DNA from: Chlorops oryzae
Lineage: Eukaryota; Arthropoda; Insecta; Diptera; Chloropidae
Length of the DNA stretch: 64,000 nucleotides
Reading direction: 5' to 3'
NCBI GenBank assembly: GCA_020466095.1
Contig: CM035808.1
Span: 81,074,779 to 81,138,778 of the forward strand
Shown: positions 1-64,000 of the stretch, piece after piece
Layout: every line of letters begins with the position of its first letter
How positions within the stretch are numbered: the first letter of the stretch is position 1
Position numbers and translations under genes: made by a program
The notes under the pieces: generated by a model
Seen by the model: the letters and a program-made list of their open reading frames with translations, nothing else
The model's database searches: none
Told to the model about the DNA's origin: nothing

Positions 1-726
1 TATCCAATAAGATCCAAGAACGTTTTCATTGTTTGGTAGGTTTCTTTAGAATGCGATGCATATGCGACAGGAAGAGACGGTTTTTGATTGCGATTGTGTA
101 GGAGGACAGCTTTTAAGCTCTCTTTGTTGATATCGATAAATAAACGCCACTCTCCGGGATTTTAGACTTCATTGAGTTCTTCAAAATTTAGTTCAGGACT
201 ACTAACCTAAACGCATAAGTGTTACCCTTTTACATGTTGCCATAAATTTTCTGTACTGTATGTAAGTATGTATGTAAAGTATACAAAACCTCAGGTATTT
301 TATACTACGCTGAATGAAATAGGCAAAATTGCAAGTAAAGAAACACACATAGTATAAAAACTGACGTTAACGCTCAAAAGATATTCATGATACCTTATAT
401 TTTCCCACTAAGAGAAAGCACTGTACCTTTTTTTTGTCTGGTGCAGGTCATTGAGACCGACAGGTAAACAAATCCACCACAATATTCTAAAAGGCAGGGC
501 AAAACGACATTCATTTTTATTCAATAAACAGGTAGCATTTATTTATGTAAAAATTTACTCAATTGCACCTTCATAAAATAATTTCGGCTCATATGGACAA
601 GTTTTGTGAACAATGCAAAAATTGTGAAATATAGATTTTTTAATGTTTTGGCAAAAAAATTATAGCTCCGTAAATTTCCCACCGATTTTAGCCAAACAGG
701 GCTTAAATTTTAGATATATATAAGTA
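1..726. other. AT-rich intergenic DNA, nothing recognised
   Basis: No reading frame with a recognisable protein, no RNA gene and no obvious repeat. It leads directly into the fold-back element that begins at 727. Confidence 0.6.
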
Positions 727-1860
727 TATATACAGGGTGTTTCGCATAAGGATGTATATCAGAAAGGAGGTGATAGGGGTGCTCAATATCGCCAAAAAAT
801 CGTATGGGAGGGGGGGGGGGGGGGTGGGTGGAAAGTGCTCCCCTAAGGAGTTAGAGGGCCTTAAAGTTTTTAGGCAGTAAGTCGAGAAAAAAAATTCTCC
901 CACGATAACGGTTCATCGTAGAAAAAACTGTTAAGCGGTTTGAAAGCCAATTCTATGGGCTTTTAGGCAAAATTAAATTCATGGTAAGAATTTAAGCCAA
1001 TGATGGTTAATTAAGCGGTCAAAGTCAAAAATTCTGAAAACAATTATATTTTTTTACTTTGAGAGCCATTTTGGTATAAAAAAGGTCCTATTAACACATA
1101 CTTTTCTAATTTTTTTCAAAATCCTCGATTAATTTACTTCAAATCTGTGTTACATTCTTCATACCTTATTAGCGGTTTAACCTCAGGAAAAATAGGATTT
1201 ATAAACAAACTTGAACTTTTTTTATGTGATGAAATTCTTAAAAGAGCAATCTTTGGCTTACAATGGCCAGCCAGCAATTTCTTATTTAACACAAATTTTG
1301 GTTTAAAATTATACGAACTTTAACTGGAAAAATTGGTAATTTTTTGCTGAGATTATTTAAATTGATTTTAAGAAAAGTTCAAGTTTGTTTATAAATCCTA
1401 TTTTTCCTGAGGTTAAACCGCTAATAAGGTATGACAAATGTACCACAGATTTGAAGTAAAGTAATCGAGGATTTTGAAAAAAATTAGAAAAGTATGTGTT
1501 AATAGGACCTTTTTTATACCAAAATGGCTCTCAAAGTAAAAAAATTTAATTTTTTTCAGAATTTTTGACTTTGACCGCTTAATTAACCATCATTGGCTTA
1601 AATTCTTACCATGAATTTAATTTTGCCTAAAAGCCCATAGAATTGGCTTTCAAACCGCTTAACAGTTTTTTTTCTACGATGAACCGTTATCGTGGGAGAA
1701 TTTTTTTTCTCGACTTACTGCCTAAAAACTTTAAGGCCCTCTAACCCCTTAGGGGAGCATTTGCCACCCCCCCCCCCTCCCATACGATTTTTGGTCGATA
1801 TTGAGCACCCCTATCACCTCCTTTCGGATATACATCCTTATGCGAAACACCCTGTATATA
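727..1860. mobile_element. Fold-back (long inverted repeat) element
   Basis: Two arms of about 490 bp (727-1223 and about 1371-1860) are near-perfect reverse complements around a loop of about 147 bp. The outer tip reads TATATACAGGGTGTTTCGC on the left and its complement on the right, inside TA-rich flanks. Both arms contain a long G (left) or C (right) homopolymer near the tip. No protein is encoded, so this is a non-autonomous fold-back element or very large MITE. The same arm sequence recurs in decayed form at 7995-8231 and 11188-11318. The transposase that would move it is unknown. Confidence 0.85.
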
Positions 1861-3600
1861 CGTAAAATTTGAAAATGGGTTTGCCACTTCGATTTCTATT
1901 TTTTACAGATTTTTATATGAAAAATTTACCCTGATTTTTTAGAAAAAAAAACCACAATTTTCTTGTATTATATGTTATAATTGCACCTCTAGCACTAAAA
2001 CTACTCATGCAAATCAAAAACTTTTTATATGTAAAGGTTGTAGGGAGCTTAATTATCTATAATTAAAAAAAAATGTATTAAAATTGATAGATCGGGGGCC
2101 CGAGATATGCTTGAAATAGCAAGTGCACCTACGAAATGCACTGAAAAAAACTTCAAAAATTTTTTTCTCAAAATCTCTTCCATAGAAAAATAAAATAAAT
2201 TTTTTCTTGCTTAGGAGGCTGAGATTTACAGAAAAATTTTACAAATATTAATTTGCTTTTTATAAATTCACAATTTGTTAAGCAGTGTTATAATGCAAAT
2301 AAAAATATTTATTTTTTTATTTATTTTACATTTTTGAAAATAACAAAACGAATTGGTAGTTTAACACTTATAGAGAATCAAAAATATATCTACAAACAGC
2401 GGTAGAGTATTAGCTTTTAAGCATTTGATTGGACTTGAATGGAAAAATATTCTGAGAATAAATTTAAACATTAAACATAAAGTTATGAATTAAAACACTC
2501 AAAATGCTCGTAGCTTCCAAAATTTTTAAAGCTAAATTTAAGAATTAATTTAATATTACCGTTGAAGACACAAAATTCTATAACATAGTAGTTTTAAGAA
2601 AAATCTAAAACTAGTAGATTAAAACCACAACTAAAAAACTAAAACTAGACTTAAAAAAAACTTTTAAGACAATTCTGTAGGTCGACATTTTTAGGAAAGA
2701 GTTAGAAACAACGCAAATATTTAATATAAAAATGATTTAAAAAAAAAAAATAAAGCAAACATAAAATAAAACATAAGAAGTCCACAATTTTGCAAAAAAA
2801 AAAAAATTAAATAGAATTTAAAAAAAAAACAATAATAAAAAAAAACACACCCCCCAACTGACAGTTGGCAACTGTCTCAAACGAAGATCCATATTACAAA
2901 GATACAACAGGTGACACCAAAGGGATGCTGGCGGATACATACAGAAACGCAGCAAACACAACGCAACCACAAGCTTCGTTAGTAGCCAATATAGCGTAAG
3001 GTCGTCAGCAACCAGAATCAACCACAATAAAAACCCCAAAAACGTGAACAAATTCGCAGGTTCGAGCAGTTCCAGAGTTCCTCCAGCACACAAAATTTCA
3101 TGAGGCAGACGGTTTTCGACTAAGAATAGTCGGAAACGAACTACGATCCGTGCGGTTTTTAAAGAAATACGATCTTGATAAGTAATAATAAAAATTTAGG
3201 TTCGGTTGCAAAGGTTAGTGAATATTACACCTTTTTCGAACCACTCACTAAAAACTTTTGGAGAGCCGTGGATATCAAATCCAACGAAGTATGAGAGATT
3301 TGATGAATATAAAGGACACCTTAGTAATAACTGCGCGAAATAGCAAAAAAGCAACCAATATTTTGAAATTTAGCAGTAGGAATTTTTAAGGGTGGTGTAA
3401 TAAATCCAATATAAGGTAAAAATTTTATAATAACATGGACTAAAGCGACAGTAAACAATAAAATAAAATAAAAATCGTGATTTATATTCGATATTTGTCC
3501 TTTGGTTTCTATATGTGAAAAATCGTTTGTCTGGCTTTAGGCCCCCAGAAGAAAATAAAAACAAATTTATTTTCGTTTCGTCTTCTATATATGTATATGT
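1861..3600. other. AT-rich non-coding DNA
   Basis: I see no coding signal that survives inspection. A frame on the minus strand near 2818-3093 is hydrophobic and low in complexity, ends in a poly-T stretch, and is probably accidental. A 17-bp interrupted palindrome (GACAGTTG-G-CAACTGTC) lies near 2860. Homopolymer A runs are frequent around 2730-2840. Confidence 0.5.
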
Positions 3601-3625
3601 TGTATATAGTTTTCTGGTCTCAATA

Positions 3626-3653
3626 TTTCGGCTTTCTTCGAAAGCATCATCAG
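3626..3653 (-). ncRNA. Hammerhead-ribozyme-like core, Penelope terminus
   Basis: On the minus strand the sequence has CTGATGA, then a 6-bp stem (GCTTTC/GAAAGC) with a GAA loop, then GAAA. This is the conserved hammerhead core CUGANGA-stem II-GAAA. Penelope-like elements are known to carry such motifs in their terminal repeats, and Penelope coding remnants lie just downstream on the plus strand (3714-4309). Stem I, stem III and the cleavage site are not clear, so activity is not implied. The orientation is opposite to the adjacent coding remnant, so the two may belong to different insertions. Confidence 0.45.
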
Positions 3654-3713
3654 GAGTCTGCAACATTTTTGGTATAATATAAGAACAATTACATTTATCA
3701 TAATCCGTTCGAT

Positions 3714-4309
3714 TTGAAAACAAAATACAAACACAAAAATTTTTTTTTAAATTGCAAAAATAATCCAAAGTTTGCACTTAAAAACTTTATCACAGAAAAA
3801 TACTTTTTATCACAGCATCGATCAAGCAGCACAGAAAAGAGCAATTACGACAAAACAAAAAACACTATTATTAATAAGTACAAGACTTTGACCCGACGAA
3901 ATGTGAATATTAGAACGTCAACCAGATTCTTTCTAAGATGTCGAAAAGGGAAATTAATATCCAATTTTATTAATAACACCACAAAAAAGTATCACAGTTA
4001 TTTATCGCTAACAAGCACATGCCGGGGAAAGTGAGAAAAACTCTCCAACAGATTATGCTCACTTTTCACACAAAAATATTGAGTTTGATCATAAAACAAT
4101 AGCATTACTTGATAAGGGAATGCAGAGAAGAGAAGGAGCAAACTGAAGCATTCTTACTACAAAGACTCTCTCAAGAAGATATGTGCAACTTACAAAACTA
4201 TGAAAACTCATTAAAGGAAAATCTTACCCACAAAAAACAGAAGAGAAAATACCTCACATTGCGTTGTTTTACTTTGCACTTCTTCGAAGTTGCGTCGTTA
4301 CTGAATTAA
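3714..4309 (+). pseudogene. Penelope-like element, probable N-terminal ORF remnant
   Basis: Two short frames (3714-4034 and 4109-4309) contain a basic FLRCRKGKLISNFINN-type segment and then a charged, helical QRLSQEDMCNLQNYENSLKE-type segment. The order and character match the region before the reverse transcriptase in Penelope-like proteins. They are separated by stops. The RT-proximal part of a Penelope element on the same strand is found at 6186-6764, so the two may be halves of one copy split by about 1.9 kb of inserted repeats. The assignment rests on motif resemblance only. Confidence 0.45.
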
Positions 4310-4684
4310 GATTCATTTTCGCTGTGCGTCGTTGTTTTTTCGAATGGCGTTGATTCCTATTCAGCCGACTCTGCACAATTTTTTTGAAAAAGAAGGGACA
4401 TCAAGCCGCAAGCTCGTCTTCAGAATCTGAATACATAAATTTATAATTTACTTATTTTTTATATACATATTTTTAAATTTTGATTGAATTTCTAGCCTTT
4501 TTTATGTTTTGAAATGAACTAAAAAATTTAACTTCGGTTTTTTTACAGAGACATAACAGTTATAAGAAATAAGGAAAAAAATTGGACTATAACTATTAAA
4601 GTTTGTATTAAAAAAAATTCATTTTAAGATAACAGTGTCAAACAATGAAAATATATTTCAGTTTTCTATAACAGTTATTCAAGA
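4310..4684. other. AT-rich non-coding DNA
   Basis: No gene or clear repeat boundary. It lies between the two Penelope-like remnants and just before the inverted-repeat-rich stretch. Confidence 0.4.
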
Positions 4685-5020
4685 ACATTTTTTTTTCCGT
4701 TGCTCTTAATTTTTATCGTTCGATAAATATTTTTTACGTTGCCTCATAACAATTATGAATGAGAAAAATTTTTTCCCGTTGCTTATAACATTTATTTTTC
4801 AATCAATTGTTTTTACGTTGCCTAATAATGACCGCGATCTGCAGCGCTATTAATGATATCAGTAGAATGGTATCACCAGTATACCACTATACATATATTT
4901 TCTCTCTTACCGAAATAAATTAAAAACTATTAATTGAAAATAAAAGCTTATAAGAAACGGAAAAGTTTTTTTCTCATTCACAATCGTTTTGAAGCAACGT
5001 AATAGATATTTTCGATACAA

Positions 5021-5124
5021 GTGTCGAAATGAAGCTTTTTTTTGCACGAGTGGTAAATGTTGTAAAACGAGGCGCAGCCGAGTTTTACAATACCACGAGT
5101 GCGAAAAAAGCTGAGTTTCGACAC
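5021..5124. repeat. 104-bp imperfect hairpin
   Basis: GTGTCGAAA...AGCTTTTTT...GCACGAGTGGTA...GTAAAACGAGGC is followed by GCCGAGTTTTAC...TACCACGAGTGCGAAAAAAGCT...TTTCGACAC, so the segment folds back on itself over almost its whole length with a short centre at about 5074. Confidence 0.8.
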
Positions 5125-5298
5125 GAGTGCCGAACAATATTTTATGCAATAAGATTTCAAATTGGATTTTAACCTAAATTTAAGAAAGCGTGTTTTTTGT
5201 TTGTTTGTTATTGTGAGGAAATTTTTTATTTTGATTTGACAGATTCATAATTTGAAATTCTTTATTATACAACTTCGTAGTATGCTCTGCTTATTTTT

Positions 5299-5403
5299 GC
5301 CTTGTATTTTTTGAAATGCGTGCATTTTGAAATTTATTATTGCACGCCTTGCCTTGTATTTTTTGAAATGCGTGCGTTTTGAAATTTATTATTGCACGCC
5401 TTG
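5299..5403. repeat. 52-bp tandem duplication (2 units)
   Basis: Two adjacent copies starting GCCTTGTATTTTTTGAAATG at 5299 and 5351 differ by a single visible substitution (GCGTGCA versus GCGTGCG). Confidence 0.9.
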
Positions 5404-5514
5404 AAATTCATTCTTAAAAAATCATGTAGTATGCCATGCTTTTTGTTTGTATAAACAATTTTTTATACTTTCTCAAAACTAGTGTCATAATATGCTTCAT
5501 TATGATTTTAAAAT

Positions 5515-5544
5515 CGACATCATAATAGGCCTATTATGATGTCG
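5515..5544. repeat. 30-bp perfect palindrome
   Basis: CGACATCATAATAGG is followed immediately by its exact reverse complement, with no spacer. It would extrude as a cruciform or fold as a 15-bp hairpin. Confidence 0.95.
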
Positions 5545-5699
5545 AATTGCATAAAAAATATTTATTGAACGCTTAAAATTATGAGCAACGGAAAAAAATT
5601 TTTCTCATTCATAATTGTTACAAGGCAGCGTAAAAAATATTTATCAAAAAATAAAAGTTTTGAGCAACGAAAAACAAAAAAATCCCAATCATAAGTGAA

Positions 5700-6185
5700 G
5701 TAGCCGAGTAAACTTTAATAAAACACAACCGAACTGCAGTGTAGTCACTTTTATTCTCATCACTTAAGGTTACAATACATTAGAGCGTGTTAGCTTGCTT
5801 ATTGTTATGGTAAGTACAGACTAGTGCGTAATTGGTAAGAACCAATGTCAACTCAACGAATTATTAAAATATGTATTATGTGTACTATTTTATATATTAT
5901 ACTTAGTACTTTATAATATACTTATCTACTACATAAGTATTATCGACTAACGTCAAAAATTTTCGTCGTTTTAAAAGCAATTTTTTCGATTCTAAAAAAG
6001 TTTAATAGTTATTTAGGATCTCTGTTTTTTTATATACCTAAATATTGTTTTTTACTATTTAAGGACAGAATGAAAAATACGGTAACCTATCTTCGATATT
6101 TACATGGCTTGCTATAGAAAATCGTGATTCAATTTGCGTCGCGATTTTTTGGAACGTATTTACGACGCAAAGTGAGGTCTGAGTG
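5700..6185. other. AT-rich non-coding DNA
   Basis: No gene recognised. The TA-rich stretch at about 5850-5960 has no reading frame of interest. Confidence 0.4.
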
Positions 6186-6764
6186 TATTTAAAATTAAGA
6201 GGCCCAATGAATCGAAAAACAGATTGGTTTGTCAACAAAACAGATAATGAAAATTCCAACAGAGATAGAATGGGTCCAAAGATTGTATCACTGGGTCCAA
6301 AGATTGCTCTCCCAATAAAAAACTCGAGGTTCCCACTCCTAAAATATAATACATAGCAGATGCGGAAAATTTCATAATCACACTCCCGAACACAGAAGAG
6401 AAAGCAAAAGGCGCTCAAACAGAACCAGGAGAACAATAACAAAAAATTCGAATTAAACACAGTGGAGCGATTAAACACATTTCGTAAACAAAATGCGGTC
6501 ATGCTCGTATTGAATTCGGATAAGGGCAACAAAACCGTGGCAATGATTAAAAAGGACTACGAAGAAAATCTTGAAAACACTCGTATAGTTGCAGACATGA
6601 TAACGTACAGAAGGCTTAATAGAGATTCAACACAAACATTGGAAAAGAAAAACAACACATTGGCTGTTCAATAAGGGACTAACAGATGATATGGAGAGAA
6701 GATCATTATTGTCTAAAAACACTTTCAAACCGAGAATACATGGAGTGCTCCGATCCTTATGAAG
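6186..6764 (+). pseudogene. Penelope-like element, RT N-terminal fragment
   Basis: Read in one frame through a few stops, the plus strand gives a WFVNKTD segment, then SLGPKIALP, then a segment with DKGNKTVAM, then, after a frameshift near 6670, a stretch ending in PRIHGVL. These correspond to conserved Penelope landmarks: the SLGPKF-type motif, the DKGNKTV motif, and the PRIYGLPKIHK motif that opens the RT. The fragment stops soon after the last motif, so the RT catalytic core and the GIY-YIG endonuclease are absent. Stops near 6348 and 6375 and the frameshift show that it is dead. Confidence 0.75.
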
Positions 6765-7994
6765 TTTGGTAAATAGGTTATTTTGGGTTTGCTGATTCCA
6801 AACATTTTATTAAATTTAATGCAAATCCCATACTTTTCTCAGAAACTACTTTTTATTCAAAATTTTAAGCTTTATTAAAATATTGTAGAAAATAAATAAT
6901 CAAAAAATTCTGCAATATATTAATTTTTTTTCGTAAAATTTTATATTTTTCTCATTTCAACAGGTGATTTAGTTTTAAAGAAACAATTTTTTAAATGAGA
7001 CCACTTTTGCGCTCACAAAGCGCTGTCGAATATCAATTGCACGAACACAGCTATGTGTTGCTATAGATCAGTGGCACACACGAACGCAGCCGACCGGTTT
7101 TCACACAAATCGGTACACGCTATACGTGTAAGACCGCTGCGTTGGGAGAATTTAGTCTTTCAAGCACATGTGCTAGGAGAATCGAAATTGGGCCGACACT
7201 GCTACAGATCGTCCACTTACGTACACATACGCTAAGTAAAAAAGCGATTTTAGACCCCTTTTAAAATGCGGCGGGGATCAACGGGGATGAAATCAATACA
7301 AATTCTTAAAGTTAATGAACTAAAGCACAAATAGTTTAAAAGTAGATAGACGGTTTTAGATGTATTTTAGATTTTGTCCACTAAAAATCTATGATTTAAA
7401 TTTAACAATAATTTTAGCTACTTTAAAATATAAATTAAAACCTTTTTCTTAAAATTTACAAAAGCCATTTGTTAGCTTACAAATTCCAATAAATGAAAAT
7501 TAAAAATTAGATCAATATCCTTCAAAATGTATTTATTATATAATTTTTTGTTTTGCAGTTCCATATATGCTAGCCAAAAACGGCTAAAAACTACTAGCTT
7601 TGAAGAGATGTAGCGTCCGTATATATTTTAATTTTACAAAAATATTTTGGAGTATTCTTATTCGAAGTATTTTCTTTAAAACGGTACTAAATTTTTTATG
7701 TTCCAACACCACAAAAAATTTAATTACTGTGCAGCGGTTATTTCTAAAAGTAACCTTGTGAAAATTTTTTAAAAATTTATTTGACATAATAAAACCAAAT
7801 GTGCTTTGCGTAGGGCCGGTAAATCAGTCATAGCTTAAACTTCAATTTCCAGGTCAAACTACTTGAAATTAAGAAACCATATTTTTCAGTTGTCGTTTAG
7901 AGAAAATATTTGGTTTAGGCCCGTTTGCTCCTGTTCCGATTAAACTTTTTCGTTCCCAGAAACAAAAATTTCATGTGAATGTTTTGATATTTTC
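6765..7994. other. Non-coding DNA, no recognised features
   Basis: AT-rich, with a more GC-balanced patch at 7020-7260 that has a 60-codon frame without recognisable features. I see no repeat structure or RNA gene. Confidence 0.4.
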
Positions 7995-8231
7995 AGAGGA
8001 TATCATGGTAATAGGACCTTTTTCATACCAATATGGCTACTAATTTAAAAAAATGGAACGACTTTTCAGAGGTTTTGATTTTGACCGTTTATTTTCCCTC
8101 AATCGGTCAAATTTTTACCATCAATTTTATTTTTCCTAAAAGCCCATACAATTGGCTTTAAAACGGCATTAAATTTTTTTTTCTATGATTAACCATTACC
8201 GTGGGAGAATTTTTTTTCCAGACCTAGAGCC
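7995..8231. repeat. Decayed relic of the 727-1860 fold-back family, left part
   Basis: The order of short matches is that of the right arm of the fold-back element: TAATAGGACCTTTTT, ACCAA-ATGGCT, TTTTGACCG, AAAAGCCCATA, AATTGGCTTT and CGTGGGAGAATTTTTTTT. Scattered substitutions make it clearly older than the copy at 727. The Harbinger element at 8235 interrupts it, and it resumes at 11188. Confidence 0.75.
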
Positions 8232-8453
8232 TTATAGGACATTCTCACTTTACACCGAACCACATGTTTCGGCTCTCTGAAACACGAATGAAACACCACC
8301 GTTCTCAAGAGAAAATTGTAATCGGTTTCGTTTCGTTTGACAGTTGCCTTTGTTCTCAGTTGTGATTCACTACGACGCGGGCGAAATGAAAAAAAAAAAA
8401 CGAAAGTACATTTAGAAAAATATATTTTACCAACTGATTGTTTTCTCTAACAG

Positions 8454-9406
8454 ACAGAAAAATTGCCAATAAGTGGGAGCAGGCCAGTGAGCGGGCATTA
8501 ATAGCAATATGGGACGGAAAGATGTCGCAATTGAGAGGCTGTCGGAAGAATTCGCACGTGATAGCTGAAATTGGCGTGGATACGGAATGCCAAGGCTACA
8601 AGTACTCAGTTGAGGAACTGTAATAAAAAATGCACAACTTGACCACTCGATTTAAGTACGTTATACAAAATAATAGCGGTATTCACTATCCAGTACATTT
8701 GGCTGTGCATTTGAGCATCAGCGTGCTTTTGTGTATATTTTGTTAGTGTAAAGTGCAAAACAGCATATTTTTTGTTCGTCATGCTCAAATGCACAATTGT
8801 AAAAACCCCCAAGGTATTGTTTGTTTTATTGTCATTATATCCATCCAACAGAAAAGAAAAGCTAAAAATTGGAAGCTGAGGTGGGTCGCCGTCAGATTGG
8901 GACCTATATAATGAAATGCACATGTTGTTGACACCTTACAAAAGTAACAATTGTGAAAACTTGGTGCAGGATAGCATAAACGGTAAACTAACAAATCAAA
9001 TAAAATAATAAAATCTTTTAATTCATGTTGTTTTTATTTTCAAGATATAAATTCTTCAATCAGAAACCCGTCGCCGCTGCCGCTGTCATCTTCACCAATG
9101 AATATAGCTTCGCCATCATCAGCCATCGCTTCGCCGCTGCCATCATCCGACATCGCTTCGCCTCTGCCTTCATCCTGCATGTCCATGCTGCCGTCATCGT
9201 CCAAATCTAAAACAAATAAAATAGAAAGTTTGGTAAATGTTTTCAAAAAAGTTGAGACCAATTTGGACAATATTCAGGAGGAAATGAAAAGAACATCAAG
9301 AAAATTATTACAAATAGAGGAAGAGAAGAAAGACATATTAAAAGAATACGTTGATAGAGAAGCTGAACTTCAAAAGGCATTGATTGAATTTCTGAAGAGA
9401 CCATAG
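8454..9406 (+). pseudogene. Harbinger Myb/SANT-like DNA-binding protein
   Basis: Three exons fit one frame: 8454-8655, 8852-8982 and 9045-9406, with GT-AG introns of 196 and 62 nt in compatible phases. The protein starts with a trihelix/Myb-SANT-like domain (KWEQASERALIAIW, then HNLTTRFK), continues with GGSPSDWDLYNEMHMLL, a Ser/Pro-rich repeat linker, and a C-terminal Glu/Lys-rich coiled coil ending FLKRP. In this family the protein binds the transposon ends and carries the nuclease into the nucleus. Two adjacent TAA codons (8621-8626) and a TGA (8877) interrupt it. A start is visible upstream (ATG followed by an A run near 8386), but its frame does not join exon 2 cleanly. Confidence 0.75.
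9098..9205 (+). repeat. Coding 27-bp minisatellite in the SANT-like gene
   Basis: Units of about 27 bp around ATCGCTTCGCC(G/T)CTGCCATCATC encode repeated IASPLPSSD-like peptides. At least three units are visible, so the linker between the DNA-binding and coiled-coil parts may vary in length. Confidence 0.7.
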
Positions 9407-9576
9407 CTTCAGATGACTTCTTTATTAAGTTTTTTTTTTTCTTTTTTAAGTTTTTCTATAACCACGTACAATGCAGTGAAATGTTAAAGGCTGTGAAGTG
9501 AAGGCTGTTTTTTAATAAGAAATAAAATATGTTTATTATGCTTACATAAATATGCAGCTTTTACATTTCTGATGCT
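9407..9576. other. Gap between convergent Harbinger genes
   Basis: Short AT-rich 3' region with a poly-T tract and an AATAAA (near 9522) that could end the plus-strand transcript. No gene. Confidence 0.5.
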
Positions 9577-10890
9577 CTATGGATCGTTGGCATGGTCAGT
9601 TGTTGGTTCTACATATTCCGGATAGGTCTGATTTGCTTCCACAGATTCCAACGCTTGCACCCAATTTTCGTTGATCACATGTTTTTTTTCATTCAGGAAG
9701 TTATGAAGAACACAGCACGATAAAGTGATGACATTGGCGTTTTTATGGCATTTTCTGTGCCTATTCCAATGCGCCTAAACCGACTTTTCAAGTGACCAAA
9801 AGCGTTCTCCACGACTGTTCGCACTTTTGATAGGGCATAATTATATTGCTTTTGCTGGCGACTTTGGTTGATGTGGAATGCGTTAGGCTTCATTAGCTTA
9901 TCGCTTAAACGAAATGCAGAGTCCCCAATGATCGACACTGGGACATCTACATCCGAAATCTTTTTCCGCAGATCGCTTAAAAGGCTACATTCATCCAACT
10001 GCCGTTTAAGTGAAGACGAGTTAATATTTCGCATCATACAAATAGCTAAGTACTTCTAGCTAGCGTCCACCAAGGCAAACAAAATAGTCGAATACCAGCC
10101 CTTATAGTTGTAGTAATCTGTAGCGTCTTCGTTGGATGGGTGAACTTCAATCTGGCAGCCATCTATCAAATATATCAATTAATAAAAATTTAAGCTTGAC
10201 AAATTTAACATGCTTACCAAGCGCTCCCATACATTGTGGAAAACCAAGTGACTTATATTCTTGAACCAAGCTTTCAATTTTTTCTTTGGAAAGTGGAAAG
10301 TGGTTCAAATGCATCTGCGCCATCACTCTCCAAACTTCTGCACAAAAGCTCAAGAGGATTTCACAATTTGTCGATTTCCCCACACCGAACATGTTCGCAA
10401 TCGTACGATACTCGGCAGATGATCTTCAGGCCTAAAATGCTATGGCGATTCTTTTATCTAACGGTATCGCATCGCGCATGTACGTATTTTTCTTTTCCAA
10501 AGCAGTAAACAAATCGCAAAACTTATAAAAAAGACTCCTGCTCATTCTTAAGTTGTTTTTGAATGTTGCTTCATCTTCCAATCGGCAATCATTTTCCCAG
10601 AAGGATTGAGTTCGATTCTAAAACCATACTAGATTTACTTGTAATAAAAAGCAGGTAATACAAACGAATTTCTTTGAAAACATCACCATTTTCCACTTCA
10701 AACTCGTTTCTGATATAAGTTGTATGCTGACAGTAGTCAGCACCTGCAATTCCTTTATTAGTTCAAAATGCTGCGCTTGGAGAAGCAGAAGTGCGTCACT
10801 GTAAATTTTTGTCCTTTCAATCATTTTTGAAAGGTTCAAAAGTCTCCTGGATATAATAACTTTTTGTACTGCATTCTTTTTGGATTCCAT
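9577..10890 (-). pseudogene. Harbinger DDE nuclease/transposase
   Basis: The family order is complete on the minus strand: a helical start (ATG at 10890), SFWENDCRL, DKRIAIAF, SAEYRTIANMFGVGKS, CMGALDGC, NYKGWYSTILFALVDA, IGDSAFRLSDKLMKP, SKVRTVVENAFGHLKSRF and CCVLHNFLNE. The catalytic acidic residues are the D of LDGC, the D of GDS and the E of VENAFG. The first D is split by a 55-nt GT-AG intron (10163-10217). Damage: TAG and TGA near 10430, a TAG after LVDAS near 10060, lost sequence before the third block, and a frameshift near 9745 before the C-terminus. A small intron near 10618-10661 is likely, but its phase does not fit. Confidence 0.85.
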
Positions 10891-11187
10891 CTAAAAAGCA
10901 AATATTTTAATATTATTTTAATATATACTTATTTAAGACAAAAGCACTCACTTTGACCGCTGACAGTTCTTTGTTTTCTTTTCTTTTTGTTTGCTACTTT
11001 CGATAACTTTCGATAAAAAAGCAGGGTTGATGTCAAATTTTACGAGTTTCACTTCTCGTTTCAAACTGAAACAAGTTGAACGAGTTGATTCAGCTGTCAA
11101 AATGTTGTATGGGAAACTTCGTGTTTCACAGGTAGTTTCGGTGGCCAGAATGAGATCCGAAACATGTTAAGTGAGAACATGCTATTA

Positions 11188-11318
11188 CAATTTTAATTCG
11201 CTATAACTGCTCAGGGTAGCATATAAGAGACCCCCGCCCCCCTTTTTTTTTCTTCACAATGACCTCTTCGTCCGTCCCTATGAAGAAAATATCTTTAGTA
11301 CGGAGCAGCCTGTATGTA
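11188..11318. repeat. Decayed relic of the fold-back family, right part
   Basis: Directly after the Harbinger TTA duplication the relic begun at 7995 continues in the same order as the intact element: a short AT block, AGGGTAGCAT, a C-rich run at about 11229-11246, and a tip resembling CCTGTATGTAC. This shows that the Harbinger copy landed inside an older fold-back copy. Confidence 0.6.
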
Positions 11319-11678
11319 CCCGTCAGAAAATTTTCATATATATGATTTCAAACTAAGAAGACGAAAGCCAGGAAGAAATTTGTGGTCTTATTTTACCACT
11401 TATAAGACAAATTTGGTAGAATTGGTGATATTAAATATTGCAGCTTCATTTCTGCTCAGCCATTTTCAGTTTTCTTTTTTAGAAATACCACAACAATTCC
11501 AGTATTGAATGGAGGTCCCACCGCAAATGCTTTTTAAAACCCCTAGATTCTTGATGTTCCCCCCAAATAGTACAAAGTTTGCAATTAACAAACAAAAAAA
11601 CCTTATTTAGAAAAAAGAGCAGCAATTTGACAGATTCCCTATACTAAACACAATAAACTGCGCACTTTATGTTGTATA

Positions 11679-12933
11679 ACAGGTTGGCTGATAAGTCCCC
11701 GGTCTGACACATAGATGGCGTCGCTAGTATTAAATGCATATTATTTTTATATAGTGGCAACCTTTAAATGATTCGTGTCAAAATTTGACGTCTGTAAGTC
11801 AATTAGTTTGTGAGATAGAGCGTCTTTTGTGAAGCAACTTTTGTTATTGTGAAAAAATTGGATAAAATACTGTTTTCTGAAGGGAAAAAATACAGTGGAA
11901 GCAAAAACTTGGCTTGATAATGAGTTTCCGGACTCTGCCCCAGCAAAATCAACGATAATTGATTGGTATCCAAAATTCAAGCGTGGTGAAATGAGCACGG
12001 AGGACGGTGAACGCAGTGGACGCCCGAAAGAGGTGGTTACCAACGAAAACATCAAAAAAATTCACAAAATGATTTTGAATGACCGTAAAATGAAGTTGAT
12101 CGAGATAGCAGAGGCCTTAAAGATATCAAAGGAACGTGTTGGTCATATCATTCATCAATATTTGGATATGAAAAAGCTCTGCGCAAAATGGGTGCCGCGC
12201 GAGCGTGTTGCACGTGTTGATGATTGTGAGCGGTGTTTGCAGCTGTTAACTCGCAATACACCCGAGTTTTTGCGTCGATATGTGACAATGGATGAAACAT
12301 GGCTCTATCACTACACTCCTGAGTCCAATCGACAGTCGGCTGAGTGGACAGCGATCGGTGAACCGTCTCCGAAGCGTGGAAAGACTCAAAAGTCCGCTGG
12401 CAAAGTAATGGCCTCTGTTTTTTGGGATGGGCATGGAATAATTTTTATCGATTATCTTGAGAAGGGAAAAACCATCAACAGTGACTATTATATGTCGTTA
12501 TTGGAGCGTTTGAAGGTCGAAATCGCGGCAAAACGGCCCCATATGAAGAAGAAAAAAGTGTTGTTCCACCAAGACAACGCACCGTGCCACAAGCCATTGA
12601 GAACGATGGCAAAAATTCATGAATTAGGCTTCGAATTGCTTCCCCACCCACCGTATTCTCCAGATCTGGCCCCCAGCGAGATTTTTTTGTTCTCAGACCT
12701 CAAAAGGATGCTCGCAGGGAAGAAAATTGGCTGCAATGAAGAGGTGATCGCCAAAACTGAGGCCTATTTTGAGGCAAAACCGAAGGAGTACTACCAAAAT
12801 AGTATCAAAAAATTGGAACGTCGTTATAATCGTTGTATCGCTCTTGAAGGGAACTATGTTGAATAACAAAAACGAATTTTGACAAAAAAATCTGTTTTTC
12901 TTTGTTAGACCGGGGACTTATCAGCCAACCTGT
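11679..12933 (+). mobile_element. mariner (irritans-type), copy A
   Basis: 1255 bp bounded by 27-bp inverted repeats beginning ACAGGTTGGCTGATAAGTCC (left) with the complementary sequence on the right, each flanked by the TA target dinucleotide. The terminal repeats and protein are those of the irritans subfamily, which contains Himar1. It encodes one transposase pseudogene. Confidence 0.95.
11895..12866 (+). pseudogene. mariner transposase, copy A (inactive)
   Basis: About 323 codons stay open. The paired helix-turn-helix domain comes first (SAPAKSTIIDWYPKFKRGE, then KISKERVGHIIHQYLDM), then the catalytic domain with VTMDETW (first D), HQDNAPCH (second D) and YSPDLAPSEIFLF. The last motif should carry the third Asp of the D,D34D triad, but here it is Glu. 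The interdomain WVPHEL-type linker reads WVPRERVARVDD, so its conserved end is replaced and about five residues are lost. The natural start is deleted and the frame now begins at a GTG. The protein is almost certainly inactive. Otherwise it differs little from copy B. Confidence 0.9.
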
Positions 12934-13136
12934 TATTTATACACGCGTTTAAAATTGTTTTCCCCTAAAGTCCCCCTAAGAGCGAAAAAACCCAAGTCAA
13001 TGTTCATATTAGTGGACACATCACCGGAAAGAAATTCTGTAGATGGCGAGGAAGACACGAGGTAGAGAGAACAACTTCCATATGTAGGTAACACGGAAGC
13101 ATTATATCTTTATATATTCCTTTCGTAGTTTCCTTA

Positions 13137-13886
13137 TGCTATGTTATCACTAGGCCGGGTTAGGGTTATCGGCGAAACCCTGGGTTTCAAATGTCAAAAC
13201 GCATATAAAAAAAATCATCTAACCCGAAAATAAACCCCGGGTTAACATTTAACTCTGAGGTAAGCGCAGAGTTGCATTTGAAAAATTCAGTTACATTTGC
13301 TAACACCGAATACAAAAAGCGGGTTAATATTTAATACGGCACTGACGGAAAAGCTTTCCCGTGCAGCAAATGAGAGGTGAAGGATGTGTTGGGAAATGTT
13401 AATTTTAATCACAGGTCTTGGAACATTTTGTGATGCCGCTTTTATTATTAGCTCCATTAATCTATTTTTGTTCCTGCGGTTATTGCAATGGTCTTCTAAT
13501 ATTGCTTCCAATATTCCTTTGGCTTTTTCAGCTTCTTTAAACATTTCTAATAAAGAAAATTCCATTTTTATTTGCAATTTCTCGATGATATATTACATCA
13601 GATATACCTTGCGCGTTTTTTATATTTGAAACTCCCAAGCCGGACATTATCGCATGCATGTAATGAAAACAGCGGCCATCTTCTACCAAACTTCATAAAC
13701 AGTTAGCATTAGTAATGCGAGTAGCTGCAGTATGAATTTTCGCCACTTCGGAAGTAGTGCAGAAGTAGTCAGCTTTCCGGCTGGGTCATATGACGTTAGT
13801 TAACCTTAACTCGCTCGAAGCTGATATGAACGCTTTGAGTTAAAGTATCGGGTTAAGAACTTAACTCCTATAGTGAGAACATAGCA
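13137..13886. mobile_element. PIF/Harbinger-type MITE, copy A
   Basis: Termini TGCTATGTTATCACTA and TAGTGAGAACATAGCA are inverted repeats, and TTA flanks both sides (13134-13136 and 13887-13889). The core ATGTTCTCACT is shared with the larger Harbinger element at 8235-11184, so a related transposase probably moved it. Inside are short inverted motifs (GGGTTAA/TTAACCC type) and a minus-strand frame of 96 codons with a charged helical stretch that I cannot assign. Confidence 0.85.
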
Positions 13887-13889
13887 TTA

Positions 13890-16116
13890 GCCTACTTTTC
13901 AAAAAAAGCAGTCACTGTATCGAAAAAAAAAATATTTTTAAAAAATATTGGGAAATCAAAACTTATAATTTCCCATTATGCTTAGGGCCAATATTACCAA
14001 GCATATTTTTCAAAAAATGTTAAAATTAATATAAAAAATTTTTTAAAATAAATTCCATTTTTAATATCGCAATTTTTTAAGCACCGAAATTTACGGCAGC
14101 ACCGTCTTCTTGTAAGGCTTTGAGAACATTTGACGGCTGCTTAGAACAGTATTTTTAAAAACGGATTCTTTAAAGAGCCGTTCTCACGATTATTTCGTAC
14201 TCCAAATTGCTACCCTGTGACTCCAAAGCTTTTAGTCCTGTCTATCGTATAGCGTTATTTCCAAAAATGATTTTTTTTTTTTGAAAATTATTTCTTTGAT
14301 TTTTCCCAAACAGCTGGTTTTTGAAAATCTAACTCAAATTTGATATCATATTTAAACGCAGTGTCGAGGTGATTTAATATATTTTTAAAATTTTTTTTAG
14401 TTCGAATGGTTAAAACCGAAAGCGGATTTTTATAAAAAAAAATTTTTAAATATGCTTTGTAATATTGGGCCATTATCTGTAGTGTATTTAATCTGTTATT
14501 AGTCTCTCCCAAACTGACATGTGGTCACCTTAAACTGGAAACATATATAATATGAGCTTCTTCGTCAAGGCGATTCAATGCTAGTGCAAAGCAACGGCCA
14601 GCGAAAACCGCTGAAAGAGACAGTTTAGATACTACAAAAACAACACCAGCACATGCGCAACCGGATCGCTGGGAATCACAACAACATAAGACACAAAAAC
14701 GGTGCATGCTTTTGCAGGGCGACAGCTAGCAACTACCACAAAGGCACCATATATGTACGATTGACAAATCTTAGCACTGGTACATAAAATTCACAATTAC
14801 AATCTGATCGCTTGTAACAACAACTACAATAGAAGCAGTAGAAACATCGGAATAGCTTCATGTTGCAACAACAACAATATGGCAATGTTGGTAAAATGAC
14901 GGCTGAAGGTCGCGGTCAAACTTATGCAATGTGTTCGGGAAGAAACCACGACCGTGGGAATATTCAATATTGCAAAATCAGCAATATTGATCAATATAAA
15001 GGGAGCTTCGACCACTGGAAGGGGACTTCTGCGAGCGTACTCACCAAAGGGACACGACGGAGAAGTTTATAGAGTAGTCATAAGTAATAACCGAAACCTA
15101 TATTAAATTTGAATGAAATAAATAATTAATTAAAATCCTTTGCGTTCCGTTTATTTGCTTAAAGAACACCGTTATATCCTACAGTGTACTTGCTTGACGT
15201 GCGCACCCACCCAAGTGTCACGGTGTGTTTAAGAAAAACTGTGTTTAATCTGTAACGCATTTACTAGCCCATAGAAAAATAAAAAAAAAAATGATTCACT
15301 AATGACATATTTATAAAAATAAGAACAAATCGTTATCATGTGTGTAACACCTAAATTTTATGTCTTCTATGGCTTTAGATTCAGCACATATCAATTCAAT
15401 AAGTGGAATTTTTGAAAGAGTTTTGTAGTTGGTAACAATGGGCTTATATAAGCTTGCAGCATTAAAAAGAATAAAAATGATCATTATTTAGCTTAATTTT
15501 TTTTGAAAGATTAAAGTCTCATTCCAGCAATTTGACTATTTTTAAGAAACAAATTTTGAATCACTTGACCGTTCTTCTACATTAATTAAAACAACGTCTT
15601 AAGAAATGGATTACTTTTGACATACAAAATTTTCTGTTTCAAATTACACCAATAAATTTAAAAATTTTCGCTCTGGTTTCATTTTTCATGCACCACCCAT
15701 GTAGTTGTAGTGGCCACTCTGAAAAAGATACCCTTTCAGTAATGTCGCAATACAAATTTATCGATCTCGTTTTATTAAGAAAGAAAAAATTAACAAAAAT
15801 AACAATAAAAGTGCATTGTTACACCTGAAAAATAAAAAATGGAATCATACAGCCAATGAGTCGTCATGGTGGCCATTTCAGTCAGGGTCCATTCTGTGCA
15901 TTAGTTAAGAATCTGCAGAAGGGAAAAAAAAATAAAAGGAAAAATGTAGAATTTACTGAACCTTTTGCATTCTATGCATTACTTCTGTTCTTAATTTTTT
16001 TATATATTTTTTTATGTCACGCAACAACAGTCATACAACAGGCGCTCAATAAACCATTACACACACGCAAGTTTTTTTTTCTAAAGGTTTACTTACAGAC
16101 ACCCTGAATTCCGCTG
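13890..16116. other. Non-coding part of copy A, possible LTR-like segment
   Basis: No gene recognised. About 14520-15183 has promoter and polyadenylation-like signals (ATATAAAGG near 14995, AATAAATAA near 15118) and begins TG and ends CA, so a solo LTR is possible, but I find no matching target duplication. A minus-strand 74-codon frame at 14288-14512 is unassigned and is truncated by a deletion in copy B. Confidence 0.3.
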
Positions 16117-16281
16117 ATGAAGCCAGGCTTTAGCAGATTAAACGACCGAATACAAGAACGATTAACTCTTGTAGCGGCGCTTCAATCGCGCGAGAAGCTT
16201 GTTCCGGCCGACATGGTCCCCAAATTGGATCCAAAAACCAAACGCGTGGCCCTCTCCAAGCTTCCACAACGGCAGTCCTAA
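16117..16281 (+). other. Unrecognised 54-residue frame after a splice-acceptor-like site
   Basis: An ATG frame just after TTACTTACAG encodes a soluble basic peptide (MKPG..., then LVAALQSREKLVPADMVPKL, ending LPQRQS). It is kept in copy B (22366 onward) with one visible change. It resembles no family I can name. It could be an exon remnant of a retroelement gag. Confidence 0.3.
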
Positions 16282-16647
16282 AAGCAAACGAGACTAGTGG
16301 ATACCACGAGCTTGCCAAGGCAATACCTACGTTTAATTATATGTCTACGTCCAGAATGTTCTTTGTTGGTGTTGTCAAGATTTGGAATGCATTACCAAAT
16401 AATGTTAAATCTGAAATGAATTTTAGGTACTTCAAGTTGGCAGTAAATGAGCTTTTTAATTAATAAATTAATTTATCTTCATCTATCCTATTCTTTCTAT
16501 TCAATTCTTTCTTACTCAACTTTTCTATTCTTCCACACTCTTCCTACTTTTTCATATACTTTTATTTAAATTCGAATTCATTAAACTAATATTTTACTAC
16601 CACCGTTTAAGAATAAGTGCTAGAATTAAGTTTTAATTTTAAGCATT
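16282..16647 (+). pseudogene. LINE (CR1/Jockey-like) 3' end, copy A
   Basis: The frame ending at the TAA of 16461-16463 reads GYHELAKAIPTF, SRMFFVGVVKIWNALPNNVK and ends VNELFN. The WN-LP motif near the C-terminus is typical of the end of CR1/Jockey-type ORF2 proteins. After the stop comes a TTCTT-rich 3' UTR. The Gypsy LTR at 16648 cuts the UTR, and the full tail survives in copy B. The frame is open only for the last 60-odd residues. Confidence 0.7.
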
Positions 16648-17467
16648 TGTTGTGAGTCGTCTTTACTCACAACCCTTCTGCATTGTGTTGCGAGCTGCTT
16701 CTACTCACAACTTTTTCACGTTGACTCTGATCGACAACAAAATAAGCAAACGACCCTGAAGTGAAAGCCGACAAAACTGCAACTTCATGGTCAAGGTCGA
16801 AACAACAACAACCGTCCAAGACAATTGCGAAGTCGAAGCCAATAACCGCAGCAAGTGATGAAATATGATCAGTCGCAAGCGACAAACAGACGAACGGCGA
16901 AGAGTGAGACCGACGACATGCGAGAACGACGATCAGCGAGAACGACGATCAAGAATAACAGCAACGTTTGCATTTTCGGAAACTTGCGGATATTGAACTA
17001 GAGCATAAAAATGGGTCAACAATAATAAACAACAACAACAGCTAGAACTTCAGCAACGAGAGATTGCGAAATGATCGATTTCGAAATAGGATTGCGACAC
17101 AGCAAAGATGTTCCAGATTATGGAATGGCAGCGAGAAAGTGAAGACGAGACACTTTCTCCCTATATAAGCAAATGATCGATATCTGGAAGAGGACTTGCA
17201 TTTTAGTTTTCAAAGTCTCAATTCGAATCGGCTGTACTCATCAAGCGGCAACAGCGACTAGAATGTGGACTTTAAGGGTTAGTTAGTATATTAGGAAGTA
17301 TTTCGAGTGTAAGAAGGAGTTAAGCTTAGGAATAATCCATGTAAAAATAAAAGGACGATAAATTAATAAAAGAAATTGATTGAATTTATTGTTTGTTTTG
17401 TTTTCTACATGAAAAAGGGATTCAGGTGTATCTTTCTTCCGAAAATACACACAGAAAACCTTTAACA
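16648..17467 (+). repeat. Gypsy 5' LTR (plus strand), inserted in copy A
   Basis: Begins TGTTGTGAGTCG and ends CCTTTAACA, 820 bp, with TATATAAG near 17162. It is a diverged relative of the LTRs at 23946-24740 and 33587-34384. The 4 bp before it (CATT) are present at the empty site in copy B. The body of the element is lost in the gap at 17766. Confidence 0.9.
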
Positions 17468-17765
17468 TTGGCGCAGCCGGTATTCAACTACTTTAGTTGG
17501 ATGCGAATTTACGTTTTAAAAAATTTCAGAAAAATTACTCAAGCAGTTTGCATAGCTTGGGATTGTAAAGAGAGCTCAGCCAAAACGGAACTGATTTTCA
17601 GTTTTAAACGTGATGCGTCACTACCGGAGAAGTTGAAGCTCGATTTAAACAAAACCAACTTTGAAAGCATTTTGAGTATTTTAATAAAAGTAATATAAAG
17701 TCACAACAATAATCTTTGAAATTAGACGAAGAAAAACAAGTTCTTTAATTTAATTACATAAAAAA
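17468..17765 (+). other. Gypsy primer-binding site and leader, cut by gap
   Basis: TGGCGCAGCCGG at 17469 is a tRNA-Ser-type primer-binding site of the kind used by 17.6/297-like Gypsy elements. The following about 290 bp match the leader of the minus-strand element at 33420-33586, including a GATGCGTCA motif. The gag start is not reached before the N run. Confidence 0.8.
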
Positions 17766-17865
17766 NNNNNNNNNNNNNNNNNNNNNNNNNNNNNNNNNNN
17801 NNNNNNNNNNNNNNNNNNNNNNNNNNNNNNNNNNNNNNNNNNNNNNNNNNNNNNNNNNNNNNNNN
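17766..17865. other. Assembly gap (100 N)
   Basis: Exactly 100 N, a placeholder of unknown true length, placed between the truncated Gypsy element of copy A and the abrupt start of copy B. Confidence 0.99.
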
Positions 17866-18169
17866 GAAATTTGTGGTCTTATTTTACCACTTATAAGACA
17901 AATTTGGTAGAATTGGTGATATTAAATATTGCAGCTTCATTTCTGCTCAGCCATTTTCAGTTTTCTTTTTTAGAAATACCACAACAATTCCAGTATTGCC
18001 TGGAGGTCCCACCGAAAATGCTTTTTAAAACCCCTAGATTCTTGATGTTCCCCCCAAATAGTACAAAGTTTGCAATTAACAAACAAAAAAACCTTATTTA
18101 GAAAAAAGAGCAGCAATTTGACAGATTCCCTATACTAAACACAATAAACTGCGCACTTTATGTTATATA

Positions 18170-19448
18170 ACAGGTTGGCTGATAAGTCCCCGGTCTGACA
18201 CATAGATGGCGTCGCTAGTATTAAATGCATATTATTTTTATATAGTGGCATTCTTCAAATGATTCGTGTCAAAATTTGACGTCTGTAATTCAATAAGTTT
18301 GTGAGATAGAGCGTCTTTTGTGAAGCAACTTTTGTTATTGTGAAAAAAATGGAAAAAAAAGGAATTCCGTGTTTTGATAAAATACTGTTTTCTGAAGGGA
18401 AAAAATACAGTGGAAGCAAAAACTTGGCTTGATAATGAGTTTCCGGACTCTGCCCCAGGAAAATCAACAATAATTGATTGGTATGCAAAATTCAAGCGTG
18501 GTGAAATGAGGACGGAGGACGGTGAACGCAGTGGACGCCCGAAAGAGGTGGTTACCAACGAAAACATCAAAAAAATTCACAAAATGATTTTGAATGACCG
18601 TAAAATGAAATTGATCGAGATAGCAGAGGCCTTAAAGATATCAAAGGAACGTGTTGGTCATATCATTCATCAATATTTGGATATGAAAAAGCTCTGTGCA
18701 AAATGGGTGCCGCGCGAGCGTGTTGCACGTGTTGATGATTCTGAGCGGTGTTTGCAGCTGTTAACTCGCAATACACCCGAGTTTTTGCATCGATATGTGA
18801 CAATGGATGAAACATGGCTCTATCACTACACTCCTGAGTCCAATCGACAGTCGGCTGAGTGGACAGCGATCGGTGAACCGTCTCCGAAGCGTGGAAAGAC
18901 TCAAAAGTCCGCTGGCAAAGTAATGGCCTCTGTTTTTTGGGATGGGCATGGAATAATTTTTATCGATTATCTTGAGAAGGGAAAAACCATCAACAGTGAC
19001 TATTATATGTCGTTATTGGAGCGTTTGAAGGTCGAAATCGCGGCAAAACGGCCCCATATGAAGAAGAAAAAAGTGTTGTTCCACCAAGACAACGCACCGT
19101 GCCACAAGCCATTGAGAACGATGGCAAAAATGCATGAATTAAGCTTCGAATTGCTTCCCCACCCACCGTATTCTCCAGATCTGGCCCCCAGCGAGATTTT
19201 CTTGTTCTCAGACCTAAAAAGGATGCTCGCAGGGAAGAAATTTGGCTGCAATGAAGAGGTGATCGCCAAAACTGAGGCCTATTTTGAGGCAAACCCGAAG
19301 GAGTACTACCAAAATGGTATCAAAAAATTGGAAGGTCGTTATAATCGTTGTATCGCTCTTGAAGGGAACTATGTTGAATAATAAAAACTAATTTTGACAA
19401 AAAAATTTGTTTTTCTTTGTTAGACCGGGGACTTATCAGCCAACCTGT
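18170..19448 (+). mobile_element. mariner (irritans-type), copy B
   Basis: 1279 bp with the same 27-bp inverted repeats and TA flanks as copy A. It sits at the same site in the duplicated block, so it was present before the two blocks diverged. Confidence 0.95.
18350..19381 (+). pseudogene. mariner transposase, copy B (inactive)
   Basis: An ATG at 18350 opens the expected N-terminus, but an A8 run just after it shifts the frame. The long frame resumes from about 18374 and runs 335 codons to 19381. It shares with copy A the Asp-to-Glu change at the third catalytic position (APSEIFLF) and the altered linker (WVPRERVARVDD). VTMDETW and HQDNAPCH are intact. It differs from copy A at only a handful of residues, for example APGKS for APAKS and WYAKF for WYPKF. 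Confidence 0.9.
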
Positions 19449-19656
19449 TATTTATACAAGCGTTAAAAATTGTTTCCCCCTAAAGTCCCCCTGAGAGCGA
19501 AAAAACCCAAGTCAATGTTCATATTAGTGGACACATCACCGGAAAGAAATTCTGTAGATGGCGAGGAAGACACGAGGTAGAGAGAACAACTTCCATATGT
19601 AGGTAACACGGAAGCATTATATCTTTATAACATATATTCCTTTCGTAGTTTCCTTA

Positions 19657-20355
19657 TGCTATGTTCTCACTAGGCCGGGTTAGGGTTATCGGCGAAACCC
19701 TGGGTTTCAAATGTCAAAACGCATATAAAAAAAATCATCTAACCCGAAAATAAACCCCGGGTTAACATTTAACTCTGAGGTAAGCGCAGAGTTGCATTTG
19801 AAAAATTCAGTTACATTTGCTAACACCGAATAAAAAAAGCGGGTTAATATTTAATACGGCACTGACGGGGAAGCTTTCCCGTGCAGCAAATGAGATGTGA
19901 AGGGTGTGTTGGGAAATGTTTATTTTGATCACAGGTCTTGGAACATTTTGTGATGCCGCTTTCATCATTAGCTCCATTAATCTATTTTTGTTCCTGCGGT
20001 TAATGCAATGCATTTCTAATAAAGAAAATTCCATTTTTATTTGCAATTTCTCGATGATATATTACATCAGATATACCTTGCGCGTTTTTTATATTTCAAA
20101 CTCCCAAGCCGGACATTATCGCATGCATGTAATGAAAACAGCGGCCATCTTCTACCAAACTTCATAAACAGTTAGCATTAGTAATGCGAGTAGCCGCAGT
20201 ATGAATTTTCACCACTTCGGAAGTAGTGCAGAAGTAGTCAGCTTTCCGGCTGGGTCATATGACGTTAGTTAACCTTAACTCGCTCGAAGCTGATATGAAC
20301 GCTTTGAGTTAAAGTATCGGGTTAAGAACTTAACTCCTATAGTGAGAACATAGCA
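19657..20355. mobile_element. PIF/Harbinger-type MITE, copy B
   Basis: 699 bp, termini TGCTATGTTCTCACTA and its complement, TTA on both sides (19654-19656 and 20356-20358). Compared with copy A it lacks about 51 bp of the interior. Confidence 0.85.
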
Positions 20356-20359
20356 TTAG

Positions 20360-22365
20360 CCTACTTTTCAAAAAAAGCAGTCACTGTATCGAAAAAAAAA
20401 TATTTTTAAAAAATATTGGGAAATCAAAACTTATATTTTTTTTTAAATAAATTCCATTTTTAATATCGCAATTTTTTAAGCACCGAAATTTACGGCAGCA
20501 CCGTCTTCTTGTAAGGCTTTGAGAACATTTGACAGCTGCTTAGAACAGTATTTTTAAAAACGGATTCTTTAAAGAGCCGTTCTCACGATTGTTTCGTACT
20601 CCAAATTGCTACCCTGTGACTCCAAAGCTTTTAGTCCTGTCTATCGTATAGCGTTATTTCCAAAAAGGATTTTTTTTTTGAAAATTATTTCTTTGATTTT
20701 TCCCAAACAGCTGGTTTTTGAAAATCAAACTCAAATTTGATATCATATTTAAACGCAGTGTCGAGGTGATTTAATATATTTTTAAAATTTTTTTTAGTTC
20801 GAATGGTTAAAACCGAAAGCGGATTTTTATAAAAAAAAATGAAAGAGACAGTTTAGATACTACAAAAACAACACCAGCATATGCGCAACCCGATCGCTGG
20901 GAATTACAACAACATAAGACACAAAAACGGTGCATGCTTTTGCAGGGCGACAGCTAGCAACAACCACAAAGGCACCATATATGTACGATTGACAAATCTC
21001 AGCACTGGTACAGAAAATTCACAATTACAATCTGATCGCTTGTAACAACAACAACTACAATAGAAGCAGTAGAAACATCGGAATATCTTCATGTTGCAAC
21101 AACAACAATATGGCAATGTTGGTAAAATGACGGCTGAAGGTCGCGGTCAAACTTATGCAATGTGTTCGGGAAGAAACCACGACGATCGCGGACCGTGGGA
21201 ATATTCAATATTGCAAAATCAGCAATATTGATCAATATAAAGGGAGCTTCGACCACTGGAAGGGGACTTCTGCGAGCGTACTCACCAAAGGGACACGACG
21301 GAGAAGTTTATAGAGTAGTCATAAGTAATAACCGAAACCTGTATTAAATTTGAATGAAATAAATAATTAATTGAAATCCTTTGCGTTCCGTTTATTTGCT
21401 TTAAGAACAATGTTATATCCTACAGTGTACTTGCTTGACGTGCGCACCCACCCAAGTGTCACGGTGTGTTAAAAAAAAACTCTGTTTAATCTGTAACTCA
21501 TTTACTAGCCCATAGAAAAATAAAAAAAAAATGATTCACTAATGACATATTTATAAAAATAAGAACAAATCGTTATCATGTGTGTAACACCTAAATTTTA
21601 TGTCTTCTATGGCTTTAGATTCAGCACATATCAATTCAATAAGTGGAATTTTTGAAAGAGTTTTGTAGTTGGTAACAATGGGCTTATATAAGCTTGCAGC
21701 ATTAAAAAGAATAAAAATGATCATTATTTAGCTTAATTTTTTTTGAAAGATTAAAGTCTCATTCCAGCAATTTGACTATTTTTAAGAAACAAATTTTGAA
21801 TCACTTAACCGTTCTTCTACATTAATTAAAACAACGTCTTAAGAAATGGATTACTTTTGACATACAAAATTTTCTGTTTCAAATTACACCAATAAATTTA
21901 AAAATTTTCGCTCTGGTTTCATTTTTCATGCACCACCCATGTAGTTGTAGTGGCCACTCTGAAAAAGATACCCTTTCAGTAATGTCGCAATACAAATTTA
22001 TCGATCTCGTTTTATTAAGAAAGAAAAAATTAACAAAAATAACAATAAAAGTGCATTGTTACACCTGAAAAATAAAAAATAAAAAATGGAATCATACAGC
22101 CAATGAGTCATCATGGTGGCCATTTCAGTCGGGGTCCATTCTGTGCATTAGTTAAGAATCTGCAGAAGGGAAAAAAAATAAAAGGAAAAATGTAGAATTT
22201 ACTGAACCTTTTGCATTCTATGCATTACTTCTGTTCTTAATTTTTTTATATATTTTTTTATGTCACGCAACAACAGTCATACAACAGGCGCTCAATAAAC
22301 CATTACACACACGCAAGTTTTTTTTTCTAAAGGTTTACTTACAGACACCCTGAATTCCGCTGATG
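20360..22365. other. Non-coding part of copy B
   Basis: Matches 13890-16116 except for the internal deletions noted under copy A. The deletion at about 20839 fuses the AT-rich segment to the LTR-like one. No gene recognised. Confidence 0.5.
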
Positions 22366-22529
22366 AAGCCAGGCTTAAGCAGATTAAACGATCGAATACA
22401 AGAACGATTAACTCTTGTAGCGGCGCTTCAATCGCGCGAGAAGCTTGTTCCGGCCGACATGGTCCCCAAATTGGATCCAAAAACCAAACGCGTGGCCCTC
22501 TCCAAGCTTCCACAACGGCAGTCCTAAAA

Positions 22530-22980
22530 GCAAACGAGACTAGTGGATACCACGAGCTTGCCAAGGCAATACCTACGTTTAATTATATGTCTACGTCCAG
22601 AATGTTCTTTGTTGGTGTTGTCAAGATTTGGAATGCATTACCAAATAATGTTAAATCTGAAATGAATTTTAGGTACTTCAAGTTGGCAGTAAATGAGCTT
22701 TTTAATTAATAAATTAATTTATCTTCATCTATCCTATTCTTTCTATTCAATTCTTTCTTACTCAACTTTTCTATTCTTCCACACTCTTCCTACTTTTTCA
22801 TATACTTTTATTTAAATTCGAATTCATTAAACTAATATTTTACTACCACCGTTTAAGAATAAGTGCTAGAATTAAGTTTTAATTTTAAGCATTAATGATG
22901 TTAATTTAATACTATGGAAGTACAATAGGAGACTTAAGTCTAACATGTAATATGAATTGAATAAATTAAATTGAATTGAA
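22530..22980 (+). pseudogene. LINE (CR1/Jockey-like) 3' end with complete tail, copy B
   Basis: Same C-terminal WN-LP frame as copy A, stop at 22707-22709, followed by the full 3' UTR. It ends in a short AAATTGAATTGAA tandem tail rather than poly-A, as in several CR1/Jockey-like lineages. This copy lacks the Gypsy LTR that interrupts copy A after AAGCATT. Confidence 0.7.
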
Positions 22981-23470
22981 TACTCCGTCAGCGTAGCCAC
23001 CGAAGCAAATCATGCGGAGGCACCACCTTCCAAAAATCCCGGTAATGGCAACGGCGTTAACGACAGTGAAAACGATGACGCCCTTTGCCCTGATGGTTGA
23101 CACAGATATGGAGGAGTGGGGAGGTTATGCATTAGCAGTTGAAGAGCCAAAACGAATGATAGAACCTACCAATGTATATGACAGCAGCTTCACCGTTCCG
23201 GATTCCGAGCTGAGTACCGGCATTCAAATCATCTTGAGGGAGATCGCCAAGCAAACTTGTAAAGGGGACAGCAGATGAAATTTGCAAAAACGGTGAACGA
23301 CAAATGTTACCAGATCATATTTAACTGGTCAGGTATTGTGAGAGTAGAGCCGAAGAAATCAAAGGGGTCTCCACCAACATATGTTCCACCAACGGCTTCC
23401 ACTACTCCGGCAAGGGTCATCAACAGAAAAATCCGGCAGTAACAGCAGTATGTTGACCTCAAACTTCTTG
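22981..23470 (+). pseudogene. Unrecognised coding-like segment
   Basis: GC-balanced sequence in an AT-rich setting, with protein-like composition spread over two frames. One frame gives an Asn/Asp-rich stretch (NGNGVNDSENDDALCPDG) and later KFAKTVNDKCYQIIFNWSG and TYVPPTASTTPARVINRK. Another gives a 66-residue stretch with TNVYDSSFTVPDSELSTG. I do not recognise the family. Frame changes suggest a decayed gene or retroelement fragment, and the position just after a LINE tail leaves both open. Confidence 0.35.
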
Positions 23471-23945
23471 ATAGCCATTAAAAGGTGCTGAAATTTAAAT
23501 TCTTATATTGTTTATAATTTTTGTTTTTTTACTTGTATTTTTTTTTAATGAGTTTTACTATGAATTGTAAAATGGAAAATGGATTTGATTTATAAATATA
23601 TTTAGACTTATATTAAGACATATAGACTTACAAAAAATATCCCAGCGAGCTTGCATTTCCTCCAGGGTATTATGTTGAGCTGAGGAAAGAAGGGAGAGAT
23701 TGAAGTATGGGCATTTGATTAACTTTAAATAAAAAGAAGGCAAAAGGAAAACAAAACAGAACAATTTAACTTTCCATCTTCCTTTTTTCCAGAATTGAAA
23801 CAATAAACACTGTTTTGACAGAGGAGCTAGTAAAGAAGAGGATAAGAGCAAAATAGATAAATTAACTGCCTGAGGAACCAATACAAGAGGGTTGCATTTA
23901 TTGTAACATGGTTCGAGTGGAAATTAAACTCGATTTTGAAGCTAG
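23471..23945. other. AT-rich spacer before the Gypsy element
   Basis: No gene. Its last four bases, CTAG (23942-23945), are the target duplication of the Gypsy insertion. Confidence 0.6.
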
Positions 23946-24740
23946 TGTTAAAGGTTTTCCTGTGCTTATTCTTAGAAGAAGGATACACCTGAATCCTTTT
24001 TTTCATGTAAAAATAAAAACAAGGACAAACAATAAATTCATTCAATCTCTTTTATTAATTTATAGTTCTCTTGTTTGTTTACATGGATTATTCCTAAGCT
24101 AAACTCCTTCTTACACGCGAAATACTTCCTGGTACTAACTAATACTTAAAGTCCACGTTCTAGTCGCTGTTGCCGCTTGATGAGTACAGCCAATTCGAAT
24201 TGAGACTTTGGAAACTAAAATGCAAGTCCTCTTCCAGATATCGATCATTTGCTTATATAGGGAGAAAGTGTCTAGTCTTCACTTTCACGCTGGGATGTCG
24301 CAATCTGGAAAACCGTTGTTGTGTTGCAATACTATTTCGAAATTGACATTTCGCAACCTCTTGTTGTTGTTGACCCATTTTGATGCTTGAATTCAATATG
24401 TACGAGTTGGCCGAAACTGCAACCCTTGCTGTTTTCTTGTTCGTCATTCTCGCTGTCCGCCGTTCTCGCCTGTCGTCGTTCTCACTCTTTAATGTTCTCG
24501 CTGTTCGTCGCTTTGGCTGTCGTTTACTTATTTATGCCAACGATCATATTACCTTGCGGCTGTTGGCTTCGCCTTTGAGTTTGTTTGTTGTTGTTGTTCT
24601 GGCCTTAAAAGTGAGCTTGCAGTTTTTTCAGCTTTCACTTCAAGGTCTTTGGCTATTTCAATCACAGCTGATTATGTTTTGGTTATGAAGGTCGATCAGA
24701 GGCGATACAGAAGGGTTGTGAGTAGACACGACTCACAACA
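23946..24740 (-). repeat. Gypsy 3' LTR
   Basis: 795 bp, TGTTAAAGG...ACTCACAACA as read on the plus strand. Contains a TATATAAG-type promoter on the minus strand near 24253-24260. A few differences from the 5' LTR are visible. Confidence 0.95.
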
Positions 24741-24754
24741 TCCCTCCCCCTTTC
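24741..24754 (-). other. Polypurine tract of the Gypsy element
   Basis: On the minus strand GAAAGGGGGAGGGA lies directly before the 3' LTR, the primer for plus-strand synthesis. Confidence 0.85.
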
Positions 24755-25596
24755 ATGGAAGTCACAAACATCGTGACGTAGAGAAGATTCGCCAACATCG
24801 TGTAGATCTTACTTCTGGGCAACTTGGACTTTTGCCCCTGCTTTCGTTTCAGAGCCGCTGATGAAAATTTGAGACGATTTTCCTGACTGTCTGAGCTCTG
24901 TTGTTACGCCGGCCTGGTGTTGCTCTTGAAATTTGGTTGCAATTGTTACTGGTGCTGATAAAGAGTGAAGAAAGTTGCGGAGGCAATCGATATTTTTGCT
25001 GATGTATTCTGCTGTCGAGATGATAATGCATTGGTATTTGCGGATGCAATCAATGTTGTTGCTGATGCATTTAACTTTGTTGTTGAGATGATAGACCGAA
25101 GAATTTTGCATTTTTACTAAAGATTAGTCGTTGATTTGGGCTAAGGCAACTGATCCGGTTGCCCCCTTCCCCCCATACGATGACTGCTTTTGTGGGCTTG
25201 TTAATGTGCTTGCTTTAGTTGTTATTCGGAGGAAAATGTATACTAAATAGCCCAGTTGACTGTTGTGGAAATATGTTCTCCAAGGATGTGACGGTGTGTC
25301 GCATGTTTTACTTGTTGTATGCCAAATAAACGTATGTACTGCTGTTGTTGGTGCTGTTATTGTTGATGTGCATTCGATTTCGCTGACTTATTTGCTTATT
25401 TTTACTTAATTAATCTAAGAATGTTATTCCTCTTAACAGTATTTCCCACCACCTTTGCTTATTGATCTATCCATTTCTATTTCTTATTCTTGTTCTTTAT
25501 TATTCTTATTAATTTTTTTTCCAATTTTTAAACTATGCTTCGTTAGCAATATGTTAATTTTTTCTTAATTTTAAATCCATATGTATCAATGATAAT
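24755..25596 (-). other. 3' untranslated region of the Gypsy element
   Basis: No conserved protein. About 24975-25090 holds two imperfect tandem units of about 60 bp rich in GATGCAAT and TTGTTGCTGATG motifs, which keep a 100-codon frame open on the minus strand; I regard that frame as a by-product of the repeat. The rest is AT-rich. Confidence 0.5.
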
Positions 25597-26562
25597 TTAT
25601 TTAAAACTCATATTTTGACTATTTTCGCATTTAGATATTTCGATCTTAAATTTATTTGTGTTATCCATTCTTAGCTTAACAATTTTCCCATTAAGTTCTA
25701 CAGTTCTTGATATTACAGAGCGTTTGCGTTTTTCTTTTTTTTATCGATTTCAGAATTTTATGGAGATATACATTTTCTTCTAAGCTTAAATCTACCGAGT
25801 TTGTGTTATTTTCTTTTAGGCCCCATTTTCTCAGCTGAGTGGCCAAAAATGGTCTTGTTATTCTGCACGTTTTTTTTTAAATATTTCCTTACTGGGTATG
25901 CCATTGTTACCTTCTTCTAACGATATTAACATTTGTTCCGCGAATCTAAGTATAAATAACCCGCAATCTACAAAATTGGTTTGTTGAGGGCAATTAACAT
26001 ATATTGGTTTTAAGTTTTTCGTAAAATTTTTTCCCGTTATGTTACTCAAGATATCAAAAAATTGTCCCATATTTTTTACTATTTCGGATGCGTCATGTGG
26101 CTTCAGAGAGTCCCAAATGTGCATTTGGTCGTCTCTTATTACCATTAACATCCAGTGGTTGCTCTCGCATACTGGAAATATCCAGTTCTCCACCCGTTCC
26201 ACATCAATGTTTTTGTTAAGTTTCTTATTCTCGATAGGGCTATTAAATAATCCGCTTTCGCGGCTGACTTTATTCCCTCTTAAGTAAATGAACTGCAGAT
26301 ATGTACTTTAGTTTCTATTGTCTTATGTTTCTTCATAAGCCAATTCAAAAAAACATTAATGTGGACATCTGCCAACCACTGGTTGTTAATGATTCTTTCG
26401 TAATCATTATGTGTTATATATGTTGTTCTATTTCCTATTTTATAGGAACAAATGTTTGAAAATGTCATTATTAATTAGTATTACCCAATGTTCGTCCACG
26501 TGCACTGATTTCGGTTGTAATGCTCCTTCTTGTTTTTGCCTTCTCCGGTTACCTTCTAAAGA
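25597..26562 (-). pseudogene. Ulp1/SENP-like (C48) cysteine protease, third ORF
   Basis: The frame opens near a CAGTTTTCTTTAG acceptor-like site (about 26562) with a basic segment. Then comes the Ulp1 signature: NDYERIINNQWLADVHINVF (the usual WLND-IN), SNHWMLMVI (catalytic His), MHIWDS (catalytic Asp), YVNCPQQTNFVDCGLFILRF (oxyanion Gln and nucleophile Cys). A basic tail of about 100 residues follows (TRPFLATQLRKWGL to the TAA at 25597). All catalytic residues are present. Frameshifts near 26450, 26290, 25865 and 25740 break this copy. It sits where env lies in related elements. Ulp1 enzymes cleave SUMO-like proteins in host cells; whether it processes Gag or removes SUMO here is unknown. 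A captured host SENP gene fused by chance is the alternative. Confidence 0.8.
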
Positions 26563-26933
26563 AAACTGAGACGAATATTTAATATTAATGTGCGAAAAGT
26601 TATTACGTTCTCTTTCGCTTACTATCTTTTGCTTTAAAAATTTTTTTATTATTTTTTATTAATTGTCAAATTGCATTTTTGCATTTCGAAATTGGCAGGC
26701 CAATAAACTTTTTGATTTTTGAATTCGTTTTGTTGAAATGAAATTATATATATTTTTTTTTTTTTTTGTCAAATTGCTTTTGCATTGTAGTTTTGCACAC
26801 CATTGTTTACAACTGTTCGATTCCGTCAACACATTTGGATCAAAATGATCGCAACAAAAGGTTAAGAAACGCTGACTTAGATTGTTGTGCTTTCGATAAT
26901 TTGATTTGGATGTTTGTTTTGTTGATCGTTAAA

Positions 26934-28062
26934 TTAATTTACTAAATTTCTGTGAAAAGTTTTTTCTTTTCTTTTTATCAACAAACGAACATTTTCTGGC
27001 GATGGTGTAGAAATCACTTCATAAGGGCCCTCCCAAATTGGGGAAAATTTATTTTTCCCATTTTGATTTTTTAGCCAGACTTTATCACCCTTAGAAAACT
27101 TTCGAGATTTGCTTTTTTTGTCATAATATTCTTTTGATTTTTTCTTAGCAGTTTGCTGATTTTTCCTTACTATTTCGTAACTTCTTTGGATTTGATATTT
27201 AAGAATTTTACTGTAATCGTCAACATTGTATAGAGGGGCTGGCTTGTTTTTAAGCTTGATCGGAATTTCGAAATCGAAACCAAAAAGTGTTTTGCTAGGC
27301 GTCTGTTTGGTTGTTGAGTGCACTGTATTATTATGTACGTGCATAGCATGATGAATCCATTCATCCCAATTCGTACCACCTTCATTTACGAAATTTCGCA
27401 CATATTCTGCCATTGGACGGTGGGTTCTTTCGAGAGCCCCGTTAGCTTGCGGGTGGTACGGGGATGTCTGTGATTTTTTAATGCCCAATATTTGGCAAAC
27501 TTCTCTAAAAAGGGCGGAAACGGAATTGGTGCCATTGTCAGTTACCAAAACTTTAGGGATGTTAAATTTAGAAATTATTTCATTAAAAAATGCTCTTGCT
27601 ACTGTTGCTGCTTCTGCATCTGGAATTGCCGTGCATATAAAATATTTAGAAAAATCGTCCAAAAATGTGAGAATGTATTTGTTGTCCCTTGCCGAGACTG
27701 GAAGTGGCCCAACTATGTCCATATATACTTTATCGAAAGGTCTATGAGGTGTGTCTGTAATTGCGATTGGCATTTTTTCAATTAAAGAGCCCTTATTCTT
27801 TTGACAGAGTTTGCATGCGGCTATGTAGTTTTTAACTTGACGTTGCATGCCCTCCCACTTAAATTGTTTTCTTATTCGAAAATATGTTTTCAAAAAACCT
27901 TTATGGCCTCCTATGGGTGTGTCATGGAAGATTTTCAAGACGTTTTCTATGTCTTTTGGATCGGTAAGGACAACTGCCGTGTCTTCATTTTCAAAATTTT
28001 CTGAGTCTACGTTTATTTCGTGTTCTTCTTCTTGAGATTTTGCTTTGGATCGGGTTACAATT
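26934..28062 (-). pseudogene. Gypsy integrase
   Basis: Starts after the RNase H/linker with an HHCC zinc finger (HDTPIGGH, then CKLCQ). The catalytic core has VYMDIVGPL (D), LVTDNGTN (D) and ANGALERTH (E). A C-terminal GPY/F-like part follows (WEGPYEV near the end). The 334 codons from 27938 to 26934 are uninterrupted. The frame joins RT-RNase H upstream once a one-base change in an A10 run near 28065 is allowed for. It inserts the cDNA into host DNA, here with a 4-bp duplication. Confidence 0.9.
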
Positions 28063-29442
28063 GAAATTTTTTTTTTCAGAAATTGGTAGTCTACTTAAGG
28101 CATCAGCATTGAGATTATTTTTCCCCGGTTTGTAGCAAATTTCGAAATCATATTCTAAAAGTTTTAAACGAAAACGTCTTAGTCTGGTGTCTTGATCTTT
28201 TAAATTAGCTATTCCCTTAAGGGGCTTATGGTCCGTATAGATTTTGAAATGTTTGCCTAAAAGATATGTTCTAAAATTTTTTACTGCCCAAACTATTGCT
28301 AAAAATTCTTTCTCTATCGTTGAGTAACGCCTCTCAGTTGCACTAAGGGATCTACTTGCGTAATATATCGGAAGATCTTGCCCTGGTTCCCCTTGAGATA
28401 GGACTGCTCCTAGTGCCTCGTTACTAGCATCTGTTGTTAAAATAAAAAGTTTTTCAAAATTGGGATATTGAAGAATTGGGGGACTGGTAACCGCTTTTTT
28501 TTTTAGCTGTTCCATGGCTTTTTGACATTCAGGATTCCATTTAAATTTTTCCTCTTTTCTTAATAATTTTGTTAAGGGCAAAGAAATTTTTGCTGCTTCG
28601 GGTATGAATTTTCTATAATAATTTATTAACCCTAGAAATGATTGCAATTCCTTAATATTTTTAGGGGGCTGTATATTTTTAACGCATTCTACTTTTTCGG
28701 GATCTGGTAACACTCCTGCCTCTGAGCATTTATGGCCTAAATAAACTACTTCTCTTTTTAAAAATTGACATTTTTCCGTCTGTAATTTCAAATTATTCGC
28801 TCTCAAAACATCTAATACTTTTCTCAGTCGTATTTCGTGTGATTCTAAATTTCTAGCATAAATGACAATGTCATCAAGATAAACAAAACAATCAATTCCC
28901 TGTAAACCGGTTAGTATGCTATTCATTATGCGCTGAAAAGTCGCTGGTGCTCCTGTCAGCCCGAACGGCATTCTGGAAAATTCGAAATGTCCTAACCCGG
29001 TACTAAAGGCTGCTTTGGCTCTATCTTTTTTGTCAACCAAAACTTGATGATATCCACTAGCCAAGTCTAATGTCGAAAAGTAACGACTACATCCTAACTG
29101 GTCCAAAATTTCATCTATTCTGGGAATAGGAAAAACCTGTTTGAGAGTGATTTCGTTCAATTTTCTAAAATCGACTACTAGTCTCCATCTTTTCTCACCA
29201 TCTACTCCTGCCTTTTTGGGGACTAATATGATCGGGGTATTCCAAGGTGATTTGCTTGGAGTGATAATGCCGTCTTGCAGCATCTTATCTACCTGTGAGT
29301 TAATTTCTTTTTTGTGGTGTTCGGGTAATCTATATTGTCTGGTATTAATTGGAGAATGACCTGCTATGGTCGGTATTTCGTGTTCTAACACTGTAGTGTA
29401 GGAAAGTTGATCTCCTGGTTAATGAAAAACATCTGAATAATC
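28063..29442 (-). pseudogene. Gypsy reverse transcriptase and RNase H
   Basis: RT motifs in order: YRLPEHHKKEI, LVVDFRKLNEIT, LDLASGYHQV, SRMPFGLTGAPATF and the active-site FVYLDDIVIYA. The connection SFLGLINYYRKFIP follows, then RNase H with LTTDAS, STIEKEFLAIVWAV, YTDHKPL and NADALSRLP. The region is open for 466 codons from 29391. Two stops lie just upstream (near 29443 and 29418), and a homopolymer frameshift lies at the end before the integrase. It makes the cDNA copy. Confidence 0.9.
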
Positions 29443-30483
29443 TTAAAAAATTTTTTGCATTGAAATTTTTTCCTCTTGATTAAGGGTGTTATCTAGTTTT
29501 TTGGTTTCTAACAAGAGGTTATAACGAATATCTGTATTAGTGCATTTATTTAACTGATTAATAGTTGGACACTTTAATTCTTGAAAATTTTCTATTGGTT
29601 CGTAATCCAATGGTACTTCGCCTAATCTAATAGCCTCATTATTCGTATTTAAAATTGGTATATACCCTTTTCCATTTATTATCCTAGTCAGTGTGCCTCC
29701 TACAAAAACATTTGGCATTACTTCTTTCTTCTGTACGACTACATCCCCTGATAATTCTTCTGCATAAATCGCCACTATTCTCTTTTCCCTAGCTTGGACT
29801 GTGACTGTTTTCACAATACAAATCCTATTGCTATCGTCGGAAAAAACAAGCGGAAGTGATGCAATTTGCTCATTGTTATTGAAAAAGGATATTTCTTTAT
29901 TGATATTATCAATTACTGACCTATTTCAGAGTTCATCCCTTCCCAGTAAGCCATCTGCTGGAATTTGGCTTTCTTTTGGTAGCACATGTAACTTAAATTT
30001 TAATGCTGGGTTACTAAAGTGTAGAAGGGGAATGGTTCCTATTGTACGAACGTTACCCCCGAAAGCTCCCGACAATTGTGTGCTTTCGTTCTCATCTATT
30101 TCGACATTACTCTTCAATGCTTCCCTTTTTACTAAGCTTGTGTCGGCACCAGTGTCTACTAACAACGTTATTTGCTCGTTTATAGCTTGTCCACATGGAA
30201 ATACTATGAACGAGTCATTTAATGCTGAGCTAGCCACCTTGTCATTATTTGCTTGAGTGCGGTACTTGAATTCTTTAAGATTTCCACTATATTCTCTGAT
30301 CCATCTGCCTATGAACAAAGTTTTTTCCCACAAAAATGTGAATAAGAGTAACACAAAAGATAAGATCAATTCGATTCTATCGTCGTTTTTATTCTTATTA
30401 CCTTGAATTTTTGTTTCGGATACAATTTGAGTTTGGTTCGGAGTTACCTTTCTCGCAAAGTTCTTTTCAACCAAAACATGCAC
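29443..30483 (-). pseudogene. Gypsy aspartic protease and RT-proximal linker
   Basis: The aspartic protease has the active site LLVDTGADTSLVK and the flap-side motif DGLLGRDEL. Right after this a TGA at 29926-29928 interrupts the frame, which then continues for about 160 residues to the RT (NINKEISFFNNNEQIASLPL to QKIF). A short hydrophobic run (LILSFVLLLFTFLW) precedes the protease. There is no ATG at the start; the preceding stop (TAA at 30484-30486) is followed directly by GTG. Confidence 0.85.
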
Positions 30484-30828
30484 TTATTGATTATTCTTTG
30501 ATTCTTTAACTAATGGTTCTTCGCTTTCATAATAATGAACGACGACTTCGTCGTTGAAATTCACTTTCTTTGAATTTCTTAGTTTCAAGGAAATTTCATC
30601 TTTGCTCTCTATCCTTTTTATTTTCTTCTTAATAATCTGGTTGTTAAGGTCATCTAAGAAGATTTTATTTATGTCCAGTTCCTTGAACTCTTCTTGGGGG
30701 TTTTTTAATTTAACTACTTTTTCTCCTTTTTCTTTAAGTTCATATGGTTTATCTATTTCTTCTTCCCCCGGAACTATACTTGGCCTATGAGTTTTCGAAT
30801 TCATTTTGGCTTTCCGGTCTATTGGCAT
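30484..30828 (-). CDS. N-terminal charged segment of Gypsy pol
   Basis: 114 residues, Lys/Glu-rich, no known domain. Its ATG (30828) overlaps the gag stop in ATGCCAATAG, so it lies in the -1 frame relative to gag and could be reached by frameshifting or by reinitiation. It ends at a TAA that separates it from the protease. Confidence 0.6.
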   Translation of the reverse strand: MPIDRKAKMNSKTHRPSIVPGEEEIDKPYELKEKGEKVVKLKNPQEEFKELDINKIFLDDLNNQIIKKKIKRIESKDEISLKLRNSKKVNFNDEVVVHYYESEEPLVKESKNNQ

Positions 30829-32984
30829 TGACCGGGCCGCATTGAGTTTCCCTGGCTCCTATTTTCCTGGGGTGCACTATTACAATACCGTGCTATGTGA
30901 CCGAAATTTGAGCATTTGAAACATTGCATCCCTGTTGGCTGACTATTATTTGTCATATTCTCTCTAGGTTGACTACTCGAATTTTGCGCTCTCCCAGGAG
31001 TATTTCCATTATTGTTATAATTTTGAGATTGGTTATTATTTTGTGTTCTAAACGGGTCGAAATTTTGATTTAGCATACTATTTTGTGGTTCAAAAGGATG
31101 ATTTGGAGAATGATGGTAACTTTTCGTTCTAATACCGCTTTCAATATTCCCTGTACCAGGCTGCTGATCCTGTTGAGCATTCAAAATTGGTTTGCAAAAT
31201 TTATTGGATTCATGTCCTCGTGTTTTGCATATATTGCAGAATATGTCCTTTAATCGACTGAAACAGTTTTTTTCTAAATGACCTCGTTTGTTGCAATGTG
31301 TGCAGGTCACGGGTTCACTTCTAGCTTCTATAGTTTTTCGACCACAATTTGCTGTTTGTTCGTGCCCATATTCGAAGCAAATATTGCAATAAGGAGTATT
31401 TCTCCTGAGTTGGCAAACATCTCTAGTATGACCCACAGTATTGCAAAAAGAGCAGGGGATTGTTTGAAATTGGGCTGGTTGATTTATGAAGTTATTTGCA
31501 TGAAATTGTCTACTATTGCAATGACGATCTTCTGCATCTTCGGCTATTTTTACTAAAAACGATAGAGGCTTATCTAAATGTCCTTCGAGGCGGAGTTGCA
31601 TATATTTATCTTTTAGTCCAAAAATAAATTTATTTTTTGCCATATAGCACTCGTTGAGTGCTGATACCGCCTCAGACTCGTTCCAGGACGCTTTAATCAT
31701 TCGTTCCGCTTCATTCAGTAAAACTTCTATCCTTCGCCCAAATTCTGAGGCCCTTTCATTTGCATGCTCTACGGTGCTTTCCATTTCTGCCCTTATCACT
31801 TCTAAGCTTTTCTGTTTTAGGAATTGTTTTTTAATGAAATTCCCCAATCCATCTACNNNNNNNNNNNNNNNNNNNNNNNNNNNNNNNNNNNNNNNNNNNN
31901 NNNNNNNNNNNNNNNNNNNNNNNNNNNNNNNNNNNNNNNNNNNNNNNNNNNNNNNNGCTCCCGAACACTAGCTCATTTGTTTTTATAAACGCCTCTCCTG
32001 ACAGTCGTTGTTTTACGCACTTTATTAGTTCGCCAGGAGCTATATTTTGTGAAATGCTTTTAAGAAGTTCTAGTCCTGTGACGAACTTCGCTACCTCTGA
32101 CCTTAATTCTAGCCCATTTTCGCCTGAAAAGCAAGGCACTAAACTCACTACTTTCTTCATTACTTCATCTGCGGGAGGTGGAATTGCCATTGTCACTGTT
32201 ACCGTAGGAACTATTAATGTTTGATTATTCGTTTCCTGATTTGGCCTGTTTTCTGTATTTACCCCTACTGAAATATTCTTTTTCGCGGGGGGTGGAAGCA
32301 GTCTTAAAAAAGTTGGATTATTTTGAAGGAGTATTTTTGGACTATTTGTGTGGTCAATATTTACTTTTTCGTTATTAATTGAACTATTTTCTTTATTTTT
32401 GTCTCCTAGTGAACTTGTAGGCGGGGGTGGAGGAGGAGGTGGAGCGGGTTTTGGACTCGTTTTGCTGCTGCTGGGGCTTGGAACTTGTGTGTTCCTAAAT
32501 TCCCTTTTAAAATTTTCTATTTCTTCTTTCAGCCATCTTATTTCTTCCTCTCGCTCTCTAAGGGTTTCCTTGTCTCTCTCGACCTGGTCTGCTAGCTTTT
32601 CCCCTGCTGCGTTGCTTAATGCTTTTTAAAGATCCTCGTTTCTCTTATCGGACTTCTCAATTAATAACCTGCTCGCGTCAATTTGGTTCTTTATTTTTTT
32701 GCGGTCTTTTTTTTTAGGCAATTTATTGTTTCTTCTAACTGTTGGACTTTTTTCTTATTTGTCTCGCTCTGCTTACTCAATGGACCTCTTACTTTGTCTA
32801 TAAGAAAGGATGCCTCCCCAAGTTTCGAAAATTGGCCTAACACTATTTGATCTTTAATTAACTGCGAAACCTCTCGCCCTAAATCTGCTTCTTTAAGTAA
32901 TTCTCTTGCTGTCTCTAAAACTACTGCAGTATCGATTTCTGATTGTTTAATTGTTTGTCTAAGTGCTTCCAATTCTCCCTCCAT
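30819..32984 (-). pseudogene. Gypsy Gag with five zinc knuckles
   Basis: From the ATG at 32984: a long helical, coiled-coil-like N-terminus (EGELEALRQTIKQSEI), a second coiled coil, a Pro-rich linker (PAPPPPPPPP near 32430), a capsid-like part (VVSLVPCFSGENGLELRSEV), the N gap, the capsid C-terminal part, then five knuckles between about 31445 and 30870: CSFCNTVGHTRDVC, CNICFEYGHEQTANC, CTHCNKRGHLEKNC, CNICKTRGHESNKFC, CFKCSNFGHIARYC. Knuckles 1, 3 and 5 are CX2CX4HX4C; 2 and 4 have X5. An A9-run frameshift near 32715 and a TAA at 32627-32629 break it. Gag coats and packages the element RNA. One or two knuckles are usual. Confidence 0.9.
31857..31956. other. Assembly gap (100 N)
   Basis: Placeholder gap inside the Gag capsid region. 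The true number of missing residues is unknown. Confidence 0.99.
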
Positions 32985-33570
32985 ATGACTCAATTAAATA
33001 CGGATTTACTCCGTTCATTGTTCATTGCAAATAACAAAAAAAAAATTTCATTCGCATCTAACTACACCAAATGCCAGCCTACTCAATCAAAAATAGCAAA
33101 AATAACCAAACAGTAAATAAACTCTTCGCACATAAATTTAAATTCACGTACTCACCATGTTTTGTTTTGTTCTGCTTTTCTTTAATTTCTGGGTCTGCTT
33201 TGTTTATTTGTTTGTGTTTATTTAAAGAAATTTGTCGAATTTTTTGTTTGTGCGAATGTTTGAAACTCAACTTATTTAATTAAATTACTCTCTCAACCAC
33301 AAATAGCTTCTTCATAAAAATATTGACAAACTGTTTGTAACAATTTGTCCGTCAATATTTAATGTTCTTTGGTCATCACAACTTTTACAAGGTAGCCTTA
33401 CGAAAAATTTTATTAGACTGGGCGGTTATGACGCATCAACTTTTAAAACCGAAACCAGTTCCGCTTCAGTCAGTTTATTATTTTTTTCGCAATTCACCCT
33501 ACAAAATGTTGAAATAGCCCAAATGAAACTATTTGACTGTGTAGATTCGAATCCAACTATGAATAGTTGA

Positions 33571-33585
33571 ATACCGGCTGCGCCA
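33571..33585 (-). other. Gypsy primer-binding site
   Basis: On the minus strand TGGCGCAGCCGGTAT begins one base after the 5' LTR. It matches the tRNA-Ser-type site of 17.6/297-like elements and the one at 17469. Confidence 0.85.
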
Positions 33586-33586
33586 A

Positions 33587-34384
33587 TGTTAAAGGTTTTC
33601 CTGTGCGTATTCTTAGAAGAAGGATACACCTGAATCCCTTTTTTCATGTAAATATAAAAACAAGGACAAACAATAAATTCATTCAATCTCTTTTATTAAT
33701 TTATAGTTCTCTTGTTTATTTTACATGGATTATTCCTAAGCTAAACTCCTTCTTACACTCGAAATACTTCCTAGCATACTAACTAACACTTAAAGTCCAC
33801 GTTCTAGTCGCTGTTGCCGCTTGATGAGTACAGCCGATTCGAATTGAGACCTTGGAAACTAAAATGCAAGTCCTCTTCCAGATATCGATCATTTGCTTAT
33901 ATAGGGAGAAAGTGTCTAGTCTTCACTTTCTCGCTGGGATGTCGCAATCTGGAAAACCGTTGTTGTGTTGCAATACTATTTCGAAATTGACATTTCGCAA
34001 CCTCTTGTTGTTGTTGACCCATTTTGATGCTTGAATTCAATATGTACGAGTTTGCCGAAACTGCAACCCTTGCTGTTTTCTTGCTCGTCATTCTCGCTGT
34101 CCGCCGTTCTCGCCTGTCGTCGTTCTCACTCTTTGTTGTTCTCGCTGTTCGTCGCTTTGGCTGTCGTTTTCTTATTTATGCCAACGATCATATTACCTTG
34201 CGGCTGTTGGCTTCGCCTTTGAGTTTGTTTGTTGTTGTAGTTCTGGCCTTAAAAGTGAGCTTGCAGTTTTTTCAGCTTTCACTTCAAGGTCTTTGGCTAT
34301 TTCAATCACAGCTGATTATGTTTTGGTTATGACGGTCGATCAGAGGCGATACAGAAGGGTTGTGAGTAGAGACGACTCACAACA
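33587..34384 (-). repeat. Gypsy 5' LTR
   Basis: 798 bp, the partner of 23946-24740. Followed by CTAG (34385-34388), the same four bases as before the 3' LTR. Confidence 0.95.
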
Positions 34385-34388
34385 CTAG

Positions 34389-35287
34389 GAATCAAATAAA
34401 TGAACAATTCCAGATGCATAAAAAAAAGACACCTCTTATAAAGAAAAAACCAAAGTTGTATAATAAATTCGGTGACTGGCTAACACTTAAATTCTCCAAA
34501 GTTAAACAAAAAGAGAGTGGTGAAATCCGTATAACCAGGCCTTAGCGATTCTATACCAGATGGTTTCTGTTTTGATACTGTAAGAGTCCGTTAAAGCTAC
34601 TTGCTATTGTTGCTGGTTCCAAGCTCCGTCGATTTGATCCTATGCATTGAAATTGGTATAAAAGGCGTGCATCAGGAATGCTGAGTCAGTTGAACAACGA
34701 GATCTATCTCTGCCAATACCTCTAGAAAAGTGCTCTTTCCCTTCAAGAAATCATAACTAGCAAACGCTAAACCTTTTTGGTGCAACTTAACTTTTGTCCA
34801 GTTGTGAGAACAGTAAAGAATTTTTTTTAAGCGAAATATGAACAGAAATTTTTTTCTCCCATTTTTGTTTTCGGAATTAAGGGTTTAAATTTCCCTTTAT
34901 TCTTTTCTGATTCGGCACTGCATTTGTGAATTTGCACAAGTTTCACTTTTTATAAACATAAGAACACCCCAGTAGGGATTTTCCAAAAGAAGAAAAAGAA
35001 AAAAATAAAGATATAAATATATAAGCTTCATCGAATAGCCGATTTTCTTTAGCTCTCTTTATATAATTTTGCTGTCAAATATCCAACTTAAACTCATTTA
35101 TTATTCTTGACTGTGCATGGATAAGTCAGAAACGCCAAATTTGGCCATAGAATTTAGTGTGAAGCAACGAGTAAATATGAATTTGTATAAATAGTTGCGA
35201 GCAATAAATCCAGTGTCACTCGTTTAAACCCCAAAAAACCCCTCAAACTCACCCAGCTTTGCTTCAGAGTTAGATGAAGTCTGCAAG
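34389..35287 (+). other. Probable LTR and leader of a decayed plus-strand Gypsy element
   Basis: Contains a promoter-like GGTATAAAAGGCGTG near 34656 and a second TATAAATAG near 35187, and runs into a gag-like frame whose ATG is at 35288. I cannot define the LTR ends or a PBS because no partner LTR is visible. Confidence 0.4.
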
Positions 35288-36183
35288 ATGTCAGATAACG
35301 CAGACCAGGAGGCGCAGGGAAAACATCCCCACTTACCAGCTAATACTAACACCGTTGGCTACCCAGGCTTACCCAATGAGCAACCACTTGAAGTAATCGG
35401 AGGTAACGAAGACGCAGGTACGAGTTAGCCACCGCTGACACAAATAGCGGACTTTGCATTAATGACGTCCGTGAACAATAGGTGCTTGTCTAATTTCATG
35501 AGGGCCTTTAATAAAATGAGAGACAAATTTGAAAGAGTTGAAAATTGGATAGGAAAATAAGAGAACAGTGATTTCCAATCTGAAAGGCGTCCACAATCGA
35601 CTCCCCTTGACCAACCACCAGGGGCGAGACCACGCCTAAATCAAAAAACACGGTTTCACAATGCAAATATCAATGAACCCTTGAGCAATAGTGAGATTGA
35701 AAGGCTCAATAAAATAGACTTAAATAAATGGCAGGTAAAATTCGATGGAACAAGTAAGGAGATAAAAGTAGAAAGCTTCCTGTTCAGAATAGAAAAGTGA
35801 AACACATGGAGTTTCCTGGAATTATCTATTTAAAATTTTACATTGTTTTCTAAAGGATGCGGTTTTTAAATGGTACTGGCAATTACTCGAAGCCATAAAC
35901 TTAATCCCGACTTTGATTATGATGATTTAAAAAGAGAAATGTTAAGCCACTATCGCACAGGCGACAGAAATTTTGAAATAATAGGGGAGTTAGTGGAAAC
36001 GAAGCAGCAGCCAGGTGAACTCTTTGCAGGCTGCTAACCTGAGATGCATAATTTCAGCTTTCGCCTGCATAATCGCATCCAGGAGAAAGAGTTGGTGCAA
36101 ATCATCAAAAATAATTTGCGTGGGAAACTGGCCGCTGTGATTTTTTCTTGCCAGATATCTTCTCTAGCAGAGCTTAATATGGT
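35288..36183 (+). pseudogene. Decayed Gypsy gag
   Basis: ATG at 35288 (MSDNADQEAQ). Reading through several stops gives a Gag of the retrotrans_gag type: NKWQVKFDGTSKEIKVESFL, then FDYDDLKREMLSHYRTGDR, ELVETKQQPGE, and KELVQIIKNNLRGKLA. Stops at about 35427, 35559, 35798 and a frameshift near 35860 show decay. A MITE starting at 36184 interrupts its end. Confidence 0.75.
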
Positions 36184-36656
36184 TTCCAGACTATTGCGTT
36201 AAACTGAATTTAGTACCTTAAGTAGACTTTAGTAGTGAGTTTAAACTGAGTTTAGGGTATTTAAATTCAGAAATAAACTCATGAGTTTAGGCATTCGTTG
36301 CTGCAACCCTTACATTTCACTACCTTTTTTGACAACGATGAAATTACCTGTTTGCTTCTTTTTTCAAATCTTTAGAGGTGAAATGAATTTTCGTTTGTTT
36401 TAATAATAAAAATAAATAAAATATCTTTTTCCCCAATTATTCTTGTTTGCGCCCGGATTCGAACCTCAGCCTTTCGGGTTCCAAGGCGGAGGCCTATCCA
36501 CTACACCACGATATCTTTTCGATCAGTCAAAGCAAACATCTAATTTAAGTTCGAACAGGCGTGTGAGCTCGTAAACTCAGAATTTACAGTCTGAAAGGGT
36601 ATTTTCTAAACTCAACTTAAGGAGCTAAATTCAGATTTTAAGTTGACAGTCTGGAA
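36184..36656. mobile_element. MITE with TTCCAGAC termini carrying a tRNA-like sequence
   Basis: 473 bp between TTCCAGACT and AGTCTGGAA. Subterminal blocks (CTGAATTTAG, CCTTAAG, GAGTTTAG) repeat in inverted order over about 60 bp. It interrupts the Gypsy gag-pol remnant. I could not settle the target duplication (at most 2-3 bp). The interior has an antisense tRNA-like sequence. Confidence 0.65.
36449..36514 (-). tRNA. tRNA-like sequence (pseudo-tRNA or SINE-type head)
   Basis: On the minus strand there is an A-box-like TGGTGTAGTGG, a GCCTT/AAGGC stem with a nine-base loop where the anticodon arm should be, and a perfect B box GGTTCGAATCC. The acceptor ends (GATATCG and the sequence after GGGCGC) do not pair, and the anticodon loop is too long for a normal tRNA, so it is not a functional tRNA gene as far as I can fold it. 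RNA polymerase III promoter elements look intact. Confidence 0.5.
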
Positions 36657-38290
36657 GTCATATAAGATAGATTGTAGAAAAGCAGAAAGAGTTTTGGGCG
36701 AACCTAGGTCAAATCCTAGACATGTCAATGAAATTCAGTCCGTCATGGTACCAATGGAATTGAATCCTTGTTGCGGACCTACTTAGAATATAGAAGCTCT
36801 GCGCGCGAACAATCTTGAAATGCTTAGGCCGGACTGCAGAAAATGTTCTGCATTGGATGGCATATTTAAGCAACCTCCACATGTAGAGACATCAGCACCC
36901 AATCCTTCCAGTAAATCGAACCTGTACCCATCACCGTTCCATGTCAACTCGTGTTTCAGCTATGGGATGCCCGGCGATTTCTTCGCTAAAAATTATGTAA
37001 AATATGAGAACATGTGCAAAAGTGCATTCCATAACATGAAATCCTTTTTTGTGGCAAGCTTGATTCCTATTGCGTATATAAAGATGAAATGTCGCAGCCT
37101 AATTTAAACAGCAGACTGGCGGAGGTGTCTGGGGTCTAAGAATAAGAATAAAAGAGCCTTAGTCACTTCATGAACGCAAAAGATAATATGAGCAAGCAAG
37201 AGCACGTATCTTTTGTGAAATGATAAAAAAAAAACCAAAGGGACTAAGAAATTAAGAAAAATAGCGAATTTGCGACAGAAACATCGGCTTATACGATATA
37301 TTAGGAATAAGACTATTTCTTCGATATCCACCGTAGAAGGTGATAATACGTTATTCGCTAGGACTTAAATAGGAGGAATCAAAATCACGACCCTATTAGA
37401 TTCCGGGGCCACCACTTGTTGTATGGGAGCTGGTAGTATGAAATTGTTTAAAGACCACCAGAAAAAAATTATTAAAATAAATAAGGAAAATGTTAGGACA
37501 GCAGACGGGGAAGATACCAGTGATAGGAGTGGTGTGGCTAACGGTTATTTGGAATCGTGAGACCAAAAATCTCGGATTCTGCATCGTTCTTGCTTTACAA
37601 GCAGAGGTATATCTGGGAATCGACTCCTGGTACACCTTCAATATAAATCTGCTGGGAAAAATTCTCGATAAAGCAAAACAAGCAGAAGTGATGCAGAATT
37701 CGGAATTGTTATTTGACGAAACAGTGTTCATAATTAGGCAGCATAAACGAGCTTAATTTAAGATAGCAGAACTAGAAAGGGTAAAGCAGAAATTTTCTTC
37801 ATATACCACTCAAGGGTTAGGAAAAACACACCTTGAAGAATATATAATTGAGGTTAGCAATCCCGATGTACCTATTAAACAGCCACATTACCCGGTGTCT
37901 CCAGTCATCGAAGATATGATCTTCCAGGAGTTAGACCCTAGAGGTTATTAAAGAGTTGAATAGTAGTTGGGGCTCACCGATTACATAAGTACGAAAAGCG
38001 GGGCAAAAAAGGATATGTTTGGACGCAACGAAAATCAATGAACGTCCTGTGAAGGATGCCTATCCCTTACCAAACATAGAAGGTACCCTCAGGGGACTGC
38101 AGAATACCATATTGATATCGGCGATAGAATTAAAAGATGCCTTTTGGAAGATTTCTTTGGAGGAAAAATCAAGAGAAAAAACAGCATTTACCGTACCAGG
38201 TCATTAGCTGTACCAATACACTGTAATGCCGTTTGGCTTATGTATTTCGGCACAACGGATGGGCCGGCTAATGGATAAGGTTAAAATGCT
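36657..38290 (+). pseudogene. Decayed Gypsy pol: protease and start of RT
   Basis: After the MITE, frames with many stops hold an aspartic-protease motif (LDSGATTCCMG near 37400), a frame from 37490 with VYLGIDSW, and from about 37840 RT upstream sequence (EVSNPDVPIKQPHYPVSP). Then come KINERPVKDAYPLPNIEG, IELKDAFWKISLEEKSR and VMPFGLCISAQRMGRLMDKV. It stops before the YLDD box. The RT is of the same clade as the minus-strand relic at 42974-46795. Between the gag-like end and the protease (36700-37380) I recognise nothing. Confidence 0.75.
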
Positions 38291-38633
38291 TTACAGACCT
38301 AATTTAGTTTTTATTAAGTGTTAAGGATACTTAAGTATGCACTGTAATATCGGGACTTAAATACACATTTTTCGGTGCCGTGACTTAAAGCCCAAGGACA
38401 TAAAGCCCAAAATATTTTTGGGCCTTATGACCGCGCATGAAAGCAAACATAAATACCTTGGGAATTATGACCGTTTTTTCTTTTTTATTTGTTTTGTTTT
38501 TTCGCCAGAAAAAATAAGAAGAATATTCAAACAATCTGGGAAAATCCACAACAAATTCATTTTCGGACTTAAAAAACATTATTTTTGTTCAGTTTTATTG
38601 TGAAACTTCAAATACTCCCTTTTGAAACTTACA
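38291..38633. other. Spacer
   Basis: Short repeated motifs (AAGCCCAA, TTATGACC) at about 38385-38480, no gene. It leads to the Helitron-like fragment. Confidence 0.4.
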
Positions 38634-38765
38634 ATGCCGCGAGCGAGAAGATCAAATCTTTCACATAGAACACGTAAGGCAAATGGAGTTAGGAATACTG
38701 CCGATCAATTGAATATACAAGTTACTTCAGCTGACAATAAGCATGCGAGTTGCATTGCTAAGTGA
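38634..38765 (+). pseudogene. Possible Helitron ORF N-terminus
   Basis: A 43-codon frame starts MPRARRSNLSHRTRKAN and continues through RNTADQ. Basic MPR-RRSN-RRTR-type starts are common at the N-terminus of Helitron and related replicase-helicase proteins in insects. The rest of the protein is absent, so it could be a Helitron-captured or truncated fragment. The short length makes the call tentative. Confidence 0.35.
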
Positions 38766-40497
38766 TCCATTTGCCGAAGTGTTCTCCAATCAACTGCCAA
38801 CTTATATGGAACCTTCTACCATTTAGGCCTACGCCTCTGGAACGCTGCATTGCTATCTCAAGCATGGCCTAGCTCAGGGCATGGGGTGGGACTTGTTCCT
38901 TTAACGTAGACGAGGAGTAGCATTACATTAATGTATGCAGCGTGGTTCTTATTTTTCCCATTTAATCAAGAATTTTAATTTAGGTTGCAAAATTAGTGCA
39001 CTTCAAGAAACGAAAAAATTTTTGCCGGAAACTAGATACTGAAAACTAGAAACAAAAAATTTAAGAAAATTTCACAAACAGCAATAGAAAACCTTCAATT
39101 CACTTTTCCGTCCTCTAAGAGATTCTTCAGGGAATTGAGGTGTTGGTTTCCCTGACTTCCTGTGCCGTTCCTTCCATCTAATGCCGGCTAAAATGATTCT
39201 GCATAAGCCCTAACTAATATAATATACGACAACTTCACTGTGGATTCACATTTCGAAATAAATTATTAAAAGTTATTATTTCAATTACATTATTTTATTT
39301 AACATTTTTATAAAAAAAACGTCATACAACTTCATAGATATTTGCATAAATATTACCTATCAGCCAAACGATCTATAAATATATGTTTATGAAAAGGAAA
39401 CCAGCTCAAAACAAAATATATTTATATCGCCAAGTCATTGCATTGTCCAAATCAAAAGCATAATTACATTGGTAATAAAATAGAATTGATTTGACTATGG
39501 ATTTTGTTTTGTTTTGGATTCTCTCTTTTTTGTTTTTTTTTTTTTTTTGTTGTTCTGTTTATTTGACGATATAAAAATTTTCAGTGTAGCTCTCTACCTC
39601 AATGCACAACTTTCAAATAGAATTTGCGTAGCCAAAACAAAAATTAAAAGCGACAGCTAATGATTTGTTCCTCATACATAATTACTTTACCAAAACGAAA
39701 TGAGATGAACTGACCACAGTACGGCGAGATTTAAAACCAAAAGAAGAGAATTCGCTGATCGACAGAGAATCAAAGCACGTCTCCTAATATTCCAATTAGA
39801 ATATTTGGAGCACCTCCCAGCCGGGTGTTGTGGTGTATCGGCACGAAGTGTATGAAGAAGTAGATAGGTCAACATAAGAAAAAAAACTGTTTTCAAATTA
39901 TTTCACAAGCTGTGTACAATGCCATACACCCGGTATATATAGCTTGTGTATGGAACGAAGCGACCTAATCCGGTATTTTTCATTTTTTCAATATACCAAT
40001 GCTATACACAGTGAACCTAGTTTTCACACCACGGCACATCTTAGGACATGTTCTATACACGTGTTCGAGCGCCTCCTGTACACTTTCTTAAATTGGCTGT
40101 CCTTTTTTTGCTTTTTGATTACGCATTTCCTTTTCTTTCTAGACATCTTTGACTAGTCTTATTGAAATATAACTTTGATTCCAACATGAAAAAAAAATAC
40201 AATGAAAACGATATATTTGCATTTACATCTTATTACAGCAATGTTCAGCAGGCGCCTGTTGTTTTTGCCGATGACAGTAAAGATGTGTTGTTGCTGCTAT
40301 TATTTAAAAAAAAATCACATTTTTTTAATCGAGGGGAAATTTTCAATAAATTTAACTGGCCACACCTACTTCTAAGAAGAACCAACCTTTTCGGTCTCAA
40401 TGCCGGATTTACACAATGGCGGCGGTTTCGGCTGAAGAGCATTGGTTTTTCTCATATATGGGCATGCTGCAGTATATTTGAAATGCAATAAGGGTTT
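38766..40497. other. AT-rich non-coding DNA
   Basis: No recognised gene. There is a T-rich stretch at 39500-39560. Frames near 39687-39896 and 40162-40491 show no family features. Confidence 0.5.
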
Positions 40498-40660
40498 CAG
40501 TAATCAGTAAAGCCTAACTGATTACTGCAAAAAAATTTCAGTAATCAGTAAAGCCTTACTGGTTACTGCAAAATATTTCAGTAATCAGTAAAGCCTTACT
40601 GGTTACTGCAAAAAAATTTACGTAATCAGTAAAGCCTTACTGGATACTGCAAAATATAAA
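40498..40660. repeat. 41-bp tandem repeat, each unit a hairpin
   Basis: Four units start at 40498, 40539, 40579 and about 40620, with a fifth decayed copy to about 40730. Each contains GTAATCAGTAA, AGCC and TTACTGGTTAC, so each folds on itself. Confidence 0.85.
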
Positions 40661-40739
40661 TATTTTAGTTGCATAATCAGTAAAAAAAAAATGTTATGCA
40701 AATTTTACTGATACTGCAAAGTGCCAATCAATCTTTGGT

Positions 40740-41914
40740 TTTTCTTACAATTTATGCACCTCTCCTTATATTTCCTTTTATTTAGCATTCCTTCATTCAC
40801 GTTTATATAAAAAAAAAATGCGCAACTTCACTCGGAAACAAATTAATGATGTTACGTAACTTACACGTTTTATATTTAATTTTTCTTTTCATTTGCAAAC
40901 TTACTCATATAAAAACTAAACTTTACATATTTGTAAGCACGATATTTCGGCTAAGCCGACTTTTAAATTCCTTTTTTTTTCTTTACATTTTACATGTGAA
41001 ATAAACCAACTATGGTATATATTTCCTTTTTTTTCTATTTCACTGCACTATGGGTTGATTTGTCTTCGTTTTCTTTTTTTTTCAGAATTAAATACTTATA
41101 TATTTTTATGGTATTTGTAATTTTCTTTTTTTAAACTAATTCCTTAAAATTTTCGGCGCTCGTCTTGAGAAAGCGTTTACGCAATTTTAGAGTTAGACTA
41201 AGTGCATTTAGCAAAGTGGCTCAGGTTTCTTACGACACAAATATGTATTATATGTAGGAAATGTGATGGAATATTCCGTTTTTGTTTTGGACACTGGTCC
41301 TCGGGAGAAAATAAGCGGGCTTTTTATTAGTGCATCCAAGGTCTCATTCCTACTCTTCTCCCCTCGCAGCGTCTACTGCCTACACAGTTGTTCAGAACTG
41401 GAGCCTTATGCGAATTTTGCTGCCTAAGAAAATAATATAAAAGTATGAATTTTGTTTTGGTGTTTTTTGTTAAAACCTGCACTATGCGAAAGAAAAAATC
41501 TTGCTCACCTGCTTATAGAAATGTTATACGAAAATGTATGATTCCGTGTACATATGTCGAATCTTCGTCAGACTTTATTTTAAATTTATTTAATTGATTT
41601 TTTTTTTCTCTTCCAAGTCTTCTTCTTTTCTTGTCCTCTTTTTTTTTGAAAAAAATTCTCGAATTTCCTTTTTGCCGATTCTGATTTTCGATTTTGAACT
41701 AAAAGAGTTTAATTTTTTTTTTTCTTTAAGTTAAAGCATATACTAGGAAAAAATGATAGTGTTTTTCTAAATTTTAAGTCCAATACCTTATGAAATTTTT
41801 ATTGATGCGTACGGCTCGAAATCCAAGATAGAAAAGAAGGAAACTTGAGACCGGAAATGATAACGAAAATTTTGGACGCATGTACTGCTAACTTTTCACT
41901 TTCAATTACTGACA
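40740..41914. other. AT-rich non-coding DNA
   Basis: Poly-T-rich stretches, no gene recognised. Confidence 0.5.
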
Positions 41915-41969
41915 TTGGAAAGTTACAGTGGTGGCGAAATTAAAATGCTCCGTAATTACAGGTATCGCT

Positions 41970-42029
41970 CATACAACGCGGTAGATACGTTCCTTGAAAA
42001 CGTCCTGTTGTGTGAAACCGCGTTGTATG
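41970..42029. repeat. Inverted repeat with 12-bp arms
   Basis: CATACAACGCGG at 41970-41981 and CCGCGTTGTATG at 42018-42029 are exact complements around a 36-nt loop. The arm sequence is the core of the 64-bp repeat at 42313. Confidence 0.85.
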
Positions 42030-42312
42030 ATATTTACAGCCAATACGAAATGGGGGGTTGCGTTCCAAAACTATTTGATAATACAACTTGTCTTACCAGT
42101 TTCCTTGTTTTTTATTAAATAAAACCGAAACTTTATGTACAAAACAAAAAAAACAAAAATTAATATCCAAAAAAGACATATTTTTTAAAAGACATATTAA
42201 AAATTAAATTAAATCGTTTTCAAAGTTCTGAAAATACGCGTGTTCGATGTACGTGTGTTTAGCTCATACCACAATTTGGGAGAGAAACTTAATTTTTTGT
42301 GAGTATACTTAT

Positions 42313-42460
42313 CGTGTTATACGAGTTTTTCCGCACTTCTGTCAACGTGTTAGAATGAAAACGTGTTGTAAGGAACCGTGTTGGACGAGGGTTTCCGCAT
42401 TTTTGAAAACGTGTTAGAGTGAAATCGCGTTGCATGAAACCGCGTTGTACGAGGCTTATC
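42313..42460. repeat. 64-bp tandem repeat
   Basis: Units start at 42313, 42377 and 42441 (CG(T/C)GTTNNACGAG), exact 64-bp spacing with many substitutions. The third unit is partial. Confidence 0.8.
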
Positions 42461-42556
42461 TGTACTCTGTTTGATTTGTATCTCAGCATGGTGGACAAAA
42501 GAAAAGCTGGCAATTTGGAAATGATTGTCTCCCACAAAACAGGTGAAATTGCACAG

Positions 42557-42764
42557 CCTGCTTTGAAATTGAACGTGAACGAGACAATCTTCACCATATC
42601 TCTTTTGCATACTATATATGCCTACCGACTTTGTACCTATATCTACGAATTCATAATTAGCCTGCTTTGAAATTGAACGTGAACGAGACAATCTTCACCA
42701 TATCTCTTTTGCATACCATATATGCCTACCGACTTTGTACCTATATCTACGAGTTCATAATTAA
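42557..42764. repeat. 104-bp tandem duplication
   Basis: CCTGCTTTGAAATTGAACG begins at 42557 and again at 42661. The two copies show only about two differences, so this is a recent duplication. Confidence 0.95.
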
Positions 42765-42973
42765 CTGTTCCCATTTTCTTTAGTATCTTGGCTCTTATGC
42801 CTATAGGTGCAAAATTTGCATTAAAATGTTCGGCTAAGCTGCTTTGTGCGAAATTTCAGTGAGTAACTATTTGCTTTACTTGGAATTGATGGGGTCTGGC
42901 TCGCAAGTTGTACGTTTAGGCGTTCTTTTCATATGCATTTTTAATGTTAGTAATTACCTGGGCTCGTACTACG

Positions 42974-43753
42974 TTACAGTGATCTAAATGATTGAGGCCA
43001 GAAAACGATTCGTTCAGTAAACGTGTAGTCGTCTCCATGAGTCACCATGGACTGACCAAAAAGTAGTTCATAGGGAGGCCTTTCAATGCTCTGATGGACA
43101 CTGTTACGAAGTGCTGAGTTAATGCTGCAAAGGTATGCGTCCCAGTCTCGTTGGTCTCTTTTTACGAATGCGCGCAAGGCCTGGTTGACCGACCGATTAA
43201 CCCGTTCTGAGACATTTGCTTGTGGAGAATACCGAGCTGTATAGACATGTTTGACGCCATTACGCCTTAGAACTGACTCAAACTCAGTACTACGAAACTG
43301 ACTTCCGTTATCCGATAAGAAAGTTTCAGGTACTTCAAAACAATCAAATATAGATTTTTGTAGAAAATCCACAATAGTGCTTGAAACGAATCTTTTAAGC
43401 GGATGTAAGAATATGAATTTTGAAAAGTGATCGAGTACGATCAGTATTCCCATGTCACCCCGTTTAGATCTGGGTAAAGGTCCTATCAAGTCGATATGCA
43501 ATTTTTGGAACGGGCGTTCAGTTTCTACTAACTGTCCCATTTATGGCCTTAGTATCTGATTTGGAGCTTTCGTTGTTTGACAGATTTCACAATCAGCAAT
43601 ATACGCCTTGACATCGGTTACTAGCCCAGGCCAGTAGAAATACTTGCGTACATTTAAACCGTTTTTGCAATTCCTCCATGAACTGAGTGCAACGAGCCAT
43701 GAGCAGGGAAAATTACGCTGTGACGAAGTAGTTTTGGGGCAAGTAACTTCCAA
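42974..43753 (-). pseudogene. Gypsy integrase (decayed element)
   Basis: A zinc-finger region (WPGLVTDVKAYIADCEICQ) is followed by a TAA and then a 188-codon frame with the catalytic residues: HIDLIGPLPRSKRGD (D), LSDNGSQF (D), ANVSERVNRS (E). The end after about residue 180 is missing. It overlaps the RNase H frame's tail by a frameshift near 43740. Confidence 0.85.
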
Positions 43754-44874
43754 TTACAGGATTCGTCTTTGTTACCCTTAGAAAACTCGGTCCGCTTGTA
43801 TACAAATTTATCCATGATCTGACCTCTACGTGCTCTTCACTATCAAAGCTGTTTGAGGATAAATCTATTGCTGGAAGTTTTTCAACGTCTTTTGCATTCA
43901 CGGCATCATCGGATTCGTAAACCCGCGACAAAGCGTCAGCAACTACGTTTTCACTACCTTTACGGTGTGTTATTTTGAAATTATGTGCTTGAAGTTTTAA
44001 TGCCCATCGGGCTAATCTATCAGAGAGGTCCTTCTGGGTCATAAGCCATTTATTGCTGGCACGATCTGTAATCACACAGAATTCTTGACCCTCTATGTAT
44101 GGTCGAAATTTCTTAGTGGCCAAGATAACCGCTAAACATTCGAGCACTGTGACTGTGTAGTTATGTTCAGCTTTGTTGAGTTTATACGAGAAAAACGCAA
44201 TCGGCCTCTCCGTACCTTCGGCGTCTAGTTGTGCCAAAACGCCTCCCACACCGTGATTACTAGCATAGCAATTGACAATGAACGGTTTCTCATCGTCCGG
44301 GTTGACTAAAACAGGGGCAGTCCTTAGTAGTTTTTTTAACTTATCAAACGATGTCTGAGCATTTTCATTCCAAGTGAATGATTTTCGTTTCGACAACAGC
44401 TCAGTCAAGTGGAATGTTGCAGACAAGTAATCGCTCAAAAATCGCCTATACCAGCCAACCATGCCAAGAAATCTCCACACTTGTCGTACAGACATTGGCA
44501 CTGGATATTCCAGGATTGCCTTTACTTTGTCCTCATCTACTTTGAGTTCACCTTGCCCTACTATAAAACCCAAATATTTTACTTTCTTAAGGCCAAAACT
44601 ACTATTTGCCACATTGATCGTTAGACCAGCTTTTCGTAGATTCGATGCTACTTCAAGGAGATGAGACAAATGCTCTTCAAAGTTATGTGATACAACCAAC
44701 AATTCATCCAGATAAACAAGGACATGTGTCTTTAGAAAATATGGAATGACCTTGTCCATAAGGCGACACATAGTTTGAGGCGCACTGCACAAACCAAATG
44801 GCATACGGACGTATTGGGCGAGAAGATTCGTCTAACTTAATTTGCCAAAAGGCATCTTTTAAGTCGATTTTAGA
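43713..44874 (-). pseudogene. Gypsy RT and RNase H, downstream part
   Basis: After the mariner the RT resumes with SKIDLKDAFWQIKLDESSR; a frameshift near 44815 leads to MPFGLCSAPQTMCRLMDKV. LVYLDELLV stands where YLDD is expected, so the second catalytic Asp is Glu. Then comes FLGMVGWYRRFLSDY and RNase H with VITDRASNKWL (DHAS-type, D kept) and NVVADALSR. 363 codons are open. Confidence 0.85.
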
Positions 44875-44876
44875 TA

Positions 44877-46169
44877 TTAGGTGTTGTAAAAAGAAATCCA
44901 TTATTTTTCCAATAGATGGCGTTATTTATCTGCATCTCGCGTTGTATAAGTCCGATCGTGTTCCGCTAGGAGGCATTAGAAAGATGACAGTTTCTACTAA
45001 AAAAGCTTTTTTTGACACTTTTTTGATTGATTGAATTCAGTTTTGTTTGAGAGCTTGTCAAAGATGGACATCAGCAAAAGAGAAAATTCGCCACATTATT
45101 ACAGTTTTTCTTCGATAAGGGAGAAAACGCAAGCCAGGCGGCTGAAAATGTGAATAGCGTTTATGGACCTGATACTGTAACAGCCAATCATGCGCAATTT
45201 TGGTTTCGTCGAATCCGTTCCGGTAACTTCGATGTCAAGGATGCACCACGCACTGGAAGGCCAATTGTCGAAAATGTCGATAAAATCATGGAAATTATCG
45301 AGTCCGACCGTCATGTTAGCACTGTTTCGATTGCAAAAGAGCTAAAGATTGCACAAAAAACCGTTTGGAACCATTTGAATAAGGCTGTGATACACAAAGA
45401 AGCTCGATGTATGGGTGCCACACGAGTTAACGCAAAAAAACCTCATAGACCGAATTTCCATCTGCGAATCGCTGCTGAACCGCAACAAAATCGACCCATT
45501 TCTGAAGCGGTTGGTGACTGGTGATGAAAAGTGGGTAACTTACGACAACGTCAAGCGAAAACGGTCGTGGTCGAAACACGGTGAACCGGCGGAAACGGTG
45601 GCCAAGCCAGGATTGACGGCCAGGAAGGTTTTGCTGTGTGTTTGGAGGGATTGGCAGGGAATTATCTACTATGAGCTGCTCCCATACGGCAAAACTCTTA
45701 ACTCGGAACTCTACTGTCAACAATTAGTCCGTCTGAAGGAAACAATCGCCCATAAGCGGCCAGCTTTGGCCAATAGGAGAGGAATTGTGTTCCATCAGGA
45801 CAACGCCAGGCCACACACATCGATAGTGACTCGCCAGAAGCTCCGGGAGTTTGGTTGGGAGGTTCTTCTGCATCCACCTTATAGTCCGGACCTGGCACCA
45901 AGTGATTACCATCTGTTCCTGTCCATGGCGAACAATTTTGCTGGTGAAACATTCGCTTCAAGAGAGGCTTCTGAAATTCGACTGTCTCAATTTTTTGCTA
46001 ATAGGAACGAGGGGTTCTATGAGAGAGGCATAATGAAATTACCTTTAAAATGGCAACAAGTTATCGAACAAAACGGCGCATATTTGACCTAAATCGGGTC
46101 ATTCTAACTATCTTAAATAAAGCCCTCAATTTAATGCAAAAATAATGGATTTCTTTTTACTACACCTAA
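44877..46169 (+). mobile_element. mariner (cecropia-like)
   Basis: 1293 bp. Terminal inverted repeats of about 32 bp begin TTAGGTGTTGTAAAAAG (left) and TTAGGTGTAGTAAAAAG (right, opposite strand). TA flanks are at 44875-44876 and 46170-46171. It is inserted into the RT of the minus-strand Gypsy relic. Confidence 0.95.
45064..46092 (+). pseudogene. mariner transposase (cecropia-like)
   Basis: The ATG at 45064 opens a broken N-terminus (frame changes near 45085-45110). Then come the HTH domain (VKDAPRTGRP, IAKELKIAQKTVWNHLNKA), a one-base frameshift near 45395 at the WVPHEL-type linker, and 225 codons of catalytic domain with VTGDEKW (D), HQDNARPH (D) and YSPDLAPSDYHLF (D). The D,D34D triad is complete, unlike the two irritans-type copies. 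It ends NGAYLT at 46092. N-terminal frameshifts make it non-functional. Confidence 0.9.
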
Positions 46170-46171
46170 TA

Positions 46172-46313
46172 TAAAATATACGGCAGGAAGCCGGGAAATC
46201 AGACCGTCGATGTTTGATTTTGGATACGAATCCTTGACTGTACCAGCATTTAGTGCTCTCGAGTCTAGACAAAGTCCATTTTTGTTGGGCTTGACCACTA
46301 ACACTACTGGCAC
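46172..46313 (-). pseudogene. Gypsy RT, upstream part
   Basis: CLDSRALNAGTVKDSYPKSNIDGLISRLPAVYFI in frame on the minus strand is the RT segment that directly precedes SKIDLKDAFWQ at 44874, so the mariner split the RT at a TA with no further loss. Confidence 0.8.
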
Positions 46314-46539
46314 TACACTATTCGATCAACTTCAGCGAACATTATTTTCTCAATCGCTGGCGAAATAGGGTAAAATCGCTGTTTCACGGGCACGGCCGTA
46401 GCTTTTTTCTCAAAGAATAGGAAAGCGGAAATAATCGAACTTAATTTCTCACGCTGAAATGGAGTAAGTTTAATCTAATCGGGATTTTATTTTTCGAAAC
46501 TTTCGATCGAATTTTCAACATTGTCATCACTCATGGAGA

Positions 46540-46795
46540 TTTTTTCTGGACCTGACAACCAAAAATTCAAAATTCCTGCCCTGCTTATTAAAATTTATTT
46601 TTGGACCTATTGTGCCGGAAACATTCTGACTCTGTCCATCTGCCGTTCTTACAATTCCTTTTATCTTCGACGAAAAATAATTATATAATTCCATCTTTAA
46701 TGCTTAATTACCACCAACTACGCTTGTGGTTGCTCCACTATCCAAAAGAGCTGCATATTTCCTTCCAAATATTTATAATTGAGCGTAAGCTCTGA
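46540..46795 (-). pseudogene. Gypsy aspartic protease (decayed element)
   Basis: YAALLDSGATTSVVGG holds the active-site DSG, followed after a stop by GIVRTADGQSQNVSGTI, the flap-side strand of this protease type. 46320-46540 between it and the RT holds only broken sequence. Confidence 0.7.
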
Positions 46796-47102
46796 TGTCA
46801 TCATTTTTGTGAATGATAGACGAAATAATAAATTTCTTCAAACTCCTTACTCTGTTCCAGTAATCACGAATTCTTCGTGTTGATCGGCAATGGCTAGTTA
46901 GTTAATAAACATTTACAAATAATCGATCTCTTAATTATTATTATTTGATTAATTCTATTATTCACAGCAATTCATTAACAATTCATAACTAAAAGAAACC
47001 TTAAGAATATTTATATGGCAATAACACAGGGTGTTGTGTGCCAGATTGGAAATAAGACGAGAGCAGTACTAAAATAAAAAATAATAAATTTCAAAATTAT
47101 AA
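46796..47102. other. AT-rich spacer
   Basis: No gene recognised. Confidence 0.5.
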
Positions 47103-48198
47103 CTACGCGTATTCATTTATAATAAGTTTCCTATAATTCAAACAGGCTTTTTGATATTTTACTATATGCAAGAAATAAGAACCATTTAAAAGCTCGATGA
47201 CCTTTGCATGTGACAATAGACGGCTGCCAAAAAAATGGAGTCTGCAGGTACAATAAATTGGGCAAACGCCAATGAAATGACACGTGTTCTCAACCGCATC
47301 CAGATTTCAAATTGAGCAGATACCATCTGTATCATCCTTAAAAGACCTAGCATTTGTATCAAGGAGACTACCCCTGGCACGCAGAAATAAACCAATTGAG
47401 TGAGCAGACATGTTGTCGCTGAAGAAGCATAAATTGTCATAGTTAGGTGATGGGTAGAGATCATGGAAAACGCCCGACCTAGCGTCCTGTACAAATTTAG
47501 TGCGTTCAAAAAGGCTGTAGCGGTGCAATATATCTGGGAGCATATTCTTAAGGGCTTGAACAGAGAAGTCAGTTATTGGATTAGCATAACTTTTTACCTT
47601 ATGTTTTGCCATTTCACGACAAAATATACCCGTTTAGCCATAACAGCCGCTGCCGCGACTCTAGGCAAACGAGAATCAATCAAACTGAGGCAACGAAGAA
47701 TGTACGAGAAATGAATTTGCAGTATGTTGATATAAAGGGGGTGCATATCTGTCTCCAGGAGCACCATATAGCTAGGCGTATTTGACGGCAAAAAAAGGAG
47801 TTTCTGAATGAAAAAACTCAGCAGCATTTCGACCAGGTCAAATCTCCAACATCCCCAGATTTGTGCACCGAAAAACATAATCGACTTCGCCGCTGCATCA
47901 AATATTTTAAAGTAATTTGAGATCTTGATCCTTGGATTATTTATATACTTGAGCCATGTAGCATTAATTGCGTTTTTTGCATCACTCAGCTTACCCTCTA
48001 GGTGTTTTGAGAAAGACATATTATAATTCAATAGCACCTCGAGATACTTGTAGTCATTAACTACCTCGATTTGCTCCTCACCAAAGTGCCAGTTGCATTT
48101 TAAAGACAGCCTAGGGCTCCTCCTGAAAACCAACACTTCTCACTTTTCAAGGTTAACTGTGAGACCCCAGCGATTACTATATTCAACAAGTAAGAAGG
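47103..48198 (-). pseudogene. LINE (I/Jockey-type) ORF2 C-terminal part
   Basis: From 48198 on the minus strand: LTVNLEK, a stop, VLVFRRSPRLSLKCNWHFGE, YKYLEVLLNYNMSFSKHLEGK and FFGAQIWG, the post-RT region of I-type LINEs. Then comes a frameshift near 47610 and the C-terminal zinc finger with a TGA where its second Cys should be (CSI-stop-NLDAVENTCHFIGVC), ending at TAG 47103. The RT catalytic core lies beyond the truncation at 48198, where repeat DNA begins. Confidence 0.8.
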
Positions 48199-49190
48199 CT
48201 AAAGTCGGTCAAGCCCGACTTTGAAATACCCAGCGTCCCGACATTATGAGCGCACAATTTTTTGCTTCTCTATTTGTGGGCGTGGCAGTGGGAGGGGAAC
48301 ATACATTATTTCCCTACACCTTTCATTCGCCTTGGTGAACCCATGTTGCGAATTTGAAGCTTCTACGCCTTTTACTTTGGAAGTTACGAAAAATCTTCAT
48401 TTGTGGGCGTCGCAGTGGAAGGGCAACATAAATTATTCCCCTACACCTTTCATTCGCCTTGGTGAACCCATGTTGCGAATTTGAAGCTTCTACGCCTTTT
48501 ACTTCGGAAGTTACGAAAAATCTTCATTTGTGGGCGTGGCAGTGGGAGGGCAATATAAATTATTTCCCTACACCTTTCATTCGCCTTGGTGAACCTATGT
48601 TGCGAATTTGACGCTTCCACGCCTTTTACTTCGGAAGTTACGAAAAATCTTCATTTGTGGGCGTGGCAGTGGGCGGGCCATATAAAATTTTTTCCTACAC
48701 CTTTCATTCGCCTTAATGAACCTATGTTGCGAATTTGAAGCTTCGACGCCTTTTACTTTGGAAGTTACGAAAAATCTTTATTTGTGGGCGTGGCAGTGGG
48801 AGGCAAACATTAAATATTTCCTTACACCTTTTATTTGCCTTGGTGAACCTATGTTGCGAATTTGAAGTTTCTACGCCTTTTACTTCGGAAAATACGAAAA
48901 ACCTTCATTTTTGGGCGTGGCAGTGGGCGGGCCGCATAAAATGTTTTCCTACACCTTTCATTCGCCTTGGTGAACCTATGTTGCGAATTTGAAGCTTCTA
49001 CGCCTTTTACTTCGGAAGTAATGAAAATTCTCTATTTGTAGGCGTGGCAGTGGGCGGGCTACATAAATTTTAGTTCCTACACCTTTCATTTGCCTTGGTC
49101 AAGCTATGCTGCGAATTTGAAGCTTCTACGCCTTTTACTTCACAAGTTACGATAAGCCCTTATTTTTGGGCTTATTTGTGGGCGTGGCTC
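48199..49190. repeat. 127-bp satellite-like tandem array
   Basis: Unit landmark TTGTGGGCGTGGCAGTGG recurs at 48274, 48401, 48528, 48655, 48782, 48909, 49036 and, decayed, 49163: exactly 127 bp each time. Each unit also has CCTACACCTTTCATTCGCC, GTTGCGAATTTGAAG and CGCCTTTTACTTCGGAAG. Some frames stay open across two units, but these are not genes. Confidence 0.95.
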
Positions 49191-49456
49191 GAGGAGGGCG
49201 GCGTCCATTTTTTGCCAGGATATCTCCCTTTTCGTAGTTTACCAGCAAACCAAATATCAATGGAATGTGTTGAGTGGTTCGCAAGTTACAAGCATTTTAT
49301 TGAAAACACAATATATTCATTTGTGGGGGTGGCAGTGGGCGGATATCTCTTATTTTTACTTAGGATCATACTCGGACCCCGATATACATGTGCGCCAAAT
49401 TTCGACTTCATTGGTTCAGCCGTTTCGGAGGAGATCCGACCACGGACGGACGGACA
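49191..49456. repeat. End of the 127-bp repeat family's host element
   Basis: Contains one more GTGGGGGTGGCAGTGGGCGG and ends in TTGGTTCAGCCGTTTCGGAG and a CGGA microsatellite. Sequences of the TTCAGCCGTTTCGGAG type are common near the ends of dispersed insect repeats. The gap follows. Confidence 0.5.
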
Positions 49457-49556
49457 NNNNNNNNNNNNNNNNNNNNNNNNNNNNNNNNNNNNNNNNNNNN
49501 NNNNNNNNNNNNNNNNNNNNNNNNNNNNNNNNNNNNNNNNNNNNNNNNNNNNNNNN
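49457..49556. other. Assembly gap (100 N)
   Basis: Placeholder gap that removes the 5' end of the piggyBac element. Confidence 0.99.
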
Positions 49557-50874
49557 CTTGAGGATATCTTTCGAGACGAACAAACATCAACATCAACAAA
49601 AACAAGTTCACCGTGTAAAAAACGACTACGTAAGGTGCAGCCAAAAGCATCAAATATTGAATTGCCTCCAGGAAATAAAGCAACAACATTCGAATGGGTA
49701 AAAGACGATGCTCTATCTCTTATACCAATATTTCCTGATGAAAATTACGCCGACTGCCGTGGTATTCTGCCTCATCAGCAGTTTGAAAAGTTTTTTGATA
49801 ACGATCTTCTAACTCACATTAGTGAACAATCTGCACTGTATGCGATCGGAATGAATAAGCCTAATCCCAATATAACAGTCGAATGCATTTATCGGCATAT
49901 TAATTATAACAGGCTACAACTATCACGCTTGTTTTAGAAATTTGTGGAGCCAAGATGAAGACATTCGCAACAATCTCGTTAGCAACACCATGCGTCGAAG
50001 TAGATTTCAAGAAATCCTACAATTTCTTTACTTCGAAGACAACTCTAAAGCATCTTCTCGAGAAGGCCTTAATCCCGATAAGATGTGGAAATTACGTCCA
50101 ATCACCGACCATCTCAAAGCCAAAATGATTGAAAATTTTCATGCCGAGCAAAATCTCTCATATGATGAAAGCATGATCGCTTATTTTGGTAAGCATGGAT
50201 GCAAGCAGTATATAAAAGGAAAACCGTTGCGATTTGGCTTCAAAGTTTGGTCCCTTTGTACTCCATCAGGCTATATGGTTAACTTTGAAATATATCAAGG
50301 AAAGAATCCTCGTTCAAACAAGGAGTATGAAGCGAAATTTGGAAAATGTGCCGCTCCTTTGGTGAGCATGATCGATGATTTTCCCGATACGTTGAAAGCA
50401 TTGCCTTTTTCGTTTTATTTTGACAATCTTTTTACGAGTTATCCTTTATTGGAATATTTAAAATCATGCGGGTATAATGCAACATGAACCATTCGCGAAA
50501 ATCGTATTCCAGCAAGCTGTCCACTGGCACATAAAAAACATTTATTAACTATGCAAAGAGGTCATTCCGAATCGATAATGGTAAAGCGCACGGGCATTCG
50601 CTTGGTGAAGTGGAAGGACAATAATATTGTGTGTATATTGTCCACCACCTTTGGTGAAAATCCCAAATCAATGGCGCAGCGATATTCGAAGGAGACCAGA
50701 AGCAAGATAAAAGTACCCCGTCCTTGCGCCATCACGGAGTATAACAAATATATGTATGGAGTCGATCGTTTCGACCAAAATGTGGCCCAATATCGAATCG
50801 CGTATAAAGGGAAAAAGTGGTGGTCGAGCATTTTCACTTGGCTAGTTGATGCATGTATTCAAAATGCTTGGCAG
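49557..50874 (+). pseudogene. piggyBac transposase, main part
   Basis: DDE_Tnp_1_7-type protein. N-terminal acidic/Ser-rich part first, then FDNDLLTHISEQSALYAIGM; a frameshift near 49886 leads to NYHACFRNLWSQDEDIRN. RRSRFQEILQFLYFEDN follows, with the catalytic Asp residues in LSYDESMIAYFG, FYFDNLFTSYPL and YMYGVDRFDQN. A TGA near 50485 replaces a Gly codon before TIRENRIP. The gene is cut after AWQ by an LTR retrotransposon and resumes in frame at 54762. It is closest to PGBD-like piggyBacs, whose other end is seen on the opposite strand at 62250-62503. Confidence 0.9.
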
Positions 50875-51303
50875 TGTAATTAAATAATAACTCTTTTTTA
50901 TAATGTTTAGAATTTATTTATATTTTATTGAGCAATAGGCTGTATACAGCATAAGCCAGTATCAACACCTATTGCTTTGAGAGTTAAAACTTAATTGTTT
51001 CTATCTTAGAAAGTAACATCGTATTTATACAATTCGGACAAAGGGAGTGAGTTCGCATGCTTAGCATATTTCTAATCTTTGGACTTTGAAATTGAGGGTT
51101 CAAGTTAAGGAATGCATTTGTCCCAATTTAATTCAGTATAAAAGTTGTGACTCATGTCAAATGCATTCTAACACGTGCTTGAGTTTCTATGATTTCTGTG
51201 AGCCGAGTTGTATGATTCAATCATTCTTTATTTACCGCAAATGGAATGTTAGAAATGTGCATGCATTGTTACAGTTTCTTTCAAGGTACTTGAACTCACA
51301 ACA
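50875..51303 (-). repeat. 3' LTR of the non-autonomous element
   Basis: 429 bp, TGTAATTAAAT...ACTCACAACA as read on the plus strand. It differs from the partner at GTTCAAGTT/GTTCACGTT and TGATTC/TGACTC. Confidence 0.95.
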
Positions 51304-51795
51304 CCTTCCCTTTTTGAAAAAAAAAATTCTTAGTTTGCGAGAGAATTTTTTTTCTTTTGTGAATAGTTAAGTATATGTGGTATATATTGCTAAGTTATAT
51401 GTTTTTGGTTACCCGCGTATGGGATTATAGCTATTGGTGAAGTTATGATTTATTGTATACAATGGTTAAGTTAATTGCAGTATATTTTTTTTTTTTTTTT
51501 TTTTTTTTCATTTATTAATTTTTCTTTTTTGTTAAGTTGATGTCAAATATTTGCAATTAAGGTTTGTGAAATTATGTATCATAATAAAATGAGATGTTGC
51601 GTGGTAGTTGAATATTTTCAATAAGTACTTATTTTGCTTATGCTAATTTATATCTATTTGTATGTATAAGATTTGCCTGTTTTTGAAGAAATTTTGTTTT
51701 TACTTAAAATGATGATTTTTTTTTTTTTTTTTTTTTTGAAATGATGTAACATAAGATGATTGATTAAAAAATTGTTTTTTTCAGTTACATTTTAC

Positions 51796-53331
51796 TTAAA
51801 ATTCGTCTTCGAATGTTGTACCCCATTTTTTAATATATTCTGCTATAGTGATCATTTTCATAGGGCCTACTTGATTGACTATCTTTTCTAATAAGTGGTT
51901 GTAAGGGTCTAAATATGTTGTTTTCTGTTTTATGGTACGGTCAAGAGATGTTCTCTGAAAAGCATTGTCATTGCAATTGTACGTTACTTCGGGGTTCTTA
52001 TAGGTTTTTTCTTTGATATTTCGAATTTTAATAGTTGCTTTTTGATGCAAAACTTTTCCCTGTGTATCATTTGAATTTTTCAATTTTTCTAATTTAAGAA
52101 TATTTTTCCCCTTGCTTTCCGTTGTCGCATGTAATTCATTGCGTTTGAGATTCCTCATTGTATCGATCTTTCCGTGTCGATTTTCAAAAGGTCGATGTTT
52201 TTGTTCAATATTTATTTTGAGTTCTTTATTTTTCTTTGAAATATGTATTTTCGATGCCATATTTTTCATTTCTTCTTCATCTTTCTTTATTTTCAGTTCA
52301 TGATTTTCATTTTGAAGTAATAATAATTGATTTTTTAACTGAACGATTTTCTCATTTGACTTTTTATTTGACGTATTTATATCTCTTTTCATGGTTGCGA
52401 ATTTCTTTTTAAAATTCTTTTTCAATTCTTTGATTTTTATTGACATATCCATAATTTTATCTTTTAAATTTTCTTGTTCAGATTTTGATTTTTCCAATTC
52501 TTGGTTCGCCTGTTTTTCATACTCGAGTGACAAAATATTCTCTTGGTTCTTTTTCTCTTGCAGTTCTTGCCTATCAGCGATTTTAAGCGACGGTCTCCTC
52601 AATTCAATGGCACTTATGTCGATTTTCTGACTCATGATTTCATTTCGGTAGTTGTTGTAGTTATTGTTCCCGTATCTGTAGTTCGAGTTACGATTTCTAT
52701 TACATCCTCGATATGAACTCTGACCTCGATTAAAAGAATTATTTCGGCCTCTGTTTCTGCAGGAAAATTGTTGTCTGTTTATATAATTTATTTATATCGT
52801 TCCTGTGCTTTCAGAACCTAACTCAACAAATTTACTTATTGCTTCACTAACTGACCCAAAGTGGCTTGCTCGCATCAGCATTTTTACTTCGTCTGATTTT
52901 GCATTTGTTTTAATTGCTTTGACTGCCGAATATGCTGTGTATTGTTTTGCAAGCGCCGGCGTCAAACCGTCTGAAATATATGCGCTTTCGAGCTGTGCAG
53001 CTAGGGTTTCTATTTCTTTTGCAAAGTCGTGGTCAGATTTTTGTTGTTGTTTTATGCTGAGCATTCTTGTTGCAATCGAGTGTGCTGGCTCATGTTTCAC
53101 ATTTTGTTTTAATATGTTTTTTATTGCAATTATAGTATTTTCATTTGTTATCAGTCTGCTAACGTTTTGTGTTAGTTTTGTTTTTATTAATAAAATTGCA
53201 ATAGCTTCATGTTCGCCTTTGATGGTGTCAAGTTAATCAAGTGCACTAATGAATTTATTAAGGTTTTCGATTTTTCCATCGAATTCTGGTAATAGCTCTA
53301 CAGCTGTGTTTATCAAGTCAATTGGTGTCAT
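51796..53331 (-). pseudogene. Gag-like polyprotein with C-terminal coiled coil
   Basis: One 512-codon frame from ATG 53331 to TAA 51796 with two internal TAA codons (53233-53235 and 52792-52794). Residues 1-180 look like a Gypsy Gag capsid (ELLPEFDGKIENLNKFI, DTIKGEHEAIAILLIKTKL, LAAQLESAYISDG). Next comes an Arg/Gly/Asn-rich nucleic-acid-binding stretch (RNRGRNNSFNRG, YGNNNYNNYRN) in place of a zinc knuckle. The rest is a Lys/Glu/Asn-rich coiled coil of about 200 residues ending in a distinct tail (NHLLEKIVNQVG, IKKWGTTFEDEF). The coiled coil stands where pol should be. If the second stop is real, only the first 180 residues are made; read-through is possible. Confidence 0.75.
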
Positions 53332-53739
53332 TTTGTTTGTTTTGGTCTGTTTTCTAAGTCAGAATATGTATGTTTCAAAGAGGAATAAGTAATTTGATTT
53401 TTAGATTATTAATAAGTAAATACTTAATAAATTATAGTATTTGAAAATATTTGTGTAAAAATATTGTTGCACATGTTTTTTATATATAATAATTTTTATC
53501 ATAATTAAAAAAGATTTAAATATGTAATTTCATTGACGAATAGATTATGCTCTATTTTGGGTGGCAAAATAAAATTCGTTTAATTCGAAAATGATTTATG
53601 TTTAAAGTTAAAATGAGAATTAACATTTAATATTTATTTAAATTTTTAATTGGTGCGTTAAAAAAAAAAATTTAATTTGATTGAATATATATATATATAG
53701 GTGACTTAGCTGTTCACTCGTGGCTTGTATAGATGGAGA

Positions 53740-53835
53740 GATGTTTGCGTTGCCGGGCGTTGCTAGTGCTGCCACGGTTGATGGTTTCTACTGTGCCGGG
53801 CGTTGCTAGTGCTGCCACGGTTGATGCGTTACAGA
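53740..53835. repeat. Two-unit direct repeat in the leader
   Basis: GCCGGGCGTTGCTAGTGCTG followed by CCACGGTTGATG occurs twice, about 49 bp apart (from about 53753 and 53801), with a further GGTTGATGCGTTA pair after it. Confidence 0.85.
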
Positions 53836-54313
53836 TGATTTCGGTTGATGCGTTATATATGATTTTTGTTGCTGATAAATTGTTAAAGCTGTCCCCCATG
53901 CTCAATCGTTGGGGGGTGTTGGGCCTCAGGCAGGGAGGCACTCTTCTAATATTATTTTTTTTTTGTTTGATTGACGTCCTTTAAAGTTGTATTAGTCCTT
54001 AGATGTGTTGAGAAGTTATGAATTGTTAACGTTTTCTCAATTAATTGTGTATTTTTTGGTTTACATAACCACAAGCCGTTCAAGCACTTGTAGGTGCTAG
54101 TACCCAGTTTCCAAATAATTAATTTGTGAACGTTTTGAGTTTTTTTTTTTTTTTTTTTTTGGAAGATTTGAGCAAAATATTTCAGCTTGAAAGTTTTATA
54201 TAAAATGATTTTTCGACAGTTATTTTCTTTTTCTTCTTCTTTTTACGCATTTTCACCATTTTCACTTTCACATTTTTATTTTTTATAATTTTTCCGCGCC
54301 AGGGTTCGCGTAT

Positions 54314-54328
54314 GGCCAAGGATCGCCA
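54314..54328 (-). other. Primer-binding site of the non-autonomous element
   Basis: On the minus strand TGGCGATCCTTGGCC begins immediately after the 5' LTR, as expected for a tRNA 3' end ending in CCA. Confidence 0.75.
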
Positions 54329-54757
54329 TGTAATTAAATAATAACTCTTTTTTATAATGTTTAGAATTTATTTATATTTTATTGAGCAATAGGCTGTATA
54401 CAGCATAAGCCAGTATCAACACCTATTGCTTTGAGAGTTAAAACTTAATTGTTTCTATCTTAGAAAGTAACATCGTATTTATACAATTCGGACAAAGGGA
54501 GTGAGTTCGCATGCTTAGCATATTTCTAATCTTTGGACTTTGAAATTGAGGGTTCACGTTAAGGAATGCATTTGTCCCAATTTAATTCAGTATAAAAGTT
54601 GTGACTCATGTCAAATGCATTCTAACACGTGCTTGAGTTTCTATGATTTCTGTGAGCCGAGTTGTATGACTCAATCATTCTTTATTTACCGCAAATGGAA
54701 TGTTAGAAATGTGCATGCATTGTTACAGTTTCTTTCAAGGTACTTGAACTCACAACA
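54329..54757 (-). repeat. 5' LTR of the non-autonomous element
   Basis: 429 bp, the partner of 50875-51303, followed by the GCAG duplication. Confidence 0.95.
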
Positions 54758-54761
54758 GCAG

Positions 54762-55067
54762 CTTAATCGAAAATTACAGCCGAAAATGCCACAGCTTGAA
54801 TTTCGAAGACAATTGGCAGTTTACTACTGCAAGCACCACGGTACCAAAGCCAAATCTTCTGGTCCAATGTCAAGCCATAGATACGCCCAACAATCTGGCC
54901 GAGTGGAACACACCCTCCGGTATGATCAGGTGGGACATTTTGTGGTCCCATCAAATCGTAGGCGTTGTGCTGGGGATCGTTGCAAAGTAAATGGGCGTAC
55001 AGCTTGCAAAAAATGTGACGTTGGACTTTGCGTCAATTGCTTTGCGAACTATCACACAAAAACTTAA
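54762..55067 (+). pseudogene. piggyBac transposase, C-terminal zinc-finger part
   Basis: Reads on from 50874 without loss once the LTR element and one GCAG are set aside: LNRKLQPKMPQLEFRRQLAV, then a cysteine-rich domain (RRRCAGDRCK, ACKKCDVGLCVNCFANYHTK) and TAA at 55067. This C-terminal RING/PHD-like cluster binds the element ends and is needed for targeting in piggyBac enzymes. Confidence 0.9.
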
Positions 55068-55220
55068 ATAGCTATACTATACAAACTAACTTTTATTGTC
55101 CAAAAATTCCTCTTTTTTGTATAAATCGAATATCAATGCCTTATTTTTTTATAAAACACTTAATTGCATTTTTTTATTTTGATATGAACAAAAATAAACC
55201 GAGAATTTACTTTAAAAAAA

Positions 55221-55260
55221 CCAGTACCCTACACGACCCACGGTTACCATATGGTAACGC
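55221..55260. promoter_or_regulatory. piggyBac subterminal block with 16-bp palindrome
   Basis: CCAGTACCCTACACGACCCA, then the palindrome GTTACCATATGGTAAC (55243-55258). The same block is found at 62919-62956 next to the opposite-strand piggyBac fragment, and the palindrome core again at 63313-63328 beside a TTAA. Probably a transposase-binding or structural terminal motif of this family. Confidence 0.6.
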
Positions 55261-55401
55261 TAGTTTTTCGCATTTTCCGGAAAAGTGTCAACATCAAATG
55301 AAAAATTAACTTCATTTTCGTGCTCAGAAGATCAAAATACATAAATGGACTTATTTTTAACAAAATCTGGAACAAAAATAGTTCTGGGCATTACCGGGTT
55401 A

Positions 55402-55690
55402 ACTTAGGCACGAGTTATACCGCCTAATTGAACTGGACACAAGACTCATCGTTTAAATGACCTAGGCTCAGGTTTTACCGCCTAATCTACAGAGCTACGA
55501 GAACTCACCGTTTTATTGACCTAGGCAACAGTTGTATCGCCTAAAGTACCCAAGACAAGACTCGCCGTTCAACCGACTTAGGCACAAGCATTACCGCCTA
55601 ATCGACCCAGCTACAGTATTCATCATTTAATTGACTTAGGCTCGAATTATACCGCCTAATCAAGCGAGACACGAGAGTTCCGCTGGACTA
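55402..55690. repeat. 58-bp minisatellite, 5 units
   Basis: Units start at 55402, 55459, 55519, 55576 and 55634 with AC(C/T)TAGGC...ACCGCCTAAT. The piggyBac TTAA is the first bases of unit one, so the transposon sits at the edge of, or inside, this array. Confidence 0.85.
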
Positions 55691-55900
55691 GGAACACGAA
55701 GGATTCACCGCGCACCACAGCCCGCTGACTTCGCCTATACCGTCCGAGGAGAAGAAATTAGCTGTTTGCTATTTTGGCATGCTGGGTTATCTCTTTCATT
55801 TTTCCGTTATTGATAAGGAGTATTCAGATCACTTTTCGCTTTCAATTGAGTTACAGTGTATTTCTCGGGTCGTTAATTTTGAGAAAAAGGCACTCCCGCC

Positions 55901-56137
55901 CAGGGGGTCACTCTGTATTGCGGTTCGAAAATGAATGCGATGCGAAAGCTGATTTTGAATTGCATTTGGAACGGTTATTTGAACTCGTTTCGTTTCTAAG
56001 CGTTGGAAATTCATTTCTGCACCTTGCAATTTGAATTTAGGAATCAAAAAACTTAAAAAAAAACGTTTTACTTGCATTTTAAAATGAGCTTTAGCAACGC
56101 ATTCATTTTCGAATCGCAATACAGAGTGACCCCCCAG
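55901..56137. mobile_element. MITE with CAGGGGGTCACTCTGTATTG termini
   Basis: 237 bp. The left end CAGGGGGTCACTCTGTATTG and on through GAAAATGAATGCG is matched by the complement on the right, ending in CCCCCAG. It is mostly inverted repeat of about 45 bp per arm with a non-coding centre. No target duplication could be fixed. Confidence 0.8.
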
Positions 56138-57150
56138 GATTAGGTGGGATGATAAGATAACTGAGTTTTTCTCTGCCGCGCTGGCCACCGCTTCGAGTAC
56201 GGAATACATTTCTTCAGAAGCACATATTGACGAAAAAGTTACTGTTTTTACCGGGAAAATAACAAATGCTGTCCCTTCTAAGACTAATAAAAAATACTTT
56301 CACCCCAGGAGCGCCTGGTATGACGGACAATGCGAGATTCTACGTAAGAAAGTTCTGCGCGATCTAAACCTCTTTCAAAAAATCAATTGGAGAACTCTTC
56401 GTAATCGTTATGTTTACCTCCGTTCAAAGTACGCTAGGCTCTGTCAGACTAAGAAGCTAGAATGGGACATAAGTCAAGTTGAACTCTTGAATGAAGTCAA
56501 AAACACACGGGACTGGTGGAGGATTGCGAATAATTTTAAAAGCAAGACTCAGTGTGGCGCGGTTGCATAAACATCTGAAGACTTCCGTGCTCATTTCATT
56601 TGTCTTGTGCCAATGCATAGTCGCGCGTTAGTTCCTATGCCTTCTTTTGTCATTAATCGTCACATTTTCTTCGATGCTTCATTCGATGTCTTCGAGATCA
56701 GAAGAGTCTTACATAAAGCTAAAGCTAATAAAACCCCTGGTAGGGACGTCTGAGCTTCGAATTTTACAAAAATTTACCTCCATGGTCGATGTAGGAACTT
56801 TTCGCTCTCCTAAATTTCGTATTTCTTAACAAACAAACTCCTTCTTCTTTCAGCCATGCCATAATTGTCCCCCTTTTCAAGAAAAATAATCCCTGCCTGG
56901 CCTCAAAATATCGTGGATTCTCATTGCTGGACTGTCTGTATAAAATATTTTCGAGCCTATTGCTCGACCGTATTGTAGCTTGGGCTAATAGGGGTTGCAT
57001 TTCTACGGAGTATCAGGCAGGCTTTCGTAAAGGCTACTCTACTGCAGACAACGTTTTTATTGTCACATCGTTGGTACACTCACATTTAGCGGAAGGGAAA
57101 AAATGATTTTTTTTGAATTTATTCGAGCTTGAGGTCAACTTTCAAAAGCA
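56138..57150 (+). pseudogene. LINE (Jockey/LOA/R1-like) ORF2 fragment
   Basis: Read through stops and shifts: SAWYDGQCEILRKKV, an endonuclease-RT linker (KNTRDWWRIANNF), KANKTPGRD, then, after damaged sequence, AIIVPLFKKNN, LLDCLYKIFSSLLLDRIVAWA, YQAGFRKGYSTADNVFIVTS and LVHSHLAEGKK, the RT palm entry. It ends in the region where the first catalytic block (F-DF-AAFD) should follow and fades into Penelope-like sequence by about 57155. Stops and at least three frameshifts. Confidence 0.8.
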
Positions 57151-57184
57151 TTTTTAATTCATGCTTTTTATTTTATTTCCGATA

Positions 57185-57207
57185 TTTCGTCTTCATACGG
57201 AAGACTT
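57185..57207 (-). ncRNA. Hammerhead-like core of a Penelope terminus, part 2
   Basis: On the minus strand the half-motif GAAGAC-GAAA lies here, and the other half (CTGAAGA-AGTCTTC side) is at 61606-61612, split by the LTR element at 57208-61602. Together they make the CUGANGA-stem II-GAAA core downstream of the Penelope coding remnant on the same strand. Confidence 0.5.
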
Positions 57208-57453
57208 TGTAGTGTAATGTTGATTTTATAATTATATTTGATTATAAATTTATTTATACTACAATAAAAGATAATTATTATTTACAAATTTGAAATTAAA
57301 GAACTGAGCTTATCTTTAAACATCCGCTGTGTCCGACAACCAGAGAGGAAGGAAAAAAATGAAGAAACGATGATCAGCTGTTATTTGGAAAATGTTAAGA
57401 ACGAGCGTTGCCACCTCGTATTATTTTAAAGCTACTGTGACGTTGTCGCTACA
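57208..57453 (-). repeat. CsRn1-like 3' LTR
   Basis: 246 bp, TGTAGTGTAATG...GTTGTCGCTACA as read on the plus strand. Same sequence as 61357-61602. Confidence 0.97.
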
Positions 57454-60400
57454 GTACTCCCCCACCAGTGATGCTTAAGGCGAAACGAACTCTTTTTTTA
57501 GAACCTGGTTTTGTTTCCTGCTCTTCATTTTCTTCCAAGTTGGTCGTTGCAGCTGGTTTCAGTCGATCTATTGATACAAACTTCTCCTTTCCTTCCATAT
57601 TTAGTTTAAATACTTTGGCAGATTTACTCAGCACTTTATACGGCCCTTCGTATGGATGTTGTAGTGGCCGCTTAACTGCATCAGTTCTTACAAACACAAA
57701 AGAGCATTTGCTAAGTTCTTTGTTTATAAAATTTTTGTTGTTGGTGTTGTGAGTTGTAACTGCAGGCTGTATGTTGGACATTCGTTGGCGAAAACTCTGT
57801 ATCCAGTTTATATCTGATGTCTCGTTATTATTAGATTCACAAAGATCACCTGGAAGCTTGATGGGTGTTCCATAAACCATTTCAGCAATCGAGCAATCAC
57901 ATTTTTCAATAATTTTTGCGCGTAATCCTAATAATACTAGTGGTAGCGCTCCTGTCCATTCGTTACTTTTATGGCACCGAAGCGCTGCTTTAAATGTTCT
58001 ATGCCACCGCTCTATTAAACCGTTGGACTGGGGATGATAGGCTGTCGTGTGTACTATTTTTATTCCCAGACGATTGGCTAGTGTTCTAAATAAACGCGAT
58101 TCGAATTGACGTCCTTGATCGGTTACCACAATGCTTGGAACTCCGAACCTGGAAATCCATGTATTTAAAAATGCATTCGCGACTTGCTCCGCAGATATGT
58201 CTTTTAAAGGAATGGCTTCTGGCCATTTAGTGAATCGATCAATGCAAGTAAAAACGTATCTGTAGTCGTTAGAAGGAGGCAATGGCCCAATGATGTCAAT
58301 GTGAACGTTTGAAAATCGTTGTTTTGGTGGTTGAAACTGCTGAATTGGACTTTTAGTGTGACGCGAAATTTTTGCTCTTTGACATGTCAAACAGGTTTTT
58401 GCCCAAGCAGCGATGTCCTTACAAATCGATTTCCATACATATTTTTGTCGAATTAATTTGCTAGTTGTTTTTGGACCCGTGTGAGCTAATCCATGTATGA
58501 TGTTGAAAATCGTCTTTCTAAATGAAATTGTTAGATATGGTCGAATAACATTATTTGAAACATCACAATAAATTTTCGCTTCGCTATTTGGAAATGTTAA
58601 AAGCTTTAATTTGAGATTAGACTTGTCGTCATTCAAAAGATTTTGTAGCTCGAGGTCACATTTTTGTTCGGCTTCCAGTTTTTTAAAATTTATAGGACTT
58701 GGTGAGTTTATTGCATTAATCCTGGATAAAGCGTCTGCTGTTATATTCTCTTTGCCGCTGATATGACGAATGTCAGTCGAAAATTGTGAAATGAGATCCA
58801 AATGTCTTAATTGTCTTGGAGATGCTTTCTCTGGACGTTGGCGAAATGCATATACCAGCGGTTTGTGATCAGTGAAAATAATAAATTCTCGACCTTCTAA
58901 AAAATATTTAAAATGTTTAACAGTCATATAGATTGCAAGTAGCTCTCTGTCGTATGCACTGTAATTAACTTGGGCTTTATCCAATTTTTTTGAAAAGAAT
59001 CCCAGTGGTTTCCATTCACCATTAATATTTTGTTCCAAAACTCCACCTATAGCGAAATCGGATGCATCAACTTTCAATGCAGTTTGCGCACCAGGAACGG
59101 GAAAACTCAACAATGTTGAGTCAGCTAATGATTGTTTGCATTTAGTAAAGGCTTCTTTTAATTCGTTTGACCATGCAATAGGAGTTTTGTCATTTTTTAC
59201 ATTTTGTTTGTGTATACCGTGTAGTAAAGCTTGTGACGCAGCTGCTTTTGGCATAAATTTACGATAAAAATTTATCATGCCTAAAAACCGTTTGAGATCT
59301 TTGATAGTCTTAGGCAAAGAATAATCTTTTAATACTTGAATGCGGTTTTGAAGAGGTTTAATACCGTTTTGGTTGATTGTGTATCCTAAGAAATCTATTT
59401 CTTTGGTACAGAAAACACATTTTGCCATATTTGTTGTGAGACCGTATTCACGAAAGCGTTGAAATAGTTTTTTTAAATGCTGCACATGTTCTTCTTGACT
59501 TTCAGAGGCGATTAAAAAATCATCAAAATAGGCGTATACTCCTTTCAATCTCTTAATGACTTCATCTATAAATCGTTGAAAAGACGGTGCAGCATTCCTA
59601 AGCCCAAATGGCATTCGCAAAAATTCGAAATTCCCGAACGGTGTAGTTACTGCAGTTTTTTTAATACTGTCTTTAGCCATGGGTATATGATGGAATGCTT
59701 TTACAATATCAATTTTGCTGAAAATTGTTTTTCCATTTAAATAGTTACTGAAATCGTGTATATTCGGTACTGCATATCTGTCAGGAATGGTTCTGCTATT
59801 TAGTTGGCGATAATCTCCGCAAACGCGCCATTGCCCGTTTGATTTGAGCGTCATGTGTATGGGGCTGGCCCAATTACTATTCGATGGTCTGCATATGCCC
59901 AACTTTTGGAGTTCATCAAAACTTTTCTTACAAGTGTCAAATTTTTCTGGAGATAGCCGTCTGGGTTTTGCAAAAACCGATGCTCCTTCAGTCGTTTCTA
60001 TGTAGTGCTCTACCTTGTGGCTAACATTGGTGCGGAAGTTGGCATTGTTAAGGTCGTTATATTCTTCTAGCAGTGACTTCAGAGGATTTGTAGTAATCGT
60101 CTCGGTTGTTTGCGTGTCATAAATTCGGAATCCTTTACATTTAGTACCTGTTGATGGATCAATTATATGACTATTTTTTATATCGATGAGTAGGCCATAG
60201 TGTGCGATGAAATCCGATCCAATTAATGGCTTATCAACTTCCGCAATAATAAAATTCCATTTTAGTTTTCGTTTTAAACCAAGATCGAGAATGAGTGTTT
60301 GTTTACCAAAAGTTTTAATGGGCGTGCCATTAGCAGCATAAAGTGTAAAAGAGTCTATTTGTTGTCGTTGGTGATTTTTTTTCTTCACGGGAAAAACGGA

Positions 60401-60601
60401 CACATCAGCACCGGAATCTATGAGGAACCTGTATTTCGTTTTAGTGTCACGAACAAACAGGCGACAAATTTCATAGCGGATCTCATCCGTCACCAAAGAT
60501 GAGACGCTCTCTAGTTTTCCGATTTTTGATTTTGCTTGGAGAAAGTGCAAGGCTGGACGCATTTTTGTGCCTTCTCCTTGTATTTGTAATGGTACCAGCA
60601 A
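57449..60601 (-). CDS. pol: CsRn1-like Gypsy Pol (protease, RT, RNase H, integrase)
   Basis: 1050 codons with no break. Aspartic protease RFLIDSGADVSVFP near residue 60. RT with VCGDYRQLNSRT, FSKIDIVKAFHHIPM, FEFLRMPFGLRNAAPSF and the active site VYAYFDDFLIA (YFDD rather than YLDD). RNase H with LKVDASDFAIGG, YDRELLAIYMTVKHF, FTDHKPLVYAF and ADALSRI. Integrase with a zinc finger (HGLAHTGPKTTSKLI, CLTCQRAK), NVHIDIIGPLPPS (D), VTDQGRQF (D) and NGLIERWHRTFK (E), then a GPYKVL tail. It overlaps gag by 91 nt in the -1 frame and has no ATG of its own, so a -1 frameshift during translation is expected. The C-terminus reaches into the 3' LTR by a few bases. Confidence 0.95.
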   Translation of the reverse strand: MLVPLQIQGEGTKMRPALHFLQAKSKIGKLESVSSLVTDEIRYEICRLFVRDTKTKYRFLIDSGADVSVFPVKKKNHQRQQIDSFTLYAANGTPIKTFGKQTLILDLGLKRKLKWNFIIAEVDKPLIGSDFIAHYGLLIDIKNSHIIDPSTGTKCKGFRIYDTQTTETITTNPLKSLLEEYNDLNNANFRTNVSHKVEHYIETTEGASVFAKPRRLSPEKFDTCKKSFDELQKLGICRPSNSNWASPIHMTLKSNGQWRVCGDYRQLNSRTIPDRYAVPNIHDFSNYLNGKTIFSKIDIVKAFHHIPMAKDSIKKTAVTTPFGNFEFLRMPFGLRNAAPSFQRFIDEVIKRLKGVYAYFDDFLIASESQEEHVQHLKKLFQRFREYGLTTNMAKCVFCTKEIDFLGYTINQNGIKPLQNRIQVLKDYSLPKTIKDLKRFLGMINFYRKFMPKAAASQALLHGIHKQNVKNDKTPIAWSNELKEAFTKCKQSLADSTLLSFPVPGAQTALKVDASDFAIGGVLEQNINGEWKPLGFFSKKLDKAQVNYSAYDRELLAIYMTVKHFKYFLEGREFIIFTDHKPLVYAFRQRPEKASPRQLRHLDLISQFSTDIRHISGKENITADALSRINAINSPSPINFKKLEAEQKCDLELQNLLNDDKSNLKLKLLTFPNSEAKIYCDVSNNVIRPYLTISFRKTIFNIIHGLAHTGPKTTSKLIRQKYVWKSICKDIAAWAKTCLTCQRAKISRHTKSPIQQFQPPKQRFSNVHIDIIGPLPPSNDYRYVFTCIDRFTKWPEAIPLKDISAEQVANAFLNTWISRFGVPSIVVTDQGRQFESRLFRTLANRLGIKIVHTTAYHPQSNGLIERWHRTFKAALRCHKSNEWTGALPLVLLGLRAKIIEKCDCSIAEMVYGTPIKLPGDLCESNNNETSDINWIQSFRQRMSNIQPAVTTHNTNNKNFINKELSKCSFVFVRTDAVKRPLQHPYEGPYKVLSKSAKVFKLNMEGKEKFVSIDRLKPAATTNLEENEEQETKPGSKKRVRFALSITGGGVL

Positions 60602-61329
60602 TAAGGTTTATTCTCCCTAGATTTTGATCTATGACGTTTATTATTTGAGCGACTATTATTTCTTGATAGTGCTGCGACTTGACTTCCGAGTTCCTTTATT
60701 TGCTTCTGAAGAGTATCTAATGTCGCATTATGTTGTTTGTCAGGACTTATCGAATTAATTTCTGATGATTCAGTGGTATCACCAATTTTATCAGCCATTA
60801 TTGCAAGCTTATCCAATGGGTCGTCGCTCACGGCTAATATTGCCTTTGTTTGGTTTGGCAGACGTTGGATCCACAGCTGTTTCAGCAACTCATCTGTTAT
60901 CTTACCAACGGAAAGAGCTCGCATCTCGTTCAACAGTTCTGATGGTTTTTTTTCGCTGGTGTCCACATTGCTTAAAAGTTTGCGTAGTCTTTTCTCTTCT
61001 GAATCGGTGAAAGAATTAATCAAACGTTGTTTCAATGTGAAGTATTTATTTTCCGTAGGTGGATTAATTATTATGTCAGACACCTTGGACAACACGCTGC
61101 TTTCAATAGCTGCTACAACCGAATGATATTTTGTGTCATCTATTGTTATTCCGGCTATTACGAATTGCGATTCCAATTGGCTGAACCAGAGATGCGGGTC
61201 AGCACGCCAAAAAGGTGGTGCCTTTATTGAAACACGTGCCACTTCTGCGTTTCCATTACCTGCTGGTTGCCTAATGATGGCATTTTCGTCAATGGAGTCA
61301 GTTGGCATATTAAATCCGTATTTAACCAT
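60511..61329 (-). CDS. gag: CsRn1-like Gypsy Gag
   Basis: 272 residues from ATG 61329. The capsid has PPFWRADPHLWFSQLESQF (the conserved PPFW/W-FAQ-E motif of the family), IINPPTENKYFTLKQRL and LRALSVGKITDELLKQLWIQRLP-like order. A coiled coil (DTLQKQIKELGSQVAAL), a basic Arg/Ser/Asn stretch, and a single CHCC-type finger CWYHYKYKEKAQKCVQPC follow. CHCC in place of CCHC is a known mark of the CsRn1 group. It packages element RNA. The frame ends at TAG 60511, inside the pol overlap. Confidence 0.93.
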   Translation of the reverse strand: MVKYGFNMPTDSIDENAIIRQPAGNGNAEVARVSIKAPPFWRADPHLWFSQLESQFVIAGITIDDTKYHSVVAAIESSVLSKVSDIIINPPTENKYFTLKQRLINSFTDSEEKRLRKLLSNVDTSEKKPSELLNEMRALSVGKITDELLKQLWIQRLPNQTKAILAVSDDPLDKLAIMADKIGDTTESSEINSISPDKQHNATLDTLQKQIKELGSQVAALSRNNSRSNNKRHRSKSRENKPYCWYHYKYKEKAQKCVQPCTFSKQNQKSEN

Positions 61330-61341
61330 GCGATCCTTTAG

Positions 61342-61354
61342 TCGGGGTCACCAA
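61342..61354 (-). other. tRNA-Trp-type primer-binding site
   Basis: On the minus strand TGGTGACCCCGAC starts two bases after the 5' LTR. This sequence pairs with the tRNA-Trp 3' end and is used by CsRn1-group elements. Confidence 0.85.
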
Positions 61355-61356
61355 TT

Positions 61357-61602
61357 TGTAGTGTAATGTTGATTTTATAATTATATTTGATTATAAATTT
61401 ATTTATACTACAATAAAAGATAATTATTATTTACAAATTTGAAATTAAAGAACTGAGCTTATCTTTAAACATCCGCTGTGTCCGACAACCAGAGAGGAAG
61501 GAAAAAAATGAAGAAACGATGATCAGCTGTTATTTGGAAAATGTTAAGAACGAGCGTTGCCACCTCGTATTATTTTAAAGCTACTGTGACGTTGTCGCTA
61601 CA
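61357..61602 (-). repeat. CsRn1-like 5' LTR
   Basis: 246 bp, identical by eye to the 3' LTR, followed by ACTT. Confidence 0.97.
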
Positions 61603-62056
61603 ACTTCTTCAGGGCTAACAATGAAAAAAATGTATTGTTTATAAATAAACAAAAACAAATAACAAAGACATATCACATATAACAAAACTCACATATTCTG
61701 TTTTCTTAAATTAATAACAAGAAACAACAATTAAACACTGATAGGTCATTGCCTATCGACGTCATCTTTCTAACTATTTATGGTTCTCTTTCTTCTGTTA
61801 AACAGGTGTCTGTAACTGTGTGCTATATTTTCGGTGTCTGTTTTGTAATTAATGCGCTTGTCTATTGGTATGTTGCTGATATGTAGCATTTCTTGCGTTA
61901 GTCTTTTGTTGTATTTTTCCTCTCTTTGTAAAATTCGCACAGTGTTAAAATTAGGTAAATGATCCTGATCTTTTCAGTGGGCCGCAAGTGCTGTTTTTTG
62001 TGCATTATTTTCCTTTTTCGTTCTGATGTCTGTTTTGTGTCCTGCCATCCTGGTTT
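61603..62056 (-). pseudogene. Penelope-like element, C-terminal end and terminus
   Basis: On the minus strand, from the gap: DTKQTSERKRKIMHKKQHL, a frameshift near 61920, then KRLTQEMLHISNIPIDKRIN and TDTENIAHSYRHLF, with the stop at 61770. The EM-HI motif and the late N-D-L-Y pattern match the end of the GIY-YIG endonuclease of Penelope-like proteins. The terminus after the stop holds half of a hammerhead core (61606-61612) and is cut by the CsRn1-like insertion. Confidence 0.65.
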
Positions 62057-62156
62057 NNNNNNNNNNNNNNNNNNNNNNNNNNNNNNNNNNNNNNNNNNNN
62101 NNNNNNNNNNNNNNNNNNNNNNNNNNNNNNNNNNNNNNNNNNNNNNNNNNNNNNNN
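62057..62156. other. Assembly gap (100 N)
   Basis: Placeholder between the Penelope remnant and the opposite-strand piggyBac fragment. Confidence 0.99.
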
Positions 62157-62249
62157 ATATTCGGGTAAATCATTGAAATCATTTTGAGCTAAAAATTTAA
62201 TAAGTAAATAATTAAAGTATGCATGAGCTAAAATTGGTAACCAACATAC

Positions 62250-62503
62250 CTCTTAGTTCATCTTCCTCAACGTCGAAAGTTTGAATATGTCGACCACTAC
62301 TAAACACAATTTCGCAGCCGCTTTTTAGTTGAGCGGGGCAAACATTGTCTGGTATACCACCAGATTCCTCTTCCGCATCATCCTCACCAGATATATTGCC
62401 ATCATTTGGTGGCTCGATGTATATTGCGGTTGGTACGTCAACCACATCATCGCCACTACTTAAAGTTTCAAGATAATCTAATACTTGTTGCAATGATAAA
62501 CCA
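62250..62503 (-). pseudogene. piggyBac transposase N-terminal exon (second copy)
   Basis: Bounded by an acceptor (TTTTTAG at 62504) and a donor (GTATGT from 62249). Encodes GLSLQQVLDYLETLSS, then IYIEPPNDGNISGEDDAEEE and IPDNVCPAQLKSGCEIVF, the acidic N-terminal region with the IEPP-D motif of PGBD-type piggyBac proteins. This is the part missing from the plus-strand copy at 49557. The frame upstream of 62503 (to 62787) is hydrophobic intron-like sequence. The catalytic exons would lie toward the gap. Confidence 0.7.
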
Positions 62504-62787
62504 CTAAAAACGGCAAAATTTAAAAAGGAATTCAAATTATACACTTTCAAAAAAATGTGGTCAAAATGCATTTTTTGACCTTCAAAACAAAACAAAAAAC
62601 ATGGTTTGAATTGCTGGATGAAAAATAGATAAATTATTATAAATGAAATGACTAACTGTCTTCCAATTTGAAATAAAAAGCTAAATATGTCTAAACATCT
62701 ACCGCGGTCGGCTAAAACTTGAGCGTCGATCGCAGCCGTAAGAACAGTTTTTGTTTCATGCCATATGTACATATGTACATTGTACAT

Positions 62788-62918
62788 ATGCTTGTTTTAT
62801 TTACACTTAACTGTGCACGTGCGCGTTGTCGCAGTTTAGTATTTTTCATTTCTTAGAAAATAGCTAAACACAGAAATGCTTTAAAAAGAAAAAAAATGGT
62901 TTTTTTCCTTATCAAAAA
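62788..62918. other. 5' region of the second piggyBac copy
   Basis: AT-rich, no gene of its own. Confidence 0.4.
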
Positions 62919-63334
62919 CCAGTACCCTACACGACCCACGGATACCATATGGTAACGACGCGAGAAAAATTAAAAAAAAGAACGTGAAAAGTATTTTTTT
63001 TGAATAAATTTTATAAGCATAGAATAGTTTAATTCATTAGCTATCGATTGATGTAATTTACTTTAAAATTGGCCAAAAAATAAACATTTTGTGAGTGTAC
63101 TTACCGATGTGCCATATCGAAAAACGTTTTTTTTTCACTTCTGCTTTTTTCGCTTCGGTTTGAGACGCGATTACTTCACTAGTCAATCACAGAATGAAAC
63201 ACAAAAGCACTCGTTAGAAAGCTGCAAGCCTTGCGCACCAAAAGAGTGCTATTTATTTTTATGTGTTTTGTAGTTTTGCAGTTATGCATAAATATGTACT
63301 CCCACATTTTGCGTTACCATATGGTAATCGTGGG
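62919..63334. repeat. piggyBac 5' terminal region with paired palindromic motifs
   Basis: CCAGTACCCTACACGACCCA (62919) with ATACCATATGGTAAC, and 360 bp further GTTACCATATGGTAAT (63313-63328), CGTGGG and TTAA (63335-63338). The two motifs face each other. The outer one next to TTAA is the likely element end for the minus-strand copy, and the inner one matches the subterminal block of the plus-strand copy (55221). Confidence 0.6.
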
Positions 63335-63432
63335 TTAATTCGGGTTAATCAACGTGTCTCAGTCAAGGGAGCGTCGTGGCTAATGTCCCGTCGACTAAGC
63401 GTCACGGGCGTATCGGGGTAGCTTGTACAATA

Positions 63433-63885
63433 GGCGCAACTGCATTCCAGCTCGAAGCGACTATGTCAAAGCTAGTACTGGGGCGCAGTTATTCCATAGC
63501 ACGACTGCGTTTTAGCACGGGGCGCTATTTTCTAATAGAATCCCAGGGCGAGGGCAGCGAAATGTCTAGGCGGGGCCTGGGGTAACTTTTACAAAGGCGC
63601 AACTGCGTTCCAGCTCGAAGCGACTATGTCAAAGCTAGTACTGGGGCACAGTTATTCAATAGCACGACTGCGTTTCAGCACGGGGCGCTATTGTCTAACA
63701 GAATCCCAGGGCGAGGGCAGCGAAATTTCTAGGCGGGACCTGGGGTAACTTTTACAAAGGCGCAACTGCGTTCCAGCTCGAAGCGACTATGTCAAAGCTA
63801 GTATTGGGGCACAGTTATTCAATAGCACGACTGCGTTTCAGCACGGGGCGCTATTGTCTAACTGAATCCCAGGGCAAGGGCAGAA
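63433..63885. repeat. 163-bp satellite repeat with internal sub-repeats
   Basis: Units start with GGCGCAACTGC at 63433, 63596 and 63759, exactly 163 bp apart; the third is shorter. Within each unit two related blocks occur (CAACTGCGTTCCAGCTCGAAGC and CGACTGCGTTTCAGCACGGGG types), so the unit is a higher-order repeat. Confidence 0.9.
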
Positions 63886-64000
63886 ATCAATAGGAGCGAC
63901 TGCGTTGCAGCTCGAAGCTATTATTGATTTTAGAAAGTTACTATGCGAGAACAGATCAATAGGAGCGACTGCGTTGCAGCTCGAAGCTACTATTGCTTTC
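63886..64000. repeat. 59-bp repeat related to the 163-bp satellite, runs off the window
   Basis: ATCAATAGGAGCGACTGCG recurs at 63896 and 63955. The CGACTGCGTTGCAGCTCGAAG core is shared with the 163-bp unit, so the array changes its higher-order period here. Confidence 0.85.

Follow-up and report, generated by a model that had tools for sequence, protein, structure and literature searches.

Ulp1/C48 protease domains occur in several kinds of mobile element. They are present in Ginger1 and Mutator transposons (PMC2836005) and in Cryptons (PMC3212892), and the NeSL and Utopia non-LTR retrotransposons of nematodes have an N-terminal Ulp1-like protease (PMC4640811). The elements described here resemble Ginger1, Mutator-like elements and Cryptons in being mobile and carrying a C48 domain, but in these DNA transposons the domain lies at the C-terminus of the transposase (Ginger1) or accompanies a recombinase (Crypton), whereas here an LTR retroelement encodes it in an ORF of its own. 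NeSL and Utopia are likewise retrotransposons with an Ulp1-like protease, but are of the non-LTR type and have it N-terminally in an element protein. Accessory genes and env of fly LTR elements are treated in PMC11952523 and PMC12992720. In the former, MDG1-group LTR elements of flies encode accessory proteins (sORF1/sORF2) beyond gag and pol, as do the LTR elements studied here, but there the ORFs are small and precede gag (in some lepidopteran elements they follow pol), and the accessory protein is a fusogen-like membrane protein, neither a protease nor a phosphatase; the words "protease" and "SUMO" are absent from PMC11952523, and "Ulp" from PMC12992720. Insect errantiviruses have the same LTR-gag-pol-env layout, 4-bp duplication and Baculo_F env as our element or its relatives, a likeness drawn from layout and env, but the clade studied here has an extra SENP-like ORF beside env and often a tyrosine phosphatase (PTP) domain fused to pol. 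The element C48 shares the catalytic His-Asp-Gln-Cys set and domain order of the SENP/Ulp1 proteases SENP7, SENP1 and SENP2 (profile E=2.4e-34 to SENP7), but is retroelement-borne and compact, with a basic C-terminal tail missing from the host-type SENP. In a literature search with subscription papers and Repbase notes outside its scope, no Gypsy element turned up that had been described as encoding a SENP-like protease or a PTP fused to pol.

The window analysed here is a stretch of 64,000 nucleotides from the fly Chlorops oryzae (assembly GCA_020466095.1, contig CM035808.1, positions 81,074,779 to 81,138,778), and has a Ty3/Gypsy element on its minus strand. Pairwise LTR alignment located the 5' LTR at 34384-33587 (798 bp) and the 3' LTR at 24740-23946 (795 bp), with termini starting TGTTGTGA and ending CTTTAACA, repeat blocks 96-98% identical and a 4-bp duplication, CTAG, flanking both sides of the element. 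Directly 3' of the 5' LTR lies TTGGCGCAGCCGG, which we take to be a tRNA-Ser-type primer binding site (PBS) resembling, presumably, that of 17.6/297-type elements; directly before the 3' LTR lies the polypurine tract (PPT) AAAGGGGGAGGGA, at the end of a 3' untranslated part (24741..25599). The element has the TG..CA LTR ends, the duplication of 4-6 bp, the PBS and the PPT of Ty3/Gypsy elements, and also their order of pol domains in Pfam matches, namely protease, reverse transcriptase (RT), RNase H and integrase. Its gag (30822..32993), recognized from reading frames and zinc-knuckle-like motifs with weak zinc-finger matches, is broken into pieces at 32993-32694, 32625-31957 and 31847-30822, the latter two being separated by a 100-base assembly gap (31857-31956). 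In pol, the retroviral aspartic protease part (29929..30483; PF00077, E=1e-5) has in-frame stops at both ends and is followed by RT and RNase H (27994..29418; PF00078, E=9e-35, and PF17917, E=9.5e-37) and by the integrase (26937..28094; PF00665, E=3.9e-18, and PF17921, E=7.7e-17), directly after which the frame stops. This copy is damaged, with frame breaks and in-frame stops in gag and pol, and its C48 gene is broken too. Between pol and C48 lies a short spacer (26470..26936) where relatives have PTP and/or env; neither was matched there at E<=1e-4, and a baculovirus-F-type env is absent from the window copy.

The original prediction of a C48-type domain after the integrase and before the PPT, on the same strand, was borne out. 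The Peptidase_C48 domain is encoded, like gag and pol, on the minus strand, between the integrase (ending at 26937) and the PPT and 3' LTR (24740). Its C-terminal half, a 149-residue piece (26307-25861) with the motifs NHW, WDS, CPQQ and VDCG, gave 42.7 bits (E=7.5e-11) in an HMM search with PF02902, against a curated cut-off of 20.7, and matched PDB chains of Ulp1, SENP7, SENP5 and SENP1 (best E=3.2e-6). The N-terminal half, a 64-residue piece (26474-26283) with WLADVHIN and the first ATG, was 45% identical over 89 residues to the start of the relatives' C48 protein (lineage B, residues 1-88; E=3.7e-16); in a PDB search it aligned in order, weakly (E=0.17), with SENP2 residues 33-78 and was outscored by unrelated G-protein constructs (E=0.0017 and 0.094). 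The C-terminal basic tail (25600..25876) lies in shifted frames and matches the tail conserved in relatives. Catalytic His, Asp and Cys and the oxyanion Gln are all present. The claim that every landmark and a basic tail are encoded thus holds for the motifs and the tail but not for a single open frame: the domain is complete from end to end, yet divided between two frames, with the tail in further ones. A frame of 149 codons or longer appeared in 25 of 1000 Markov-resampled sequences, so that the open frame is unconvincing by itself and the evidence lies in homology and the many relatives; a reading as a chance ORF is ruled out by this homology and by the family copies. We rejected a 71-residue frame (26655-26443) as part of the protease, as it is a separate, overlapping upstream frame in siblings. 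A single-sequence structure model of the 149-residue piece had a mean pLDDT of 50.4 and a pTM of 0.39. Protein database searches gave no match at E<=0.01 with this piece (11 candidates) or with the whole C48 region as one frame with X at stops (136 candidates), and PHROGs and NCBIfam profiles added nothing useful.

Searching the genome (442,144,510 bases) with the C48 region of the window gave 50 match pieces from the best 40 of 72 candidates, 20 of which, the window included, were family C48 copies with 88-100% identity, shorter pieces touching C48 being excluded. Among the matches listed, the pol end and the C48 region were side by side, as in the window, in 6 of the 20 copies, five matching over all 1334 bases and one over 1-1204; in the other 14, they were 3.1-3.6 kb (eight copies), 4.9 kb (two), 1.0 kb (one) or 8.9 kb (one) apart, one copy had no listed pol end and one was side by side with a split of about 0.9 kb. 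When the window integrase was used as the query (best 120 of 6154 candidates), 11 copies at least 95% identical to it, itself included, were present among the matches listed, and 9 of them had a family C48 region downstream, as expected if other copies carry C48 between integrase and PPT. Three further integrase rows (84-85%) were assigned to the family only for the family C48 that follows them. The distance to C48 in the 12 family integrase rows that have it was 1.0-1.3 kb in four (the short type), 2.3 kb in one and 4.2-6.1 kb in seven.

The original prediction also had C48 "in the env position", and this did not hold. In an env search of the genome (best 85 of 1537 candidates), 5 of the 20 family copies had, among the matches listed, an env match whose end lies roughly 0.4-0.5 kb ahead of the point where C48 should begin, with no stop inside the match in four of them. 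Because these five longer copies have env before C48, the window copy is the env-less short form of an env-bearing family. We therefore reject a replacement of env by C48: both genes occur in relatives, C48 precedes env in another lineage, and the window copy has lost env. In addition, one open 195-residue frame spans most or all of the C48 domain in a sibling copy (L039), so unbroken C48 domains exist in the window family.

A PF02902 search of the genome (best 150 of 513 candidates) gave at least 150 matches, 149 besides one host-type SENP, and 125 of the 150 had no internal stop. Around the best match (L001/L028, E=3e-45), none of the genes of the window element was matched within 9.5 kb, and this locus looks, from its sequence, like the host's SENP1/Ulp1-type gene. 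We opened 27 of the 149 non-host loci, which are not a random sample, as 19 came mostly from the upper list and 8 were chosen for other open-frame types. A Gypsy integrase lay upstream of C48 on the same strand in 23 of the 27. The four exceptions were L013, with RT upstream and identical LTRs around C48 without a matching duplication; L023, with gag alone upstream and C48 between LTRs whose termini are the same as those of the window element, with a GGTT duplication; and L025 and L030, where neighbours are on the opposite strand. The last two (L025:5618-6259 and L030:5429-6265) form a C48 subgroup, D, on the strand opposite to neighbouring Gypsy gag, pol or env, and may represent a second arrangement or a separate element.

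The remaining loci fall into three lineages. Lineage A (ten loci: L009-L015, L017, L019 and L024) has the order gag-pol-C48, is 40-46% (RT) and 24-34% (integrase) identical to the window element where matched, and gave no PTP or env match within the 9.5 kb read. In lineage C (four loci: L029, L033, L034 and L035), the order is gag-pol-C48-env, identities are 66-76% for RT and 64-73% for integrase, and no PTP was matched. Lineage B, that of the window (eleven loci: L016, L018, L020-L023, L026, L027, L031, L032 and L036), has the order pol-env-C48 and integrases 79-83% identical to that of the window (none in L023); PTP is present at the end of pol in 8 of the 11 loci, and 10 have an env match, be it complete or a remnant, always before C48. 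In L034, RT, integrase, C48 and env are repeated in a tandem array with a unit of about 3.97 kb (the next unit being shorter) and pieces about 97-98% alike. The Pfam C48 profile matched the window element and relatives from A, B, C and D at E=7.5e-11 to 3.6e-21, with PF02902 scores of 73-76 bits in L020, L012 and L022 and 60-63 bits in L029, L030, L031 and L033. Env is open in relatives, and all four of the relatives' env frames tested matched Baculo_F (PF12259; E=5.9e-7 to 7.5e-10). A listed C48 lay within 9 kb downstream in 26 of 120 window-lineage integrase rows (best 120 of 6154), and downstream of 19 of 85 env rows (14 from the PF02902 list and 5 of the window family), while 37 of the 85 had PTP upstream and no C48 downstream among the matches listed; the 26/120 and the 37/85 count against a universal presence of C48 in the window's lineage. 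No relatives were revealed when viral contigs were scanned with the C48, integrase and RT domains and with the C48 alignment, or a separate collection of genome contigs with C48.

A phosphatase joined to pol is, after the protease, another enzyme unexpected in an LTR element, and is as surprising as the C48 gene. A single 1297-residue frame in L031 comprises RT, RNase H, integrase and a PTP domain (PF00102, E=2.3e-71), and in L020 the frame is open from RNase H to PTP (E=1.1e-72). In both (L031:4859-8749, minus strand, and L020:3-2474), Gypsy pol continues in frame, at its C-terminus, into a classical PTP domain; the closest PDB matches of this domain are receptor-type, namely PTPRA, PTPRS and LAR. 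The active-site signature HCx5R reads HCSAGVGR in five of the eight PTP loci and HCKAGINR in two (L022 and L027); L032 was read from its better match piece alone, which ends short of the motif. The Cys and Arg are kept in L022 and L027 with changed surroundings, and their PTP may, judging from this sequence, be altered in activity. A PTP search of the genome gave 149 rows (147 scored of 560 candidates). In 82 of the best 120 of 6154 integrase rows, a listed PTP begins 0.68-1.28 kb downstream in the same orientation; 15 of the 120, one with a stop inside the PTP match, have a listed PTP and lie in open frames of at least 1513 residues. For the 14 window-family integrase rows, there was no PTP among the matches listed, the 1.6-2.1 kb before env, where a divergent PTP may lie, being outside the stretches read; three of these rows belong to open frames of 1325 residues. 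A listed PTP lay 1.4-5.2 kb upstream of C48, on the same strand, in 19 of 149 C48 rows, compared with a mean of 0.12 and a maximum of 2 in 200 trials of random placement on three large contigs.

We found that C48 is resident in several lineages of this Ty3/Gypsy clade and is SENP-like with a private basic tail. The catalytic His, Asp, Gln and Cys are invariant in all 12 aligned element sequences; L034, outside this alignment, carries Tyr where the catalytic Cys is expected. Open copies are compact, about 280-340 residues from stop to stop, and rows extending far enough have in common a basic linker and, at the terminus, a short motif, both missing from the host-type SENP. Besides SENP7, the element profile matched SENP1 (7.4e-29), SENP2 (1.3e-28) and, weakly, SENP8 (5.9e-6) in the PDB, and no adenain chain was present among the 22 PDB sequences at E<=0.01. 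The domain had been predicted to be of SUMO/adenain type, of which the SENP/Ulp1 half is the one that these matches support. The element alignment also matched 18 SENP-type proteins of unknown context in a protein database. In a tree of 20 C48 sequences, the host SENP and five database SENPs formed one group (100/100) opposite all element C48s; B, C and D were joined (98/98), as were C and B (84/80). An integrase tree (22 sequences) placed lineage A apart from B and C (100/100). The trees, which include one host SENP and five database SENPs, fit one early capture of C48 in the clade; a second capture, from another host SENP of SENP6/7 type, is possible. The window integrase (27938-26937) grouped with L031/L032 (81/81) and the window C48 piece (26307-25861), with under half of the columns, with L022/L023 (91/92), making it uncertain whether C48 descended together with pol. 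This misfit may reflect fast change, a short piece or an exchange of C48 between families.

Selection on C48 was estimated from open frames by the Nei-Gojobori method. Six sequences of lineage A gave 15 pairs, which share sequences; dN/dS was 0.12-0.21 in the 11 of them with dS above 0.3, between subfamilies (dS 0.36-1.33), and 0.29-0.86 in the other four, which are recent. In lineage B, it was 0.31-0.89 in ten recent pairs and 0.94 for L022-L023; in wider pairs of lineages B and C, synonymous sites were at or close to saturation. Between the lineage-A subfamilies, C48 is under purifying selection, in agreement with the predicted dN/dS below 1, and no constraint is visible among recent copies (0.29-0.94 within subfamilies). 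In the window family, C48 of the window and L040 differ by no synonymous and six nonsynonymous changes over 115 codons; this comparison excluded L039, whose frame is not open throughout, and L037 and L038 lie outside it. C48 evolves fast relative to the other genes, with a dN 2.7-6.4 times that of integrase in all 10 pairs with both genes (for L020-L031, 0.112 in integrase, 0.279 in PTP and 0.521 in C48) and 1.3-2.5 times that of env over four pairs with env. The many subfamilies in one genome allow such evolutionary tests to be made at once.

In Drosophila ovarian somatic cells, according to PMC13195609, Panx-dependent, piRNA-guided transcriptional silencing needs SUMO, SUMO on Panx being required for the transcriptional silencing of transposons, and endogenous deSUMOylases cut SUMO from Panx fusions. 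As SUMO on Panx is needed for silencing, an element with its own SENP-like enzyme could loosen its own silencing. Judging from its family and catalytic residues, C48 would most likely be a deSUMOylase, and a protease activity directed at SUMO or ubiquitin-like proteins is probable. It would be translated as a separate ORF starting with an ATG, perhaps on an RNA spliced like that of env, and would take SUMO off silencing factors in the host nucleus at places of element transcription, so that SUMO-dependent transcriptional silencing is weakened. Host proteins are likely substrates, because the catalytic set is full and the element already has an aspartic protease of its own, and a conflict with the host would agree with the rapid change of C48 under purifying selection overall. 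An active enzyme of this kind would represent a transposon counter-defence against a chromatin pathway. In the window's lineage, the protease and the pol-fused PTP may constitute two host-modifying enzymes, the PTP perhaps being delivered with the particle. That counter-silencing is the main role of C48 is a tentative and somewhat doubtful proposal; the best explanation of the whole, a decayed, env-less copy from a family whose resident C48 is a putative deSUMOylase acting against SUMO-dependent silencing, seems to us to have about an even chance. A still broader picture, of an insect retrovirus clade with a built-in counter-defence, in which an early captured deSUMOylase acting against Panx-type factors moved relative to env in conflict with the host and, in one lineage, a PTP joined to pol travels with the particle, is speculative and, taken as a whole, rather unlikely.

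Other roles can be weighed against this one. Large DNA viruses and Polintons have cysteine proteases, of C48 type or related to it, that act in maturation, and C48 adjoins env in lineages B and C, so that it might be a second maturation protease, cleaving Gag, Pol or Env in the manner of adenain or the Polinton protease. We consider this improbable, given that SENP7, SENP1 and SENP2 are the best structural relatives and that lineage A keeps C48 with no env in the stretches read; processing of Gag, which had been suggested for C48, is unlikely because the element encodes a retroviral aspartic protease. Alternatively, the targets of C48 and PTP might be, instead of chromatin silencing, signalling or membrane proteins in the donor cell or the recipient, with the effect of aiding the passage of env-carrying particles from cell to cell. 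A receptor-class PTP fused to pol would share a precursor with the pol enzymes, the Baculo_F-type env genes are open in relatives, and accessory ORFs serving cell-to-cell transfer are described for other LTR elements of flies in PMC11952523; however, lineage A has C48 with neither env nor PTP matched in the stretches read, so its C48 would not depend on either, and this role appears unlikely.

Many C48 copies are broken, and the dN/dS of recent copies, together with the window-type pair that has only nonsynonymous differences, is what a functionless captured passenger spread by copying would give. This is very improbable, however, in view of the low dN/dS over the 11 between-subfamily pairs (which share sequences), the catalytic residues kept across lineages with integrases about 30% identical, and the 125 of 150 listed matches without stops; C48 is almost certainly a resident, selected gene of the clade. 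An insertion in a single copy, or a nested Ginger, Mutator or Crypton transposon, might be imagined from the Ulp1/C48 genes that such DNA transposons carry (PMC2836005 and PMC3212892). The family-wide occurrence of C48, downstream of nine of the eleven closest listed integrases, refutes this and leaves it hardly credible; LTRs enclose the gene, which is found next to pol in two further lineages as well and is flanked by no long terminal inverted repeats in 24700-27000, where the longest pair (31 nt, 81% complementary) falls within the gene.

Other elements were also observed in the window. Two very similar open frames of 323 and 335 residues (11895-12866 and 18374-19381) look, we presume, like mariner-type transposases. 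Further Gypsy elements are present at 57449-61329 and 42974-44919, one with a 1050-residue pol frame and a gag-like frame and one in pieces. Frames at 49095-50487, which we take to be a piggyBac-type transposase, are interrupted by an assembly gap. Runs of exactly 100 N occur at 17766-17865, 31857-31956, 49457-49556 and 62057-62156, the last three starting 17,600 and 12,600 bases apart, a pattern resembling fixed-size scaffolding gaps.
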